Assembly (NCBI GenBank): GCA_934047225.1
Contig: CAKOHE010000103.1
Coordinates: forward strand, 248,001-312,000
DNA length: 64,000 bases
Source: Ypsolopha sequella
Taxonomy: Eukaryota > Arthropoda > Insecta > Lepidoptera > Ypsolophidae
Direction of reading: 5' to 3'
In this document: piece by piece, positions 1-64,000 of the stretch
Numbering within the stretch: the first letter of the stretch is position 1
How the letters are laid out: each line of letters begins with the position of its first letter
Position numbers and translations under genes: made by a program
Notes under the pieces: generated by a model
The model's database searches: none
What the model saw: only the letters and a program-made list of their open reading frames with translations
Told to the model about the DNA's origin: nothing

Positions 1-1
1 G

Positions 2-64
2 GATGTGGAAGAGGCGAAAGAGGTGTGTCTGAATCGTAGCAGATGGAAATTTGTAGTCTTCTGA
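2..64 (+). pseudogene. LINE ORF2 C-terminal end (partial)
   Basis: A frame open from the window edge encodes about 20 residues ending ...NRSRWKFVVF and a TGA at 62-64. A short charged helix followed by an R-x-x-W motif just before the stop is typical of the C-terminus of non-LTR retrotransposon reverse transcriptases. The rest of the element lies outside the window. The AT-rich stretch after the stop would be its 3' UTR. The family cannot be assigned from so few residues. Confidence 0.45.
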
Positions 65-575
65 GAGACAGGCGTGAGTATATTTATGTATGTATGTTAT
101 GAAATCAAATAAATATACTATGAACCAGCTACAACATTCGATCTCGGCCGTCCTCCGTCCTTAGCCAGTACCTACGACCTTATCTGTCTTCTCTTATCTG
201 TTTATTACAAAATAGACTATAAACTATAATATCGCTATTGTAATAGTGAGGCTCTTTGTTTGGCGTATTGTAAATTATGGCGTATCATTATATATGAAAA
301 CGAAGGTCTTTCAACAAAAAGTTAAAATAGGTGCGACGACGATCGCAGCGAGGAAGAACGTGTTAGGTTTACATGTTAATAAATTTGGGAAGCCGAGCGA
401 AGCGGAGTGGAGTGATGCGACCCCTGTACTTTAAACAGAATTCATGACATTCCTAGGCAGATAATGAAATGCCCAATTCTATGATGTGCCGAAAACATGT
501 AAGTTCAAAAGCATCGTTTTAAAAAAATCATGTGTCTACCATTTGGGTGGCTAAGGTTCTGAGACTGATCTCCAT
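65..575. other. Non-coding stretch with a repeat fragment
   Basis: No gene is visible. The part at 380-415 (gggaagccgagcgaagcgg) resembles, in inverted orientation, a stretch at about 4400-4445, so a short interspersed repeat is present in both. The remainder is unrecognised AT-rich sequence. Confidence 0.4.
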
Positions 576-1194
576 GCGGTTTAGCAGCTGATTGTGAAAA
601 ACCCGCCTTTTTCTAATTAGTCGAAACAGAATATAATAAACTTATACTCTAAATTTCTTTAATAGTTCCTTAACAAAACCTTTTTAGGGTTCCGTACCCA
701 AAGGATAACCAACGGGACCCTATTACTAAGACTTCGCTGTCCGTCTGTCTGTCCGTCTGTCTGTCCGTCTGTCACCAGGCTGTATCTCATGAACCGTGAT
801 AATTAGACAGTTGAAATTTTCACAGATGATGTATTTCTGTTGCCGCTATAACAACAAATACAAAAAAATAGAATAAAATAAGTATTTAAGGGGGCTCCTA
901 TACAACAGACATGTTTTTTGCCGTTTTTATAGATAATGGTACGGAACCCTTCGTGCGCGAGTCTGACTCGCACTTGGTTGGTTTTATGTACCTTTTTATA
1001 ACTTTAAAATTCTAATTTACAGAATCCAATGGAAACTTTGCGATGACAGTTTACAATTGGTTTACACAATACATAGGTAATGAATGAGGTTTTGTGGTTT
1101 TGTTAAGGAACTACTAAGTATATTTTGAATATAAGTGTTCTTTTTCGATTAATTAGAAAAAGGCGGGTTTTTCACAATCCGGCTGCTAAACCGC
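576..1194. mobile_element. Foldback element with ~100-bp terminal inverted repeats
   Basis: The left arm (576-679) and right arm (1097-1194) are near-perfect reverse complements, beginning GCGGTTTAGCAGC and containing the AAACCCGCCTTTTTC block. There is no coding capacity, so this is a MITE or foldback element. Its centre is occupied by a different interspersed repeat (about 686-983), which makes it a nested insertion. A target duplication was not clear. Confidence 0.75.
686..983 (+). repeat. Interspersed repeat bounded by AGGGTTCCGTACC
   Basis: It starts AGGGTTCCGTACC and carries the inverse GGTACGGAACCCT at 938-950, followed by TTCGTGCGCGAGTC and an ACTCGCACTTGG tail. A CTGTCCGT/CTGTCTGT microsatellite lies at 730-772. 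This layout is a very common dispersed repeat in moth and butterfly genomes. It is non-coding and sits inside the foldback element 576-1194. Confidence 0.7.
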
Positions 1195-1644
1195 TCTTGA
1201 GTTTATCTTTCATATTCTCAATTTGCCGGCATGATTCTTTCTAGGGCGGCCCGTGTAGAGCTCTTCGTACAAAAGGAAACAATTCGATGGTCTCAACATT
1301 TACTGCTCCAGTTTCATAACAATGCACATGACACAAAGCGTCCACAAGCACAAAGTTCACTGATGTGACGACTTCCCGAACTTCCTGTTGGATAGTTCAC
1401 AACACTGCACCATCTATGAGAAGTTAGCTAACTATATTATCAAATGTGTACTTGTCTACATTGTAATATTTTTTTTTACTTCAGAAATATTTTAACTTAT
1501 TATAAACCAACTCAAGGTTTAACACAAGCGTTTACATTATTAAGGTGTTTATGGTATTATGGTACACAAGGCACAAAATAGATACAGTACCACAGAATAA
1601 AATACTACGCTAGTACTACCAGAAGGCCGACCCGGCGACGCGAC
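1195..1644. other. Non-coding stretch, nothing recognised
   Basis: AT-rich, with no open frame of note, no clear terminal repeats and no similarity noticed to other parts of the window. Confidence 0.4.
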
Positions 1645-1647
1645 AGA

Positions 1648-2030
1648 GCGAAAACAGACGCACACATGCATAGACGCGTACGTATGATGATGTCGGCAGA
1701 ATTTCGTATTGGCATTCGACCGACTTCATCCGAGATCGTCGTATTTTTTTTTTATATATATCTTTATTAATCCCGATTACAATGAATCTTAACCTAAACT
1801 ATATAGCCACTAGCGAAAGCCAATTGGCTTATCTGTAGTGGCGAGTACATAAGTTTAAAAAAAGTAATAAATAAACAATCAAAAACCGCACGAAACGAAA
1901 CAGAGCAAGTCGGTTTTAATTTATACTATATTTTTACCTGAATTTTCAACTAGGAAATCTTTTATCTTATATTTATACTTATCACTACTAATAACGTACG
2001 CGTCTATGTGTGCGTGTGCCTGTTTTCGCT
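1648..2030. repeat. Inverted-repeat pair flanking a LINE-like 3' fragment
   Basis: The block at about 1648-1687 (gcgaaaacagacgcacacat and onward) recurs as its reverse complement at about 1990-2030. Between them, from 1745, lies a poly-T run and a stretch resembling a LINE 3' end in reverse orientation. The simplest reading is a foldback element that received a LINE fragment. Confidence 0.5.
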
Positions 2031-2069
2031 AGTTATGCGGAGTAAATCTTCTGTAAGTGGATATTTTGT

Positions 2070-2363
2070 GCCGAAGGGTGCTAAAAGGACTTCACTAAAC
2101 AGCTTTTGCTGTCTATCCGCCTGTCCATCCGACTGTCACAGCGGTCTACTCTACTACAGCTTCTGCCATAATATATTATGTAGCCAGTTGAAATTTTCAC
2201 ACAATACGTGTTACTATGGCTTCTATCTCATTTGCGAGTCGGGCTCGCGCACAAGAGTTCCGTACAATCACACAAAAAGGGTACAAAACACTAAAATATC
2301 ATGGTAAATAACAACAACATTAATCTTTGTGCGCGAGTCCGACTCGCGCTTGGTCGGTTTTTT
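2070..2363 (+). repeat. Second, degraded copy of the AGGGTTCCGTACC-type repeat
   Basis: It shares with 686-983 the GTCTATCCGCCTGTCCATCC-like block, the phrase TTGAAATTTTCACA, and the GTGCGCGAGTCCGACTCGCG / CTTGGTCGG tail at 2330-2357. It is more diverged, and the internal part is rearranged. Confidence 0.6.
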
Positions 2364-2490
2364 AGGACGTGGCCTGTATTCAATTGAATACAATAGTTAC
2401 GTAGATTTCATTATTAGCTAAATAAATCCAATATGAATAACTGAGTTCGTGAGTTTCGAAGGCGCCATGACTCTCCGTATAAATACCTCT

Positions 2491-2638
2491 TTTGGATTAG
2501 AGCAATGTATAACAATAGCTTCAAAATATTGGATTTTCCATAAAAGTGAAATCAGAATAATAAATTAAAAGTTCTAATTTCACTCTTATGGAAAATCCAA
2601 TATTTTGAAGCTATTGTTATACATTGCTCTAATCCAAA
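2491..2638. repeat. Hairpin-forming palindromic element, copy 1
   Basis: The left arm begins TTTGGATTAGAGCAATG and the right arm ends CATTGCTCTAATCCAAA. The arms are about 60-65 nt with very few mismatches around a short AATAATAAATTAAAA loop. It is non-coding. A transcript of either strand would form a long hairpin. It shares its core and loop with copy 2 just downstream. Confidence 0.85.
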
Positions 2639-2670
2639 AGTTGTATTTTGGCCGTTATAGTTATTTCTTT

Positions 2671-2798
2671 AATGATGTTATGGTAGCTTCAAAATAGTAT
2701 GGATTTACTATAAGAGTGAAATTAGAATAATAAATTAAAAGTTCTAATTTCACTCTTATAGAAAATCCATATTATTTTGAAGCTACCATAACATCATT
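2671..2798. repeat. Hairpin-forming palindromic element, copy 2
   Basis: The arms start AATGATGTTATGGTAGC and end GCTACCATAACATCATT. The loop and the inner ~45 nt of the arms match copy 1 (2491-2638), while the outer arm sequence differs. The flanks after both copies (2611-2674 and about 2830-2890) are also alike, so the pair probably arose by local duplication followed by divergence. Confidence 0.85.
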
Positions 2799-3107
2799 AA
2801 AAATGCGTTTATGCATATAGGTAGCAAACTATTGTTATACATTGCTCTTATCTAAGAGTTGTACTTTAGCCGTTATAATTATTTCTTAATATTTTGTAAC
2901 AAATACGAAGAATCGACCCTTCATCACGTTTGGTGGATGTCTTGGGTGACCGAACTGGCTTAGCGCTTTCCTCGGGCAGAGGATCAGTCTGGCCATCCGA
3001 AGAAGTAACGTTGCCAGTATTCTGGGCACCCTACCGGGGGCAGCACCGAGTTTTTTATTTATATTTTCATAATATTTTTTGATATTTTTCTGTCTTCTTC
3101 TTCTTGT

Positions 3108-3345
3108 CGTGTAGTTAGTAGCCAACCTGGTGTCAGAGTTTTTCAGGTCTCTGAAATGGCTTAACGAATAACGACCTTTCGATATCAGCTTTACGTGCTT
3201 TCCGATGCACAGAGGGACTTAGATGTAAATATATACCACTAATGGTCACCCATCCAAGGACTGACCATGCCAAGCGTTGCTTAACCGCAGATCATAACCG
3301 ATCACAGGGCCGCACGCAGATACAGGCACAGCCAGGTTTTTCTCT
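3108..3345 (-). repeat. 5S rRNA-derived SINE (minus strand)
   Basis: Read on the minus strand, 3300-3244 contains GGTTAAGCAACGC, GGTCAGTCCTTGGATGGG and TGACC. This is the internal promoter region of 5S rRNA as found in SINE3-type elements. Downstream come an element-specific body (TTTCAGAGACCTGAAAAA, CTGACACCAGGTTGGC) and a TACTAACTACACGAC end. The same body appears on the plus strand at about 50100-50180. It is not a functional 5S gene, because both ends are diverged. Confidence 0.75.
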
Positions 3346-3656
3346 GTAATTGTTATATTATGTTGATTGCATAGATTTTCATTACTAAGTTATTTTATAG
3401 AATTAGTTTAGTTTTTATTGTTTTATTTATGAACAGAAAGTTAATTTCTAGTAAGGAAATTAAGAAGAGATACAATCCCTCTCATCTCCCCCCTCTTCCT
3501 TTAAGAAATACAGTGCTTGCCTCGCTCCCAGTAGGGGGGCGTAGGAGCGGACCGCCCTGGGCGCCGGCATCAGGAGGTCGGCAAGATTGCCCGTTTTTGT
3601 GCTATACAAGAGACAAAATTGATAAGATCAAGACGAACAAGAAAGATTAAAAAAAA
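3346..3656. other. Non-coding stretch with a short GC-rich block
   Basis: A GC-rich block at 3515-3595 interrupts AT-rich sequence and gives a 73-codon open frame with no recognisable protein features. It is probably another repeat fragment. Confidence 0.35.
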
Positions 3657-4215
3657 TGGCTAGCGATATCGCTGCTGATGCTCACTTAACTTATGACAAT
3701 CGGTTAAGGCAAGAATTGTTCGAATCGGTGGACAGAGTTATACAAGAAATAAAGACCAGCTTAAAGCAAATGCACTAGCTGGATGTCAAGTACTTTTTTC
3801 TTACACCAACTAACTAACTGAACCCAGAATACAAGTGTAAGTTCGGAGAAGAGCACTGTGACATCGATATGGACGGGATCGAAATTCAGAGGGAGAGGCT
3901 ACGCAATTTCGTTGCTTTGGCTGATGCTAAACCTCAAGACAACGTCATGAAAGGATCGCTCGAGCTTTTAGAATTTATTCAGAATGGATCTAGGATATTT
4001 GCATACCTAAAATCGTGATCATGATTTGAATCTTTTAAACTACAGCTATCAGTGTTGCTTCATGTTCTCAAAGCTGAATTTAATATAAAATTACTTGAAT
4101 ACCATGAACTCGATAAGATTGAATGATTTGGCCATTTTGTCAATCGAACAAAGTGTGACGGACGATATATACTTTGACGAAGTAATAAATGAATGCCCGA
4201 AAAGTTATATTTTAG
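3657..4215 (+). pseudogene. hAT-like transposase relic (ZMYM/DUF4371 type)
   Basis: An ATG at 3657 opens a frame with residues like RQELFESVDRVIQEIKTSL, ending at a TAG after about 40 codons. Shifted frames then give DIDMDGIE, ALADAKPQDNVM and LLEFIQN. Further on come MNSIRLNDLAILSIEQ and YFDEVINE. The order and the phrase R-L-N-x-L-A-x-L-S-I-E followed by (F/Y)-(D/N)-x-V-I-(D/N)-(E/K) are characteristic of the C-terminal part of hAT-family transposases and their ZMYM-like relatives. Stops and frameshifts show it is dead. Assignment is by motif memory only. Confidence 0.6.
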
Positions 4216-5319
4216 ACTTATACTAGACGTGATTTTTATATTGTAATACATTTGAAACATAGACGTATATACTACAAGGTTTTGAAATAAATATTTTTTG
4301 CTCAGTTCTTTCATATGATTACATTTTTCTCACCAACACCAACATCATTATTGTTATGGCGGCAAATTATGATTCTGCCCCGGGCGACGATGGCCCACGC
4401 TACGCCGCTGCTCGCTCCGTTTTGCTTCACTCGGCTCCCGAATTCATGGCAACCCAACACGCTCCTCTAAGCTTCGCTCGTCATTTCACAAATCATGCGG
4501 CAAGATACTAGTAAAAATCTGTAACGTTCCAATTTATAACTTCACTGATTGCGTCCAGTGAAATTATAATTTCACTGAAATCGGGCTGATTTCACGGCTC
4601 TGGCAATAACCTGAAAAAATTACCTATAGTTATACATTTTTATTTACTTATTTTAGAGTAAGGTTATTTTTCTATCTTGAAACTTATTCTCGGAGAAAAG
4701 CCATAAATTTCGCAATAAATCATGTTCGAGGACCAGTACACACATATGCAGCGACGACAGCGCCATATAAGGCGTGAAATACAAACAAAGCATTTGAGCG
4801 TTCATTTGTGCAGATTTCTAGCTAAAGTGTATTCAAGAACAGCCGGAAAATCAGTCCATGACCTTTGCGCATTTTGTACTGGACCCTGTACCACGAAACG
4901 CAGTAATTTGCATCAAGCGATATAAAGATTGTATGGCGAGATTGACGTATCGTTTTCTTTGGACGCGTATCAATTAGATACAAAATTCTGAAGAGTCTAA
5001 TAGATCCCAGTGGAGAAATTTGATTAATCGCTGCCCCATGATAGTCACAAATACGGGTCGAGCCTCGTTCTAAATGTATTATTCCCAGAGAATTTGTAAC
5101 TAATTAATCTTTCTTTATTTTTCTAATATAATAATATAATTCTTTATTATATAAGGCGAGTTTAATAGCTAACCATTAGTATTTTCTACCAGCTAAGCAT
5201 TCTACTGATGATATTTAGAGTTTCCTAATCGATGGATTTTCTGATAAATCAATAAATATTAACTAAAAATTTGTTCCCGTATTCATGTTATAAAATGGTA
5301 ACTTAATTGTTTGTTTCAG
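4216..5319. other. Intergenic or intronic stretch upstream of the membrane-protein exon
   Basis: It contains a GC-richer block at 4377-4450 shared with 380-415. A 67-codon open frame at 4722-4925 has no recognised family. The rest is AT-rich. If the host gene at 5320 has upstream exons, part of this is probably intron. Confidence 0.35.
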
Positions 5320-7301
5320 TGTCTCCGGAATCCATAGTGGTGCCCATAGTGTCATGTATCTTCAGGTTCCCGCTACTGGCCCTCACCGTCATCTGCTGCC
5401 TCAGACGTAGAGCCAAGTTAGCCAGGTAACCTTATACAGGACATGTAGAACAAACACTGATGTAAAAGTACTGCTTTTGAGTTTCCTAAAAATATAATCA
5501 AAATGACGAACGTAAAAAAAGGCGGACGGAGTCGCAGCTAAGTAACTACTGAAGCATAGCAATGGCGGTGGTTTGTAAGTGCTGAGTGGACTTACTATGG
5601 AAATTGGCTTACTGTGTTGGAATTTGTGCCTTCCTGGGCTCGTGCGTACAAACGGGTCGGCTTACTAGAGGTGCTTCAGTTGTTTGTTAGCGAAACTCCG
5701 TCGGGATATTTTAAGGTCCGTGATTACAACAAAAAAATGCAATGAATTTCCAATATTTTGGAAATACAGGTGACGTGTCCGTATGGGTAGTGAAGAAGTT
5801 TTTGATCAGATAATACAGAATCAATAACCTTGGAATTTTTCTTGAGAGTTTATCCTAAAAAACCCCTACATCGATTTTAAATCCTTACGGGAACTTATTT
5901 ACGAGTACTTCCATCAAAGTCCGAAAAGCTACATTTGCTACGCAGAAATAACTACGATTTATACGTGGAGAAAAGTCATTAATCTTACCCGCACACACCA
6001 CGTCCATTTTGAAATGAAACACCTTTTGCCAAAACTTACACGTCTCACTCGTAAAACGTAAACCCTGGGTTTTGTGTTGTGTCACAGACTAAAGTGTTAA
6101 GAGATGAGTCGAATAGATTACTTTATTAATTCGGACTGTAAACTTTGAAGGAACTTTCCTGAACTTGGAAATTGACGGCTTTTAGATTTGCATGTTAAAG
6201 CCCTTATTTAGGGGGCTTTGATTGAGAAACTGAATATTCGACAGCTCCTAAATTAGCTGGATGTCTTCTGCGGAATGTAGTTTGGAGAGGCAGCTCGTGA
6301 TACGACGAGATTTGATTCTCAGTTGAGGTAAATATTGTCACGATTTGTGAATTACTCAACGATGCGCTTCCTATGCATCCAAACAGCCTTGCACTAATGC
6401 AGTTGTATGAATATTAGTTTAGGCTTACACGATCAATATAGCCGATTCTAAAGGGTTTATTTTTAGTTTTAGTGCTGTCAAAACTAAATTCTATTCATTG
6501 CAAAATAGTCCTTTCGTGTTAAGAATAGAAGCTAAATTGCTTTGAAAAAAATCAACTTTCGAAAGCACTAAAACTAAAATTAAAGCCTGCAGAATCGGCT
6601 TTATTATCAACATAATTTTTATTCCCGTTACCAGTGCAGGTGAAACTGTGGAATTTTTTTGTAACTACTATTATCTCGTTCTCCTGATAAGGCTACGTTC
6701 ACAAGAACGAAACACAACGTTGATTAATTTATATTATTATAACTTTATCTCCAGAGAGCGAGCGAGAAGACGCAACTGCGAACTGGACCGAGGAGAGCTT
6801 TCAGTAGTTCGACTATCACCTGTCAAGTCAAGAGCCCGAGCTGTCAGCCTGGTGCGGTCTCCGCGGCCCCAGCCGACCCTGGAGCTGGACACTGTGCTCG
6901 AGGAGAGATCAGACCCTGAACAAACTACGCTCTCACAGGTACTCCACAAGAACAGATTATCAATAACCTCTTTTTAAGTTCGTCTTGTCTTCCATGATTT
7001 TACATACAACTAGTAGAAATTAGTTTGTAAATTGTGCAACACCATTAAAGTCGTGTTCCAAACAAAAGAGCAGTCTATACAGATTGCCTTGCTTGCCTTG
7101 AAGTAATAGTTTTAGCCTGGCCTAACGAACTTATTTTGAAAGAGGTCAACTCCTTTTTTCAAGATGGACTGTCGAGATAACGATATGACGAATCTGTAGG
7201 TGGAGTTGACGCCAGACCGCGAGGTGGGCGCGATCCTGTTCAGCGCGGTGGGCACTATCGGCGCGGCGGCTGCAGTGACCGCCTGCGCACGGGACAGCTA
7301 G
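5320..7301 (+). CDS. Host-type single-pass membrane protein, three 3' exons
   Basis: Three exons join in frame. Exon A is 5320-5425 (acceptor TTGTTTCAG, donor GTAACC). Exon B is 6755-6938 (acceptor TATCTCCAG, donor GTACTC). Exon C starts at 7200 after CTGTAG. A to B is a phase-2 junction and B to C is phase 0. Exon A encodes a hydrophobic segment (VSCIFRFPLLALTVICCL) followed by RRRAK, a typical transmembrane helix with a stop-transfer signal. Exon B encodes an Arg/Ser/Pro-rich then acidic tail with repeated short R-(L/S)-S-P and V-R-S-P motifs. Exon C gives VELTPDREVGAI and an Ala/Gly-rich stretch, then TAG at 7299. High GC and third-position GC compared with the surroundings support real coding sequence. 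Upstream exons must exist but lie beyond what I can recognise. The product family is unknown to me. The frame continues after the TAG; see the next entry. Confidence 0.65.
6440..6603. mobile_element. MITE family A, copy 1
   Basis: A 164-bp element with terminal inverted repeats AGCCGATTCTAAAGG...GCAGAATCGGCT and an inner inverted block TTAGTTTTAGTGCT / AGCACTAAAACTAA. Other copies are at 11110 and 54997. It lies in the intron between the membrane-protein exons at 5320-5425 and 6755-6938. Confidence 0.8.
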
Positions 7302-7487
7302 CGCCGGGGCTCCACGCAGCTCGGGGCCAGGTCTCCGCTCTGGGCCGCGCTGACGTCACAGCCCCTCGACGAGGATGACGAAGACGCTACTCCTGACGAC
7401 AGCTAACACGAGGTCTTGGAGGAGCACGTCGTCGCTGACATCGGCGAGCGGATGAAGCTCTTCCTGGACATTCCCTTGCGATTTTAA
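7302..7487 (+). other. In-frame open extension past two stops of the membrane-protein gene
   Basis: After TAG at 7299-7301 the same frame runs 34 codons to TAA at 7404-7406, then 26 codons to TAA at 7485-7487. The first segment includes a strongly acidic DEDDEDATPDDS block. The second includes EVLEEHVVADIGERMK. GC content and codon choice are the same as before the first stop, and no frameshift occurs. Either the stops are nonsense changes in this allele or gene, or the first stop is read through. Confidence 0.5.
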
Positions 7488-9424
7488 TGACTCGTGTAGT
7501 GGACATTGCGCTTTTATTATCCGAATCATAGGTAAATTATAGGAATCATTTGTCTATGCCCGAACATAGTCTCGCGAATGCTTATAGAATTACATTAGCT
7601 ATAGAGATTCCTGCCAAAAAAGAATGCTAAAACTTTTTTTTTATTATTCGAATTCTAATTGAAAATAAGTAGGGAAAGCCAGCAAAACTCATATTAACTG
7701 CTTTTAGTTCGACGAGTAGTACTTAGAGCGTATCACATGGTATTCTAACTTATCATATCAACGAAAGTGCCACACACTCGGAGCAACGTATTTTTAGGTA
7801 CATAGAACCTAGATTGCAGAGTGCGGATTGGATTCGTATTAGATACAAAATATAAGGTTCGAGCAGATTCAATTGGAAAGGCTATCTTTGTTAGATTTGA
7901 GCATGCATTCACTTGTCCACCGCTCTGTTGAGTAAGAGTTTTGAACAAAATTACTGTCAAACATTTACATTTTTATAGTTTTCGAATGAGTCTTCATTTG
8001 TAAAGTACTTAGGTTGGTTTCGTATTCGTGAAGTACTAATTAAGAAAACTAATACTTAACCTACTCTAGAAACAATAGTAAGGCCAACAAAAAATATATT
8101 TTTGGCTCAGAATCAGTTTTCTAACAATCTTCTAGTAAAATCTTTGCGACACGTAAGCGTTCTCTGTAGAGCCAGGCAAAATTATCATATCCCTGACTAG
8201 AATTGTATAACATAAAGTAACGTAAATTTGTCGATTATTATTTTTTATCTAAAGGTAACGCACACATGTGTATGAGACTTGTGTACGCGATGAGACCACG
8301 AGACCAATCGAGACCTATTAGGTAGGCACTTAGACATACGAGTAGCTTAGACCTAGGCAAATGGATAACGATTTTACTAAATAAATACAATTGTAAATAA
8401 ATTAACTTCGCAGGAATGCAACCTGTTTATGTTTGTTGATGTTACGTATGATATAATAGAATTATATAAATTTATCACACAATTATATTTGTCACAGAAG
8501 ATGAGTAGAGTTAATGCACTCACCCCCTTAATGATATCTGTTTGTTATTATAAGCATTAGCTTCATCGAATTACGTAAGTACTTAATTCCATTTGTTGTT
8601 GAAATTATTTATGTCATATCTGCGTGTAATTTATCTAAACGCAATAAAATATTATGTTTCTTGCGAATTGATTGTTTATTAACAGTCTTTCCTTTATATT
8701 TAAGACCACGAAAAAGTCCTATCTGGAGAGAAAAGTTATTTACATCTTAGTTAAAGTTTTACATTTTGCATGATCAAAAGTAAATACAAACTTGCTGAGC
8801 CCTAAGGGAAATAATATTTTAGCAGAAAAAGTAATAAATCATCTTGATTCTTGTGAAAATTTATTTGGTTGCTTTATATTTTAGGGTTCCATAAGAAAAT
8901 GGAAATCCTTATAGCGATGCTTCGTTATGTTTGTCTGTTCGTGTTATAACTCATATAATAAAATTGTACCTAACTAAATTAAGGAAAAACTAAAATCTAA
9001 AAAAAAACCTAGAAGAAAAACTTAGCTATAAACTAAACCATATAAAATATTTTTTCCAAATCACCGCCGTCGATCGGCAGGGTCCCCAAAAGGCTGTGGA
9101 CTACATTAGCCCCTATAGTGAAGGATATAAGATAGGTACAAAGTCCAATGTGATGTCACTTCACCATAAATGCTCCTAGATAACGTATAGAAAGGGCGTA
9201 TGACACTACTCACAGATTAAAATGGATTATATACGTTATCTACGATTGTATACGGTTGTATACCAACTGTACGTGGGTGGAGGAATAACCATGGAGCCGA
9301 GAAAAAGAAAAGAATCATATTTCAAAATTATTTATAAATTTTGTTTTATGAAGCGTGCTTCTAATCCACAGTGCACTGCAGTGGTCCAAACAGCTTACCA
9401 TCCATGTTGAGGAAACCCGTAATA
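7488..9424. other. 3' flank and intergenic stretch
   Basis: It begins with the probable 3' UTR of the membrane-protein gene. A degraded AGGGTTCC-type repeat fragment is at 8882-8945. A GC-richer fragment at 9060-9130 (CCGCCGTCGATCGGCAGGG) looks like a repeat piece but was not identified. No open frame looks coding. Confidence 0.4.
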
Positions 9425-10719
9425 CGTAGGGCGGCTGACATGTAATCTCCTTGGTCAGAAATATATACAAAAATAATGCTGGCTGATATGGATTTATATT
9501 CGTTTGTTATTCTATTTTCAAAATGTATTACATTCATTTGTTTATTGCATCACGTTTATTTGTCTCCTACAATTGTTTCGAACATGTCGGTAGAGAAAGT
9601 GAAAATGGATAAAATCGAGCAGCGTGCGGTGATTAAGTTTTTGACTAAAGAAGGGAATACGCCTTCGGAGATCAGACAACGTATGTTACGTGTGTTTGGC
9701 AGTTCGTGTTCTTCCGAATTTGTTATAAAGTTTTGGTCAAGGCAGTTTAAATTAGGTCGTGAGAGCCTCGAAGATGATCCTCGTAGCGGAAGACCAGTTT
9801 CGGCCGTCACCGATGAAAATGTAGCCAGGGTGAAAAAAATTATATTAGAGGACCGACGAGTGAAGCAGTGGGAGATAGCTAGAGATGTGGGCGTCAGTAA
9901 AGAGCGAGTCAATGAAATAATTCATGAGCATTTGAACATGTCCAAGGTTAGTGCACGTTGGGTCCCTAGAATGTTGACTGCATTTGACATGGAGAGGCGT
10001 GTCAAATGTTGCGAAGAGTTTTTGGACATGAGTCGAGGGAAAGAGGAAGAAATAATTTCTAGAATTGTAACATGTGATGAGACTTGGATTCGACAATGGG
10101 ACCCGGAAAGTAAGCAAGAGTCGTTACAGTGGAAAGTTAAGGATGAGAAGCCGCCTCGGAAATTCAAGGTCTGCCCATCGGCCGGTAAACTTATGGCTAC
10201 AATCTTTTGGGACACAGAAGGGATTTTGCTCATAGATTATTTACCGAAGAAAACTACAATGAATGCTGATTATTACTCAAACTTATTATATCAACTAAGA
10301 GAGACAATAAAAGAAAAACGGCGAGGTAAACTAAGCAAAGGAATTCTGATTTTGCACGATAACGCACCAGTGCATACCGCACGCACAACAAAGCTAGCAA
10401 TTAAAGACAATGGCTTCGAAACCATTGACCACCCCCCTTATAGTCCAGATCTAGCCCCCTGTGACTATTTTCTGTTTAGACTTCTCAAGAAAGACCTCAG
10501 GGGACGAAGGTTTATGACCGATGACGAAATGAAGGCAGCGGTTTCTGACTATTTTGACGACAAACCGAAAATATTTTTTTTTAATGGCTTAAATTCAATA
10601 TTTGAAAAATGTAATAAGTGCATTTTATTAGCAGGGGACTATATAGAAAAATAAAAATAAACTATCCAGTTACGTCTTTTCTTTCATAGTTAGGTAGATT
10701 ACTTTTCAGCCTCCCCTCG
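9425..10719 (+). mobile_element. mariner-family DNA transposon, apparently complete
   Basis: It is flanked by TA at 9423-9424 and 10720-10721. The imperfect terminal inverted repeats are about 28 bp: CGTAGGGCGGCTGACATG on the left and, read inward from the right, CGAGGGGAGGCTGAAAAG, both continuing TAATCT. The single ORF fills the interior. Its 1.3-kb length is normal for mariner. Confidence 0.9.
9584..10654 (+). CDS. mariner transposase (DD34D), intact
   Basis: The enzyme cuts and pastes the element between its terminal repeats at TA sites. The N-terminal half has paired helix-turn-helix regions linked by the GRP-type SGRP segment. It is followed by WVPRML, the counterpart of the WVPHxL motif. 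The catalytic domain shows the first Asp in CDETWI, the second in HDNAPVHTA and the third in SPDLAPCDYFLF. Exactly 34 residues lie between the second and third Asp, the classic mariner signature. The ORF is uninterrupted to TAA at 10652-10654. An upstream ATG at 9476 is in frame, but 9584 (or 9605) gives the usual length of about 350-356 residues. The intact frame suggests recent mobility. Whether it is active cannot be judged from sequence alone. Confidence 0.9.
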   Translation: MSVEKVKMDKIEQRAVIKFLTKEGNTPSEIRQRMLRVFGSSCSSEFVIKFWSRQFKLGRESLEDDPRSGRPVSAVTDENVARVKKIILEDRRVKQWEIARDVGVSKERVNEIIHEHLNMSKVSARWVPRMLTAFDMERRVKCCEEFLDMSRGKEEEIISRIVTCDETWIRQWDPESKQESLQWKVKDEKPPRKFKVCPSAGKLMATIFWDTEGILLIDYLPKKTTMNADYYSNLLYQLRETIKEKRRGKLSKGILILHDNAPVHTARTTKLAIKDNGFETIDHPPYSPDLAPCDYFLFRLLKKDLRGRRFMTDDEMKAAVSDYFDDKPKIFFFNGLNSIFEKCNKCILLAGDYIEK

Positions 10720-11109
10720 TACATACAACGTACAATTAACGCTTCAAATTTATTTATTCAGTACATGCACAATTAAAAATATACATTTCACCATTTTAAA
10801 ATACAATTGGCTCAAAAACCAGGCAAGCATATAGTCTACTCATGGTGTGCTGTTACAGCCCAAAAATACCAGGGTCTGTGGTAGGGCTAGTTGCATTCAC
10901 ATTATAAAATCGTCTAAAAGAGCGGTTTTGCGACATTAAAAACTTAATTTCTAATAATAAATGTATTTCTAATAAAAATATATTTCTAATAATAATAAAT
11001 TACTAATTATTAAATATAAACATATAAACATATAATTATTTGGTATAAATTATTCTTTAAAATATAATAAACAGTTATAAATAGCTATATATAGTTTACT
11101 TATATACTA
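10720..11109. other. AT-rich stretch, nothing recognised
   Basis: It contains simple AATAATAAAT-like low-complexity sequence at 10945-11060. There is no coding frame or recognisable repeat. Confidence 0.4.
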
Positions 11110-11273
11110 AAGCCGATTCTGAAGGCTTTAATTTTAGTTTTAGTGCTGTCAAAACTAAATTTTCTTCGATACAAAATAGTCCTTAAGAGTTAGGATTAGA
11201 AGCTAAATTTCTTTGGAAAATTTTAAGCTTTGACAGCACTAAAACTAAAATTAAAGCCTTCAGGATTGGCTTT
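11110..11273. mobile_element. MITE family A, copy 2
   Basis: It has the same length and layout as 6440-6603, with termini AGCCGATTCTGAAGGC and GCCTTCAGGATTGGCT. The inner block TTTTAGTGCTGTCAAAACT pairs with AGCACTAAAACTAAAATT. Confidence 0.8.
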
Positions 11274-11539
11274 AATACTATCATAAAAATCGTTATACTG
11301 CATGCTCATTAACTATTATTTAATTTTAAAATTTAGTCTCTTGCGCGCGTTTTATATATGTTGGTATGTAATATGTGGAGTATTGAATGAATCTTCTTTT
11401 TTCAAATCATTAGGCATCTTGTCAAATAATCGTGAAGCAATATATGAAAAATGCTTTTGCGCATTGGAGTTTTGTATTTTTTAATAGTAGTACTATTGGT
11501 ATTAAGTCTTGGACGAATAAACCAGTATTAAGTGGCATA

Positions 11540-11802
11540 TACAACGTAACAGAAAAGTGTAACCATATTTGATGAGCTGATTCAGTCAATTATATAGAAC
11601 AACTTTTACTATGAAACAAAACCAGTATCTCGAAAAAAAAATTTACTATTTCATAGAAAAATGCAATGCCGCTCGGCCGAAATCTATGGAAGGGCAGATT
11701 TTTTTTTTGAGATTTCTGTTTTGGCTCCATTGTAAAAGTTGTTCTATACCATCGACTGAATAAGCTCTTCAAATATGGTAACACCTTTCTGTTACACGTT
11801 GT
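11540..11802. mobile_element. Foldback MITE family B, copy 1
   Basis: The outer arms are TACAACGTAACAGAAAAG and TTTCTGTTACACGTTGTA. The inner arms carry AGAACAACTTTTACTATG / CATTGTAAAAGTTGTTCT. The arms are over 100 nt on each side with a short centre. Other copies are at 13941, 46865 and 53680. Confidence 0.8.
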
Positions 11803-12517
11803 ATTTTATGTGCTTACTGAAGTATACTAATAATTGCAAAATATATAGTTGTCTCGGTGTCATGACTTTGGAAATATCATAAATTGCCTCTGTTGGGAAC
11901 GGTCTTTGTTTCTGGTAAATAATTTTTAAATTTTGCTTTTGGGCTACTTCTAGCTTTTTTAATATAGTGGAACCACAACTACCCCGGGCAATAATACTAT
12001 ACATCATTAAAGACTGTGTTAATGCTTAATAGATAGACATGATAGTTTTTTTATCAACAATATTTCTTAGATCTAGATAAGTGAATGCTATTACTTGTTT
12101 TTTTCTGGAAGTAATTTTGTCTACATGTAAGTTCCAGCGCAGGTGTTCGTCTACTTCCACCCCAAAGTATCAAGTTGAGGAAGTTTTTAATGGTTTTGCA
12201 GTTGCAAATATCACTCTATCAGTACATCCATGAATTTTTATTGATATATCGTGCTTTGGTAGTCATGCTTTTATGACAGCAAAACAGATGTAGTTTGTCT
12301 TACCCTCATTTAAGATTAACAAATTGTGGTCGTACCATGTTTTAGCTTCCCGGAGACCATTAGAAACACGATTAGATACCTTTTTCCAAGTGTCACCGAC
12401 AAAATAAATCACTGTGTCATCCGCAAAACAGGTAACATTACAATAAGTAGGTTGTAACAAGAAACAAAAATCATTGATATACAGATTGAGTAAGATAGGG
12501 CCAAGCACAAGCATCAA
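11792..12517 (-). pseudogene. Jockey/CR1-like LINE reverse-transcriptase relic
   Basis: Reading the minus strand from 12517, the frame contains VLGPILLNLYINDF and CFADDTVIYFVG, which carries the (F/Y)ADD catalytic motif of non-LTR reverse transcriptase. Further on come DEHLRWNLHVDKI and YLDLRNIVDKKT. The C-terminal segment has LKKLEVAQKQNLKIIY and MTPRQLYILQLL. The order matches jockey/CR1-group ORF2 C-terminal halves. Stop codons between the pieces (near 12030) and a missing N-terminal half show it is dead. The 3' end overlaps the edge of the family B MITE. Confidence 0.8.
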
Positions 12518-13940
12518 TTTTGAGATTAAGTTAATTTTGGTTACAATAATATTTTATTAATACAATGTATGACTAGTTGCTACTTATTTACTAGCCAGCG
12601 CAGCAGTATGAATTAATTTCGTCTTCACAAACTAACAATTTCTTCAAGTATTCTGTGGTAAAAGCACCGGGGCATAGCTATCGCAAAAGAAAACTTTAGT
12701 TTTTGACTATTTCAGTCGGAATTCGTCCAACGTAACTTGGACTTCTATTGCTATATTTTTTCGATACGTAAAGTTTTTAGCGTCCCTGTTACTCCATATG
12801 CGAAAAAACCCTCAGTGCGAGTGGGAAGGATTCGTGGAAAAGTAGCAGTCGGTTTTTTATTAATATAAAATGTACTAAGCTATTTTCTCGAAAACATTTT
12901 CAAAGAGACTTTACAAAAACATAATATCCACATTTTGAATGCAATTTCACTATGAAATTAGTTAGGATTTCAGAATAACAGGAAAAATAAAACAATTTAG
13001 AGGTCTTATCGGAATTAAATTCTATCGAGAAAATTTCATCCAATCGCGTTTTCCTTCAGTGAGAATCTTAATCAAATACTCAATAAACATTTACCCAAAA
13101 ATGAAATACGTAGATGACGTTATAGTGGAGTAAATGGATTTGAAAAAACCCCATTTTTTTTGGTATCGCGTTAAGCCTTAAATGCATGATCTTATTTTTG
13201 TATGAAATTGTGATAGAAAAAAAATATTAAAAAAATTTTTTTTTATTAATAGGGGTTTTTACAAACAGTTTTATAAAGTTTTAATTCTTCTTCTTTTTAC
13301 CTAACAGTACTTGTAAAGTACTCTCTTGACTGTAATATCATAAGACTATAAAATATATGTAAGCAGAATATTTTTTAGATTATTTTCCAAAAGCTCTCTT
13401 TACCAATTCTCCCGTCAAAATGCGAGAAAATACAAAAAAAAAACAAAGAAAAATTAATTAATTTTAAAATATACAAAAAAATAAAAGCTGTAGCTAAAAA
13501 TATTTTTAGCTCATATAATCATATAATTATAATTTTTTACATAAAATTATTTAAATAATAAATAAAAAACCTTTGTGCCGTTTTCGACACAAGATACATT
13601 TAGGCGAAGTTTTGCAGCTACATATCTATAAATTAGAATTACACTTAGCTCGCTTAGCGGTTATGCAATTGAATACCTGCTAAGTAAATAAAATAAAGGT
13701 CGATAGATGAATAGGTAATAATCTTTGTTTAAATCCGTGGCAGTAATGAACAGTGCTAAGACGATGACAGCATCATCGTAATTTTATCTCTATATCCTAC
13801 GTAAATCACGATAAATATTGGTTAGTAAATATATTGTTAATAAATATAATTTTGTCTCTTACAAGCTTTTTATTTTGTAAACGTACACCGTGAAATTAAA
13901 GTGGTTTCGGAAACGAAAACTGGTGGTAGTTTAGGTACTC
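12518..13940. other. AT-rich intergenic stretch
   Basis: No coding frame. Long A/T runs occur at 13210-13250 and 13430-13570. No terminal repeats were recognised. Confidence 0.4.
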
Positions 13941-14514
13941 GTCGATACGAACAACTTTTACTATGGAGCCAAAGCTAAAATCGAAAAAAAGAAGTCATCT
14001 GTTTTATAAATTTTGGTCGGATAGTTATATATAAGGCTGCCATCATCTAAATTGCCGACGGAGGACAAAAACTTAAAAAACCCCGGACATTTAGGTGAAA
14101 TTGAGGTTTTTCCCCGGACACGCCTATAAAAAAAAATATTTCATTTTCAAAAAAAAAGTCTTCATAAAACATTTTTCATTAAATATTAATTATATGGAGT
14201 TGGCTTCGGTTTACGAACGAATGAATTTTTGCTTAGATTGGTTTTTATTTATTTATTATAGTTCAATTAATTGTGGTCACCCCTGACACTTACAGTGTCC
14301 GGGTTTTACCCGGATCTTTTTCCAAATCCTCCCCCGGACGCCCTCCAAACTAGGACAAATCCGGGGAAACCGGATATTATAATATGTAACTTGCCTATGG
14401 AACAGCTGATTTTTTTTCGCGATTTAAGTTTCAGCTCCATACTAAAAGTTGTTCGTATTGACTGAATAAGCTCTTCAAATATGGTTACACCCACTTTTCT
14501 GTTACACGTTGTAT
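13941..14514. mobile_element. Foldback MITE family B, copy 2, with internal insertion
   Basis: The left arm CGAACAACTTTTACTATGG (13948 on) pairs with ACTAAAAGTTGTTCG near 14455. The right side continues to TTACACGTTGTATA. The centre is enlarged by about 300 bp of foreign sequence (about 14035-14380), which contains repeated CCCCGGACA and TCCGGGG blocks. The left outer arm is missing. Confidence 0.7.
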
Positions 14515-14762
14515 AGAGTGAAATTTAATTAACCGCCTGAATTCATACTGGTGACTCGGTTAGTGATCAGGAACAATGTTTAATGACCCATGAGGACAAA
14601 TTAAAAAAAAAAACGTTTTGCTCCTATACTGGGATTTGTATTTGAACTATTCCAGTGTAAATGGAAACAATTTTTTTTTTTATGATTTCGGAAGAAAGGA
14701 TCATTGAACCTTGTTCCTGATCACTAACCAAGTCTCGGTTGATTAAATTTCACTTTGTATAA
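14514..14762. mobile_element. Foldback MITE family C, copy 1
   Basis: The arms are AGTGAAATTTAATTAACCG / GGTTGATTAAATTTCACT, then TTAGTGATCAGGAACAA / TTGTTCCTGATCACTAA. Non-coding. A closely related copy is at 17265. Confidence 0.8.
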
Positions 14763-15212
14763 GAAATGATGTCCTTTAAAAGGGCGAAAAGTGCTCAGTC
14801 GGAATAATAGACGTAACTTTTTCATTTCGATTCCGGAGTATCTTTTAAAAGGGGTAACGAACGATCCTCTTCAATTTCAGTACAAACTTTAAATGTTGCA
14901 TTATAGTTCAAAAATACTTTTCTGGAAGAGCGACCCTTCTCTGTCATAAATGGTACGGGATCTATAACTTTCAGACACATTTTCAGCAACCGCGAAATTT
15001 CCACGTCTCCGGATGTATGTCGGCGAAGTTTGAAGCGAAACCTCTTTGCTTATCACAACAAGCGAACACAACAAAAATAAATATTAGGTCCTTACATATG
15101 AAATTGGCGTTTTGTATAGAGAATTTGAAGGAAACTCAATTTTCAGTACTAACATTTTTGCATTTTTTTTAGGAATGACATATACAAATTTTAATTATTG
15201 ATTCTGTATTCT
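14763..15212. other. Non-coding stretch, nothing recognised
   Basis: No convincing coding frame. A 60-codon minus-strand open frame at 14822-15004 has no recognisable features. Confidence 0.35.
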
Positions 15213-15480
15213 CTATTGCATGGGAAAACTTAAAGCTAACAGACAATATAAAGGAATACAAACACAAGTATTAACCTTAATGATGATAATAATAATATTA
15301 ATCATAATACACGAAACACACACGAAAATATAAACATAAACAAAATTACAGTGAAAAAAGATGCACATTGGCGAGCTTATCTCTAAACAGAGATTTCTTA
15401 CAGCAAAACCAACATAATAGAAAAAAGTTACATAAACGAAGTAATTATACACGTGTACACAGAGAAGAAAAACATACAAA
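15213..15480 (-). repeat. CR1-like LINE 3' end (minus strand), copy 1
   Basis: It contains GGCGAGCTTATCTCTAAACA / GAGATTTCTTACAGCAA, the same block as 21440-21475. On the minus strand this reads as the untranslated end of a CR1-type LINE followed by its A/T-rich tail. The element is 5'-truncated, so no reverse transcriptase is present. Confidence 0.6.
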
Positions 15481-16324
15481 GAATTAAACAAGGACCCATA
15501 AGGCTAATTAAAAGATAAAAATATATATCAATAGTTACTATAAATACAATCTATAAAATATTATAAAAATACAAAGTGTGTAATGACATAATTATATATA
15601 ATATTTACCGATTCAAATCTTATAATTTATTTTGTTTATGAATGCGACAACATTAAGCTAACAGCAACATTAATTTAATTTTTGAAAAGTGTCAGCCGTA
15701 AAAAAATATTACGATTCTTATCATGGAAATGGATGGCATTTAGGACGAACTGTTTTTGAACATGTAATTTTAGTTATCAAACTGAAAATAAAAACTAAAT
15801 TTAATACGTACGTAATTATTGAAATCAAGTTTCTAACAAAAAACAAAAAATGGAAATAGCTATAGAATTACAAGAATTATGAACTCATGAATCTATAAGA
15901 AAATTTCGCCAATTTCAGAGGTAAGCACCCAAAATGTATGTTTTTTGTCGCAACGGTATTTTGGCCTTGACCGATCATCTGGATATTCGTTGAGGGATCG
16001 AGCACTTGCGAGTTCATATAAGTTACAACGTCCTTGAGGTCATCGCAGTTTACAGTTGTGTGCTCCGCCGTACGCACGACCACCGCCGCGGTGTCCTAAA
16101 TATATACAGCACGCGCTCCGGAACTATAAAGTTCTCGAATTATATAGTTACCAGATTGTTTAAACAATTTAAAAATATATTGAAGTGAAAACCCTAAAAA
16201 GTGGATCCGGAAATGTGACAAGTTACAATTAAATACTCATTATTATACCAAAGGTAATTTATCAATATTATTGACAAAATAATAAAGGCTATTAAAAAAA
16301 ACAATATAGAAATAGTTTCTATAT
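15481..16324. other. AT-rich intergenic stretch
   Basis: Nothing coding is recognised. Overlapping 60- and 68-codon frames at 15877-16188 have no family features. Confidence 0.35.
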
Positions 16325-16440
16325 TTAAAAACTTGGCGATTATCCATCAGAGACCTGGATAAGCGAGAGGTGCTGGATTCGAGTCCCGGTTCAGAGCTCC
16401 TCGAGCCAGATTTACTTTTCTTTCTGCGTTTCCTTAAACT
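16325..16440 (+). repeat. tRNA-related SINE fragment
   Basis: GAGAGGTGCTGGATTCGAGTCCCGG contains a tRNA B-box-like motif (GGATTCGAGTCC). It is followed by GGTTCAGAGCTCCTC and CAGATTTACTTTTCTTTC. The same tail forms the arms of the palindromes at 48874 and 51391, so this is the single-copy form of that family. Confidence 0.6.
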
Positions 16441-17264
16441 TAAAAATCAGACTTAAAAGTCAGTGCAATGAAAAACGCTAAAAATTATATTTAAATAATC
16501 GAACATACTTAATAACTTTGCAAAAAGTTCGAGCTCACCAGCAACTTCGAACTTTTCCTTATAGCTTCATAAAATCGTGAAAAATAACATCAGGAAAACC
16601 TTTTAGTTGTTAACTGAACTTCCTCATTCTTTAATCTTTGCTATAACGAAACGAGAAACTTTCCTAACCTTATTAAAAAAAACTCCTTTCAGGCACTACA
16701 ACCTCATTACACAAAAACTCCTTTCAGACACTACAACCTTATTACAAGAACGGATTTAAAACAAAAACTTGAAAATATGGTTCTTGCAGAATTAACCAAA
16801 GTTCCTTATAAAGCTGGTTTCTAAATTTGGTTGGCATTTAATATATTAAATGGATTCCATTGCTCAATAACCACATGTTCGTATACGATAAACAAGTCTA
16901 ACGAGCGAGTATAGTTGCTATTTCTACTAAAGTTTACAAATAAGTCGCAACGGGACATTCTAAGTGCTACTCTCTTCATATGAAATAGCTCTTACTTGAT
17001 TACATTTTGTCCAGGACTATTTTTCAGATGGATTTTATGTGACTAGCCTTCCGCCCGCGGCTCCGACCGCGTTTATTCAATCTTCGCTCCGTTTTAGGCT
17101 TGGCGTTTATTTAATCAACATCCTTTATAGCCTATAAGTCAATACCAGGTTCACTACGATGATAAGAAAAGAAAACATCCAAATCCGTCGAGTGTTTCAG
17201 ACAGACAGACAGAAAAAAAAAACAAAAAATGGTGGCCTCGGTACAATCATGACCTTTTTATTCT
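16441..17264. other. Non-coding stretch
   Basis: It includes a short direct duplication at 16680-16745 (ACTCCTTTCAG..CACTACAACC, twice) and a fragment at 17040-17220 resembling a repeat end with CAGACAGACAG. No gene is seen. Confidence 0.4.
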
Positions 17265-17513
17265 ATTGTATATATAAAGTGAAATTTAATCAACCGCCCG
17301 AATTCATACTGGAGACTCGATTAGTGATAAGAAACAGGTGAAATTCGAAAAAAAAAATTTATTCCTGCAGGAATTGTATTTGTACTTTGTACACATGGGA
17401 ACAAATTTTTTTTTATGATATCAAAAAAAGTATCATTGAACCTTTGTTCCTGAACACTGACCGAATCTCCAATATGAATTCAGATATTTGATTACATTTC
17501 ACCTGATATACCT
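17265..17513. mobile_element. Foldback MITE family C, copy 2
   Basis: Arms AAGTGAAATTTAATCAACCG and the reverse-complement-like TTGATTACATTTCACC, with inner ATTCATACTGGAGACTCG / CGAATCTCCAATATGAAT. Non-coding. Confidence 0.8.
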
Positions 17514-17864
17514 ACATTTGTGTGGATTTTATATTTATTTTGTGCATTAGCCCGTCCTGAATTTAATCTCGGTCCTCGGCAACAATTTCGCCGAAACATT
17601 TTACTGCTCAGCTACCCAATTTGACACACAAATATAATATATAAACACACACGGTCACTGTTCAGTGTTAAGATCATATTGTTCACAGTTTAAAATAACA
17701 CATACTAAGAATTCCCCTAGAAGTTACAGAGAAAACCGTACTAAAATCGGTTTTGTGTTTTTCTAGTTAAAACAGACAAACAAACCGACGTACCGACGTT
17801 GCATTAGACATGTAAAACATATGAGATTACACAAATTAAAATTAGGTAAAGCAGCGATAAAGCA
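17514..17864. other. Non-coding stretch
   Basis: Repeat-like fragments such as CAGACAAACAAACCGACGTA occur, but no element boundary is recognised. Confidence 0.35.
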
Positions 17865-17865
17865 G

Positions 17866-18250
17866 CGGTAGCTCAAGGGTGGAACGCTGGCCTCTCAAGC
17901 TGATATTCAGAGTCCCAAAGTTCGAACTCGAATCGAACTAAGCCGAGTTATTTCCATACTATTTGACACTTGGGAGTGCTGAACTCTAGCTCAAAGACAA
18001 CTGTGAATACAAGCCTTAATCTTGAGATCCAAGGCATGCCCCAATGAGTTTTTCGAAATTTATGTGCATAGTATTTGTTCTTACTTACCACTTACAGAAC
18101 GGTGAAGGAAAATATAGTAAGGAAACCTGCATGCCCTTAGATGCGTGTATTTGTGCCCGAAGTACGGCGATAGGGCTCACCACCCATCACGTAGGGACGT
18201 AATAATCTTTGGTGAAACGCGGGTGTACCGAGTGTCGACTAAGACTTGCA
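17866..18250 (+). repeat. tRNA-derived lepidopteran SINE
   Basis: The head has an A-box-like GGTAGCTCAAGGGTGG and a B-box-like AGTTCGAACTC. The body carries TCGAAATTTATGTGCATAG and GGTGAAGGAAAATATAGTAA / GGAAACCTGCATGCC. This tail is a hallmark of abundant moth and butterfly SINEs and supports the taxonomic call. RNA polymerase III would be the expected promoter user. There is no coding capacity. Confidence 0.75.
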
Positions 18251-18594
18251 TTTCACAGTTTACACGCGGAACACCTCTGACATTTCATGTCGTGACGATA
18301 TATATACATTTATAGTGACTCCAAGCACTAGTTCTAAGTTTAAAATTTCTGTTAAATTTGGATAAACTTTTTGATTTTGTTTTTTTTTTTTGATTGTATA
18401 TACTCGTATAATTAGGTATTATAAAGAAGTAATTTCTTCATAGAAAAAGTCTCAATAGGGACTGGCCTGAGTCGAATGTGTCGATCATCCATACAGTCAA
18501 TTTCGCGCAAACATGTGGTTGATACGTGAGCGGCATTCGGGAAAACCGTTAACGTACTTTTGTACGTTGTTACTTAGTACTAGCACAAATAATA
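18251..18594. other. Non-coding stretch
   Basis: AT-rich, with no recognised feature. Confidence 0.35.
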
Positions 18595-19033
18595 TACAGG
18601 GTGATTGGTAATTCGACCTATTCCTTTAAAACGTTATACAAGAGATCATTTCCAACGCATTAAGTCCTATCAACTAGTCGTCGAAAATGAATGGTCTCCG
18701 AGTTACGAAGGTTTTTATATTATTTTTCAAACTTTCAGACTATTAACCAAAAATAAATAATTTATAAATAACTATTCCTCTCTCAGCACTTATTTATTAT
18801 ATTTCTGATCAATGAAAGATGAGTGATCATTTATAAAAAAAATACGTGCCCCGAATTCCCATAATCTCAGAATTAAAAGGTCTTAAGTGGAAATAAAACC
18901 TTTTTTATTTTGTAATTTTTGAAATACCGACGTATTTTACTTTAAAAATAATATCATTTTCGACCCCTAGTTGATAGGCATTATTTGTTGGAAATGATCC
19001 CTAGTATAGGTCGAATTACCAATCACTCTGTAT
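18595..19033. mobile_element. Foldback MITE with TACAGGGTGATTGG termini
   Basis: Left TACAGGGTGATTGGTAATTC and right GAATTACCAATCACTCTGTA are inverted repeats, with a second paired block GGAAATGATC / GATCATTTCC inside. A TA-type end suggests a Tc1/mariner-like mobiliser. It is 439 bp and non-coding. Confidence 0.8.
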
Positions 19034-19712
19034 AAGTAGTACTGACACAAGTACCTATATACAAGTGACGTTAATTTATACAGCCAATTTATACCGACCT
19101 GTAATATGTAATATGTTCGTATTTACAAACCGTAAAATATTTTTACAAATAAAAGAAATACTATTAATAAAATACACAAAAACTAACAATATTTACAGTC
19201 TATATTATATTACAGTAAAAATTAACCTAAATTAACCAGCTACAGTAATAAACTTAAAACATACTTAATACAAAAGTGCCCATATATATATTTATGAATA
19301 TATAAAAAACAAATAAGTTATGAAAAATATTTAAAGTTCCTCTATTTTTAAGTTACATTGTATAAGTATACCCTCCCTATTTGCTGTGCCTAGTAAAAGG
19401 CAACTACCTAAGTTGTAGGATCCTTATTTTTATTTCTATCATTTTTGCAATAAACGTTTGAGTTTCAGTTTGAGTTTGAGTAATTATCTGAATCTGATGT
19501 ATATTTATATTACATAAATAAATATATTTCATTTCTTCATACTGAAGACAGAGTAAGTGCTCAGTATCAATGTTCGATGACCGTTTTTGTGAAAATTTTA
19601 CAATTATTTTTTTGTGTTCCCAACAAACGTGAGCCCAGACAATTACTGTGGGAATACATACGAGTACATACTATATGTACAGTACATACTTTACATACTA
19701 AAGTCGGGCTAG
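19034..19712. other. Non-coding stretch with LINE tail and MITE fragment
   Basis: At 19440-19490 an AATAAACG followed by GAGTTTCAGTTTGAGTTTGA microsatellite looks like a plus-strand LINE 3' tail. At 19543-19610, TCATACTGAAGACAGAGTAA is a single arm of the foldback family D found at 57195. No gene is seen. Confidence 0.45.
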
Positions 19713-19775
19713 ATTTCGTCGTAGAAATGCCATTAGCTAGACTCTAGCTAGTTATAGGTATTTCTACGACGAAAT
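19713..19775. repeat. 63-nt near-perfect hairpin
   Basis: ATTTCGTCGTAGAAAT at 19713 pairs with ATTTCTACGACGAAAT ending at 19775, and GCTAGA pairs with TCTAGC near the loop. A 4-nt bulge is the main defect. It is the size of a small pre-miRNA stem but could equally be a tiny MITE. Confidence 0.6.
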
Positions 19776-20591
19776 ACCGTGAACTCGGAAATATTTTATG
19801 TCTAATAAATAATCCATGGAGGGTACTTATTTCTTGCCATAAAACGATCACAAGAGCCCTGCAGAAAATAAAATTCCCCCACAGCTGAGATTTAAGGCGC
19901 GTCTTCCCAGCATCATCCGAAAATCAATCTATGGATAAAGTTATTTCCCTTAAACGGTATTTTTATTTAAAAATATATACTTTTTGTTAGTTAAACTATA
20001 AAGGACAACTTTATTTTAGGAAATTATTTTCGCGTATAAGAAACAGCATGAATATGTATATAGTTCAAATTCAAGCTGTTTTTAGACTAAAATTAAGTAA
20101 AATTGGTTAATTCTTTGAAACCACTAATGGTATTTTTATGGTTCTTGTACTAAAATACAAGGAATATATTGGTTATAAAAATGATTTATGGAATTATTAT
20201 TTATAAAAGTATTATTTACGCCGTAATTCAATGTGCGCTGATATGAACGTATTTCAATAAAGTTTCTGTCGATAATATTGTACCGACACAGAGTTGACAA
20301 AATTCGATCGAATATCGTTCGGTCGTATATCCATCTTTGCCACACTCAGAGATGGACGTATGGTCGAACGATACACGATCGACTGAATCTTTTTGGGAGT
20401 GCCGGGCTAGGTCAACTCAAGGTCGTTGGCGGCTACCTGCCCCTTAATAGTCTGGGACAATTGTCGTCATTATTTCCTACTTACTTATTCTAGCCGTCGT
20501 TCGTACCTTCTACAAATAAATGAGCACGGTTTCGAAAAGTCAACGTCCCTTTTCATATTAATGGTTTACCATGTAAGCGCCCTAAGAGTTT
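19776..20591. other. Non-coding stretch
   Basis: At 20300-20390 an imperfect inverted repeat (CGAACGATAC versus GAATATCGTTCGGTCG) is present. Nothing coding is recognised. Confidence 0.35.
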
Positions 20592-20884
20592 TTTTATTTT
20601 GTTAGGAAACATCACCTAATTTTTTTTATTTTGTGCACTTGATTAGGAAACATCATCTAATTTTTTTATTTTGTGCACTTGATTAGGAAAGATTATCAAT
20701 TTTTTTTTATTTTATGCACTTGATTAGGAAACAACATCTATTTTTTTTTATTTTGTGCACTTGATTAGGAAACATTATCTTGGTTTTTTTTATTTTGTGC
20801 ACCTGATTATGAAACATCATCTACTTATTTTTTTTTTATTTTGTGCACTTGATTAGGAAACATTATCTAAATTTTTATTTCGTA
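20592..20884 (+). repeat. Minisatellite, about 6-7 units of 56-60 bp
   Basis: The unit reads roughly TTTTATTTTGTGCACTTGATTAGG followed by AAACATCATCTA and a poly-T run whose length varies between units. The first unit is truncated and the last fades at 20884. Confidence 0.85.
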
Positions 20885-21364
20885 GATAATACTTATTTTT
20901 CAATTTTCTTAGCTCCAATAACCTCATTAGTTAAGCAAGGGTACAAGTAATTATAATTAATTCAGAAGAAATGAAAACATTACAGGTGTAATCATGGACG
21001 TAATGGCGTAAAGTATAAAATTAAATGGCTGTATTTATGTTGACAAATACAGAATAAAACAGCTAAGCAAGTTACTTACTTACTCATGCATAAATAAGTG
21101 TGTATATATTTTCAAATGTAACTAAGTATAGAATATAGCTGGACTAATCTGTTAACTCGTATAGATCAAACGGCCAGACAGTGCAGACCTAGGCCCATGA
21201 AATTTAGACTGCAGGTTCCTTCTATGACGTTGACATCTGCTGAGTAGGGATTTAAAAAATTCCCACGGGTTCAAAAGAAACGGGATCCACGCGAGCGACG
21301 CTGCGGGCGTTCGCTAGTTACTTATAAAATAACCAAATGATCGGTACATAAAATCAAACTCTTA
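20885..21364. other. Non-coding stretch
   Basis: AT-rich. A GC-richer repeat-like end at 21270-21310 (GGGATCCACGCGAGCGACG) was not identified further. Confidence 0.35.
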
Positions 21365-21520
21365 TTCTTATTCATATTCTTTATTGTACACAAAATACAC
21401 ATACACATTGTACACACGTAAACATTAAAATTGGTGTACAGCGGCGAGCTTATCTCTATGAGAGATTTCTTCCAGCAAACCGAAAAAAAGATCAGTAATA
21501 CATAAAAAGAAAACAGTAAT
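21365..21520 (-). repeat. CR1-like LINE 3' end (minus strand), copy 2
   Basis: GCGGCGAGCTTATCTCTATG / AGAGATTTCTTCCAGCAAAC matches 15360-15410. The minus-strand tail (ATTCTTATTCATATTCTTTA at the left end) is A-rich on the transcript strand. It is 5'-truncated. Confidence 0.6.
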
Positions 21521-21932
21521 CATATGTGTACAAACTTAATACTTACCACCAAATAATAAACGAAAACACACGAATTTAACTAGCTATAAAACCAATGTTA
21601 CATATATATAAATAAATAATGAATAAAATACACGTTATAATTACACCTTTATGCTCTAAGACACCTATAAATTAAAATACATAGATAATTAAATAAATAA
21701 TTAATTTTATTATAAATAATTATATTACAAAGCTCGATTATTTGTTATACTCTCTTTTTGAATGAGGAGACAGTCCTTCAAGCTTGCAGGCGAAGTTTCT
21801 CTCCTTCCTCCCCCCCCCTCCCCTTGTTATTACCTCACCTCCCCTAACCCGTTCCTCCATCAGTCCCTGTCACCAATAGAACAAACAAATGGCAAGATAA
21901 CCCTTTTCATATTTAATTGTTATGCATCCTAA
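21521..21932. other. Non-coding stretch
   Basis: It ends with a C-rich tract (TCCCCCCCCTCC) at 21805-21830 and is otherwise AT-rich. No gene is seen. Confidence 0.35.
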
Positions 21933-22435
21933 AGCCCTGTTTACATTTGAACGCGTTTAGTTGCGAGTTAACTGGCATACCTAGCGAGTTAAGCTACTGG
22001 CCTCGTTTAGACACCAAAAACGAATATTCAGTAATAATCGTAACCACTTAAACTGTGAGTATAGAATACTGTCTAGTTTTTTGGACAGTTAAGTATGGAG
22101 AACATCATCCCGCACCTTCCGCACGCCCGCCAACTTTACTCGCGCTGTGTTGCGGTGCATCTGAACATACGAGTTTAGTACAGTCCATTCTGTTGTCAAA
22201 TTAAAAACGCGCGCGTTGTACTTGAGGTTATTTACAAAACATTTAAAATGAAATGGTCGCAATCGACCTCTTAATTACTAATTTTTCAGTGAGTATTTAA
22301 AGCATGAGTATGCTTGTATAATACAAAAAGCATCACATCACATGTTTTACAGTGACAACCATCTATGAGCGTAGTTGACAGCAAATGTAACTTAGAACTA
22401 AATATATCAAGCGATTGTTTGGAAGGTACTTACTA
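21933..22435. mobile_element. Left part of a MITE split by the Gypsy element
   Basis: The terminus AGCCCTGTTTACATTTGAACG is the inverse of CAAATGTAAACAAGCC at the far side of the LTR element (46671-46686), and both sides carry GAGTTAAC blocks. The Gypsy element therefore landed inside a pre-existing inverted-repeat element. Its left target copy, ACTA, is 22432-22435. Confidence 0.7.
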
Positions 22436-25059
22436 TGTACCCCCCCCCTTTACCACTGAATAAAATTTTTACTTAAAAATACTGAAATGAAACTGACTGA
22501 ATCTGACTGAACCCATTTACTATTTACTATTATTATCTACTCATAACTTGAACCCCAATAACATTATATTAACTACTCCTATTGGATCGTTTGATACAGA
22601 TTAAAAACTAAGGCCTGAAGAGTGATCGTCTGATAAATAACCATACATTGTGAACCAAGTAGTAACCCCTATTCTTTTCAAAGCAATTCTGTAAGGAACC
22701 ATTCTACAACTATCTAGACCACAAAATTATGAATACTAAATGTAAATATTTCCTACCATATTTGACTTTAGGTGTTAATTTCATTGGAAAATCAATCAAA
22801 AGTCATTACCTTAAAGATATTGGTAAAATCAATATATGAGAGCTTATCTGTTTAAAATTATTTATGAAAATGTCTGTCTGCACTAGAAATAAATTTAATT
22901 TAGTTTTAGATTTTGCGAACTTTGGATATTATGATTGTATTTTGAGTAAATAAAGAACTTAACAGCTATATTATTATTTATGAAATTACATAACAGTTGT
23001 AACTTATGTATAATCTTTAGGAACCCTTTATTGAACTTCTATAAGTTTGAAATATGTAATATTTATCTTTCTAACAAGTTACTTAAGGGTATGTAGGCAG
23101 CAAATCATATTGACCATTAAACTGAACTTGTGAAACTTTTGGATTAAAAAAAACTATTACATAATAGTATTTCTGAACTGTAGTTTGTATTTAAATGAAG
23201 CTTAGTACTTTAAAAATAAGGTACATATTTCTATAAATTTTATCTATAGATACTTTTATTAGATTAATCAAATAAATTGGAAGATATTGAATCCATCAGA
23301 AAGTGCTACCTGACATATCGGGAGCTAATCATCACATGGTACCTTCCATAAACCTATTACCAAAACCATTTTCTGTAAGTACCTTATCTCATATGTACCT
23401 AGGTTTCATTTAATGAACCCTTTTAAGACTTAGTAGTCTCTATATGAAATAAGTCAATATAAATTACCTTTATATAAATAAATTTAATATATTTTTAATT
23501 ACTATTTCACTAAAAATTATATTTAGTAAAGATTGTAAATAACAAGAAAGGTTCCCTTCGATCATACATAAGTCTTGGCTATTTTCCTGACTATGAGTGA
23601 TAATAATTTCAATAAAACAATCAAGTCTCATTTACTGATTTATTAAAATAAATTAGAACTTTATTTTTAGTTCTCAAGCATCTATTTTATACCATTTTAA
23701 CTTTCTGGCTTCACTATTCCATAGGTATATAGTGTTATAGCCTGGGTCACAATATACCAGTTAAAATGAAAGAATATTATTTATTCAGTACAAACAGACA
23801 CATCATTTTGTATTATAAGAATTAATATATTGAAATTATATCTCTTTCGTTAAAATAATATATTTCTTAGGCACAGTTTTATTTATTTCAATGAATTTGG
23901 GCCTGTTTATCGAACTCCCATACAAGAATTTTCCAATGAGAATATTAAATTTTCTCTAAAAGAATCTAATTTGACTCTAATAATTTATATAGCAATTAAA
24001 GGGTCTCTTTGTTTATTTTTGTCCAATAATAATTCACATGCTCTGCACATTAATGTAGACCAACCAAATAGGAATACAAGAAATAGCGTCCTGAAGAATT
24101 TAAACAACAAATTGGCAAGCGTACACACAAAATCAAGACATAAAAATTAGAGGAATTTCGCGAGCAAAATAAATAGATTCAGTAGGTCAAAATAAATTTT
24201 AGAAACACTTCTAGAAGTATTAGGACTTGATTATCCTATTACTCACAACCTCTGCCGATGAAAGCAATCCATAATAGCACTAAAAATCACTATATTTAGT
24301 GAATCACATAGCACATTTCAACCTTATCTTTCACAGAAAAGGGATTTTTCACTTATTTCACTTTCGCGGTTTTTATCTAGGCTTACACACAAGCCCATAT
24401 ACACTACTCAGGCAATCCTAAACTAATACTTTTACTTCCCTGCCTAAATTTAATAATTATTTGCCTGAGAAACCTATATTCTAAACGTTTTATAATTAAA
24501 ATAAATTATAACCGAAAACTCGCACCTCAATCGGGCAGCGTCACGTCCGCGCGGATTTAGTCGTAGATAAGAACTGCCATTTCCCGAATCGGACCTATTT
24601 TTATATCCCCACCAACCCAATAACTTCCAGACACAACCGAGCACAGGTGAGCACAAGTGAAACTTGCTGAGCACAGGTGAGACTCACTGAGCACAACCAG
24701 TACTTCCCGGTAATATTCGATAACATTTGCTAACATTCGATAATATTTGATACTTCTTTACGTTAAGACCAATCTTTGTGTTTTACGCTACTATTACAAA
24801 ATTCTACCTTAAGCCTAATACTTTAAAGCAGAATTTCCGTTAACAGTTCGTTGTTCTAAAATATTTTATGCGTTGGCTTTCATTTAAGGATCCGTAATGG
24901 TTTGAAAGCCATACTAAGTGTGATATTTTTATTACTTTGTGAATAGTTTCATTTAATGATTTTGAATTGAATCCTGTATTTCTTTGTTTCTTTTCTCTCT
25001 TTTTTTTTTTTGTTTGTAACAAGGCGGATCGTGGTCATAATAGAGTCCGATCCGGCACA
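22436..25059 (-). repeat. 3' LTR of the Gypsy element (2624 bp)
   Basis: It carries TG...CA ends on the plus strand and is read TGTGCC...GTACA on the minus strand. By eye it differs from the other LTR at a C run (9 versus 10 C) and one A/T position near 23010. A short tandem block of GAGCACAGGTGAG-like units lies at 24640-24705. Small open frames within it are identical in both LTRs and look like chance. Confidence 0.93.
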
Positions 25060-25073
25060 ACCTCCCCCGAAGG
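25060..25073 (-). promoter_or_regulatory. Polypurine tract of the Gypsy element
   Basis: On the minus strand the sequence directly upstream of the 3' LTR is CCTTCGGGGGAGGT, a purine-rich run suited to priming plus-strand DNA synthesis. Confidence 0.7.
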
Positions 25074-26772
25074 CTTACGCAGCGAAACATACATATAGCG
25101 AAGGAAACCTTCCTCCAAATTATTTACAAACAAACTCAAAATAAACTTAAATAAGTACGCAATGTATTTATTATCATCTTTCTCCCAGAAAGTTCAAGTG
25201 TAGTGTGTTTTTAAACCAAATAGTTAATCAAAATTTAAATCAGTTGAAATTCCAAACTAGGTTTATTAATTACAGATAAGTATCTATTAACAAGGCGATC
25301 TGAATCCTTCCAAAAGAAATTAGTTGTGAGATAATTCAGCCTTAATGGCTACACAACGACCTTCTAGTCAAATTCCATATTTTCAATTTGAACAATAGAC
25401 GCATCTTTGTGTCTCTTTCTTGAATCGAGATCACTTTAATAGCTCTCAAGATAAGCACCCAAATAATCAATTTCCTAAACTTAGAAAATCTCCCAATATT
25501 AAAATCTAATCAACCATTCGGAGTTTGTACAGTTGTCGATGAAATTGCATTAGCTGCGTGTATAGTGAAACTACTAAGAATCACAGTATATACTGTTTTT
25601 AGTCATAAGACCTTAACCTAACTCCAATTCATCTTAATAGTTTGTTGTGTAGTGTAACGCCTCTGGGATATCATGACAATAAATATGAGTCCACATTCCT
25701 GATACTGTTGTCTTGCTAGAGCCCCTTCTTTGTCAAAGTCAAAGTCTATTGTCAAAGTCTTATAATTCAATCTCTTCCACCGACAACATACAACCTTCTT
25801 CATTCGCTTTAGCAGATACTCTAACAAGCCACCAGTCCTACAAAAGCGGACTAAATAAATTTAATTTCTTGAACTACTAACTTATTACTTGGCTAACTAC
25901 AATTTTAACTACAAGGGAAAATATTAATTATTCAGTAAAACATTTGGAATCTGAAAATAAAACAATATTTTGTTAGATTTAATTATTTTTTTTTTATTCT
26001 GAAGAAAATTTGTTTCAATAGATTTTGCCTGAGGAAAATTCCAAAGACTTTTTCTCTAATTGAATAATGCTATAATATTATGGAATCTGCTATGATAACA
26101 GTCCCTTACCTTTGTATATAACCTTTACCTTGAAGTAATAAAACTACAAAATTTATTTTTTATTTTTTTATTTTCTCTATGAATTTCTCTAATGTTAAAT
26201 AAAACAAGTTTTTGCTCTTTGGTAATTTTTTATTTTCTTTATGAAATTTTTCTTTAGGTTAAATAAAACTAGTTTCTTTTGTTCTTTTGGAAAATTTTTT
26301 TATTTAAATTAAATAGTTCTCCCATTCCAGTTCCCATATTAATTCCTCTATAGTTTTGATTGGTATTCCTTTCATTAAATACCCTCTACCTGAAATTAAG
26401 TCATTATTAATTTATTTCATTCTAAAATAATGTGCTACATTTTCTACTCTAAAATAAAACTCCATTATATTTAAATTAGTTTAATCAATTTTAGCACAAT
26501 GAAAGAGAGAGAAGAAAAAAAAAATATAAAGTTCCTTTTATGTAAGATACAACCTTGTTTAAAGAAGAAATAATTAAAGTTAGATACAAGCTTCAATAAT
26601 ATACCTCACAAAATGAATAGTTTTTTTTTAAAATGGTTTTAGTCCACAAATCAGATTATAATATTTAACTCCTAAATTTTACCTTTAACAGAGTACCCGT
26701 CTGGATTTAAACTTATACAATGTCAAACCTAAATATACTATTACCCGATTCAACCTCAACCAGAGTGACCCT
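25074..26772. other. 3' untranslated region of the Gypsy element, no env seen
   Basis: About 1.7 kb between the pol stop and the purine tract is AT-rich, and only short frames (up to 69 codons) are present. I see no envelope-like ORF, so this is not an obvious errantivirus layout. Confidence 0.6.
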
Positions 26773-29067
26773 TTAAACCTTTTGATAATACCTCGATAAA
26801 TGTATCGTATTGAATTTCCCTCGTATCACATTTGTAGCTGGGTCTGCCAAAACATATACATTTTGATATGGATTAGCTGCTATAATATAAGGTCCTTCGT
26901 ATAATGGCTCAAATTTCTTTGTGATCTTCTGTTTCGCATCAGATTTATTTAAACGTCTTATCTTTACTAGTTCTCCTATCTGGAAATTTATTGTTCGGAA
27001 TTTTTTATTAAATTTAAATCGACGTGACTTTCCAGCGTTTATAAGATTTTCTCTAACTTTTTCCCTTATTTGCTCGACAGTTCCTTCATCACAATCTTTC
27101 CTAATAACATCATCACAAGATAATTTAGTAGACTCTCCGTACATTATTTCACAAGGTGTGTATCCAGTACTTTCATGATAAGTGTTATTATATAGCTGTT
27201 CCAATTTTGGTAATAGAGTGACCCATCCCTTATGGTTTGTTCTACAATAAGTTCTAAATAATCTTCCTAATTCCTTGTTTACTCTCTCTGTGGTATTTGG
27301 ACGTGGATTCCTGACAGTGGTATATATTACTTTTACCCCCAATTTATTCATAGTTTCCTTCCATTGTTTGCTAGCAAATTGCGATCCATTGTCCGACATT
27401 ATTGCCTTCGGTTTTATAATTTCAAAGAACTTTTTTACTTTTCCTATAACTGATACAGCTGTCGCTTTTCTTAGGTCATAAAATTTCACAAATTTGCTAA
27501 ATGAATCTTGAATTACCAGGATATAATTCATTCCAAATTTTCCTGTTGGTAGGGGTCCGTATAAATCTATCATAACCAATTCACCTATTTGTTTTGAAAT
27601 AATTGATTGACATGGTCCTACATAACTTAGATTGTTACTTTTGACAATTTGACAAACATGACAAGTTTTAAGAACCCTTTTGACATCTCCCGTTAATCCC
27701 TGCCAATAAAATCTATCCCTTACATATTTAATTACCTTAAATGTTCCCTGATGTCCCATTTCCAGATGTATTTGGTTGATCAATTCTTCTCTCAAGCTCC
27801 TTGGCAAATATGTTAATCCTTTATTTGTTCCTTCTGGCTTGAATAGTAGAATATCATTTTCTATCACACACCTTTGTATTATTCTTCCTAATCTTCCCTG
27901 CGGGTGTAGACCCTCTTCTAAATTCCTCCTGATCTCTCTAATTTCTGCATCTTCTTTTTGTAGCTGTTGTATTCCTTTTAGTTTAGATAAAAGTCCCTTG
28001 TTTGTTTTTATTTCTGTATAAGCTATTTCTGGTAGTTTGACTTTATCTTCTTGCAACAACTCTCCCTCAGGTGGATATCTTGATAATACATCTGCTACTA
28101 AATTTTCTCTGCCTTTGATATGCCTAACCTCGTACTGAAACCTCTCTAAATAGTTAATCCACCTAGTTACCCTAGCATTATATAATTTCCAAGTTTCTAC
28201 GAAAGTTAATGCTTTATGGTCAGTTAGAATTATTACCTTAGATCCTCTCAAATATGTCTCAAACTTCTCTAAACAACTTATTACTGCAAAAAATTCTTGT
28301 TCAGTGACTGTCCAGTTTAGTTGAGATCCTCGCAATGCTTTACTATAGAATCCTAATACTCTCATTTCTCCTTCCTCATCTAATTGAAAAAGCACTCCAG
28401 CTAGACCAATTCCTGAACTATCCGTTTGTAGATAATAGGGTTGTGTAAAATCAGGGTGATGTAATTGAATGGTGTTTATAAACAAAGACTTAATTTCCTC
28501 GAATGCTCGATGCTCCCTTTCTCCCCAGTACCAGCACTTTTCTTTCTTTAATAACTCACATAGTGGTTTTATGTGCTCACTGTATCCCGGTATAAATCTT
28601 CTGTAAAAATTACATAATCCTAAAAATGCTCTGACTTGTTTAATTTTCTTCGGTGTCGGGAAGTCTTGAATAGCCTTTATCTTTTCTGGGTCTGTCTTCA
28701 GTCCTTCTGTCGAAATTATGAATCCTAACATCTTTATTTCCTTACATAAAAACTCACATTTGCTTAAATTGCAAGTCAGTCCAGCTCTCCAAAGTTTTTC
28801 TAGTACTATATCTAGATGTTCTAAATGTTGATCTAAACTTCCTGTTGTCATAATTGCCAGATCATCCAAGTAATTTACACAGAATTCTTTTACTTCATGA
28901 CCAAGTATTTTATCCATAGCCCTACTGAAACTTCCGACAGAAGTTTTCAATCCTTGAGGTAATACATTGTAGACATAAGATTTCCCATTAAAAGTAAAAC
29001 CGGTGTACTTCTTACTAGATTCTGAAATAGGGATTTGAAAATAGGCGTTTTTTAGATCAATGACACT
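26773..29067 (-). pseudogene. pol: Gypsy pol, distal part: RT, RNase H, integrase
   Basis: This is the downstream part of the polyprotein, cut off from its start by the BEL element at 29068. The frame is open from the insertion junction, where the N-A-Y-F-Q-I-P motif of the RT palm appears, to the stop at 26773. Residue numbers here count from the Met at 28950. RT catalytic YLDDL is at 27-31. The RNase H has candidate acidic residues in TDSSG (176) and TDHKA (244). The integrase zinc domain is HLEMGH...CHVC (395-433), and the catalytic triad is D462 (IDLYGP), D520 (SDNGSQF) and E555 (TTERVNKE). The sequence itself has no stop or frameshift, so only the insertion inactivates it. Confidence 0.92.
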
Positions 29068-29509
29068 TGTTCACGCTAGACCGTGACGCATGATTCGCAC
29101 CCGCAGGCGGGGATGACCCCCCCCCCGCCGCGCGCCGGTCGAGGCGCGCGCGGGCGCTCGTTCGGTCTGTTCGGATCGGCGAGCCTCTCTAGGCGCACGC
29201 GCGCGCGCCCGCGCAGCCGACAGCTCTAAACAATAGACATTCGCGTCAGCACAAACAATTATCGCGTACCTAAAGTGTTGTGTTAATACAAGTGCTGTGT
29301 ACATCACTCAAACCAGGACATTCAATACATCCCTGCACAGACGCCAGCTCAACTAGCCAACAAGAAGGCTCAGCACGTCACCGCATCTCCTGTCGGCCCA
29401 TCGAGAACAACATTCCAACAAAGGTCAGTTTACCCACAATCTTTTTCTTATCCTGTCTGCTCTCCCACTCAAATTCCATCAGCCCTGCATCCTGTAGCCA
29501 GCGGCTACA
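29068..29509 (+). repeat. 5' LTR of the BEL/Pao element
   Basis: 442 bp. The first half is strikingly GC-rich (a CCCCCCCCCGCCGCGCGCCGG tract near 29120-29140 and a GCACGCGCGCGCGCCCGCG run), which is unlike the surroundings. It matches 31667-32108 throughout as far as I compared. Confidence 0.93.
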
Positions 29510-29512
29510 TTT

Positions 29513-29532
29513 TTGGTCCTTCGGCCGGATCG
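29513..29532 (+). promoter_or_regulatory. Primer-binding site of the BEL/Pao element
   Basis: TGGTCCTTCGGCCGGAT, a few bases after the 5' LTR, is the well-known TTGGTCCTTCGGCCGG type of primer site seen in BEL/Pao elements. It pairs with a tRNA 3' end. Confidence 0.8.
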
Positions 29533-31015
29533 AATTCTGGTCCTTACAGTCCATTTTCACATTTTTGGCCCCTCGAACCGTTACTGAACCAGCCCCCGTC
29601 GATTTATTACAGTCCATTTTCAATCCAAGAAAATTTTTGGTTTATATCACCCCCCGCCTATCCCCCGCCGGCCCATAACTTTGTTTTGAACCAGCCCCCG
29701 TCGATTTACTACAGTCCATTTTCACCAGGTTACATATTTTGCCCCCTTTCCCGGCAAAAAATTTTTTGTGGTTTCGAATACCTATCGCGGGTAGATAATT
29801 TGAACCGCCGCCTGGAACATTCCATTTATCGGTTAGAACCGACCCCCCCACGCCCCTTTACAGAATAACTCATTTTCATCACGGTTGTAATTATTATTCA
29901 GCTCAGATAACATAAGTATGTTCATTCAGCCCAATTGTTTATTACAGTCCACTATATTTCTTTATTAAACCCCCCCCGTCACTTCCAGGGATTAATTATC
30001 AGCCCTTATAAACCCCATACGTAAAATTAATTAAACTCAAAGTCAGCATTTTGCTCAACATTTTTTACATGTAATTCCCGACCCAATCTTTTCAAATGTT
30101 CTCGAAGTGATTCAACTTTGCTCGTAAATACATAGTTCACATTTTAGTTTCATATCGTGTTACAACGTTTTGAGTACCTACACTTCACTTTGTTTTCTAT
30201 CGCGCGAAGAGGTGCAAATCTACCCACTGTCAAAGATAGTTCTCGTATCTTGCGAGATATTTTTTTGTGAGAGTATAAATTCGCTTTATTTCGTGCATAT
30301 ACATACGTATTACGTATATTACTAAAGCGTGATTTCAAGGCAAATAACATAAAAGTGAACAGGTTCATCAGCCCTTTTCGATATTTTTGTGTTGCGGTAA
30401 TCTCACGTCGCAGTAATATATTGCCGGACCGTTTATTTGTGTTATTGTCTGCTTTTTTTACCCGGGTATATATATATAGCACAAATATAGTAAACAATTT
30501 GTTTTTTTTCTCTTCTCATCTCTGATCTTATTGTTAATGGTACACATATAGGGTGTTCCACGTTGGTACAGCTCATATACAGGTTGTTTTTAAAAAAAAA
30601 ATATTTTTTTTTTTTTCTCTGTCGTGTTTATTTTCCGTGTTCCGTTTGAACATAGTCTTTGTTTTTTTTTTTTCGGCCCGCGCAAGTTACAAGCTATCCG
30701 CACGTTGGAGTTGGTAGCGCTCAAGTTTTTAATAACTCATTTTCACATATAGTCACACTCATCACACATTCAATCAGCACATACACACTCAACTCATTTT
30801 CACTCACACATTCAATCAGCACATACACACTCAGCTCATTTTCACTCACACATTCAATCAGCACATATAGACACACTCAGCTCATTTTCACTCACACATT
30901 CACTCATCAGATACACATTCAGCTCATTTTCACTCAATGAAACCAGCACTCAACGCACTCAGCACACTTATCACACACACACTCATCACATACACACTCA
31001 TTTCATTTTCACTCA
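29533..31015 (+). repeat. BEL/Pao leader with internal repeats, gag missing
   Basis: Several copies of ACCAGCCCCCGTCGATTTA / TACAGTCCATTTTCA occur at about 29545-29730, with a related TATTACAGTCCA at about 29940. From about 30750 to 31010 there is a 40-50-bp minisatellite of CAGCTCATTTTCACTCACAC / ATTCAATCAGCACATA units. No gag, protease or reverse transcriptase frame is present. Confidence 0.75.
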
Positions 31016-31678
31016 ATGACTTCAACTCCAACAGAGAATTCTTGTAACTCCGCACAACGTGTAGTGAACGTCACTAACACACCAATAATAGCAGACGTAC
31101 ATGGTCAATTTCACTCAGCACGAGCCCTGTTAGGTTTTATCTCACGTCGCGGTACTCCAGTTCTCATTCGCTCAGACTGCGGCACAAACAATGATGCAAT
31201 CACTCACAAGCTCGCGAATCAGCACATAACTTGGTTCGGCGCTCTGCACGAAATAATACTCAACTCAAGACCCCTCTGTCCAATTTCATCCGACCCTACG
31301 GACTTTGAACCTCTCACGGCCGGACATTTCATTATTGGTCGTCCGCTCACCGCTCTACCTGAGCAGTCTTTTGACGACAGACCCATATCTGCTCTTAAAC
31401 GGTTTCAACTCATTCAAGCGCTCTCTCAGCGCTTTTGGATTCTCTGGTCCAGATCCTACCTCCATACCCTGCAAACCCGCCCCAATCAGCTCTCCCCTTC
31501 CTCCCCTCCTCAAGTGGGTGAACTGGTCCTCATCAAAGAGGATGACTTGCCTCCGCTCCAATGGAAGTTGGGGAGAATTCTCCGCACAATGCCTGGCAGG
31601 GATGGAGTGGTCCAGGTTGTGGATCTGGACACAGCCCATGGAGCCGCAGCCCCGGCCCCCCCAGGATGTTCACGCTAG
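31016..31678 (+). pseudogene. BEL/Pao integrase remnant fused to a short leader peptide
   Basis: The 220-codon open frame starts with about 25 residues of unknown origin. Then comes integrase core sequence (FHSARALLGFISRRGTPVLI and SDCGTNND), which is normally SDNGTNF in intact copies. An internal deletion then joins HITWFGALHEI directly to ILNSRPLCPISSDP and LTAGHFIIGRPL, the C-terminal part of BEL/Pao integrases. The segment that holds the last catalytic Glu is lost. The frame runs into the 3' LTR. It is non-functional as an integrase, and staying open may be chance or recent deletion. Confidence 0.85.
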
Positions 31679-32108
31679 ACCGTGACGCATGATTCGCACC
31701 CGCAGGCGGGGATGACCCCCCCCCCGCCGCGCGCCGGTCGAGGCGCGCGCGGGCGCTCGTTCGGTCTGTTCGGATCGGCGAGCCTCTCTAGGCGCACGCG
31801 CGCGCGCCCGCGCAGCCGACAGCTCTAAACAATAGACATTCGCGTCAGCACAAACAATTATCGCGTACCTAAAGTGTTGTGTTAATACAAGTGCTGTGTA
31901 CATCACTCAAACCAGGACATTCAATACATCCCTGCACAGACGCCAGCTCAACTAGCCAACAAGAAGGCTCAGCACGTCACCGCATCTCCTGTCGGCCCAT
32001 CGAGAACAACATTCCAACAAAGGTCAGTTTACCCACAATCTTTTTCTTATCCTGTCTGCTCTCCCACTCAAATTCCATCAGCCCTGCATCCTGTAGCCAG
32101 CGGCTACA
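31667..32108 (+). repeat. 3' LTR of the BEL/Pao element
   Basis: Matches 29068-29509 with the same TGTTCACG start and GGCTACA end, followed by the right ACACT duplication. A C-rich stretch (CGGCCCCCCCAGGA) precedes it where a polypurine tract would be expected. Confidence 0.93.
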
Positions 32109-33331
32109 ACACTTATGTAACTAGTGCCATGGAATGAGTTCATTACATCTGATTGTAGTGGTGGTTTTTCAGTTTCTGGGACCATATACTTATTGATTCC
32201 CCTAGCATCAAGGAGTGGTCTAATTTCTCCATCTTTCTTGAGCGTGAATGTTAGTGGACTACAATAAGGTGTTGAAGCTCTACTAATAATCCCTAAATCT
32301 TCCATTTCCCTTAACTTTTCTTCTACCTTTCCTCTATATGCATATGGCACAGGATATGTCTTCCTGATAATTGGAGTATGAGGTTCCATTTTTATTTCAT
32401 GTTCATAGCAGTTTGCTCTTCCCAATTTTGTCGTGAATAGATACCTATATTTCTCTAATAGTAATTCCAGCTTTTCCTTTTCTTCTGTTCCTAGTTTCTC
32501 TCCTATCTTGTAATCTAATGACCCTCCTCCTTCTCTTACTTCTGTCTGTCTTTTAATTTCTGAATTTCCCTTAAGATGGTTATCATTACATGGTTCACAG
32601 AATTTTACTAATGCCCTATCTCTTCCTTGTTCAATTAAAATTCCTTTTTCTGGTCCATCAAGTATAAATTTTATCTTGTTTACTTTCATCCAATCAAATC
32701 CTAAAATCAGTGGTCTGCTTAACCCTGGTACAATCAGGAATCCAGTTTCTTTTTCAAATCTTCCTAAGTTCAAAGGTAATAATGCTATGCTTCGTATATC
32801 CATACTTCTTGGTCCTACAGCAGGCTTAATTTGTATTGGTTTTATTGGCATGACTGGCATATTTGGATTTATTTGTCTTATTTCACCCCATAGTTCTTCT
32901 GATATACAAGTGATGTCACTTCCTGAATCAACTAAACCAACTACCTCTATCCCTATTATCTGTACTAATATTTCCGATTTAAAATTCATTTGTTCTTTTG
33001 GTTCTTCCTCTTCCTCAAAGACTGAATGAATTTTTTGATTTTCTTCTATTTCTGTGACACCTTCTTCCACTTTAAGTTTTAGTACTCCAATTATTTGTTC
33101 TGGAATCTGCATCTCCTTCAATTTGAAAGTATTGTAACCTAACCCTTCCCTTTCTTCCCTTTCTAAATTTATACCCTTTAACGGAAACCTCAGTCCCCTT
33201 CCATTTATTCCCAACAATTGTCCTGGTTTCCATCCCATTAGGCACATCAAATGAAATGCTTTGTTCCCTATGGTTGAGGCTGAATCGGGAACAAGAACTG
33301 CAGCCTCCTCTAGTTTAATTCTATAATCTTG
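32109..33331 (-). pseudogene. pol: Gypsy pol, proximal part: protease and RT start
   Basis: The frame is open from CAA at 33331, inside the end of gag, to the BEL insertion at 32109. An Asp protease motif, VGLVDSGSD, has its catalytic Asp near 32929. RT fingers follow with RKTYPVPYAYR, FTLKKDGEIRPLLDARGINK and PPLQSDV. The insertion falls just before the first catalytic Asp region of RT. Pol is in the -1 frame relative to gag and overlaps it by about 20 nt. The heptamer ATTAAAC lies immediately before the gag stop and resembles a -1 slip site whose first base is off the ideal, so frameshifting is a plausible way to express pol. Confidence 0.88.
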
Positions 33332-34446
33332 TCATTGGACGTCCCTACCATCACACTATTGACCGCTTTATTTCCTCTTTGAATATTATCCGGCTTCTGC
33401 CATCTTCTATACCCTTGTTGAAATTCTTTCTTCTTTCTCTCAGCATTGTTATTTTTCTCAGGTTTATTGTATACATGAGCTTCTTGTTTATTAATATCGT
33501 CCATGCTTCTAAGAAATTCTGCAGTTCCTAATATAGTATTAGTCTTCGTGGTTGACCACACCTGTTGTACATGCTTAGGATAGTGTCGTATAATATCTGC
33601 CACCATTTGTTTCTCTGGTATCTTAAAATTCAACATTTGAGCCTTCCCAGCTAGTTTCAGAAAATGGTTTAGCATTGATACATTTTTCTGGCGATCCCAG
33701 CATCCTTGTGTTATATTCCTCCTTAGTTCGTTTTGTTCATTTTCTCCCCAGAAAGTTGCTAGGAAGTCCATTTTGAAATCTTCAAACTTTTCCCAGCGAT
33801 CTTTATAAATCCTCGCCCAATCCCTTGCTTCTTCTACTAGACATTCTAGTATTAAATCTAGTTCTTTCCCATTACATGACATTTTTTCCATATACCGTTC
33901 CAGATCTTCTATGAATGTGACTGGATGATACTCCTCCCTTCTCCCATACTTCGGTTTCTCAATGTTGAAGTTCTTCAAGTTATAAATCACATTTCTTTCA
34001 GGTTGCTTCATTAATTCTGCTTGTACTGACGATGACTGCTCCATCGGCATTCCTACACTTTGGTTAACTTCACAATCCAATTGAATTCTGGATCCTTCTG
34101 CATTGACTAATTCCCCTCCTATCATTTGGTTTTTATCTTTAACTTCCACTAAGTTTTTTGTTTGCTTTATTTCTTGGCTTAGTTCTTCTAATTTAGATGT
34201 AACTGCCCCAATTGTTCTTCGCATCATTCTGTATAAGACTTCAACTCCTTTTCCTTGCTTCTCTCTGAGTGTAGCTTCGGGTTTCTTAATCCGTTGTCTC
34301 TTTGATGGTCTACTTTCTTCTATTTCTTCATTTTCCCAAGGTTGTGCCTCATCTATACCTCTCATACCTGACTCTTGTGAAGTATTAGTCTCCATTTGTT
34401 CTGCAAACCTAGAAGGTATTTTACGTTTCCGATTTGGTCTAACCAT
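33310..34446 (-). CDS. gag: Gypsy gag polyprotein
   Basis: 378 codons from an ATG, ending TAG at 33312-33310. The N-terminal third is charged and carries Lys/Arg clusters (RPNRKRKIPSR, PSKRQRIKK). The central part looks like a Ty3/Gypsy capsid: ARDWARIYKDRWEKFEDFK, FLATFWGENEQNELRR and the QMVADIIRHYPKHVQQ helix. The C-terminus is basic, and I see no CCHC zinc knuckle, which some insect Gypsy elements also lack. The frame is intact. Gag would package the element RNA in the cytoplasm. Confidence 0.88.
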   Translation of the reverse strand: MVRPNRKRKIPSRFAEQMETNTSQESGMRGIDEAQPWENEEIEESRPSKRQRIKKPEATLREKQGKGVEVLYRMMRRTIGAVTSKLEELSQEIKQTKNLVEVKDKNQMIGGELVNAEGSRIQLDCEVNQSVGMPMEQSSSVQAELMKQPERNVIYNLKNFNIEKPKYGRREEYHPVTFIEDLERYMEKMSCNGKELDLILECLVEEARDWARIYKDRWEKFEDFKMDFLATFWGENEQNELRRNITQGCWDRQKNVSMLNHFLKLAGKAQMLNFKIPEKQMVADIIRHYPKHVQQVWSTTKTNTILGTAEFLRSMDDINKQEAHVYNKPEKNNNAERKKKEFQQGYRRWQKPDNIQRGNKAVNSVMVGTSNDKIIELN

Positions 34447-37400
34447 TTCTGCTTTACGCCTTTTAAGATCTTGTCACTCCCTAGAATACAAAGAAACATT
34501 TCTTTATAGATTACTAAATTCTTTACCATTTTCATAAAAATTTTCTGTTTTGTTTCCTACAATAATTTTTTTTATTTTATTTTTCCTATTACAATATTAA
34601 TGTTATTTTAGATAAATTCTTAATGATATTATAATTCCGAAAGCAAGCTAATTAAATTCCCCTTTTTTTTTTCAATTTTATTTATTTTCTTCTTCTTCTT
34701 TCAACCATTCCCACCTTATCTTATTTATATATTTAATTATTAATGCAATATATTTTTCTTCCTGCTTGGCGATACCTGAAAATTATAATTCCTTAATACA
34801 ATAACTAACTCTCTCTTCCTTTTTTTTTCTACGAACATTACCTATCCCTATCAATAAATTACTTCATTTTTTTTCTAAAGGAAGAAAGGGAGAGAAAAAA
34901 AAAAAATTATTATATAGCATTCCGGGACTAAAACTACAGACAACTGTCCAATAAAAATTCCTTAATTAGACACAATGTTATATTCTACAAATTAATAAGA
35001 TCCAACATTTTTTTCAACTTCTCCAGCCTTTCACTTAAACTCTCCATATTGGGAGTGGCTGATCTCCCTATCTGTCCTCCTGGTTCTTCTATAATTAAAA
35101 CAAATATATATATTTTTTTATTTTAGTAGATCTTATTCTATTATTTATATGTCTGGTGGTAAAGTAATTCCTTCCTTAATTTAACTCAATGAAACTCAGG
35201 GAAAAAAAAAAATTAGTTTATTTGTCTTTTAATTCATTTCTTCCATAATCATTCCTTAAGTCTTAGAGTGATCTAATATAAAATACTAAAATCAAAATTC
35301 CTTTAAATTTTTCCTTTAATATTTATTTTATTATTTTTTTTTTTTTTTTTTTTTTACTTATAAATATGCACCAAAAAGTAATAATAAAATATTAGTTAAC
35401 TCCTCGTCTATTCTATTTATACTCCCCATCACTATTTCGTTAAATTCCGTTTCCAGTACTTTTACATATTCTATGTGTTCAACATCATCTGAAAGTATTA
35501 GTTATTAAATTTACTATTTTCCTTTTTAAATCTATTGGATCAGAAAACTGTAACCTCAAGCCTTAAGTACTTCCTTTAATTTCCCCACTTTTCTTTCCGT
35601 AAAATAAAAGTATTAGTATTTTTTTTTTTAAAAAAAAATATTTCCAAAAAAAAAATTTTTAATATATATTAGAGAGGTTTCATCACACACTCTTCCTTAC
35701 AAAGTCCTTATTTGTCTCATGATGATATCCAAGAAATGTCTCTGTAACATAAAATCTTAGCCCACCACCATACCATTCTACTACACATATCTATCACCAT
35801 ACTATTTATCTAAAAAATAAAATATCTAAATATCATACATTATAGTTAGGTCTTCAGCATCTTAATTCGCAAATCTTAAAACATCACAATCATCCAAATA
35901 CTTTCTTTTCCAAAATTTGAGTTATATGACTCATCCAAGGTTCTATTGAAAATTAGTATTTCCCCAGAACTAGTCTCTTACGTTTTTTTTTTTTTTTTTT
36001 TTAAATCAATGTATTCGTGCTACTCTTTCCCTCAACACTTCACAGAATATTACCTTCCTCTTTACCAAGGCCACATATCACCTAATCTGTTCCCCTCTAT
36101 GTTTTCATTCACCCTTATGTAGTAAAATAAATAATCTCCCCCTTACTCCCTATTTTCTTTCCTCCCCCTACACCTTAATTTTATTAATTTTTATTCTGCC
36201 TAATTTTTTTATTTTTCTGATAATTTAACCTCCTTTTATTCTGTTACTTACCCTGTTAACAGTAATCTATTATATTTTTTTTATAAGTCTGTTTATCTTT
36301 CTGTGCTTTCTTTATATCCTTGTTACCTTAGGACAGCTCCTACATATAAGTAGTCTTAAGGCCCTACGTTTCCTACATAATAATTGTATTAAACTATTTT
36401 GAACTCAATGATATTGTTAGAAAGTCTACACTAGAACTCTCGCTTCGTGCGCTGCGAGCATGCATAATCAGCAAATTTGCGAGGTTTTCCTGAAATCTCT
36501 GAAAAAATATTGAGAAATAAATACAAATGGGTCTATAAGTGTCTTCTATAAAGAAAATTCAGAAAAGTTTTATGTCTCTCCATTGAACACCTTTGCTATA
36601 AACACAATTATTCGCAATTTGAGGAACTTACTTTGTGACTTTTCCTATTGAGTAAGTTAACCCAATTATATTTTTAGATCGACTTGTGTTTATAGTATCC
36701 TCTATTGTAACATATATCTAGCTTGTACTTGAAGGAAATATTGAATTGGCAATTTTAATTAAACAAAATGCTCATTTTGGAATGGTAGGACCTTAAGCCA
36801 TCTAAACTAAAATTGATTTAAGAGCTGCACTCTTACTGATGGAAGAAAATTAATATTTGATCCTGTACTTTGCCCTATCCTAAATATTAATACAATATAT
36901 AAATATTTTCTTATTATTAGCTTAAGAAAAGTAAGCCCTCATGAATTTAACATGTATCTCAAACTATTGTTAAACAAATAATAAGCATAAGATATACATG
37001 TAGGTAATTTAGATCTTCAATGAACTCTGATAATTACTTCTTTTTTTCTTTCCGATAAAGATATTTAGCTTATAAATTTTATCTGTAAAATTTTATTGTT
37101 GCATACTTTCTCTACTCATAGTGACATCTAGCGGTTTAGTGCTACCTCACCTGGTCTGCTAGCCTATCATCTAGTAAGCATCTTTCCAAAATTCCTTAGA
37201 AATTCTTTTACTCAGATTTTGCCTTCTAATCAAACTAAGTTACATAAGCCTTCTTTTGATTAAATTTTAGAATTACGTACTAAAAGATTCTGTTAGCTTT
37301 CTAGTTTTCTGTGTTATGTACTGTCATTTATTTATTCTGTATTGGTAGTCTTTGTGGTTTACTTTATCCTTCAAAACTTAATGGTTACCCTAAAACTGAA

Positions 37401-38099
37401 ATTTAACGATAACTAAATATACTCGAATATTATTGCGCGATTATCATAATTTAAACCATAATTATTTCAAAGCAAGTGTTCTAATATTACATCTATAGTC
37501 TGTCCACCAAACTAGTTTATAAATTCTTTCTCCTAGATGGCAGTACTAGTCTACTTCTGTATTTTTTTCTACCAACACTAAATCCAATTTGAAACCAAAA
37601 TAGTCTGAAATCAAAAATTTTACACACTAAAATATGTTTTGTATTTAAACATATTCCACCTTTCTAGAATAAAGTAAATCATAATGCACTTTCCTAAACA
37701 TTTTCTCACTCAACCCTACAGTTTGTTTTAGTGCACTGCCAAAATTTATATAGGTAAATACTGCTCAGCCTAAAACAATTTTAATGTTCTCATGTACCTT
37801 CATAACCAACAGAGTCTGACACATGCCTCTTTTTTTTATTCAAAACTAAACCTAAAACCTCAAGATGATTATTTATGACATTATTGTTTCCTTAAAACGA
37901 AAAAGAAAGGTTAATGTGTGAGTAAAGTAAAAGAACTATTTCGTAATAAATGAATAGCGGCATTATCAAAGGAGTCGGTACGTTTGTTTAACATGAGCCG
38001 CGTGCGCACGACTCCTCCCCTTTCCCCTTTCAACCTGAACTTCTAACAACTAGTTGCCGATCGGACATGATTTGAGATACTAGTATAATAATAAAAAAA
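34447..38099. other. Gypsy leader region without ORFs
   Basis: 3.6 kb of very AT-rich sequence with many T runs on the plus strand (for example 35330-35355 and 35980-36000). There are no sizeable open frames on either strand. Relative to gag this is 5' leader. Relative to the antisense gene it is upstream sequence. Confidence 0.6.
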
Positions 38100-38503
38100 A
38101 TATTATACAGGTCATTTAAGTGTTGAGTGATTATAAATTAACATAATTTATTATTACAAGAACTCCTACTTCGTTTGTGTTGTGTTGAAGTGGACTTAAT
38201 AAAACTGTGGAATATAAATAATTTGCTCAGTTATGAAATCTTGTTCAAAGACTGCGATAAAGTGTAGCTGTTGCTCAAATATGAGTGTAATCCTTAAACT
38301 GTGTTTTATTTACATTATAAGCAAGGATTTCTTGTTTGAACATGTGTGCTTGTTGCATAACTAACAGCTGTAAAAAGGTTTTATGTGATATGTGTTTTAA
38401 ATATTGTGTCACTGATTTTAAGAGTGGAACTGCTGTCTTAAGTAAAGAAAAGACATCCGAAGTGCCTATGCAGTGCTCGTTCTTCAAATGACTGAAAAGA
38501 AAG
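38100..38503 (+). other. Candidate first exon and promoter-side of the antisense gene
   Basis: The stretch ends in a strong donor, AAAG|GTAAGT at 38503/38504. A short AUG at 38488 (MTEKK, phase 1) would be cut by that donor and, joined to the likely acceptors near 40883 or 40926, would end at TAA 40941-40943, before the main ATG. It would then act as an upstream ORF. A GC-richer block at 37980-38065 (CCGCGTGCGCACG, CCTCCCCTTTCCCC) just upstream could be a promoter. The transcription start is not known. Confidence 0.4.
38342..38491 (+). CDS. Small Cys-rich ORF on the antisense strand
   Basis: 49 codons starting MCACC and including CKKVLCDMCFKYC. There are eight cysteines, six of them in C-x2, C-x3 or C-x4 spacings in the first 22 residues, reminiscent of a small zinc-binding knuckle. 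An overlapping frame just upstream (from 38234) also has CSCC. It sits within the candidate first exon. Whether it is translated is unknown, and it could be chance in a Cys-codon-rich stretch. Confidence 0.25.
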   Translation: MCACCITNSCKKVLCDMCFKYCVTDFKSGTAVLSKEKTSEVPMQCSFFK

Positions 38504-40882
38504 GTAAGTAACTTAACTGAAACCACCGCTAACCCCATGAATTTTCTAAAAACAATAAAATTTTAGTACCTATTTATTACCTTTTTTATTATTACTGATT
38601 TTCTAATTAAACAATAAATTTCAAGTAATTTAGCCAAATTACATTAAAACTTTTTCTTTTATTTAATTAAGAAAATATTTCTATTGACATTTCTAACAGA
38701 AATTACATATTTGTACTATTAAGTATGATCAGTAGTGTTTTGTATCAAAATTGTTGGAAAATTAGTGTTTGAAGTTTTATGAATGTACAGTAAGTAGATA
38801 TTCTTATAAAATATTGTCGACTTATTTCTGAATTTTCTTAAAGCTGATTCCTCTAATTCGTAATTGTATGTATACAAACTCCATCTTTTGGTTTGAAACT
38901 TTGTGAGCCACTTTTATGCAACACTATGTAACACTACCCCTTTATTAGTTAATAATTTTCCCATTAGATGGCTGTACTGGTCTAATTTTTCCTTTCACAT
39001 TCTCTTTTGAATATGCATTCTACTAAAATTTTTTCTTTTTGCTGAATTGTGTGACTGTACATTGTTCCTATTCTTACCTACACAATTTGACATCCCTTAA
39101 CCCCCTTTTTTTTTATTATTGACAAAGCTCTAATTTTGCTCTACTGATCAATTAAACATGAAGTTCGTCAGACATATACTTGGAACAAGGAACTAATTAG
39201 CGGTTAAGCCCATTAAATTAATATGAACTAAGGAATTACTTATTAAGTCAGTTTATTTCTATACTAAATTTACATAGAGATTTGCTTTACTTCACAACAT
39301 AATTTATTTTATTATTCCTCGCTCCTTGACGCCCTCTTACGAATTTTTATATTACTAATAAGTTTACCCAGTTGCTCCGTTATCCACTTTCTAATTGAAA
39401 CTGATTCACTAGCGCCATTCCATCAAATGTTTTCCAAACTCTCTATTACTTTTCTTTTCCGAAACATTTGCTTACTTGATCTTAAATTTTCTCAATCTTT
39501 AGGGTTCGTAATGTTTCTAACCCCATTTGAAACCTTTGCCCGACCAATTAAATATGCTTCCGCGATAGTAATTTGTGTTTTAATCTAACCTTCTGTCTCC
39601 TACCCCTTCGCGGTCGATATTCAAACTTTACTAATACAAAACACAAGAGTTTCATATTTTCGCCGATAGATGGTTTGATTTGAAGTCGTTGCTCTAAAGA
39701 GCCTGTTTTACCGACCTAGTACTCTGTGTTTGTCCCTTTTATTTTCTTTGATAATTTCTTATTCAAATTTTAATTTCGATGGCCTTGGAATTTATTAAAA
39801 TTTTTTTTAATCTTACAATAATCATATTTAGTCATAACACTTTCTTTTCTTTAGATTTACTCTAAGATCTTTCAATTTTATTAGCACTCAACGACTCCCT
39901 ACACAATTTCGTCCTTAAGGCGCTGGCATGCAAATAATCAATAAAACTTTTCAAATCTCTACATACTTAATTAAGGATCCGCATATAGTCTGACACCAAA
40001 TATTAATTTAAATAATTCATAGAATCTTCTATAATTAAATTATTTGAGATATAAACCCTTCAGTTTATTTCTTTAAGTCTAGGTCTCCTCTAAAGGCAAA
40101 ACAATCCAGCTACTATAATTCGTATATTAAGTACCTATGTCTTTTATAAAATTGAAAATTTCGTTTGCCAAAATACACATAACAACTTAGTCCTAGTGCA
40201 AAAATGGACAAATAACCTAATTATATTTTTCCTTTTTTTTTTTCAATGGTTAATAAATTATTATTTCCTTTTATATATAGATAGCAAACAAAAGAAAATC
40301 ATAGTACAAGAATATTTCCTGGAAGTCTATTTTCAAAAATAAAATTTCAAAGGTGAAAATTTCCCAAATAGATTATAATATTTATATATATATATATACA
40401 AATAAATACTCAAATAGAGAAACACTTATTGTACCCTTGGCAGACCTCGTACGTTCTTTCAAAATCTATTGAGGAAGAATTAGCTCTCTTATTTTTTTAT
40501 TGCGAAGATGAATAAATACAGTGTATAACATATTTCCTCTGTACGCCTGAGCCTTAAGTTGCACGATAAAAATTTCTCCCTCCATGTGATAATCTAGCTT
40601 CTTCTCACTCATACATACTCATGTCACCCTCACATTGATAATAAATGCTACTCAACTGAATAATCTTTTCACAACTATTTCCTCATTTTTTTTTAACCAA
40701 TTTTCTTCCTCTCCATGTTTAAATTTTCCTTAAAAATTTTCTTAAATCCCTTTTTTTTTTTATTACTGCCTTTTCTAATCATTAACTATTACTTATGTAT
40801 TTTTTTAACTGATTTTTGATCATCTCTTACTACTTCCGTTCTTTACGCGTCGCTTTGTCATTTTTCAATTTTGTGTTACTCC
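38504..40882 (+). other. Candidate large first intron of the antisense gene
   Basis: AT-rich, with no coding frame on either strand. It begins GTAAGTAACT. Possible acceptors lie at its right end (GTTACTCCAG at 40882 and CACTTTAG at 40926). It also holds an AT dinucleotide run at 40380-40397. Confidence 0.4.
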
Positions 40883-40959
40883 AGTTCCCGCTCATTTTAC
40901 GCGCCTGTTGTTACACTTCACTTTAGCCTTCCTTGTTTATTAAGCAATTTCCTATAAAA

Positions 40960-42000
40960 ATGACTTTCTTCTCCCTAATCAAACAATTTCCCTGTCTCTG
41001 GGACTCTGAGGATCCTACTTATACTTCTGTTATTTTGAAAAGGGCTAATAGAAACAAGTTGTTAGAGTTACTTAATGCTCAGTCTTCCATTAATTTATCG
41101 ATGCCAGAACTGAAAGCTCTTATAAGGTCCTACCAAAGGAAACTTCTCAAGACCTCTAAAATTCAGGTAAGTACATGTATTATTATTATGTTTTACTTTT
41201 GCTTATTAGAAGTATTATTTTTTTTTATTAATGTTAGCCATTTGCTTCTCTTTCACAGAAAAGATCTCAAACTTCTGAAGTTACTGGTAACACTTCAACC
41301 TCTCATATTCCCTTAGTGGATTCGGAGGTTCTCCTTTCCCCCCCTACTTCTGTGGCTATTACAAATGCTGTGAGCCAAGACTCCCTCCCTGTCGTCTTCT
41401 ATACTTTTCCTCAAGAGCCACCTTGCATAACATACCCGAGCCCCCTCGTAGACTCTTCTCAAAATGTATCTGAACCTTTTGATGGCACTCTTCCCTCAGC
41501 TACCCAGCTGGAATGGACAAATTTTAGCTCCTCTGACAACTCCTCTATTCCGACCTTGGAGTCTATATGTCCTAGTCTTTTCTGTCCAATATGGGAACAA
41601 ACTTCCACTGAAAACATTCTAGAAGACGCCGTACCCCTTTCTCTTGTCTGTCAAGACCCAACTCAAGTTCCAGAAGACATTCCTCCCTCAATCATTCAAA
41701 ATCCCCCTCTATTACCGTCCACTCCTCAAAGCACCTCCTCTGCTCTATCAGTAAGTTCCTTTTTTTTTTATTATTCATCTACTAACTATTTAATGACCAT
41801 CTAATTATTTTTCTCTCTTTTTTTTTCAGACTCCCCTCCCTGATTTCCTAAATGATTTCCTGGAGTTTTCCCAACCCCCACTGCCTGATTCAATGGATCT
41901 GGTAATCTTAAAAATACTAACATTTACCCCTCCTTTTATTTTTAAATTCTTTACTAACACAATAATGCATTTCCTTTTTCAGGATGACTTTACTCTATAA
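40960..42000 (+). CDS. Antisense spliced MADF-like transcription-factor gene inside the Gypsy element
   Basis: Coding exons are 40960-41166, 41259-41750, 41830-41901 and 41983-42000. The introns are 92, 79 and 81 bp, with donors GTAAGT, GTAAGT, GTAATC and acceptors TTTCACAG, TTTTTTCAG, CTTTTTCAG. All are phase 0, and the joined frame is open for 262 codons. Residues 1-69 look like a MADF domain (Myb/SANT-like DNA binding): LIKQFPCLWDSEDPTY matches the LI-x-x-(F/V)-P-x-LWD...Y signature and MPELKALIRSYQRKLLK the third helix. Residues 70-233 are Ser/Thr/Pro-rich and low complexity. The tail, about 234-262, is acidic-hydrophobic (DFLNDFLEF, then DDFTL at the end), like an activation domain. The gene lies between the LTRs, opposite to gag-pol. 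The inferred role is a sequence-specific activator, perhaps acting on the element's own LTR or on host genes. The start ATG (AAAAATGA) follows an in-frame TAG at 40924. The MADF call is from motif memory. Confidence 0.78.
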
Positions 42001-42764
42001 AACTCTAAACTACACTTCCTATACTAACGGTGTATTCTAATTTTTCCTTTTTTTTTTGGTAGGTGTTTTTTTTTTTTTTCTAACCTACTAACTTAGATGT
42101 TAAACCTAACCCATGAGCTTATTGACTTTTCTACTAGACTATAATAGCAACTTATTTACAATTCTCACATTGAGAATAGATTAACCATACCTATCTACCA
42201 CCGTTCATTTATCTTACTATCAATTTCCTTTTCAATTAACCTTGCTTTTTTTTTCTTTTGAACAAATTAATACATAGTTTTTTTTTTCAATGTAGCGCTT
42301 TACAACTACTAAATCAGCTGTTATTTTCAGCACTCTCTTGCTACATGAACCTATCTTAACCTGTGCGTCTCCTTTTATTTATTTGTCAAAATAATGGTTG
42401 CCATCTATGGTCAACTATCAAGTTAACTCAACTTCTTTTAGAAAATATTATTTATATACAAGTAAAGTAATAGTATTAAAATGATAGTTCCTCTTTTTTT
42501 TTTTAGTTTCAGTGCTAAATTTTCCAAATTATTCTACACAATCTGTGTAGGTACCTATAGACTTTTCTTTTAACATGTATATATCCAATAAGATTCTTCT
42601 CAGATATTGTATGATTTCATTACTGATTTTATCATAATAGATAATCAAAGTTTAAGGTTATTAATATTTATGAAAAACAAAGTTTCCAAATGTCAGCAAT
42701 TAACATAATCTATAATTTTGCTTAATGTTATTAGACAATTTTAATAATTCCTAAAACTTTTCAG
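42001..42764 (+). other. Downstream of the antisense stop; possible 3' UTR or intron
   Basis: AT-rich with repeated T runs. No long frame. No AATAAA is obvious directly after the stop at 42000, so the transcript may continue into the candidate exons below. Confidence 0.4.
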
Positions 42765-43750
42765 AAGAAAACACTCTATCTTCTCTGGATAAAATCTTCA
42801 GTTGAAGCGTCGTTAAGAGACTCCTCATTACAACAAGCAACCAATCACTCCTCCCCCCGGGACTGTGTTCAGTTAAATTGTGTTTCAACATCAAAATTCT
42901 CTACACTTCAAGACAATGTCACCATTCAAGAGCACATGAAGAAGATCTGACCCTGCTACTGAACCAACCCTCAATGAAGGTATTAATAATTTTATGTAAA
43001 TACAGTAAAAATATTATTATTATTTTTTTTTTTTTTTTTTTTAATAGATTTGTTATTTTTTTTCTATGTTAGTAAAAATCCAATTTCTATCATATAACTA
43101 AAAATACTAGCAAAAGTGACTTCTAATGGCCAATTATTATTATTTTATTTAATATATGTAATATTGTGTAAGTACTATCTATTTTGTTTTAAAATTATTA
43201 TTTCTTTTTCTCAGGACTATTAAAAACTTCTATGGATAATCAGTTGTCTGAACGCATGGCAAGTTGGTTCAGTGCAAATAATAAAATCAAAAGTCTCCAC
43301 TTTGTTGTTGGCCCATGGTAAGTAACTAAAATATGTTTCCTGTTACTATGAGTTAAAATCTCTCAATTTAGTTTAGCAAATGTAAACAGTTTATTAATAC
43401 TAATCTCCCCCCACTTACCAATTCTCTTACTGCAGTGCCAAACATGTTATAACTCATATGTTAACTATAAATTAAGTATTCATTTCATGAATTAAATCAG
43501 TCTATAAAAAAAATCAATGACAAAGTGTATTTACTTTTGACTTAATGACCCTATAATACTGAGTGAAACTAAAAACTGAACCTTATTCAAAAAAAAAAAT
43601 TTTTTTTTTTTTTTCAGGTTTAAAGCTTCAAACAAGGAACAATCACTCAAAACTTTTCACCGAACCACGGACAAGCCATTCAAAACCCTTCACTGAACCA
43701 TGGACAAGCCATTAACTCCACCAGATCTTACTTCTGCCACCCATGCAACG
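42765..43750 (+). other. Further candidate antisense exons (42765-42979, 43215-43317, 43618-43750)
   Basis: Acceptors AACTTTTCAG (ends 42764), CTTTTTCTCAG (43214) and TTTTTTTCAG (43617) alternate with donors GTATTA (42980) and GTAAGT (43318). The first block has a 61-codon open frame from the acceptor. Exons 43215-43317 and 43618 on join in frame (W codon split TG|G) into about 54 codons starting MDNQLSERMASWF and ending before TGA near 43697. These could be a second small gene or alternative 3' exons. The last block contains a 28-bp imperfect duplication (GAACCACGGACAAGCCATTC / GAACCATGGACAAGCCATTA). Confidence 0.4.
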
Positions 43751-43961
43751 CACTGAAACCTGCCTTATGTTATAAAAGAAGCGAACATCCACCAAATACA
43801 TTAGATTCCTACTTAATACACAGTAAAGCTCCCCCAGACATGGCTCATTACTAAAATGCTTCTATCTTTATTCCGGCAAAAGATTGTGACCTTAAGGGCC
43901 ACACTGCTGTATCAAACCACCTCCACACAAACACCAGAACATTTGAAATAACTTAATTAAT

Positions 43962-43985
43962 GGATACTGGGAAACGGCACCACCA
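43962..43985 (-). promoter_or_regulatory. Primer-binding-site-like sequence of the Gypsy element
   Basis: On the minus strand, three bases after the 5' LTR, the sequence is TGGTGGTGCCGTTTCCCAG. It begins TGG, as expected for pairing with a tRNA CCA end. I could not assign the tRNA. Confidence 0.6.
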
Positions 43986-43988
43986 GAT

Positions 43989-46613
43989 TGTACCCCCCCC
44001 CCTTTACCACTGAATAAAATTTTTACTTAAAAATACTGAAATGAAACTGACTGAATCTGACTGAACCCATTTACTATTTACTATTATTATCTACTCATAA
44101 CTTGAACCCCAATAACATTATATTAACTACTCCTATTGGATCGTTTGATACAGATTAAAAACTAAGGCCTGAAGAGTGATCGTCTGATAAATAACCATAC
44201 ATTGTGAACCAAGTAGTAACCCCTATTCTTTTCAAAGCAATTCTGTAAGGAACCATTCTACAACTATCTAGACCACAAAATTATGAATACTAAATGTAAA
44301 TATTTCCTACCATATTTGACTTTAGGTGTTAATTTCATTGGAAAATCAATCAAAAGTCATTACCTTAAAGATATTGGTAAAATCAATATATGAGAGCTTA
44401 TCTGTTTAAAATTATTTATGAAAATGTCTGTCTGCACTAGAAATAAATTTAATTTAGTTTTAGATTTTGCGAACTTTGGATATTATGATTGTATTTTGAG
44501 TAAATAAAGAACTTAACAGCTATATTATTATTTATGAAATTACATAACAGTTGTAACTTTTGTATAATCTTTAGGAACCCTTTATTGAACTTCTATAAGT
44601 TTGAAATATGTAATATTTATCTTTCTAACAAGTTACTTAAGGGTATGTAGGCAGCAAATCATATTGACCATTAAACTGAACTTGTGAAACTTTTGGATTA
44701 AAAAAAACTATTACATAATAGTATTTCTGAACTGTAGTTTGTATTTAAATGAAGCTTAGTACTTTAAAAATAAGGTACATATTTCTATAAATTTTATCTA
44801 TAGATACTTTTATTAGATTAATCAAATAAATTGGAAGATATTGAATCCATCAGAAAGTGCTACCTGACATATCGGGAGCTAATCATCACATGGTACCTTC
44901 CATAAACCTATTACCAAAACCATTTTCTGTAAGTACCTTATCTCATATGTACCTAGGTTTCATTTAATGAACCCTTTTAAGACTTAGTAGTCTCTATATG
45001 AAATAAGTCAATATAAATTACCTTTATATAAATAAATTTAATATATTTTTAATTACTATTTCACTAAAAATTATATTTAGTAAAGATTGTAAATAACAAG
45101 AAAGGTTCCCTTCGATCATACATAAGTCTTGGCTATTTTCCTGACTATGAGTGATAATAATTTCAATAAAACAATCAAGTCTCATTTACTGATTTATTAA
45201 AATAAATTAGAACTTTATTTTTAGTTCTCAAGCATCTATTTTATACCATTTTAACTTTCTGGCTTCACTATTCCATAGGTATATAGTGTTATAGCCTGGG
45301 TCACAATATACCAGTTAAAATGAAAGAATATTATTTATTCAGTACAAACAGACACATCATTTTGTATTATAAGAATTAATATATTGAAATTATATCTCTT
45401 TCGTTAAAATAATATATTTCTTAGGCACAGTTTTATTTATTTCAATGAATTTGGGCCTGTTTATCGAACTCCCATACAAGAATTTTCCAATGAGAATATT
45501 AAATTTTCTCTAAAAGAATCTAATTTGACTCTAATAATTTATATAGCAATTAAAGGGTCTCTTTGTTTATTTTTGTCCAATAATAATTCACATGCTCTGC
45601 ACATTAATGTAGACCAACCAAATAGGAATACAAGAAATAGCGTCCTGAAGAATTTAAACAACAAATTGGCAAGCGTACACACAAAATCAAGACATAAAAA
45701 TTAGAGGAATTTCGCGAGCAAAATAAATAGATTCAGTAGGTCAAAATAAATTTTAGAAACACTTCTAGAAGTATTAGGACTTGATTATCCTATTACTCAC
45801 AACCTCTGCCGATGAAAGCAATCCATAATAGCACTAAAAATCACTATATTTAGTGAATCACATAGCACATTTCAACCTTATCTTTCACAGAAAAGGGATT
45901 TTTCACTTATTTCACTTTCGCGGTTTTTATCTAGGCTTACACACAAGCCCATATACACTACTCAGGCAATCCTAAACTAATACTTTTACTTCCCTGCCTA
46001 AATTTAATAATTATTTGCCTGAGAAACCTATATTCTAAACGTTTTATAATTAAAATAAATTATAACCGAAAACTCGCACCTCAATCGGGCAGCGTCACGT
46101 CCGCGCGGATTTAGTCGTAGATAAGAACTGCCATTTCCCGAATCGGACCTATTTTTATATCCCCACCAACCCAATAACTTCCAGACACAACCGAGCACAG
46201 GTGAGCACAAGTGAAACTTGCTGAGCACAGGTGAGACTCACTGAGCACAACCAGTACTTCCCGGTAATATTCGATAACATTTGCTAACATTCGATAATAT
46301 TTGATACTTCTTTACGTTAAGACCAATCTTTGTGTTTTACGCTACTATTACAAAATTCTACCTTAAGCCTAATACTTTAAAGCAGAATTTCCGTTAACAG
46401 TTCGTTGTTCTAAAATATTTTATGCGTTGGCTTTCATTTAAGGATCCGTAATGGTTTGAAAGCCATACTAAGTGTGATATTTTTATTACTTTGTGAATAG
46501 TTTCATTTAATGATTTTGAATTGAATCCTGTATTTCTTTGTTTCTTTTCTCTCTTTTTTTTTTTTGTTTGTAACAAGGCGGATCGTGGTCATAATAGAGT
46601 CCGATCCGGCACA
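43989..46613 (-). repeat. 5' LTR of the Gypsy element (2625 bp)
   Basis: Nearly identical to 22436-25059. As the 5' copy it would hold the promoter for gag-pol on the minus strand. Its opposite strand is downstream of the antisense gene and carries an AATAAA near its start (44004-44016 region), which could end that transcript. Confidence 0.93.
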
Positions 46614-46686
46614 ACTACTTGACCAAAGAACGAGTTAACCTACCAACTGTCTTCTGTCCTTAACTCGTCCAAATGTAAACAAGCCT
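46614..46686. mobile_element. Right part of the MITE split by the Gypsy element
   Basis: It begins with the right ACTA target copy. It contains CGAGTTAACC and ends CAAATGTAAACAAGCC, inverse to the left terminus at 21933. Confidence 0.7.
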
Positions 46687-46864
46687 TAGCAGTAAAGGCT
46701 TAGGTAAATTAGATATTAATTATTAACTATCGTGAGAGTAATGTAATGTCGTAAAGTGGATTGTGGTTTGCGAGTCATGACATCCCACAATTATTTCCCG
46801 GTGTAACCTCGTCTTATAGAAATCAATTATTTATGATATTCATTAGCCACCATAGATGAAATAG
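46687..46864. other. Short spacer
   Basis: No recognised feature. Confidence 0.3.
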
Positions 46865-47128
46865 TATACAACGTGTAATGGAAAGGTGTAACCATATTTG
46901 AAGAGCTTATTCAGTCAATGGAACAATAGAACAACTTTTACTATGGAACAAAACTTGCATCTCGAAAAAAATTTTTTACTGTTTCATAGAAAAATGCAAT
47001 TTCAATGAAATGTATGGCAGGGCAGATTTTTTTTTGAGATTTCAGGTTTGTCTCCATAGTAAAAGTTGTTCTAAGTTGACTGAATAAGCTCTTCAAATAT
47101 GGTTACACTTTCTGTTACACAGTGTATA
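46865..47128. mobile_element. Foldback MITE family B, copy 3
   Basis: Left TATACAACGTGTAATGGAAA and right TTTCTGTTACACAGTGTATA, with inner AGAACAACTTTTACTATGG / CCATAGTAAAAGTTGTTCT. It is the best-preserved copy of the family, with TATA ends consistent with TA target use. Confidence 0.85.
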
Positions 47129-47370
47129 AGGTGACATTTATTTATGTAGCCAAATTCATACCAAAGGCTTGCTAAGTGATCATTATCACGGATTGATAAC
47201 ACTTTTTGCAAATTTCGCAAAAAAAAATTAAGCCGGGGCTGGGCACACATTTGTAGAGAAAACGACAAAAACAATTTACGAATTTAACCAAAAGGGTCAT
47301 CGAACCTTAATACCGAGCACTTCACGAGTCTTCAGTATGAATTTGGCTGTATAGATAAATTTCACCTTAT
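47126..47370. mobile_element. Foldback MITE family D, copy 1
   Basis: Arms ATAAGGTGACATTTA and ATAAATTTCACCTTAT, and inner GCCAAATTCATACC / AGTATGAATTTGGC. It abuts the family B copy without a gap. Confidence 0.75.
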
Positions 47371-48020
47371 TACATCACAGGATTGTCGCAGTTCACTGAC
47401 AAAACAATCTATGAAAGAAATCTGCCTCTTATGTGTTTCTTTAACTTACCTCATTACCACAAAGTAGTCATACAAAAATTTGTTTTGGATCAATGTGGCG
47501 TACGTACCATGCTCTAAGTGGCGTACCTACCAGTGTGTGTGTTGCAGGTAAATTCCCATAGCGTAATTTCTAAAAGATCGTTTAGTTTTTTTGTTTCATA
47601 CAATATACGCGATTTTAGGACAAAGTTTTCTTTATTTTGGTATATAAATTACCCATTATTTTTTTAGATTTTTTTTTAAGAATTTTCCTATATGACGTCA
47701 CTTGAGAATTTTAGACATTATACTGATTGTGATGTGTGATTGCTTATAAAAAAGTGGTCTGTCTCTGTCTTTCTACTCATCTGTCATCCATCTGTCAAAT
47801 CAGTCGGAAGCAAATTATTATAAACTTATCCTGATAGCAAAGGACACATTTTTCAAGTGACGTCACACGAAGGCAAATGGAAGTTGCAGCTTTTTCGTAA
47901 AATATTCATCATCATGAGGTTTTTAGACCACAAGTTCGAAAATACGGCTTACTGAACCTAAATCTCGAAATGGTTTTCGAATTAACAAATCTACGCGAAT
48001 TGTCAAAGCCGTAAAATTGT
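47371..48020. other. Non-coding stretch
   Basis: Repeat-like but not assigned. Two GTGGCGTAC(G/C)TACCA phrases occur at 47500-47535. No gene. Confidence 0.35.
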
Positions 48021-48417
48021 TTTTCAATGCATGTGCTCGTAAAGGCCCACTTTTTATGCATCAAAACCGAACAGAAAGTCGATTATTTTGCCCTAGGGCT
48101 TTATTATTATTTTTTTTTTTTAATTTATTTACAATGGTTGGCTAACCTGCAGCCTTTCTTGTGTACCATAAATGTCATACTTTTTTTACACTGTTTAACG
48201 GCTCTGGATACCTAGTCCTTTTGAGCCAATTACAATTTAAAGTTTACAAAATTATATTTGTTTTATTTCCTCACACTATGCATTGAAAAACGTAGTATGA
48301 TACACGGGCGTAAGAGCAATAAATTACTCGGTTACGTTTAAAACACTCGCTACGCTCGTGTTTTAAATCGTCCTCGTAATTTATTCCTTTGCGCCCTTGT
48401 AGCATAAACTACTATTC
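48021..48417. repeat. ~400-bp interspersed element, copy 1
   Basis: The whole block recurs in reverse orientation at 54246-54641. It includes an internal palindromic zone, TAAATTACTCGGTTACG / CGTCCTCGTAATTTA, around CACTCGCTACGCTCGTG. Non-coding. Family unknown. Confidence 0.75.
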
Positions 48418-48522
48418 TTATCTCACAATCATTCGTATAAAATTTACACAATCGGACTGGCCAAAAGTTGATAATAACCATTAGGTAAACGAAGTAACAA
48501 AACAATGTACCATGTATATCAT

Positions 48523-48715
48523 CAACGGCGGATCCATGGGGGGTCATGGGGGTCATCATGGGGGTCATGACCCCTCCTGGGGCTAGTTCAACTTTTTTTT
48601 TCTATACAGACACGCTAAATTTACCTAAATTTGCACAAAATGTTATTACATTTACATATTTGGACTAATTCGGAGCCTGTGACCCCCCCTGGCTCGCAGG
48701 TTGGATCTGCCCTTG
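48523..48715. mobile_element. hAT-type MITE (193 bp) with 8-bp target duplication
   Basis: The exact duplication TATATCAT lies at 48515-48522 and 48716-48723. Termini are CAACGGCGGATCCA and TGGATCTGCCCTTG (imperfect inverted repeats). An 8-bp duplication and a CA(A/G)-start terminus fit hAT. The interior has GGGGGTCATG repeats. Confidence 0.88.
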
Positions 48716-48873
48716 TATATCATGGTACGTAAACTGTACCTACACAATACAATACCTAACTCATTGTTAAAATAAAACAAACGGGCGTTTAAGTGCTCAT
48801 TGATGTTCAAATAAAAAGGTTTTCTTTCTCTTGAAAATGTTACCAAATGTGTGCAAAATAATGATATAAAATC

Positions 48874-49082
48874 ATTGCAGTATAGAAACGCAGAAAGAAA
48901 AGTAAATCTGGATGTGAGGAGCTCTGAACCGGGATTCGAACCCGGACCTCTCGCTTCGAATCCCGGTTCAGAGCTCCTCACATCCAGATTTACTTTTCTT
49001 TCTGAGTTTCTATACTGCAATGTTAATTTATATCTCCTCCTCTAAGTGTTCAAACATAGAAATTTATTTCTGTCATAGTTTT
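48874..49082. repeat. Palindromic tRNA-related SINE dimer, copy 1
   Basis: The arms start ATTGCAGTATAGAAACGCAG and end with its inverse at 49021. The centre carries two opposed GATTCGAA / TTCGAATC B-box-like motifs flanked by GAACCGGG / CCCGGTTC. The arm sequence matches the single-copy form at 16380-16440. The block 49022-49082 is the inverse of 51312-51388 beside copy 2, so both belong to one larger element. Confidence 0.8.
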
Positions 49083-50094
49083 GCAAAATAATGCTTCGAA
49101 TAACCATAGGGCTAGATACCTGGTTAATTTGACAAGTTTTATGAAAAATGTTTGTAAATAATTATCTTGAAGGAAACGCACTTACACACTGTTTCACAGA
49201 CACGTTTTTTTTTTCATGATGCTTTCCAAGTTTCACTGAGTGCCGACAATCGCAAGTATAGGTATTTTGTGCAACTGTAACATAATTTGAGACATTGGGA
49301 CACGAGTGCTTATTTACGAAATGAACGAATTTTGCACGAGTGTCCCAAGGTCTAATTATGTTTAGTTGCACACAATACTTTTGTCTACGACCATCAAAAA
49401 TATGGTCTTGATTAGTAATATTTTCAACTAACAATTTCACAAGACATTCGTTCACGAACATCGGTAGCGTCGTTCCAGTATTTATTTGCTGCCAATTATT
49501 TAATTGCTTATTGTATTTAATTTAATTTGTTAATTTAATTAAATTGTATTTAATTGCTGCCTTGAAGGCCAATCAGAATCACGTGGCTTAAGAAATAAGA
49601 TCGGGACTTCTCGTATCTGTTGTTGCTCGGGTCCCTAGCGGTTTTATAGTAAATTGGGCCAATCGTAGCGTAGAATCGCGGTTTTATAATGTAATATTAT
49701 AACATCGGACAAACAATCTAGGTACTATTAAAACTGTTTTTGATGTTGCAATTGCCTTGTTGCAGTATGGGATTAGATAAATTATATTACGTAACGATTA
49801 CTTGCGCAAAATACTAGATATCATTTTACGGTTATACATATAAATTACAAAAACATAATGTCACACCTACATTATGTAAATTTATTTTTCTGACCGAGCT
49901 TCTCTCTCCGGTTTACCTTCCCTGAGGCTACTGTTAGATCGCTATTAAAGCCTTTTTTAACAATATGATGTTATATATCTCTGTATAAAAATGCAAATAC
50001 GGTGTTTATTTGACAGAAAATAACAAAAACTTAAAAGTCACTTGGCGCATCTCAGATACATAATATATTGTTAATACATTGAAATAATAGTCGT
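49083..50094. other. Non-coding stretch
   Basis: It includes a small inverted repeat around GGGACACGAG...CACGAGTGTCCC at 49295-49345 and low-complexity TTTAATTTAATT at 49500-49550. No coding frame is recognised. Confidence 0.4.
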
Positions 50095-50099
50095 CAAAC

Positions 50100-50180
50100 C
50101 ATTTCAGAGGCCTGTATGGCGGCCTGAATAACTCTGACACCAGGTTGGCCACTAACCACACAATAAAAAGTAGATGGCAA
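50100..50180 (+). repeat. Fragment of the 5S-derived SINE body
   Basis: CATTTCAGAGGCCTG and AACTCTGACACCAGGTTGGC / CACTAACCACACAATAAA match the body of the element at 3108-3345 on the opposite strand. The 5S head is missing here. Confidence 0.7.
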
Positions 50181-50398
50181 TCGAGAGGGACGAAAAAAAC
50201 TCTTTTCTTTCCCCTATCCTATACCTTTCCGCTGTATCCATTATCTCAGCTGATTATAATCACCTTCCTGACCAATCCGTTGAGAGCATGTCTTCCTCCC
50301 CCTCCCGCGCCCCCCCAGCTTATAAATACCGTACGCTTGGTGTGCCGGTGTACCGGATCAGGACTGTTCCTGGCTGAGGGATACTATACTATACACTA
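50181..50398. other. Short non-coding stretch
   Basis: GC-richer, with 67- and 99-codon overlapping frames that show no family features. It is probably the 3' flank of the SINE fragment. Confidence 0.3.
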
Positions 50399-50934
50399 TA
50401 CAGAATGGAAAAAATTCAAGGGCCCTGGAAGGGAACTACCTTAAATCCTTTAGTTAGCTCATTTTACTGAAAGGAAACATTCCTTTATTTTTAAAAGAAA
50501 CGAAACTGTATTCAAAGATATTCTGAAATTCGCTTGTCTCAACATTTCAACATTTTTAAAATCGATAAAAGTATTGGTTCGGAATTCAAATTTTTAAACA
50601 TCATTACTTTACAAGTGAACAGTACTAGATATTGTTAATAAAGAACTTGTAATAAATATTCAATTTCATGGGTATCTCGTACAACAGATGAGTGTAAGAC
50701 TAATTTTATCCTGAACAATAATCCTACCGATTCGTATAATAAAATAGCAAGGTTGTATCTTTTTAATTTTTAGTTGGTTGAGATCCCGGGTGAGACAAGC
50801 AAATTTTAGAAGATCTTTGAATGCAGTTTTGTTTCTTTTAAAAAATAAAGGAATGTTTCCTTTCAGTAAACTGAGCTAACTAAAGGATTTAAGGTAGTTC
50901 CCCTACAGGGCCCTTGAATTTTTTCCACCCTGTA
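50399..50934. mobile_element. Foldback MITE with TACAGRRTGG termini
   Basis: The left arm continues AAAAAATTCAAGGGCCCTG and GGGAACTACCTTAAATCC. The right arm is its inverse, ending CCACCCTGTA. The arms are about 140 nt with an unrelated centre. TA-type ends suggest a Tc1/mariner-like source. Confidence 0.85.
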
Positions 50935-51311
50935 TATATAGGTTACTGTTACTGTATGTACGCACTTAACTTTTGTTATCCATATATTATTAAAATATGA
51001 TTTAAAAAATCTTTAATAAAACCTTAGCAGATAGCGACAACAATACAAGTATTTTAATAATCTGTTGAGAAAAGATCAACTGGTGACCCTTGTCGACAAC
51101 TATCACCACGTTTCAATGCAATCGGAAACCAATGTGATCTGCGCGAGGACAGTGGACCGGTTACCTTGAAATGTTGCTGTTGTGTAGCCTTGCTGCAACA
51201 CAGTGAAATGGTACCAATGTCAAGTCTTTATTTCGTATATTCTTTGAGAAGTGTTAAAATTGTTAGATTATTGGTAAATTTATAAAACGATTTTAATTAA
51301 AACCATTACGA
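50935..51311. other. Non-coding stretch
   Basis: No recognised feature. Confidence 0.3.
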
Positions 51312-51521
51312 AACTATGACAGAAATAAATTTTTATGTTTGAACACTTGGCGATTTATACATCGCAAGGAGATATAAATTAACATTAATAATTGCAGTAT
51401 AGAAACGCAGAAAGAAAAGTAAATCTGGATGTGAGGAGCCTCGTATCCCGGTTCAGAGCTCCTCACATCCAGATTTACTTTTCTTTCTGCGTTTCTATAC
51501 TGCAATGATATAATGTTAATT
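51312..51521. repeat. Palindromic tRNA-related SINE dimer, copy 2
   Basis: Arms from ATTGCAGTATAGAAACGCAG (51391) to its inverse ending 51506. The palindrome extends outward (TTAACATT / AATGTTAA). The centre is shorter than in copy 1 and has lost one B-box-like motif. The left flank matches the right flank of copy 1 in inverse. Confidence 0.8.
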
Positions 51522-51563
51522 TAAAACCATTACGGTTTGTAATTAACATCCATATCTATCCAT

Positions 51564-51825
51564 CAGTGGCGTGCACAGAACTTTTTGCTGGAAAAGCAAG
51601 CAATTGGTCAAGAATAACAATAAAAAAATATGAAAAAATTTAAATATCACTTTGAAAAAAAAAAGTTTGTACAGGAAATTTTCACTCTAGGGTAGACATT
51701 GTCTACCCTGGCTTCATACAATTTTTTTTTTTTCAAAGTGATATTAAAATTTTTTCATATTTTTTTTATTGTTGTTCTTGACCAATTGTTTGCTTTTCCA
51801 GCAAAAAGTTCTGTGCACGCCACTG
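51564..51825. mobile_element. hAT-type foldback MITE (262 bp) with 8-bp target duplication
   Basis: The exact duplication CTATCCAT lies at 51556-51563 and 51826-51833. Termini are CAGTGGCGTGCACAGAAC and its inverse GTTCTGTGCACGCCACTG, and the arms extend nearly to the centre (GGGTAGAC / GTCTACCC). It is the textbook hAT non-autonomous form. Confidence 0.95.
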
Positions 51826-51833
51826 CTATCCAT

Positions 51834-52530
51834 ACTAATAATGTAATAGTAAAAAAGTCGTGTTTTTTCATTGAATACTTTTGCGAAATTTTAAACGAAA
51901 TGGGTCATTATATTAGTGTTTCAAATTTTTAGAATTTTTGTATGTATGTCTGTCTGTCTGTCTGTATGTATGTAAGTGTCGTTTTAACTTAAGAAAAACA
52001 CAACTAAATTGGGTGCAGATTTCTTTATTATCATAGTAGTAATCCTGCCCCTCTATTATGTATCTTTAGTTGCCAACTGGACTGGGTGCCTATCATCGAA
52101 AATCTTGAGATTCATACAAAAGGTAAAAACTGAATGTGAAATCAACAGCTTATTTCCTTCATTTTTTTTTCTTAAGTATTATCTAGTGACGTCTAACTAC
52201 GTCTCTATACAGCCCAAAAAGCTAAATTTGATTTGATTAAATATGATACCTGTCAGGATATCGTGAATATTGCCTCGTTTTTACGCAAAGTTTAGCAAAT
52301 TGTATAATTTTTATCTTTACTGGAAATAAAAAAAAGAGAAATACAGACGTGTCGTTCATGTAAAGAAAACTAAGTTTTTACACTTTCATATAAATAAACC
52401 GTTACCATTTCATGGCAAACAGTTTTCATCTCGAAACCAGTTTTCAAATTCGGTGCTTTTTGAATATCTCGCCATCTTGCACCTCTTGATGAGAGATGGG
52501 TCGGATACCGGTGTGGGGGGAAGGGAAACA
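51834..52530. other. Non-coding stretch
   Basis: A TGTCTGTCTGTC microsatellite is at 51940-51972, with repeat-like flanks. No gene. Confidence 0.4.
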
Positions 52531-52800
52531 TATACAAGATGAATTTGTGAACATCGTCCAAATTCATACTTGAGCCTTTGTAAGTGATCAGCATCATGAA
52601 CCAATAAAGATTTTTGTAAAATTCATAAAATGAAATTTCGACTCCCCATAGTGATTCACTCAGGACTGGAAGTGAATTACCATGGGAAGTCGAAATTATA
52701 TTATACGAATTTCACAAAAATTGTTATCGATTCATGATGCTGGTTACTTACCAAGCCTCCAGTATGAATTTGGACGAAGATCAAAAAGTCACCTTGTATA
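52531..52800. mobile_element. Foldback MITE family D, copy 2
   Basis: CCAAATTCATACTTGAGCC pairs with CTCCAGTATGAATTTGG, and AAGTGATCAGCATCATGA pairs with TCATGATGCTGGTTACTT. The central arms (TTTCGACTCCCCATAG and CCATGGGAAGTCGAAA) also pair. Confidence 0.8.
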
Positions 52801-53229
52801 AAGATGTCTGCAAAGTTTCATTGAAATTAAAGCCATCAGGACGTCACAAACCCCTAAAGCATTTATATGGCATCTGAGCGGGATAACTCTCTAAGGTAAT
52901 TGAATAAATATGGTAGTAATTACACAAAAGGGCTCAAAGAAAAAATCGTAGATCAGATTATTCCCTCGTAGTCCCTACACCATATATATTCACGCTCTCA
53001 AAGGGCTGATTAAGGGCTGCTCGTTAATCTTGCAATGAAACTTACTGGAACTAAATTACATTTCCTTCGGTTGATCTGAAGACGTATATAATGTATATAT
53101 AGGTATTTCTCTGTATTGTACGTATATTCTACCCACAGACTAGTGGTATGTGATATCTACCAAACGTAACTAGTAGAGTTCCTATATTATTTGCTTTACA
53201 TGTGCAGTGCATTACAAACTAGAAATCAA
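52801..53229. other. Non-coding stretch
   Basis: No recognised feature. Confidence 0.3.
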
Positions 53230-53302
53230 CTAGAAATCCTTGGTGGTTAAGTCGAAAACGCACTTCCTTGTAAGCAAGAGGTCGCAGGTTCGAATTCTGG
53301 AC
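53230..53302 (+). repeat. tRNA-Thr-like pseudo-tRNA or SINE head
   Basis: A cloverleaf-like order is visible. The acceptor halves TCCTTGG and CCGAGGA pair. There is an A-box region TGGTGGTTAAGTCG, an anticodon-loop-like CTTGTAA (UGU, Thr type) and a B box GGTTCGAATTC. One base appears lost in the anticodon stem and the T stem pairs poorly. It is followed by ATTTTTTCAG rather than a clean terminator. Best read as a degraded tRNA or SINE head. Confidence 0.6.
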
Positions 53303-53390
53303 CGAGGAATTTTTTCAGAATATTTATTTACTTGAAATACTCAAATAATACTGTTTATAAATATATTATATTTTACTTTTATGCGCTTTT

Positions 53391-53551
53391 GATTATTTAT
53401 TAGTATTAAAACAATTAAAAAAAATTATAACTCCATATATTTCGGCCCTCGGTATGGGGCCGTCATCATTCGACTGATGACGGCCCCATACCGAGGGCCG
53501 AAATATATCGAGTTATAATTTTTTTAATTGTTTTAATACTAATAAATAATC
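53391..53551. repeat. 161-bp near-perfect palindrome
   Basis: Left GATTATTTATTAGTATTAAA through CGGCCCTCGGTATGGGGCCG, and right its inverse ending CTAATAAATAATC. The loop is only a few bases (CATTCGACTG). Mismatches are very few (for example CTCCATATA versus TATATCGAG). Confidence 0.9.
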
Positions 53552-53679
53552 TAATAATAATGAGAGTATGTTTGGAACCTTTCATAATTTACGTCCTCTT
53601 TAATATAAAAACATTATATAATATGTACTGAGTGTTAATTTGATAACATTTTTCCTTTAAACAAATTCTACCCTTGAAT

Positions 53680-53837
53680 ACGAACAACTTTTACTATGGG
53701 GCCAACCATGAGGTCGCAAAAAAAAATCAGCTGTTCCATAGAAATGTTAAATACGTACCCGACCAAAATGTATGAAACAGCCGATTTATTTTTTGCCATT
53801 TTAGGGTCGGCCCCATAATAAAAGTTGTTCATATTAA
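53680..53837. mobile_element. Foldback MITE family B, copy 4 (short)
   Basis: Only the inner arms remain: CGAACAACTTTTACTATGGG / CCCATAATAAAAGTTGTTC. The outer TACAACGTG arms are missing. Confidence 0.7.
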
Positions 53838-54153
53838 TGGGTAGAACGTCGCGTTTTAAGGGAAAAGCTTATCATCTTAAAATCCTGTACATATCGTCAG
53901 GACATGAATCCCCGAGGGGGTATCAGAGGTGTTCCCGAGAGTGAACTGCGAAAGTCACAATCCAGTTCAAATTCAAATAGTTTATTTTGCAAAGCAGGTA
54001 TAGATATATACACTTTTTACACGTCAAATTTAATCTAATAAAGAAAATATATGTAATAAAATAATAAATGTACATGAACTAAATTAAAGGTTTATTCAAT
54101 TTATGTAGCAATATATTTACGATTAAAATGATAGGTAAAATATATATTATACA
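53838..54153 (-). repeat. LINE-like 3' tail region
   Basis: TCAAATAGTTTATTTTGCAA at 53975 and the AT-rich run after it look like the reversed end of a LINE. No coding part. Confidence 0.4.
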
Positions 54154-54232
54154 AGGTAAAATCCAATCAGCCGCCCGAACCCATACCGGAGACCCGGCCA
54201 GGGACCAGGAACAAGGTTCAATGATCACCAGT
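54154..54232. mobile_element. Family C MITE, single arm
   Basis: AAGGTAAAATCCAATCAGCC and ACCAGGAACAAGGTTCAATG match the family C arm at 17283-17330 and 14700. It is truncated. Confidence 0.6.
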
Positions 54233-54245
54233 ATGGGAATAGATA

Positions 54246-54641
54246 ATAGTAGTTTATGCTACTAGGGCGAAAAGGAATAAATTACGAGGACGATTTAAAA
54301 CATGAGCGTAGCGAGTGTTTTAAACGTAACCGAGTAATTTATTGCTTTTACGCCCGTGTATCATACTACGTTTTTCAATGCATAGTGTGAGGAAATGAAA
54401 ACAAATATAATCTTGTGAACTTTCAATTATGATTGGCTCAAAAGGATTGTATCCAGAGCCGTTAAACAGTGGAAAAAAAAAAGTATAACATTTATGGTAC
54501 ACAGGAAAGGCTGCAGGTTAGCCAACCATTGCAAACAAATAAAATAAAAAATAATAATAAAGCCCTAGGGCAAAATAATCGACTTTCTGTTCGGTTTTGA
54601 TGCATAAAAAGTGGGCCTTTACGAGCACATGCATTGAAAAA
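54246..54641. repeat. ~400-bp interspersed element, copy 2 (inverted)
   Basis: Reverse complement of 48021-48417 over its whole length with modest divergence. It begins TAGTAGTTTATGCTACTAGG and ends GAGCACATGCATTGAAAA. Confidence 0.75.
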
Positions 54642-54996
54642 TACTTTTTATTATCAAACTTATTTTTAATGCTAATAACTTTGTAATAACATAATACTGA
54701 CGAAAAAATTCAGAGCAAACATTATATAACGGTTTCTTTTGTAACCAATTTTAGCCAGCCTTCGCTTCGAATGACTTTGCTCTTGAATTACAATACAGCT
54801 CCGATGCATAGTGCTAATAGTACTTATATACAACCTTCAGCAGAATGCTATAATAGTTGTTGTGTAGCCGTCGCGAAGATAATTAAATTGCAAGTACGGT
54901 TTAAACATTACATTATTTTGAATGAATGAATGAATGAACGTTTATTTGCAAGAATATGCGTATTACGAGTTTATAAACAGAAAAACAATATAATAT
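54642..54996. other. Non-coding stretch
   Basis: It ends with GAATGAATGAATGAATGAAC (54921 on), a simple repeat next to a LINE-like tail. No gene. Confidence 0.4.
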
Positions 54997-55115
54997 AGCC
55001 GATTCTGAAGGCTTTAATTTTAGTTTTAGTGCTTTCAAAGCTAAATTTTCTTCATTGTAAAAAGGTTCTTAAATCCTAGGAACAGAAGCTAAATTCCTTT
55101 TGAAAAATTTAAGAA
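54997..55115. mobile_element. MITE family A, copy 3 (truncated)
   Basis: AGCCGATTCTGAAGGCTTTA through TTAGTGCTTTCAAAGC and GAAAAATTTAAG matches the first two thirds of 11110-11273. The second terminus is replaced by the satellite that starts at 55121. Confidence 0.75.
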
Positions 55116-55120
55116 AAATT

Positions 55121-56130
55121 TATGCTGGTCTAACATAGCAACCCTTTGAGCCGCTGTTTCGTTTTATGCTGGTCTAACATAGCAACCCTTTGAGCCGCTG
55201 TTTCGTTTTATGCTGGTCTAACATAGCAACCCTTTGAGCCGCTGTTTCGTTTTATGCTGGTCTAACATAGCAACCCTTTGAGCCGCTGTTTCGTTTTATG
55301 CTGGTCTAACATAGCAACCCTTTGAGCCGCTGTTTCGTTTTATGCTGGTCTAACATAGCAACCCTTTGAGCCGCTGTTTCGTTTTATGCTGGTCTAACAT
55401 AGCAACCCTTTGAGCCGCTGTTTCGTTTTATGCTGGTCTAACATAGCAACCCTTTGAGCCGCTGTTTCGTTTTATGCTGGTCTAACATAGCAACCCTTTG
55501 AGCCGCTGTTTCGTTTTATGCTGGTCTAACATAGCAACCCTTTGAGCCGCTGTTTCGTTTTATGCTGGTCTAACATAGCAACCCTTTGAGCCGCTGTTTC
55601 GTTTTATGCTGGTCTAACATAGCAACCCTTTGAGCCGCTGTTTCGTTTTATGCTGGTCTAACATAGCAACCCTTTGAGCCGCTGTTTCGTTTTATGCTGG
55701 TCTAACATAGCAACCCTTTGAGCCGCTGTTTCGTTTTATGCTGGTCTAACATAGCAACCCTTTGAGCCGCTGTTTCGTTTTATGCTGGTCTAACATAGCA
55801 ACCCTTTGAGCCGCTGTTTCGTTTTATGCTGGTCTAACATAGCAACCCTTTGAGCCGCTTTTTCGTTTTATGCTGGTCTAACATAGCAACCCTTTGAGCC
55901 GCTGTTTCGTTTTATGCTGGTCTAACATAGCAACCCTTTGAGCCGCTGTTTCGTTTTATGCTGGTCTAACATAGCAACCCTTTGAGCCACTGTTTCGTTT
56001 TATGCTGGTCTAACATAGCAACCCTTTGAGCCGCTGTTTCGTTTTATGCTGGTCTAACATAGCAACCCTTTGAGCCGCTGTTTCGTTTTATGCTGGTCTA
56101 ACATAGCAACCCTTTGAGCCGCTGTTTCGT
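55121..56130 (+). repeat. Satellite, 23 units of 44 bp
   Basis: The unit TATGCTGGTCTAACATAGCA continues with ACCCTTTGAGCCGCTGTTTC and GTTT, with an exact 44-bp period from 55121 to the last start at 56089. All but two units look identical; the variants are CCGCTTTTTCG near 55860 and GCCACTG near 55988. The right end fades into a T run. No reading frame is maintained. Confidence 0.97.
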
Positions 56131-57194
56131 TTTTTTTTTTGAATCTAAACGTATTCTACTAATTACGACGATGATTTATTTCGATAAATTTTTCTTTCTA
56201 ATACTTATATCGTAGCCAATAAACGACTTTGGTTTTGTTTTTGTATAAAGCAATTAGTTTATTCTAAAAACTCAAAAGATTAAAAATTCTATAAGTATCT
56301 TTAGCTATCACCATACAGAAGGATCAGCCTCGAAATTCGTCAGAAATCCTCGGAACCGTGCCAATTTACTGACTAACTTACTGTGTAGCTGAGTCAACAT
56401 GTTGTTTAGAAACGTTATTAGTATCGGAAAGTTCAAGTTGAGGTCATGTTTACAAAACGTTTACAAAATTGTCTTTAATTTGTTCTGAGAATTGATCTGA
56501 GAATCCAACAAAAATATACATAAAATAAAAGTTAATAATTTGAATAAATAGATACATTATGATATAAATATAATATGGAAATTGAGAAAACATCACTATA
56601 ACACTGAATCGATTAAAACCGCCATCGCCACAACATAAGGCGTTCTGTTTTGTTGTACCTAGAGTCCCACATTTTCCCAATGAACCCTAATCTTTTTAAC
56701 ATGGCTAACCATGACGTTAATGTATCCACGCTCCTCGCTTTAGTACTAAAAAGCCCTATAAGTGATGTTGTAGTGTAATCTATGTCACTTGATTGTGTTA
56801 AGAAGGATACTTTATGAACTGCTATGACACTGACTATAGCAGGGGGGTCTCACTTGACCACGGGACCCGCGATAAATACCTACCGCGACGCAACCCGTCG
56901 TCGGCACTAGAGTCAGTCGAGTGTTACGCACGCTCTGTGATACACGTTCTCACTTGTACCTACGCGTCTTGACTTTTCATGTTCTGTTCTGGCTATGGAT
57001 AGTCAAAGAAAGCTAACATACATACTTGTCACTTTATAAGGTCGTCAAAATATAAATATATAAAAAATTTACTCTCAGTCAAGATGCATTTCAGGTCTAT
57101 TTATCAATATACAATACAGTGGTCGTATATAATGTATGAGTAATAAAACAAAATATTACATCATTTATTTATAAATAATTTTACAAGCTAAAAT
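56131..57194. other. Non-coding stretch
   Basis: A GC-richer block at 56840-56930 is unidentified. There is no coding frame beyond 76 codons. Confidence 0.4.
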
Positions 57195-57470
57195 ATATGG
57201 TGACATTAATTAATGCAGCCAAATTCATACTGAAGACACGGTAAGTTGTCGGTATCAAGGTTCGATGACCTTTTTTGGGAAATTCGAAAATTATTTCCTT
57301 ATTTTAAAAAACCCTGATCCCTACAAACGCAAGCCTAGCGCCGAGTCAATTACTATGGTAGGTAGGTCAACATATTATTTTGTAAAATTAACAATACTTG
57401 TTATCGATCGGTGATACTGATCATTTACCAAGCATCCAGTATGAATTTGGCTGCATAAACACCTTATAAA
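57195..57470. mobile_element. Foldback MITE family D, copy 3
   Basis: GCAGCCAAATTCATACTG pairs with CAGTATGAATTTGGCTGC. GTATCAAGGTTCGATGACC lies in the left arm. Confidence 0.8.
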
Positions 57471-58171
57471 ATACCTCTTTCACGCGTGCAACGTTTTAAA
57501 CAACCCTACCGAGTGAACAGTGATTTATGACCTTGAGACCGTCACAGTAAAAGAAGCTCTAGCGCGTAGTAATTCCATACATTCTCGCTTGCACGCACGT
57601 GTGGTACCTGACTGTAGGCAATTATAAAAAGTTGCCGAACGGCGGGTGCGAGCTAGTTTGTACTTTATTGCTGCTTGGCGAGAGTAGCTATTTATTTCAA
57701 TGTTATTGCAAAGTGATTCTTCTGTACGTAGTATTTTATTCTGTGACTATAGTACCATTACAGTGCTAAAGTGCTACTAATAGAGATTAAATAACATCAC
57801 TACGCCACTAATCAGCACTATAATAATTGTGCCTAAACTCTATTTCTGTAAACGTTCTAAGAGCGAAACAATTGTTAAACTTTCGGCGCCTTGGGGGAGC
57901 GGACTGAGAAGGGCTGACTTCATAAAAATATACGGTCGCAAACCAGCTTATGCCACAAGGTCGTATGCTATAACCACTAGCTTATAAAAAGAAAAAAAAA
58001 ATAGTTGTAAAATAAAAAATTCATATAATTTAAAGGTCCTATTTTGATAGAACGAAAAAAAAAACAAATTAATCCTTCACAGATTCATTTTCAACTCCAG
58101 GATGGCGAAAGGAAAACAAAGTAAAAAAAATTACTTTGTTCCGTCAGGAAAAATTTAGTCCAACACAAAAG
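57471..58171. other. Non-coding stretch
   Basis: Mixed composition. TTAGGAAAAATTTAGTCC-type sequence at about 58143 recurs at about 60090 on the far side of the mariner. Confidence 0.4.
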
Positions 58172-58225
58172 TACTACTCTGTCAAGAAAGTAACGGGAAA
58201 AAATCAATAATATACAAAATGTTAG

Positions 58226-58627
58226 TTATTCATCAACATTTATTTTATCACCTTCAAAGTATGCTCCTTCGGAAACAATACACTTACGCCAACGAATAAC
58301 CCAATCATCAAAACATTTTTTAAATGCTTTTTCCGGAATTAAATTCAGTTCTTGCTGCGAATTCTTCTTTATGTCTTCTACCGAATGAAATCGGGTGCCA
58401 CGAAGAGGTAATTTGAGTTTAGGAAAAAGAAAGAAGTCGGCTGGAGCCACATCTAACGAATAAGGTGGTTGCTCGACGGTATTTGTTGAGTTTTTGATCA
58501 AAAATTCGTTCACAATGATGGCCTTGTGCGAAGGCGCATTATCGTGGTGCAAAAACCAAGAATTTTCTTTCCACAGATCCGGCCTTTTTCGTCGAATTTG
58601 TTCTCTTAAGGCGATTACCATCGCCAA
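58226..58627 (-). pseudogene. mariner transposase, C-terminal part
   Basis: HHDNAPSHKA carries the second catalytic Asp. YSLDVAPADFFLFPKLK carries the third, 34 residues later (DD34D). RGTRFHSVEDIKK and WRKCIVSEGAYFEGD follow, as usual at the C-terminus. It is separated from the N-terminal part by the foreign insert. Confidence 0.88.
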
Positions 58628-59245
58628 ATTAGCAGCTCGATATTTGTCACTACAAATATCAACGGAAACGACATTGAAATAACGTTCATATCAGCGCGCA
58701 ATGCATAGTGTCTGTTACGACGCTCGCTGCGTCCTTGAAAGAGCGAAATAGGGGAAAATTATACTTTTCACTTGGACGTGAGTACTCGGTTGAATAATCT
58801 TATGTTATGTTTATAGCTATAAAGTTTATCTATTTATCAAAGCATAGATGAATTCAATCGGCCAAGCCACTCAGGAGCAGTAAGGAATTTGAGGTCTAAA
58901 AACACCATCCAGTAAAAAAAAAAAATCATGTAGAAGTTTTGGTGGTATGAAAAAGAAAACTGTTGCATATGTTTTCTAAGAGTTGATTGTTCATAATACA
59001 TTTTTTCATTATTTTTGGTTTGGCCATAAACAAGGAGTAGGCTTTAGAAAGTACCCATTTGGCAAAAGTAAGGGCCTTAAACGCCGCATCATGCTCAAAT
59101 AATATTCTTTATTTACCGTTTGACCTTCCGGCAAGAATTCCGAGTGCACAACACCGCGATAGTCAAAGAAAACAGTCAACATAACTTTGACTTTTGATCG
59201 ACTTTGGCGTGGTTTTTTCAGTTTCGGTTCAGTTGGAAGGCGCCA

Positions 59246-59770
59246 CTACGAAGCTTGTTGACTAGTTTGCATGTCAAACTCGTAAACCCACGTCTCGTCA
59301 CCAGTAACAATGCGTTTCAGGAATGTTGGGTCGGAATTGACTCGTTCTAGCATGTCCTCAGCGACTCTTATGCGATTGAGTTTTTGGAGAAAATTGAGGT
59401 CTTTTGGGACTAGCCGAGCGGCAACATGTTTCATACCCAAATGATTATTTAAAATGGTACGGATCGACTCGTGAGACATAGAAAGTTCGGCAGCTATCTC
59501 TCTCAAACTTGAATGAGGATTTTCAGTCACTATTTTCTTCACTTTTGCGATATTAACTTCAGTTGCAGACGTTGATGGCCTACCAGAGCGAGGCAAATCT
59601 ACCATCACATCTCGCCCACTTTTGAACGCTTTGTACCACTCATAAGCACGTGTTTTTGACAAAGTCGATTCACCGTAAGCCTTTTGTAACATTTTCAGTG
59701 ACTCCGAACACGAAATTCCATTGGCGATACAAAATTCAAGACAAACTCTTTGTTCAATGTTTTTGTCCAT
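59246..59770 (-). pseudogene. mariner transposase, N-terminal part
   Basis: It starts MDKNIEQRVCLEFCIANG. Two helix-turn-helix regions are joined by SGRPSTSA, then RLVPKDLNFLQK (normally WVPHxL), then TGDETWVYEFDMQT with the first catalytic Asp. The frame ends early, and the following sequence to about 59055 reads on in another frame as SRSKVKVMLTVFFDYRGVVH and FLPEGQTVNKEYYL. Confidence 0.85.
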
Positions 59771-59970
59771 TATGAAATTCGCAATACACACAAGATATGA
59801 TATGACTAAAAACAGCACTGTATTTAATCTAAATAACAGATGCAACTCAAACTCCGCACCAAAATGGAAAACAGTTGTGCCAATCTTACAACAACAAAAA
59901 TTAACAACATTTGAATTTAGAACCATAGACAAATCAGCCATTCCCGATACTTTCTTGACTGAATGTATAT

Positions 59971-60261
59971 AATTTCGGACCATAAACAAAAACCAATTAT
60001 AGATACACACACTGATTTCTATAAACACCTACCGGGTGTGAAAATGAAACAAAAGGAAAAATGAACTTTGGTCCGAAATATGACCCGTTAGGAAAAATTT
60101 AGTCCGACATAAAATTGGTAATTTCAGATCACAAACAAGAAAATATTTAAAATATTTAAAATTGGCTGCAGGCACTTCCTTCCGTAAATATCGGTACCCT
60201 ACTCGACAATCTTTCATATATTACGGCCATAGGCTTGCGGCTATGTACGACACTAACCTAA
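59971..60261. other. Non-coding stretch
   Basis: CCGTTAGGAAAAATTTAGTC at about 60087 repeats the block before the mariner (about 58142). No gene. Confidence 0.4.
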
Positions 60262-60610
60262 CCACATCGCTGCCCCTGCGGAGCTGACGTGGACTGTTCC
60301 GGGCTCCACGGCCTATCGTGTCGACGCAGTGCCAGCCGCCACTCTCGCCATGCTGCCCTGAATGACATTATCCGAAGGGCCTTCACCACGGTCAACGTAC
60401 CATCGACGCGTAAACCGACAGGAGTCGTTCGGGACGATAGAAAGAGGCCCGACGGCATGACTTTGACAGCATGGAAGCATGGGCGGCCGCTAGTGTGGGA
60501 CGCAACATGCGTGGAACATGCAACGCTGGTGGCTTCTTATGTCCAACAAAGCTGCAGGGCCGCTGGTAGATGTCTTTCTGGTGTTAAATTTACTAACAGG
60601 TTATGTTAGA
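60262..60610 (+). pseudogene. LINE C-terminal nuclease-like domain fragment
   Basis: The open frame contains CPCGADVDCSGLHGLSCRRS (a Cys/His cluster), RHSRHAALNDIIRRAF, then KRPDGMTLTAWKHGRPLVWD and ATCVEHATLV. The R-P-D-G-M-x(4)-W-x2-G-x2-L-x-W-D-x-T arrangement is found at the C-terminus of some metazoan reverse-transcriptase proteins and resembles a PD-(D/E)xK nuclease core. The fragment is much more GC-rich than its surroundings and lacks the reverse transcriptase, so it is a truncated copy. Confidence 0.65.
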
Positions 60611-60689
60611 GGTGATTTCCAAGCCACACAAAACAGTTAAAAGTTTTTGTCACTACTTTGGTTCCACACTTTTGTAAAAACCCACCCAA

Positions 60690-62290
60690 GTGTTAAAACA
60701 CTTTCAGAAAAGACATTTTGTGGCTCGAAAAAGTAATCGCAAGTTTTCTGGGATGGCTTTAGACCAAGCACACGAGCAGATGAATGCCATATTAAAAAGA
60801 GTTGGAGGTAGGAAGTCACTTCTATCTTACATTTATATTTATGCTACAAAAATTGTAGTTGATTTGATCTGGTTCTTATTTAAACTTTACATTTTTATAT
60901 TATTTTACGCACCACAGGGTTCATTGGTTTGACGGAAAATCCAGATGCTCTACTTAAGTGGCTGTGTCAATTCGGCGTAACACAAATTAACTTATTTGAC
61001 AGGACTAACCTTATTTTGAGTGTCCTGTCTTTGTCTTTTCGATACAGAAAGAAAAAGACAGGACCCTTAAAATAAGGTTAGTACTGTCAAATAAGTTGTG
61101 CTACGCCGAATCGACATAACCGACAAACCGACATTGTTAACAGTTTTGAGAAGGCAATTTTGTATACGGAAAACAGCGCTATAGATGAAGACACCAGCCA
61201 TCTTTCTGACACGACCGCAAATAAAAATAAATTTATGGTGGATGTAAAGTCAATGGTAACAACATTCAATAATATGGGAAACCCTTTCCTTGAACAATCT
61301 CCGACTTGTATAATATTGACACAAAAATGATCGCTCCATCTGAAGTTGCCGAAGTTATATTCAAGATAGAAACAAGTGGTGAAGAGCAAAACATTAAATT
61401 TTATAATGAGTGATTACAGACGAACTCTTAAAAAAAAGTTTGCAAGATCCAATCAAGCTCAATAAATATCCCCTTCTAAACCCTTAAAAAAAAGGATGTC
61501 AGCAAAATGAAACTTCAAATAGGAGGACTTAAGAACGACTGTAGTCTATCTAGCAAACTTTATATTGCCACTTGTGAGCACAGAGCATGAAAACCAAGCC
61601 AGCCCTCCAGCTCTTTATTCGATGAGTAAATTACGATTGGGAAGAAAGTCAGACTTACTGAAGGCAGTAATACCGCCTATACCATTTGCGACCATTATCA
61701 GCAAAAATACTTGACGGATTTGCATAAGTCCACATGCTGTGCCCTGGCCAAAGCAAAACTTTCAGTGAATATGCTTTAACAGTATTTATACCATTTCTTT
61801 GTAAAGAACTTGGCACGGTCTTAAGATTAGATGTTGTTTGGCACACATATAAGAGCGATAGGCTAAAGAATAGCACCAGAAAAAAACGTGGTCAAAGAAC
61901 ACGGGTCACTGCTACGACGAAAATACCTAAAGGTTGGGCGAATTTCCTGAGGATCAATTCCAACAAGGAAGAACTGTTTCATTTAATTTCCACCTTATGT
62001 CATTCATATGACTTTGACAATGGCAAAGAACTTTATATCACGGATGGAGCCAATATTTTGATGAATATAACATGTGACACTCAGAGGTTAGCCCCGTGTA
62101 ATCATGAAGAGGCGGATACTCGCATAATGGTGCATGTGTCTAATGCTGTCGCTTAAGGTCTGACAAAAATCATGCTTCGCGCTGTTGATACTGACATCGT
62201 AGTACTAGCAGTTGCACAAGTGCAAAAACTACCTCAACTTGAAGAGCTGTGGGTGCACATAGATAATGGAAAACACCACAAGTAATTTTA
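60690..62290 (+). pseudogene. Decayed transposon-associated gene (HEQN / CNHEEADTRI family)
   Basis: The first part reads GMALDQAHEQMNAILKRVGG. Then comes a consistent intron (about 60808-60916, GTAGGA...CCACAG), then FIGLTENPDALLKWL. After a 150-bp MITE the frame is broken repeatedly. It returns at 61734 with CPGQSKTFSEYAL, DVVWHTYKSDRLKNSTR, PKGWANFLRINSNKEELF, CNHEEADTRIMVHVSNA and, after a stop at 62154, RAVDTDIVVLAVAQ. This order is shared by many uncharacterised metazoan proteins that behave like transposon genes. I do not know their biochemical role. Confidence 0.65.
60970..61122. mobile_element. Foldback MITE inserted in the decayed gene
   Basis: ATTCGGCGTAACACAAATTA and AACTTATTTGACAG pair with CTGTCAAATAAGTTGTGCTA / CGCCGAAT. 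Inner CTAACCTTATTTT and TGTCCTGTCTTT blocks also pair around a short loop. It splits the open frame just after LLKWLCQ. Confidence 0.85.
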
Positions 62291-63030
62291 ATGAAATTAC
62301 GACGATACCGTCGTAATAGTTCATTCTAACTATACAGTTAGAATGAAAAACGCAATTCTTATATGCCATATGATACCAAATCTACAGTCAACTCTACTCT
62401 TTTTTATATTCATATATATAGTATGCTTCTTAGGTAGTAGGTATATATACTCCCCACAGGACAGGACCCAGTATAATGGTCATCAAGACGATTCAAATAC
62501 AAATTCGTTTTGTTAAAAGTTATAACCGCGCGCTATACGTCACTCTGCCCCGTGGTGTACTTTATTTTTTTTCACTCACTTTTTGCCACAACATTACAAT
62601 AAAAAAGATATGTCTGTAATACAGATAAATGTGGCTTTCAGTGCATATTTTTTATATATTGATATATTCTATGGTTCAAATGAAAACGACCATGATATGA
62701 AAAAAAAATAGTTCACGATTAACAGATTTTACCAAATATATATTTTTTTTGTATGGAAAGACATATATTTTTTTTCAGAAATGAATTCATCATATTTCAT
62801 TTATCAGAAAATGATATCAAACTTGCCCGAGGTACGTACACTTAGAGAGCTATATGACTCAAAGGGAGCGCGGCGGAATCAAACTTCCCCCCCCGCTCCT
62901 CGCCACCACAGAAATGCCTCCCGATGCCTCCCGGGCTAAGTCCACTCGGGACCACCTATGGAACAACTGTGCCAAATATGAGCTCATAGTCCAGTTTCAA
63001 ACGGTTAATCGCACTAAATACCCAGCTACA
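62291..63030. other. Non-coding stretch
   Basis: Small palindromes occur at 62305-62345 (ACGACGATACCGTCGT and TTCTAACTATACAGTTAGAA). A GC-rich block at 62870-62960 (CCGCTCCTCGCC, GCCTCCCGG) has a 63-codon frame without recognised features. Confidence 0.4.
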
Positions 63031-63280
63031 ATAACGAGCTGGTAACATTCGTTTTTAAATAGAATGTAAGTTTACGCGAGTTTAATTTGTAATATTACTA
63101 ATTAATAATTAACATATTAATATATTAACGTACCTAGATAATAAATAAATTGTATCGGTGAATCAGTTGATATGTAATAACGAGCTGGTAATATTCGTAT
63201 TTAAATAGTATGTCAGTTTACGCGATTTTAATTTGTAATATTACTAATTAATAATTAACATATTAATATATTAACGTACA
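63031..63280 (+). repeat. Tandem duplication, 146-bp unit
   Basis: ATAACGAGCTGGTAACATTC at 63031 and ATAACGAGCTGGTAATATTC at 63177 begin two nearly identical units. The second is cut at about 63280 where the DDE transposon begins. Confidence 0.85.
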
Positions 63281-64000
63281 GTGCGACATAAAAGAGTAGA
63301 AATTAATTATTTCGGAACTAAAGTGTTTCCGTGTCCTGGCAACACTAGAGGTGAGTAGTCGAGCTGTCAAAACTAGTAACCGGTGTCTGTTTACTTCACA
63401 ATTTTAGGCTTTTCTGTGTAAATTTTGGCTAAAACAGCAAGTTAAAATGAACAAGGTCATACGCGGTGGTGTTCGTGACGTAATTTATTAAGTATTGATG
63501 CGATTTTTGGCTGAATTTTAAGCCGGAGAGTTGCTATCTCCAATCGACGATATTTACAAACGGACAGCTGACTTAACTGGTAAGAATCTGTTTAAAGTTG
63601 TAGAAAACGATATTTTAATCTAGTTACACGGAAAGAAAACAACATTCCTTACAAAATAACTCCAAAATATTGATTATTGCGATTGTTATCTTTACAATTT
63701 CAAGGTTATGTTATGGTTACAAAAATATTTTTATATAGCGTGATCGGGTCGACGTTAATTTTGATACTTGCTTTAGGAAAAGATGATGATAAGTTAAATT
63801 GAATATGACTGTTATTTATATCTGTTTCAGGTGTGTCGGAAAGTACAGTATGCAGGATAGTGCAGCAAGGGTCCACCGATGGGAGGAAATTTTCGACACC
63901 TGTAAAACATAGAAAAGGTCGCCTTTCAAATGTACTGGATGATTTCGACATTTGTGCCATAAGGCAGAAGATATATTTTTTATACAGTTACAAAAGAAGT
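63281..64000 (+). mobile_element. Intron-containing DDE transposon, 5' part (runs off window)
   Basis: It begins CAGTGCGACATAAAAGAGTA after a TA, a Tc1/mariner-like terminus. The transposase gene below follows after a short leader. The right end is outside the window. Confidence 0.65.
63447..64000 (+). pseudogene. Tc1/mariner-superfamily-like transposase, 5' exons
   Basis: Exon 1 (63447-63579) starts MNKVIRGGVRDVIY and hits TAA at 63489. A later frame gives IDDIYKRTADLTG. The donor GTAAGA at 63580 and acceptor TCTGTTTCAG ending 63830 splice a Gly codon (G|GT) to VSESTVCRIVQQGS, a helix-turn-helix segment. FSTPVKHRKGR and LDDFDICAIRQKIY follow. This layout (helix-turn-helix, then FSTP-x-K, then LDDFD-x-C-x-I-R) is common to a family of insect DDE transposons. 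The early stop shows this copy is dead. Confidence 0.65.

Follow-up and report, generated by a model that had tools for sequence, protein, structure and literature searches.

A predicted spliced, antisense MADF-type gene in the leader of a Gypsy retrotransposon of Ypsolopha sequella: a candidate regulator of its own LTR

The window, a 64,000-nt stretch of a Ypsolopha sequella contig, contains a Gypsy LTR element whose sense strand is the minus strand. The element has the two LTRs and short target duplication of Ty3/Gypsy elements as well as their pol order of RT, RNase H and integrase. An earlier note on this DNA had described near-identical LTRs with a matching 4-bp duplication. This description was borne out: the LTRs, each ~2.62 kb with TG...CA termini, were 99.92% identical across 2,627 aligned columns, and ACTA was present on both sides. 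The element at 22436-46613 is a recent insertion. Its main features are the following.

22432-22435 and 46614-46617: target-site duplication ACTA, flanking the element on both sides
22436-46613, minus strand: the entire Gypsy LTR element (24.2 kb with its nested insertion), defined by its LTR pair and gag-pol domains
43989-46613, minus strand: 5' LTR, from the LTR-pair alignment
43969-43985, minus strand: stretch beginning TGG, just internal to the 5' LTR, which we take to be tRNA-primer-site-like
34447-43988: leader of 9.5 kb between the 5' LTR and gag, housing the antisense gene
33310-34446, minus strand: gag ORF of 378 aa, with a weak Retrotrans_gag match (16.7 bits; cut-off 24.1)
32078-33250, minus strand: start of pol, with a G-patch and then an aspartyl protease (18 bits; cut-off 20.7)
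29068-32108, plus strand: nested insertion of 3 kb, presumably of BEL type, that splits pol; its own LTRs lie at 29068-29509 and 31667-32108
31016-31678: DUF5641 ORF within the nested insertion
26773-29070, minus strand: remainder of pol (RT, RNase H and integrase), past the nested insertion
25060-25073, minus strand: what we take to be the purine tract, just internal to the 3' LTR
22436-25059, minus strand: 3' LTR, from the LTR-pair alignment

The protease and the start of RT precede the nested insertion. The G-patch domain ahead of the protease (33134-33250) scored 22.6 bits against a cut-off of 22. A search of Rfam at gathering thresholds gave no match, and viral contigs searched with pol and with the antisense gene yielded no relatives.

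The nested insertion, which had gone unmentioned in the earlier note, has LTRs 442 bp long and 100% identical. A second contig of the genome, C104, holds an identical Gypsy insertion (L036), with identical flanks where these were compared (~1.2 kb and ~1.0 kb). According to the match positions, the stretch of the nested insertion measures 3,047 bp less in C104. We take C104 to be an allele or duplicate of the window element that lacks this insertion. Because the otherwise identical copy is shorter at precisely this stretch, the nested insertion is probably very recent. Since C104 carries the same Gypsy insertion as the window, it was not counted as a separate copy.

The leader, which separates the 5' LTR from gag, contains a predicted gene of four coding exons oriented antisense to gag-pol.

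40960-41166, plus strand: exon 1, 69 codons, MADF domain (PF10545, 22.0 bits)
41259-41750, plus strand: exon 2, 164 codons, Ser/Pro/Thr-rich linker, whose splice sites are kept in relatives
41830-41901, plus strand: exon 3, 24 codons, acidic/hydrophobic DFLNDFLEF stretch, with a counterpart in a second Gypsy family (family 2)
41983-42000, plus strand: exon 4, DDFTL-stop, for which the family-2 counterpart is EDFLRQ-stop

The joined exons comprise 789 nt (262 codons and TAA), and the length of every exon is divisible by three. The introns, of 92, 79 and 81 nt, are all GT-AG and in phase 0. The model proposed in the earlier note, of four exons, three phase-0 GT-AG introns and 262 codons, was thus exact in its coordinates and its joined frame was open. 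The exons also bear a coding signal: their codon-position asymmetry was 31.2, as compared with a mean of 5.4 and a maximum of 19.0 in 1,000 shuffles. On the leader's plus strand, stop-free frames extend to 188 codons at most, a length reached by none of 300 shuffles of the leader and by 3 of 500 shuffles of the local 2.1 kb. Besides the gene's own exons and the frame opposite gag, the leader has no stop-free stretch of more than 106 codons. We consider it almost certain that the antisense gene itself is real; its splicing and expression are predicted.

We also considered whether a nested DNA transposon had carried the MADF gene into the element. None of the 10 element ORFs scanned, eight of them in the leader and one of these the exon-2 frame, matched a transposase, so the adjoining DDE transposase gene typical of PIF/Harbinger elements was not found. 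Among the 109 inverted-repeat pairs in the leader, the best 25 (the longest) included none distinct from T/A-rich noise. This candidate was rejected on both of these results together with the presence of the gene at the same place in other copies.

The earlier note had read the N-terminus as a MADF domain. In the window, this reading is at the margin: the gathering cut-off of PF10545 is 22 bits, and the score was 22.0 bits for exon 1 and 21.0 bits, 1 bit below the cut-off, for the joined protein. By contrast, relatives exceeded the cut-off, with 24.8 bits for exon 1 of the copy at C10:14.06M (L003), and 25.6 bits for exon 1 and 24.2 bits for the joined protein of family 2. MADF was the sole Pfam family matched by the joined window protein. 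Structure models of exon 1 were modest (pLDDT 71 and 77), with four helices in the single-sequence model and three in the five-sequence model, MADF domains having a three-helix Myb/SANT-like fold; Foldseek and VIA-align searches with these two models gave no clear match to a MADF or Myb fold. In a sequence search of solved structures, the joined protein had no match and exon 1 had eight weak matches, none of them convincing. None of the 104 candidates scored in a protein-database search with the family-2 protein passed. Read by eye, the sequence has basic residues after the MADF domain.

A DNA search of the moth's own genome with the antisense gene returned nine rows at seven places. One of these places is the C104 copy of the window insertion, which leaves six distinct places. 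Two of them, C22:9.41M and C22:9.43M, are 17 kb apart and may represent a local duplication. Five rows were aligned, namely the window, L003, L004, L005 and L007; the C22:9.43M place, split in pieces, was left out. In this alignment, the donor GT was kept at 14 of 15 sites and the acceptor AG at all 15. The copy at C10:14.06M (L003) is young, its LTRs being 99.73% identical and flanked by ATGT on both sides, and its antisense frame is intact at 266 codons. L004, L005 and L007 have decayed, having lost their starts or acquired frameshifts or stops. The proposal that other copies carry an open frame therefore held for L003 and for the family-2 copies described below, but not for these three.

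Comparison of the window with L003 supports the constraint of the predicted exons relative to the introns. The exons diverged by 10.6% as compared with 16.7% for the intron interiors. The exons contained a single indel, of 12 nt and in frame, versus five in 246 intron bases. At the intron rate, 16 exon indels would be expected, a figure inflated by the greater richness of the introns in T runs.

Selection on the protein was assessed by dN/dS (Nei-Gojobori), for which the substitution-matched null had a mean of 0.75 rather than 1. Between the window and L003, dN/dS was 0.54 (bootstrap 0.34-0.87) and 50 of 500 null runs were equally low; exon 1 taken alone gave 0.225 and the part after it 0.765. 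When changed amino acids were counted instead, 220 of 2,000 null runs were as low over the gene as a whole, 112 when exon 1 was taken alone and 838 when it was left out. The lack of stops despite the changes observed between these two copies was uncommon under the null, occurring in 86 of 2,000 runs. Against L004, L005 and L007, respectively, dN/dS was 0.44, 0.39 and 0.43, and amino-acid changes fell below the null, with 1, 0 and 0 of 2,000 runs for the whole gene, 0, 3 and 0 for exon 1, and 24, 1 and 7 for the part after exon 1; the three comparisons are not independent of each other, the window sequence being part of each. The earlier note had proposed to compute dN/dS between copies. By the amino-acid counts, constraint was significant against the three decayed copies, but the comparison of the window with L003 was not significant. 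In two C10 copies, gag was 95-96% identical to that of the window versus 86% (L003, L016) and 74% (L005, L017) for the antisense-gene region, a pattern suggestive of either recombination among lineages or a leader that changes more quickly.

To place the gene among related elements, we searched the moth's own genome with gag, which returned 14 rows at 13 places. Four of these places, two on C20, one on C3 and one on C19, belong to family 2, whose gag protein was 64% identical to that of the window over its full length at the three places compared. The family-2 LTR is ~4.3 kb on C3, and LTR pairs were 99.86-100% identical over the C3 and C20 stretches compared. Each of the three family-2 leaders read (one on C20, and those on C3 and C19) contains an exon antisense to gag with 42% identity to exon 1 of the window gene (E 2e-13). 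The remaining exons were placed by eye and then checked by script. The resulting gene has four exons, three introns, all of phase 0, and a 186-aa frame that is open in all three copies. The copies differ from each other at one to four of 561 nt and have no exon indels; introns 1 and 3 vary in length. A fourth family-2 copy (C20:999013) has exon 1, according to the genome search with that exon.

The two families share more than the domain. In family 2, the gene also lies between the 5' LTR and gag, unlike the aORF-3R position of plant elements. The family-2 C-terminus, PSPTLDDFDLDDYLDL...EL|EDFLRQ, matches the layout of TPLPDFLNDFLEF...DL|DDFTL in the window, and the last intron is at the same place. 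By contrast, the window leader had no DNA match to the family-2 leaders. The earlier note had raised the prospect that the same antisense exons recur in other copies, and they do so in leaders of both families. This recurrence assigns the gene to the element rather than to one host locus; for both families, a single-copy host gene is ruled out.

At 5 of the 13 gag places, the antisense gene was found neither in the sequence upstream of gag, read for up to 10 kb, nor by the exon-1 search of the genome. The leader breaks off at C10:1.39M and no leader similarity occurs at C10:0.71M; the other three, on C21, C14 and C13, are distant families. The exon-1 search also identified a decayed MADF exon at C10:1.31M and two open MADF exons on C24 (L051 and L052), ~50% identical to exon 1, 112 kb apart and in opposite orientation. 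For one of the latter, the 5.3 kb of sequence examined toward gag contained no match to the gag or pol of family 1. It is possible that the C24 exons are host relatives or relics. The family-2 gag copies at C20:1000990 and C20:1022097 (L043) are 21.1 kb apart in the same orientation and are perhaps elements sharing an LTR. The 20 bases preceding the C19 LTR are identical to internal element sequence in the C3 copy.

We next scored splice sites using matrices that approximate fly values. In addition to the coding exons, the following plus-strand features could belong to the antisense transcript.

38501-38509, plus strand: strong donor AAG|GTAAGT (donor 38504; 8.8 bits), candidate end of a 5' untranslated exon
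43196-43620, plus strand: candidate 3' untranslated exons, with acceptors 43215 and 43618 and donor 43318
44013-44018, plus strand: AATAAA of the candidate antisense transcript, within the 5' LTR

Between 37500 and 44020, the plus strand has five acceptors above 6 bits, a number reached in none of 200 shuffles (mean 0.41), and three donors above 6 bits (shuffle mean 0.43; as many in 5 of 200). The C10 copy retains the GT of donor 38504, the AG or GT of acceptors 43215 and 43618 and donor 43318, and the weaker sites 42769 and 42979, which make six of the eight extra sites considered. The other two are not retained: the AG before 40926 is missing from this copy, and the AATAAA at 44013 is absent from the start of its LTR. 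Together, these sites suggest that predicted untranslated exons flank the coding exons on both sides. Within the coding region, the second and third donors score low, at 1.4 and 1.9 bits, and just one of the six internal splice sites of family 2 exceeds 5.5 bits, in each case by the approximate fly matrix. The LTR array described below contains strong plus-strand donor-like sites, CAGGTGAG, at 24647, 24677, 46201 and 46231. They may be incidental or may be used by an antisense transcript that starts in the 3' LTR, as happens in HTLV.

Sense-strand introns are lost in the course of retrotransposition, and the earlier note had proposed that these introns survived by virtue of their antisense placement. 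In partial agreement, the minus (genomic-RNA) strand has no strong donor between 37500 and 44020, a result matched by only 4 of 300 shuffles. In the leader as a whole, however, the scarcity of minus-strand donors was not significant, with two observed and as few in 28 of 200 shuffles.

A recurrent LTR motif that might serve as a binding site had also been anticipated. The U3 region contains such a repeat, adjacent to the presumed promoter.

46166-46305 (5' LTR) and 24612-24751 (3' LTR), minus strand: 14 in-phase 10-bp units in U3
46154-46159, minus strand: TATAAA of the presumed LTR promoter

The array occupies sense LTR positions 309-448, and the unit that follows runs into the TATA box. It constitutes the strongest 10-bp periodicity in the Gypsy element, with lag-10 identities of 0.555 and 0.600 in two copies of the element, each above all 200 shuffles. 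The LTR at C10:14.06M (L011) has 15 units at the same place but with a different consensus, about ACC-R-NNN-G-N-C. Between these two elements, the array is 45% diverged, as compared with 10.6% and 4.8% over the adjoining 208 and 252 sites, respectively; the remaining LTR is 7.3% diverged and the first 100 bp of U3, 37.6%. Repeat arrays diverge fast even without selection. At the array position, the C10:27.9M copy has other sequence. In family 2, no such array was detected in the first 1.6 kb of the C3 LTR (L041; lag-10 identity ≤0.364); the start of the C19 LTR is identical to that of the C3 LTR, and the C20 stretch (L042) begins inside the LTR. The expected motif thus exists in two family-1 copies but is absent from the C3 and C19 LTR starts of family 2. 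Ten bp correspond to approximately one turn of DNA, so the sites of the array would face the same side. The array is a candidate target of the MADF protein.

Several known systems share part of this arrangement. HBZ of HTLV-1 is likewise an antisense gene of an LTR retroelement, and its spliced transcript encodes a nuclear regulator of transcription; HBZ, however, is a bZIP protein whose transcription begins in the 3' LTR, whereas the Gypsy gene encodes a MADF-type protein between the 5' LTR and gag (PMC10186651, in excerpt). Conservation of the antisense gene among copies is common to both; the bZIP domain is not found in the Gypsy protein. In the plant elements Retand, Grande and RIRE2, antisense accessory genes are kept across families, the TRP28 domain of Retand is predicted to bind DNA and the Grande product is nuclear; these ORFs lie between pol and the 3' LTR and encode other domains, and the word 'intron' is absent from the main text of both reports (PMC11963269, PMC7264820, in excerpt). 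The brtn gene of Boty, from Botrytis, is an antisense accessory gene of a non-plant LTR element, but it is fungal, occupies the pol-3' LTR position and is described in the excerpted text without mention of MADF (PMC7264820). Burro and Ogre are similarly very large Gypsy elements with extra coding capacity, although their extra domains differ and 'antisense' is absent from the main text of the report (PMC6431247, in excerpt). The excerpted account of rotifer elements describes no antisense gene (PMC5408684). PIF/Harbinger gene 2 also encodes a transposon-borne MADF/Myb-like protein, and one such protein was shown to bind element DNA; unlike the Gypsy element, PIF/Harbinger is a DNA transposon with a transposase, no LTR and no gag-pol (PMC9710019, in excerpt).

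Among the matches listed in a search of open-access titles and starts of abstracts, from which subscription journals were mostly absent, none reported an antisense MADF-type gene in an animal LTR element. The Gypsy case differs from the known antisense genes in host type (animal), position, domain and conserved introns. An antisense accessory gene that keeps its introns provides a direct, testable case of the means by which a retroelement can own a eukaryotic gene of this complexity. Antisense regulators, described for retroviruses and for plant and fungal elements, would thereby be extended to an animal Gypsy lineage, here with a recognizable domain of DNA-binding type and, in the LTR, a candidate target site.

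On balance, we favour the view that the element encodes its own transcription regulator, antisense and spliced, which is predicted to bind the U3 array by the TATA box. In this model, a promoter inside the leader would give rise to an antisense transcript that is spliced to an mRNA. The small MADF protein would enter the nucleus, where its N-terminal domain would bind DNA, with the U3 array as the predicted site, and its acidic C-terminus (DFLNDFLEF...DDFTL; in family 2, DDFDLDDYLDL...EDF) would recruit the transcription machinery. The protein would thereby drive or tune the LTR promoter. The introns would persist because the RNA that is reverse transcribed represents the other strand, on which their sites do not function in splicing. 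Transcription of the antisense strand across the leader might in addition dampen the genomic RNA of the same copy; the protein would therefore act mainly in trans. We regard the LTR-regulator role of the MADF protein, taken separately, as an even proposition. A further step, that an intron-bearing antisense MADF activator and an operator of ~14 sites, set one turn of DNA apart and continuing to the TATA box, form a private circuit in which protein and operator change together between sibling lineages, is put forward tentatively and seems rather unlikely. If true, each sibling lineage would have its own switch, and the circuit would be an independent Gypsy counterpart of HBZ at the opposite end of the element.

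Other roles are conceivable for an element-encoded MADF protein. It might act as a helper in nuclear entry or integration, its MADF domain binding the DNA copy of the element and the protein bringing cDNA and integrase into the nucleus or tethering them to target chromatin. In Harbinger, a 9-bp motif of the transposon is bound by its MADF/Myb-like protein, which also takes the transposase to the nucleus, and the PIF MADF protein is needed for this localization (PMC9710019, in excerpt). The Harbinger protein is a precedent both for an LTR regulator and for this main rival. The basic residues noted by eye after the MADF domain fit a helper, as does the presence of the gene in family 2, in which the C3 and C19 LTR starts carry no U3 array. 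We nevertheless consider a helper unlikely: the acidic C-terminal exons, common to both families, read more like an activation domain, and an antisense promoter would uncouple the protein from Gag-Pol expression. More doubtful still is a protein whose targets are host functions, such as silencing or germline expression programmes, rather than the LTR of its own element. The part of the gene after exon 1 evolves fast between the window and L003, as conflict proteins often do, and the LTR array is lacking in family 2 where it was looked for; however, the same part is constrained against L004, L005 and L007, loose change may merely reflect weak constraint, and nothing in the analysis points to a host target.

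The remaining alternatives assign little or no function to the protein. We judge it very unlikely that the retained feature is the antisense transcript, for instance as a tuning antisense RNA, with the protein secondary. Non-coding antisense transcripts do occur in other LTR elements (PMC7264820, in excerpt) and the candidate transcript, overlapping with the leader, may terminate inside the 5' LTR, but exon indels are far rarer than intron indels, the frames stay open, and the MADF exon is recognizable as protein between families whose leaders lack a DNA match. It is highly improbable that the gene is a captured host MADF gene that travels as a passenger and does nothing for the element. Such a passenger would account for the C24 exons and for the decay of L004, L005 and L007; against it, two families with 64%-identical gag share the gene, its place, its orientation and its exon phases, a passenger would not stay open so long, and the young copies read are intact. 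Finally, the exons could be a chance arrangement on a T- and C-rich strand with few stops, on which local shuffles occasionally yield 188-codon frames. The probability of this is close to nil. Relatives conserve the exon boundaries and exceed the MADF cut-off, and the second family conserves the layout; a chance ORF is ruled out by these conserved boundaries and layout together with the codon asymmetry and the scarcity of exon indels.

Elsewhere in the window, positions 55119-56133 hold a tandem array with a 44-bp period, whose shifted self-matches are >99% identical. An open 392-aa ORF at 9476-10654 resembles a mariner-type transposase, as judged by eye alone.
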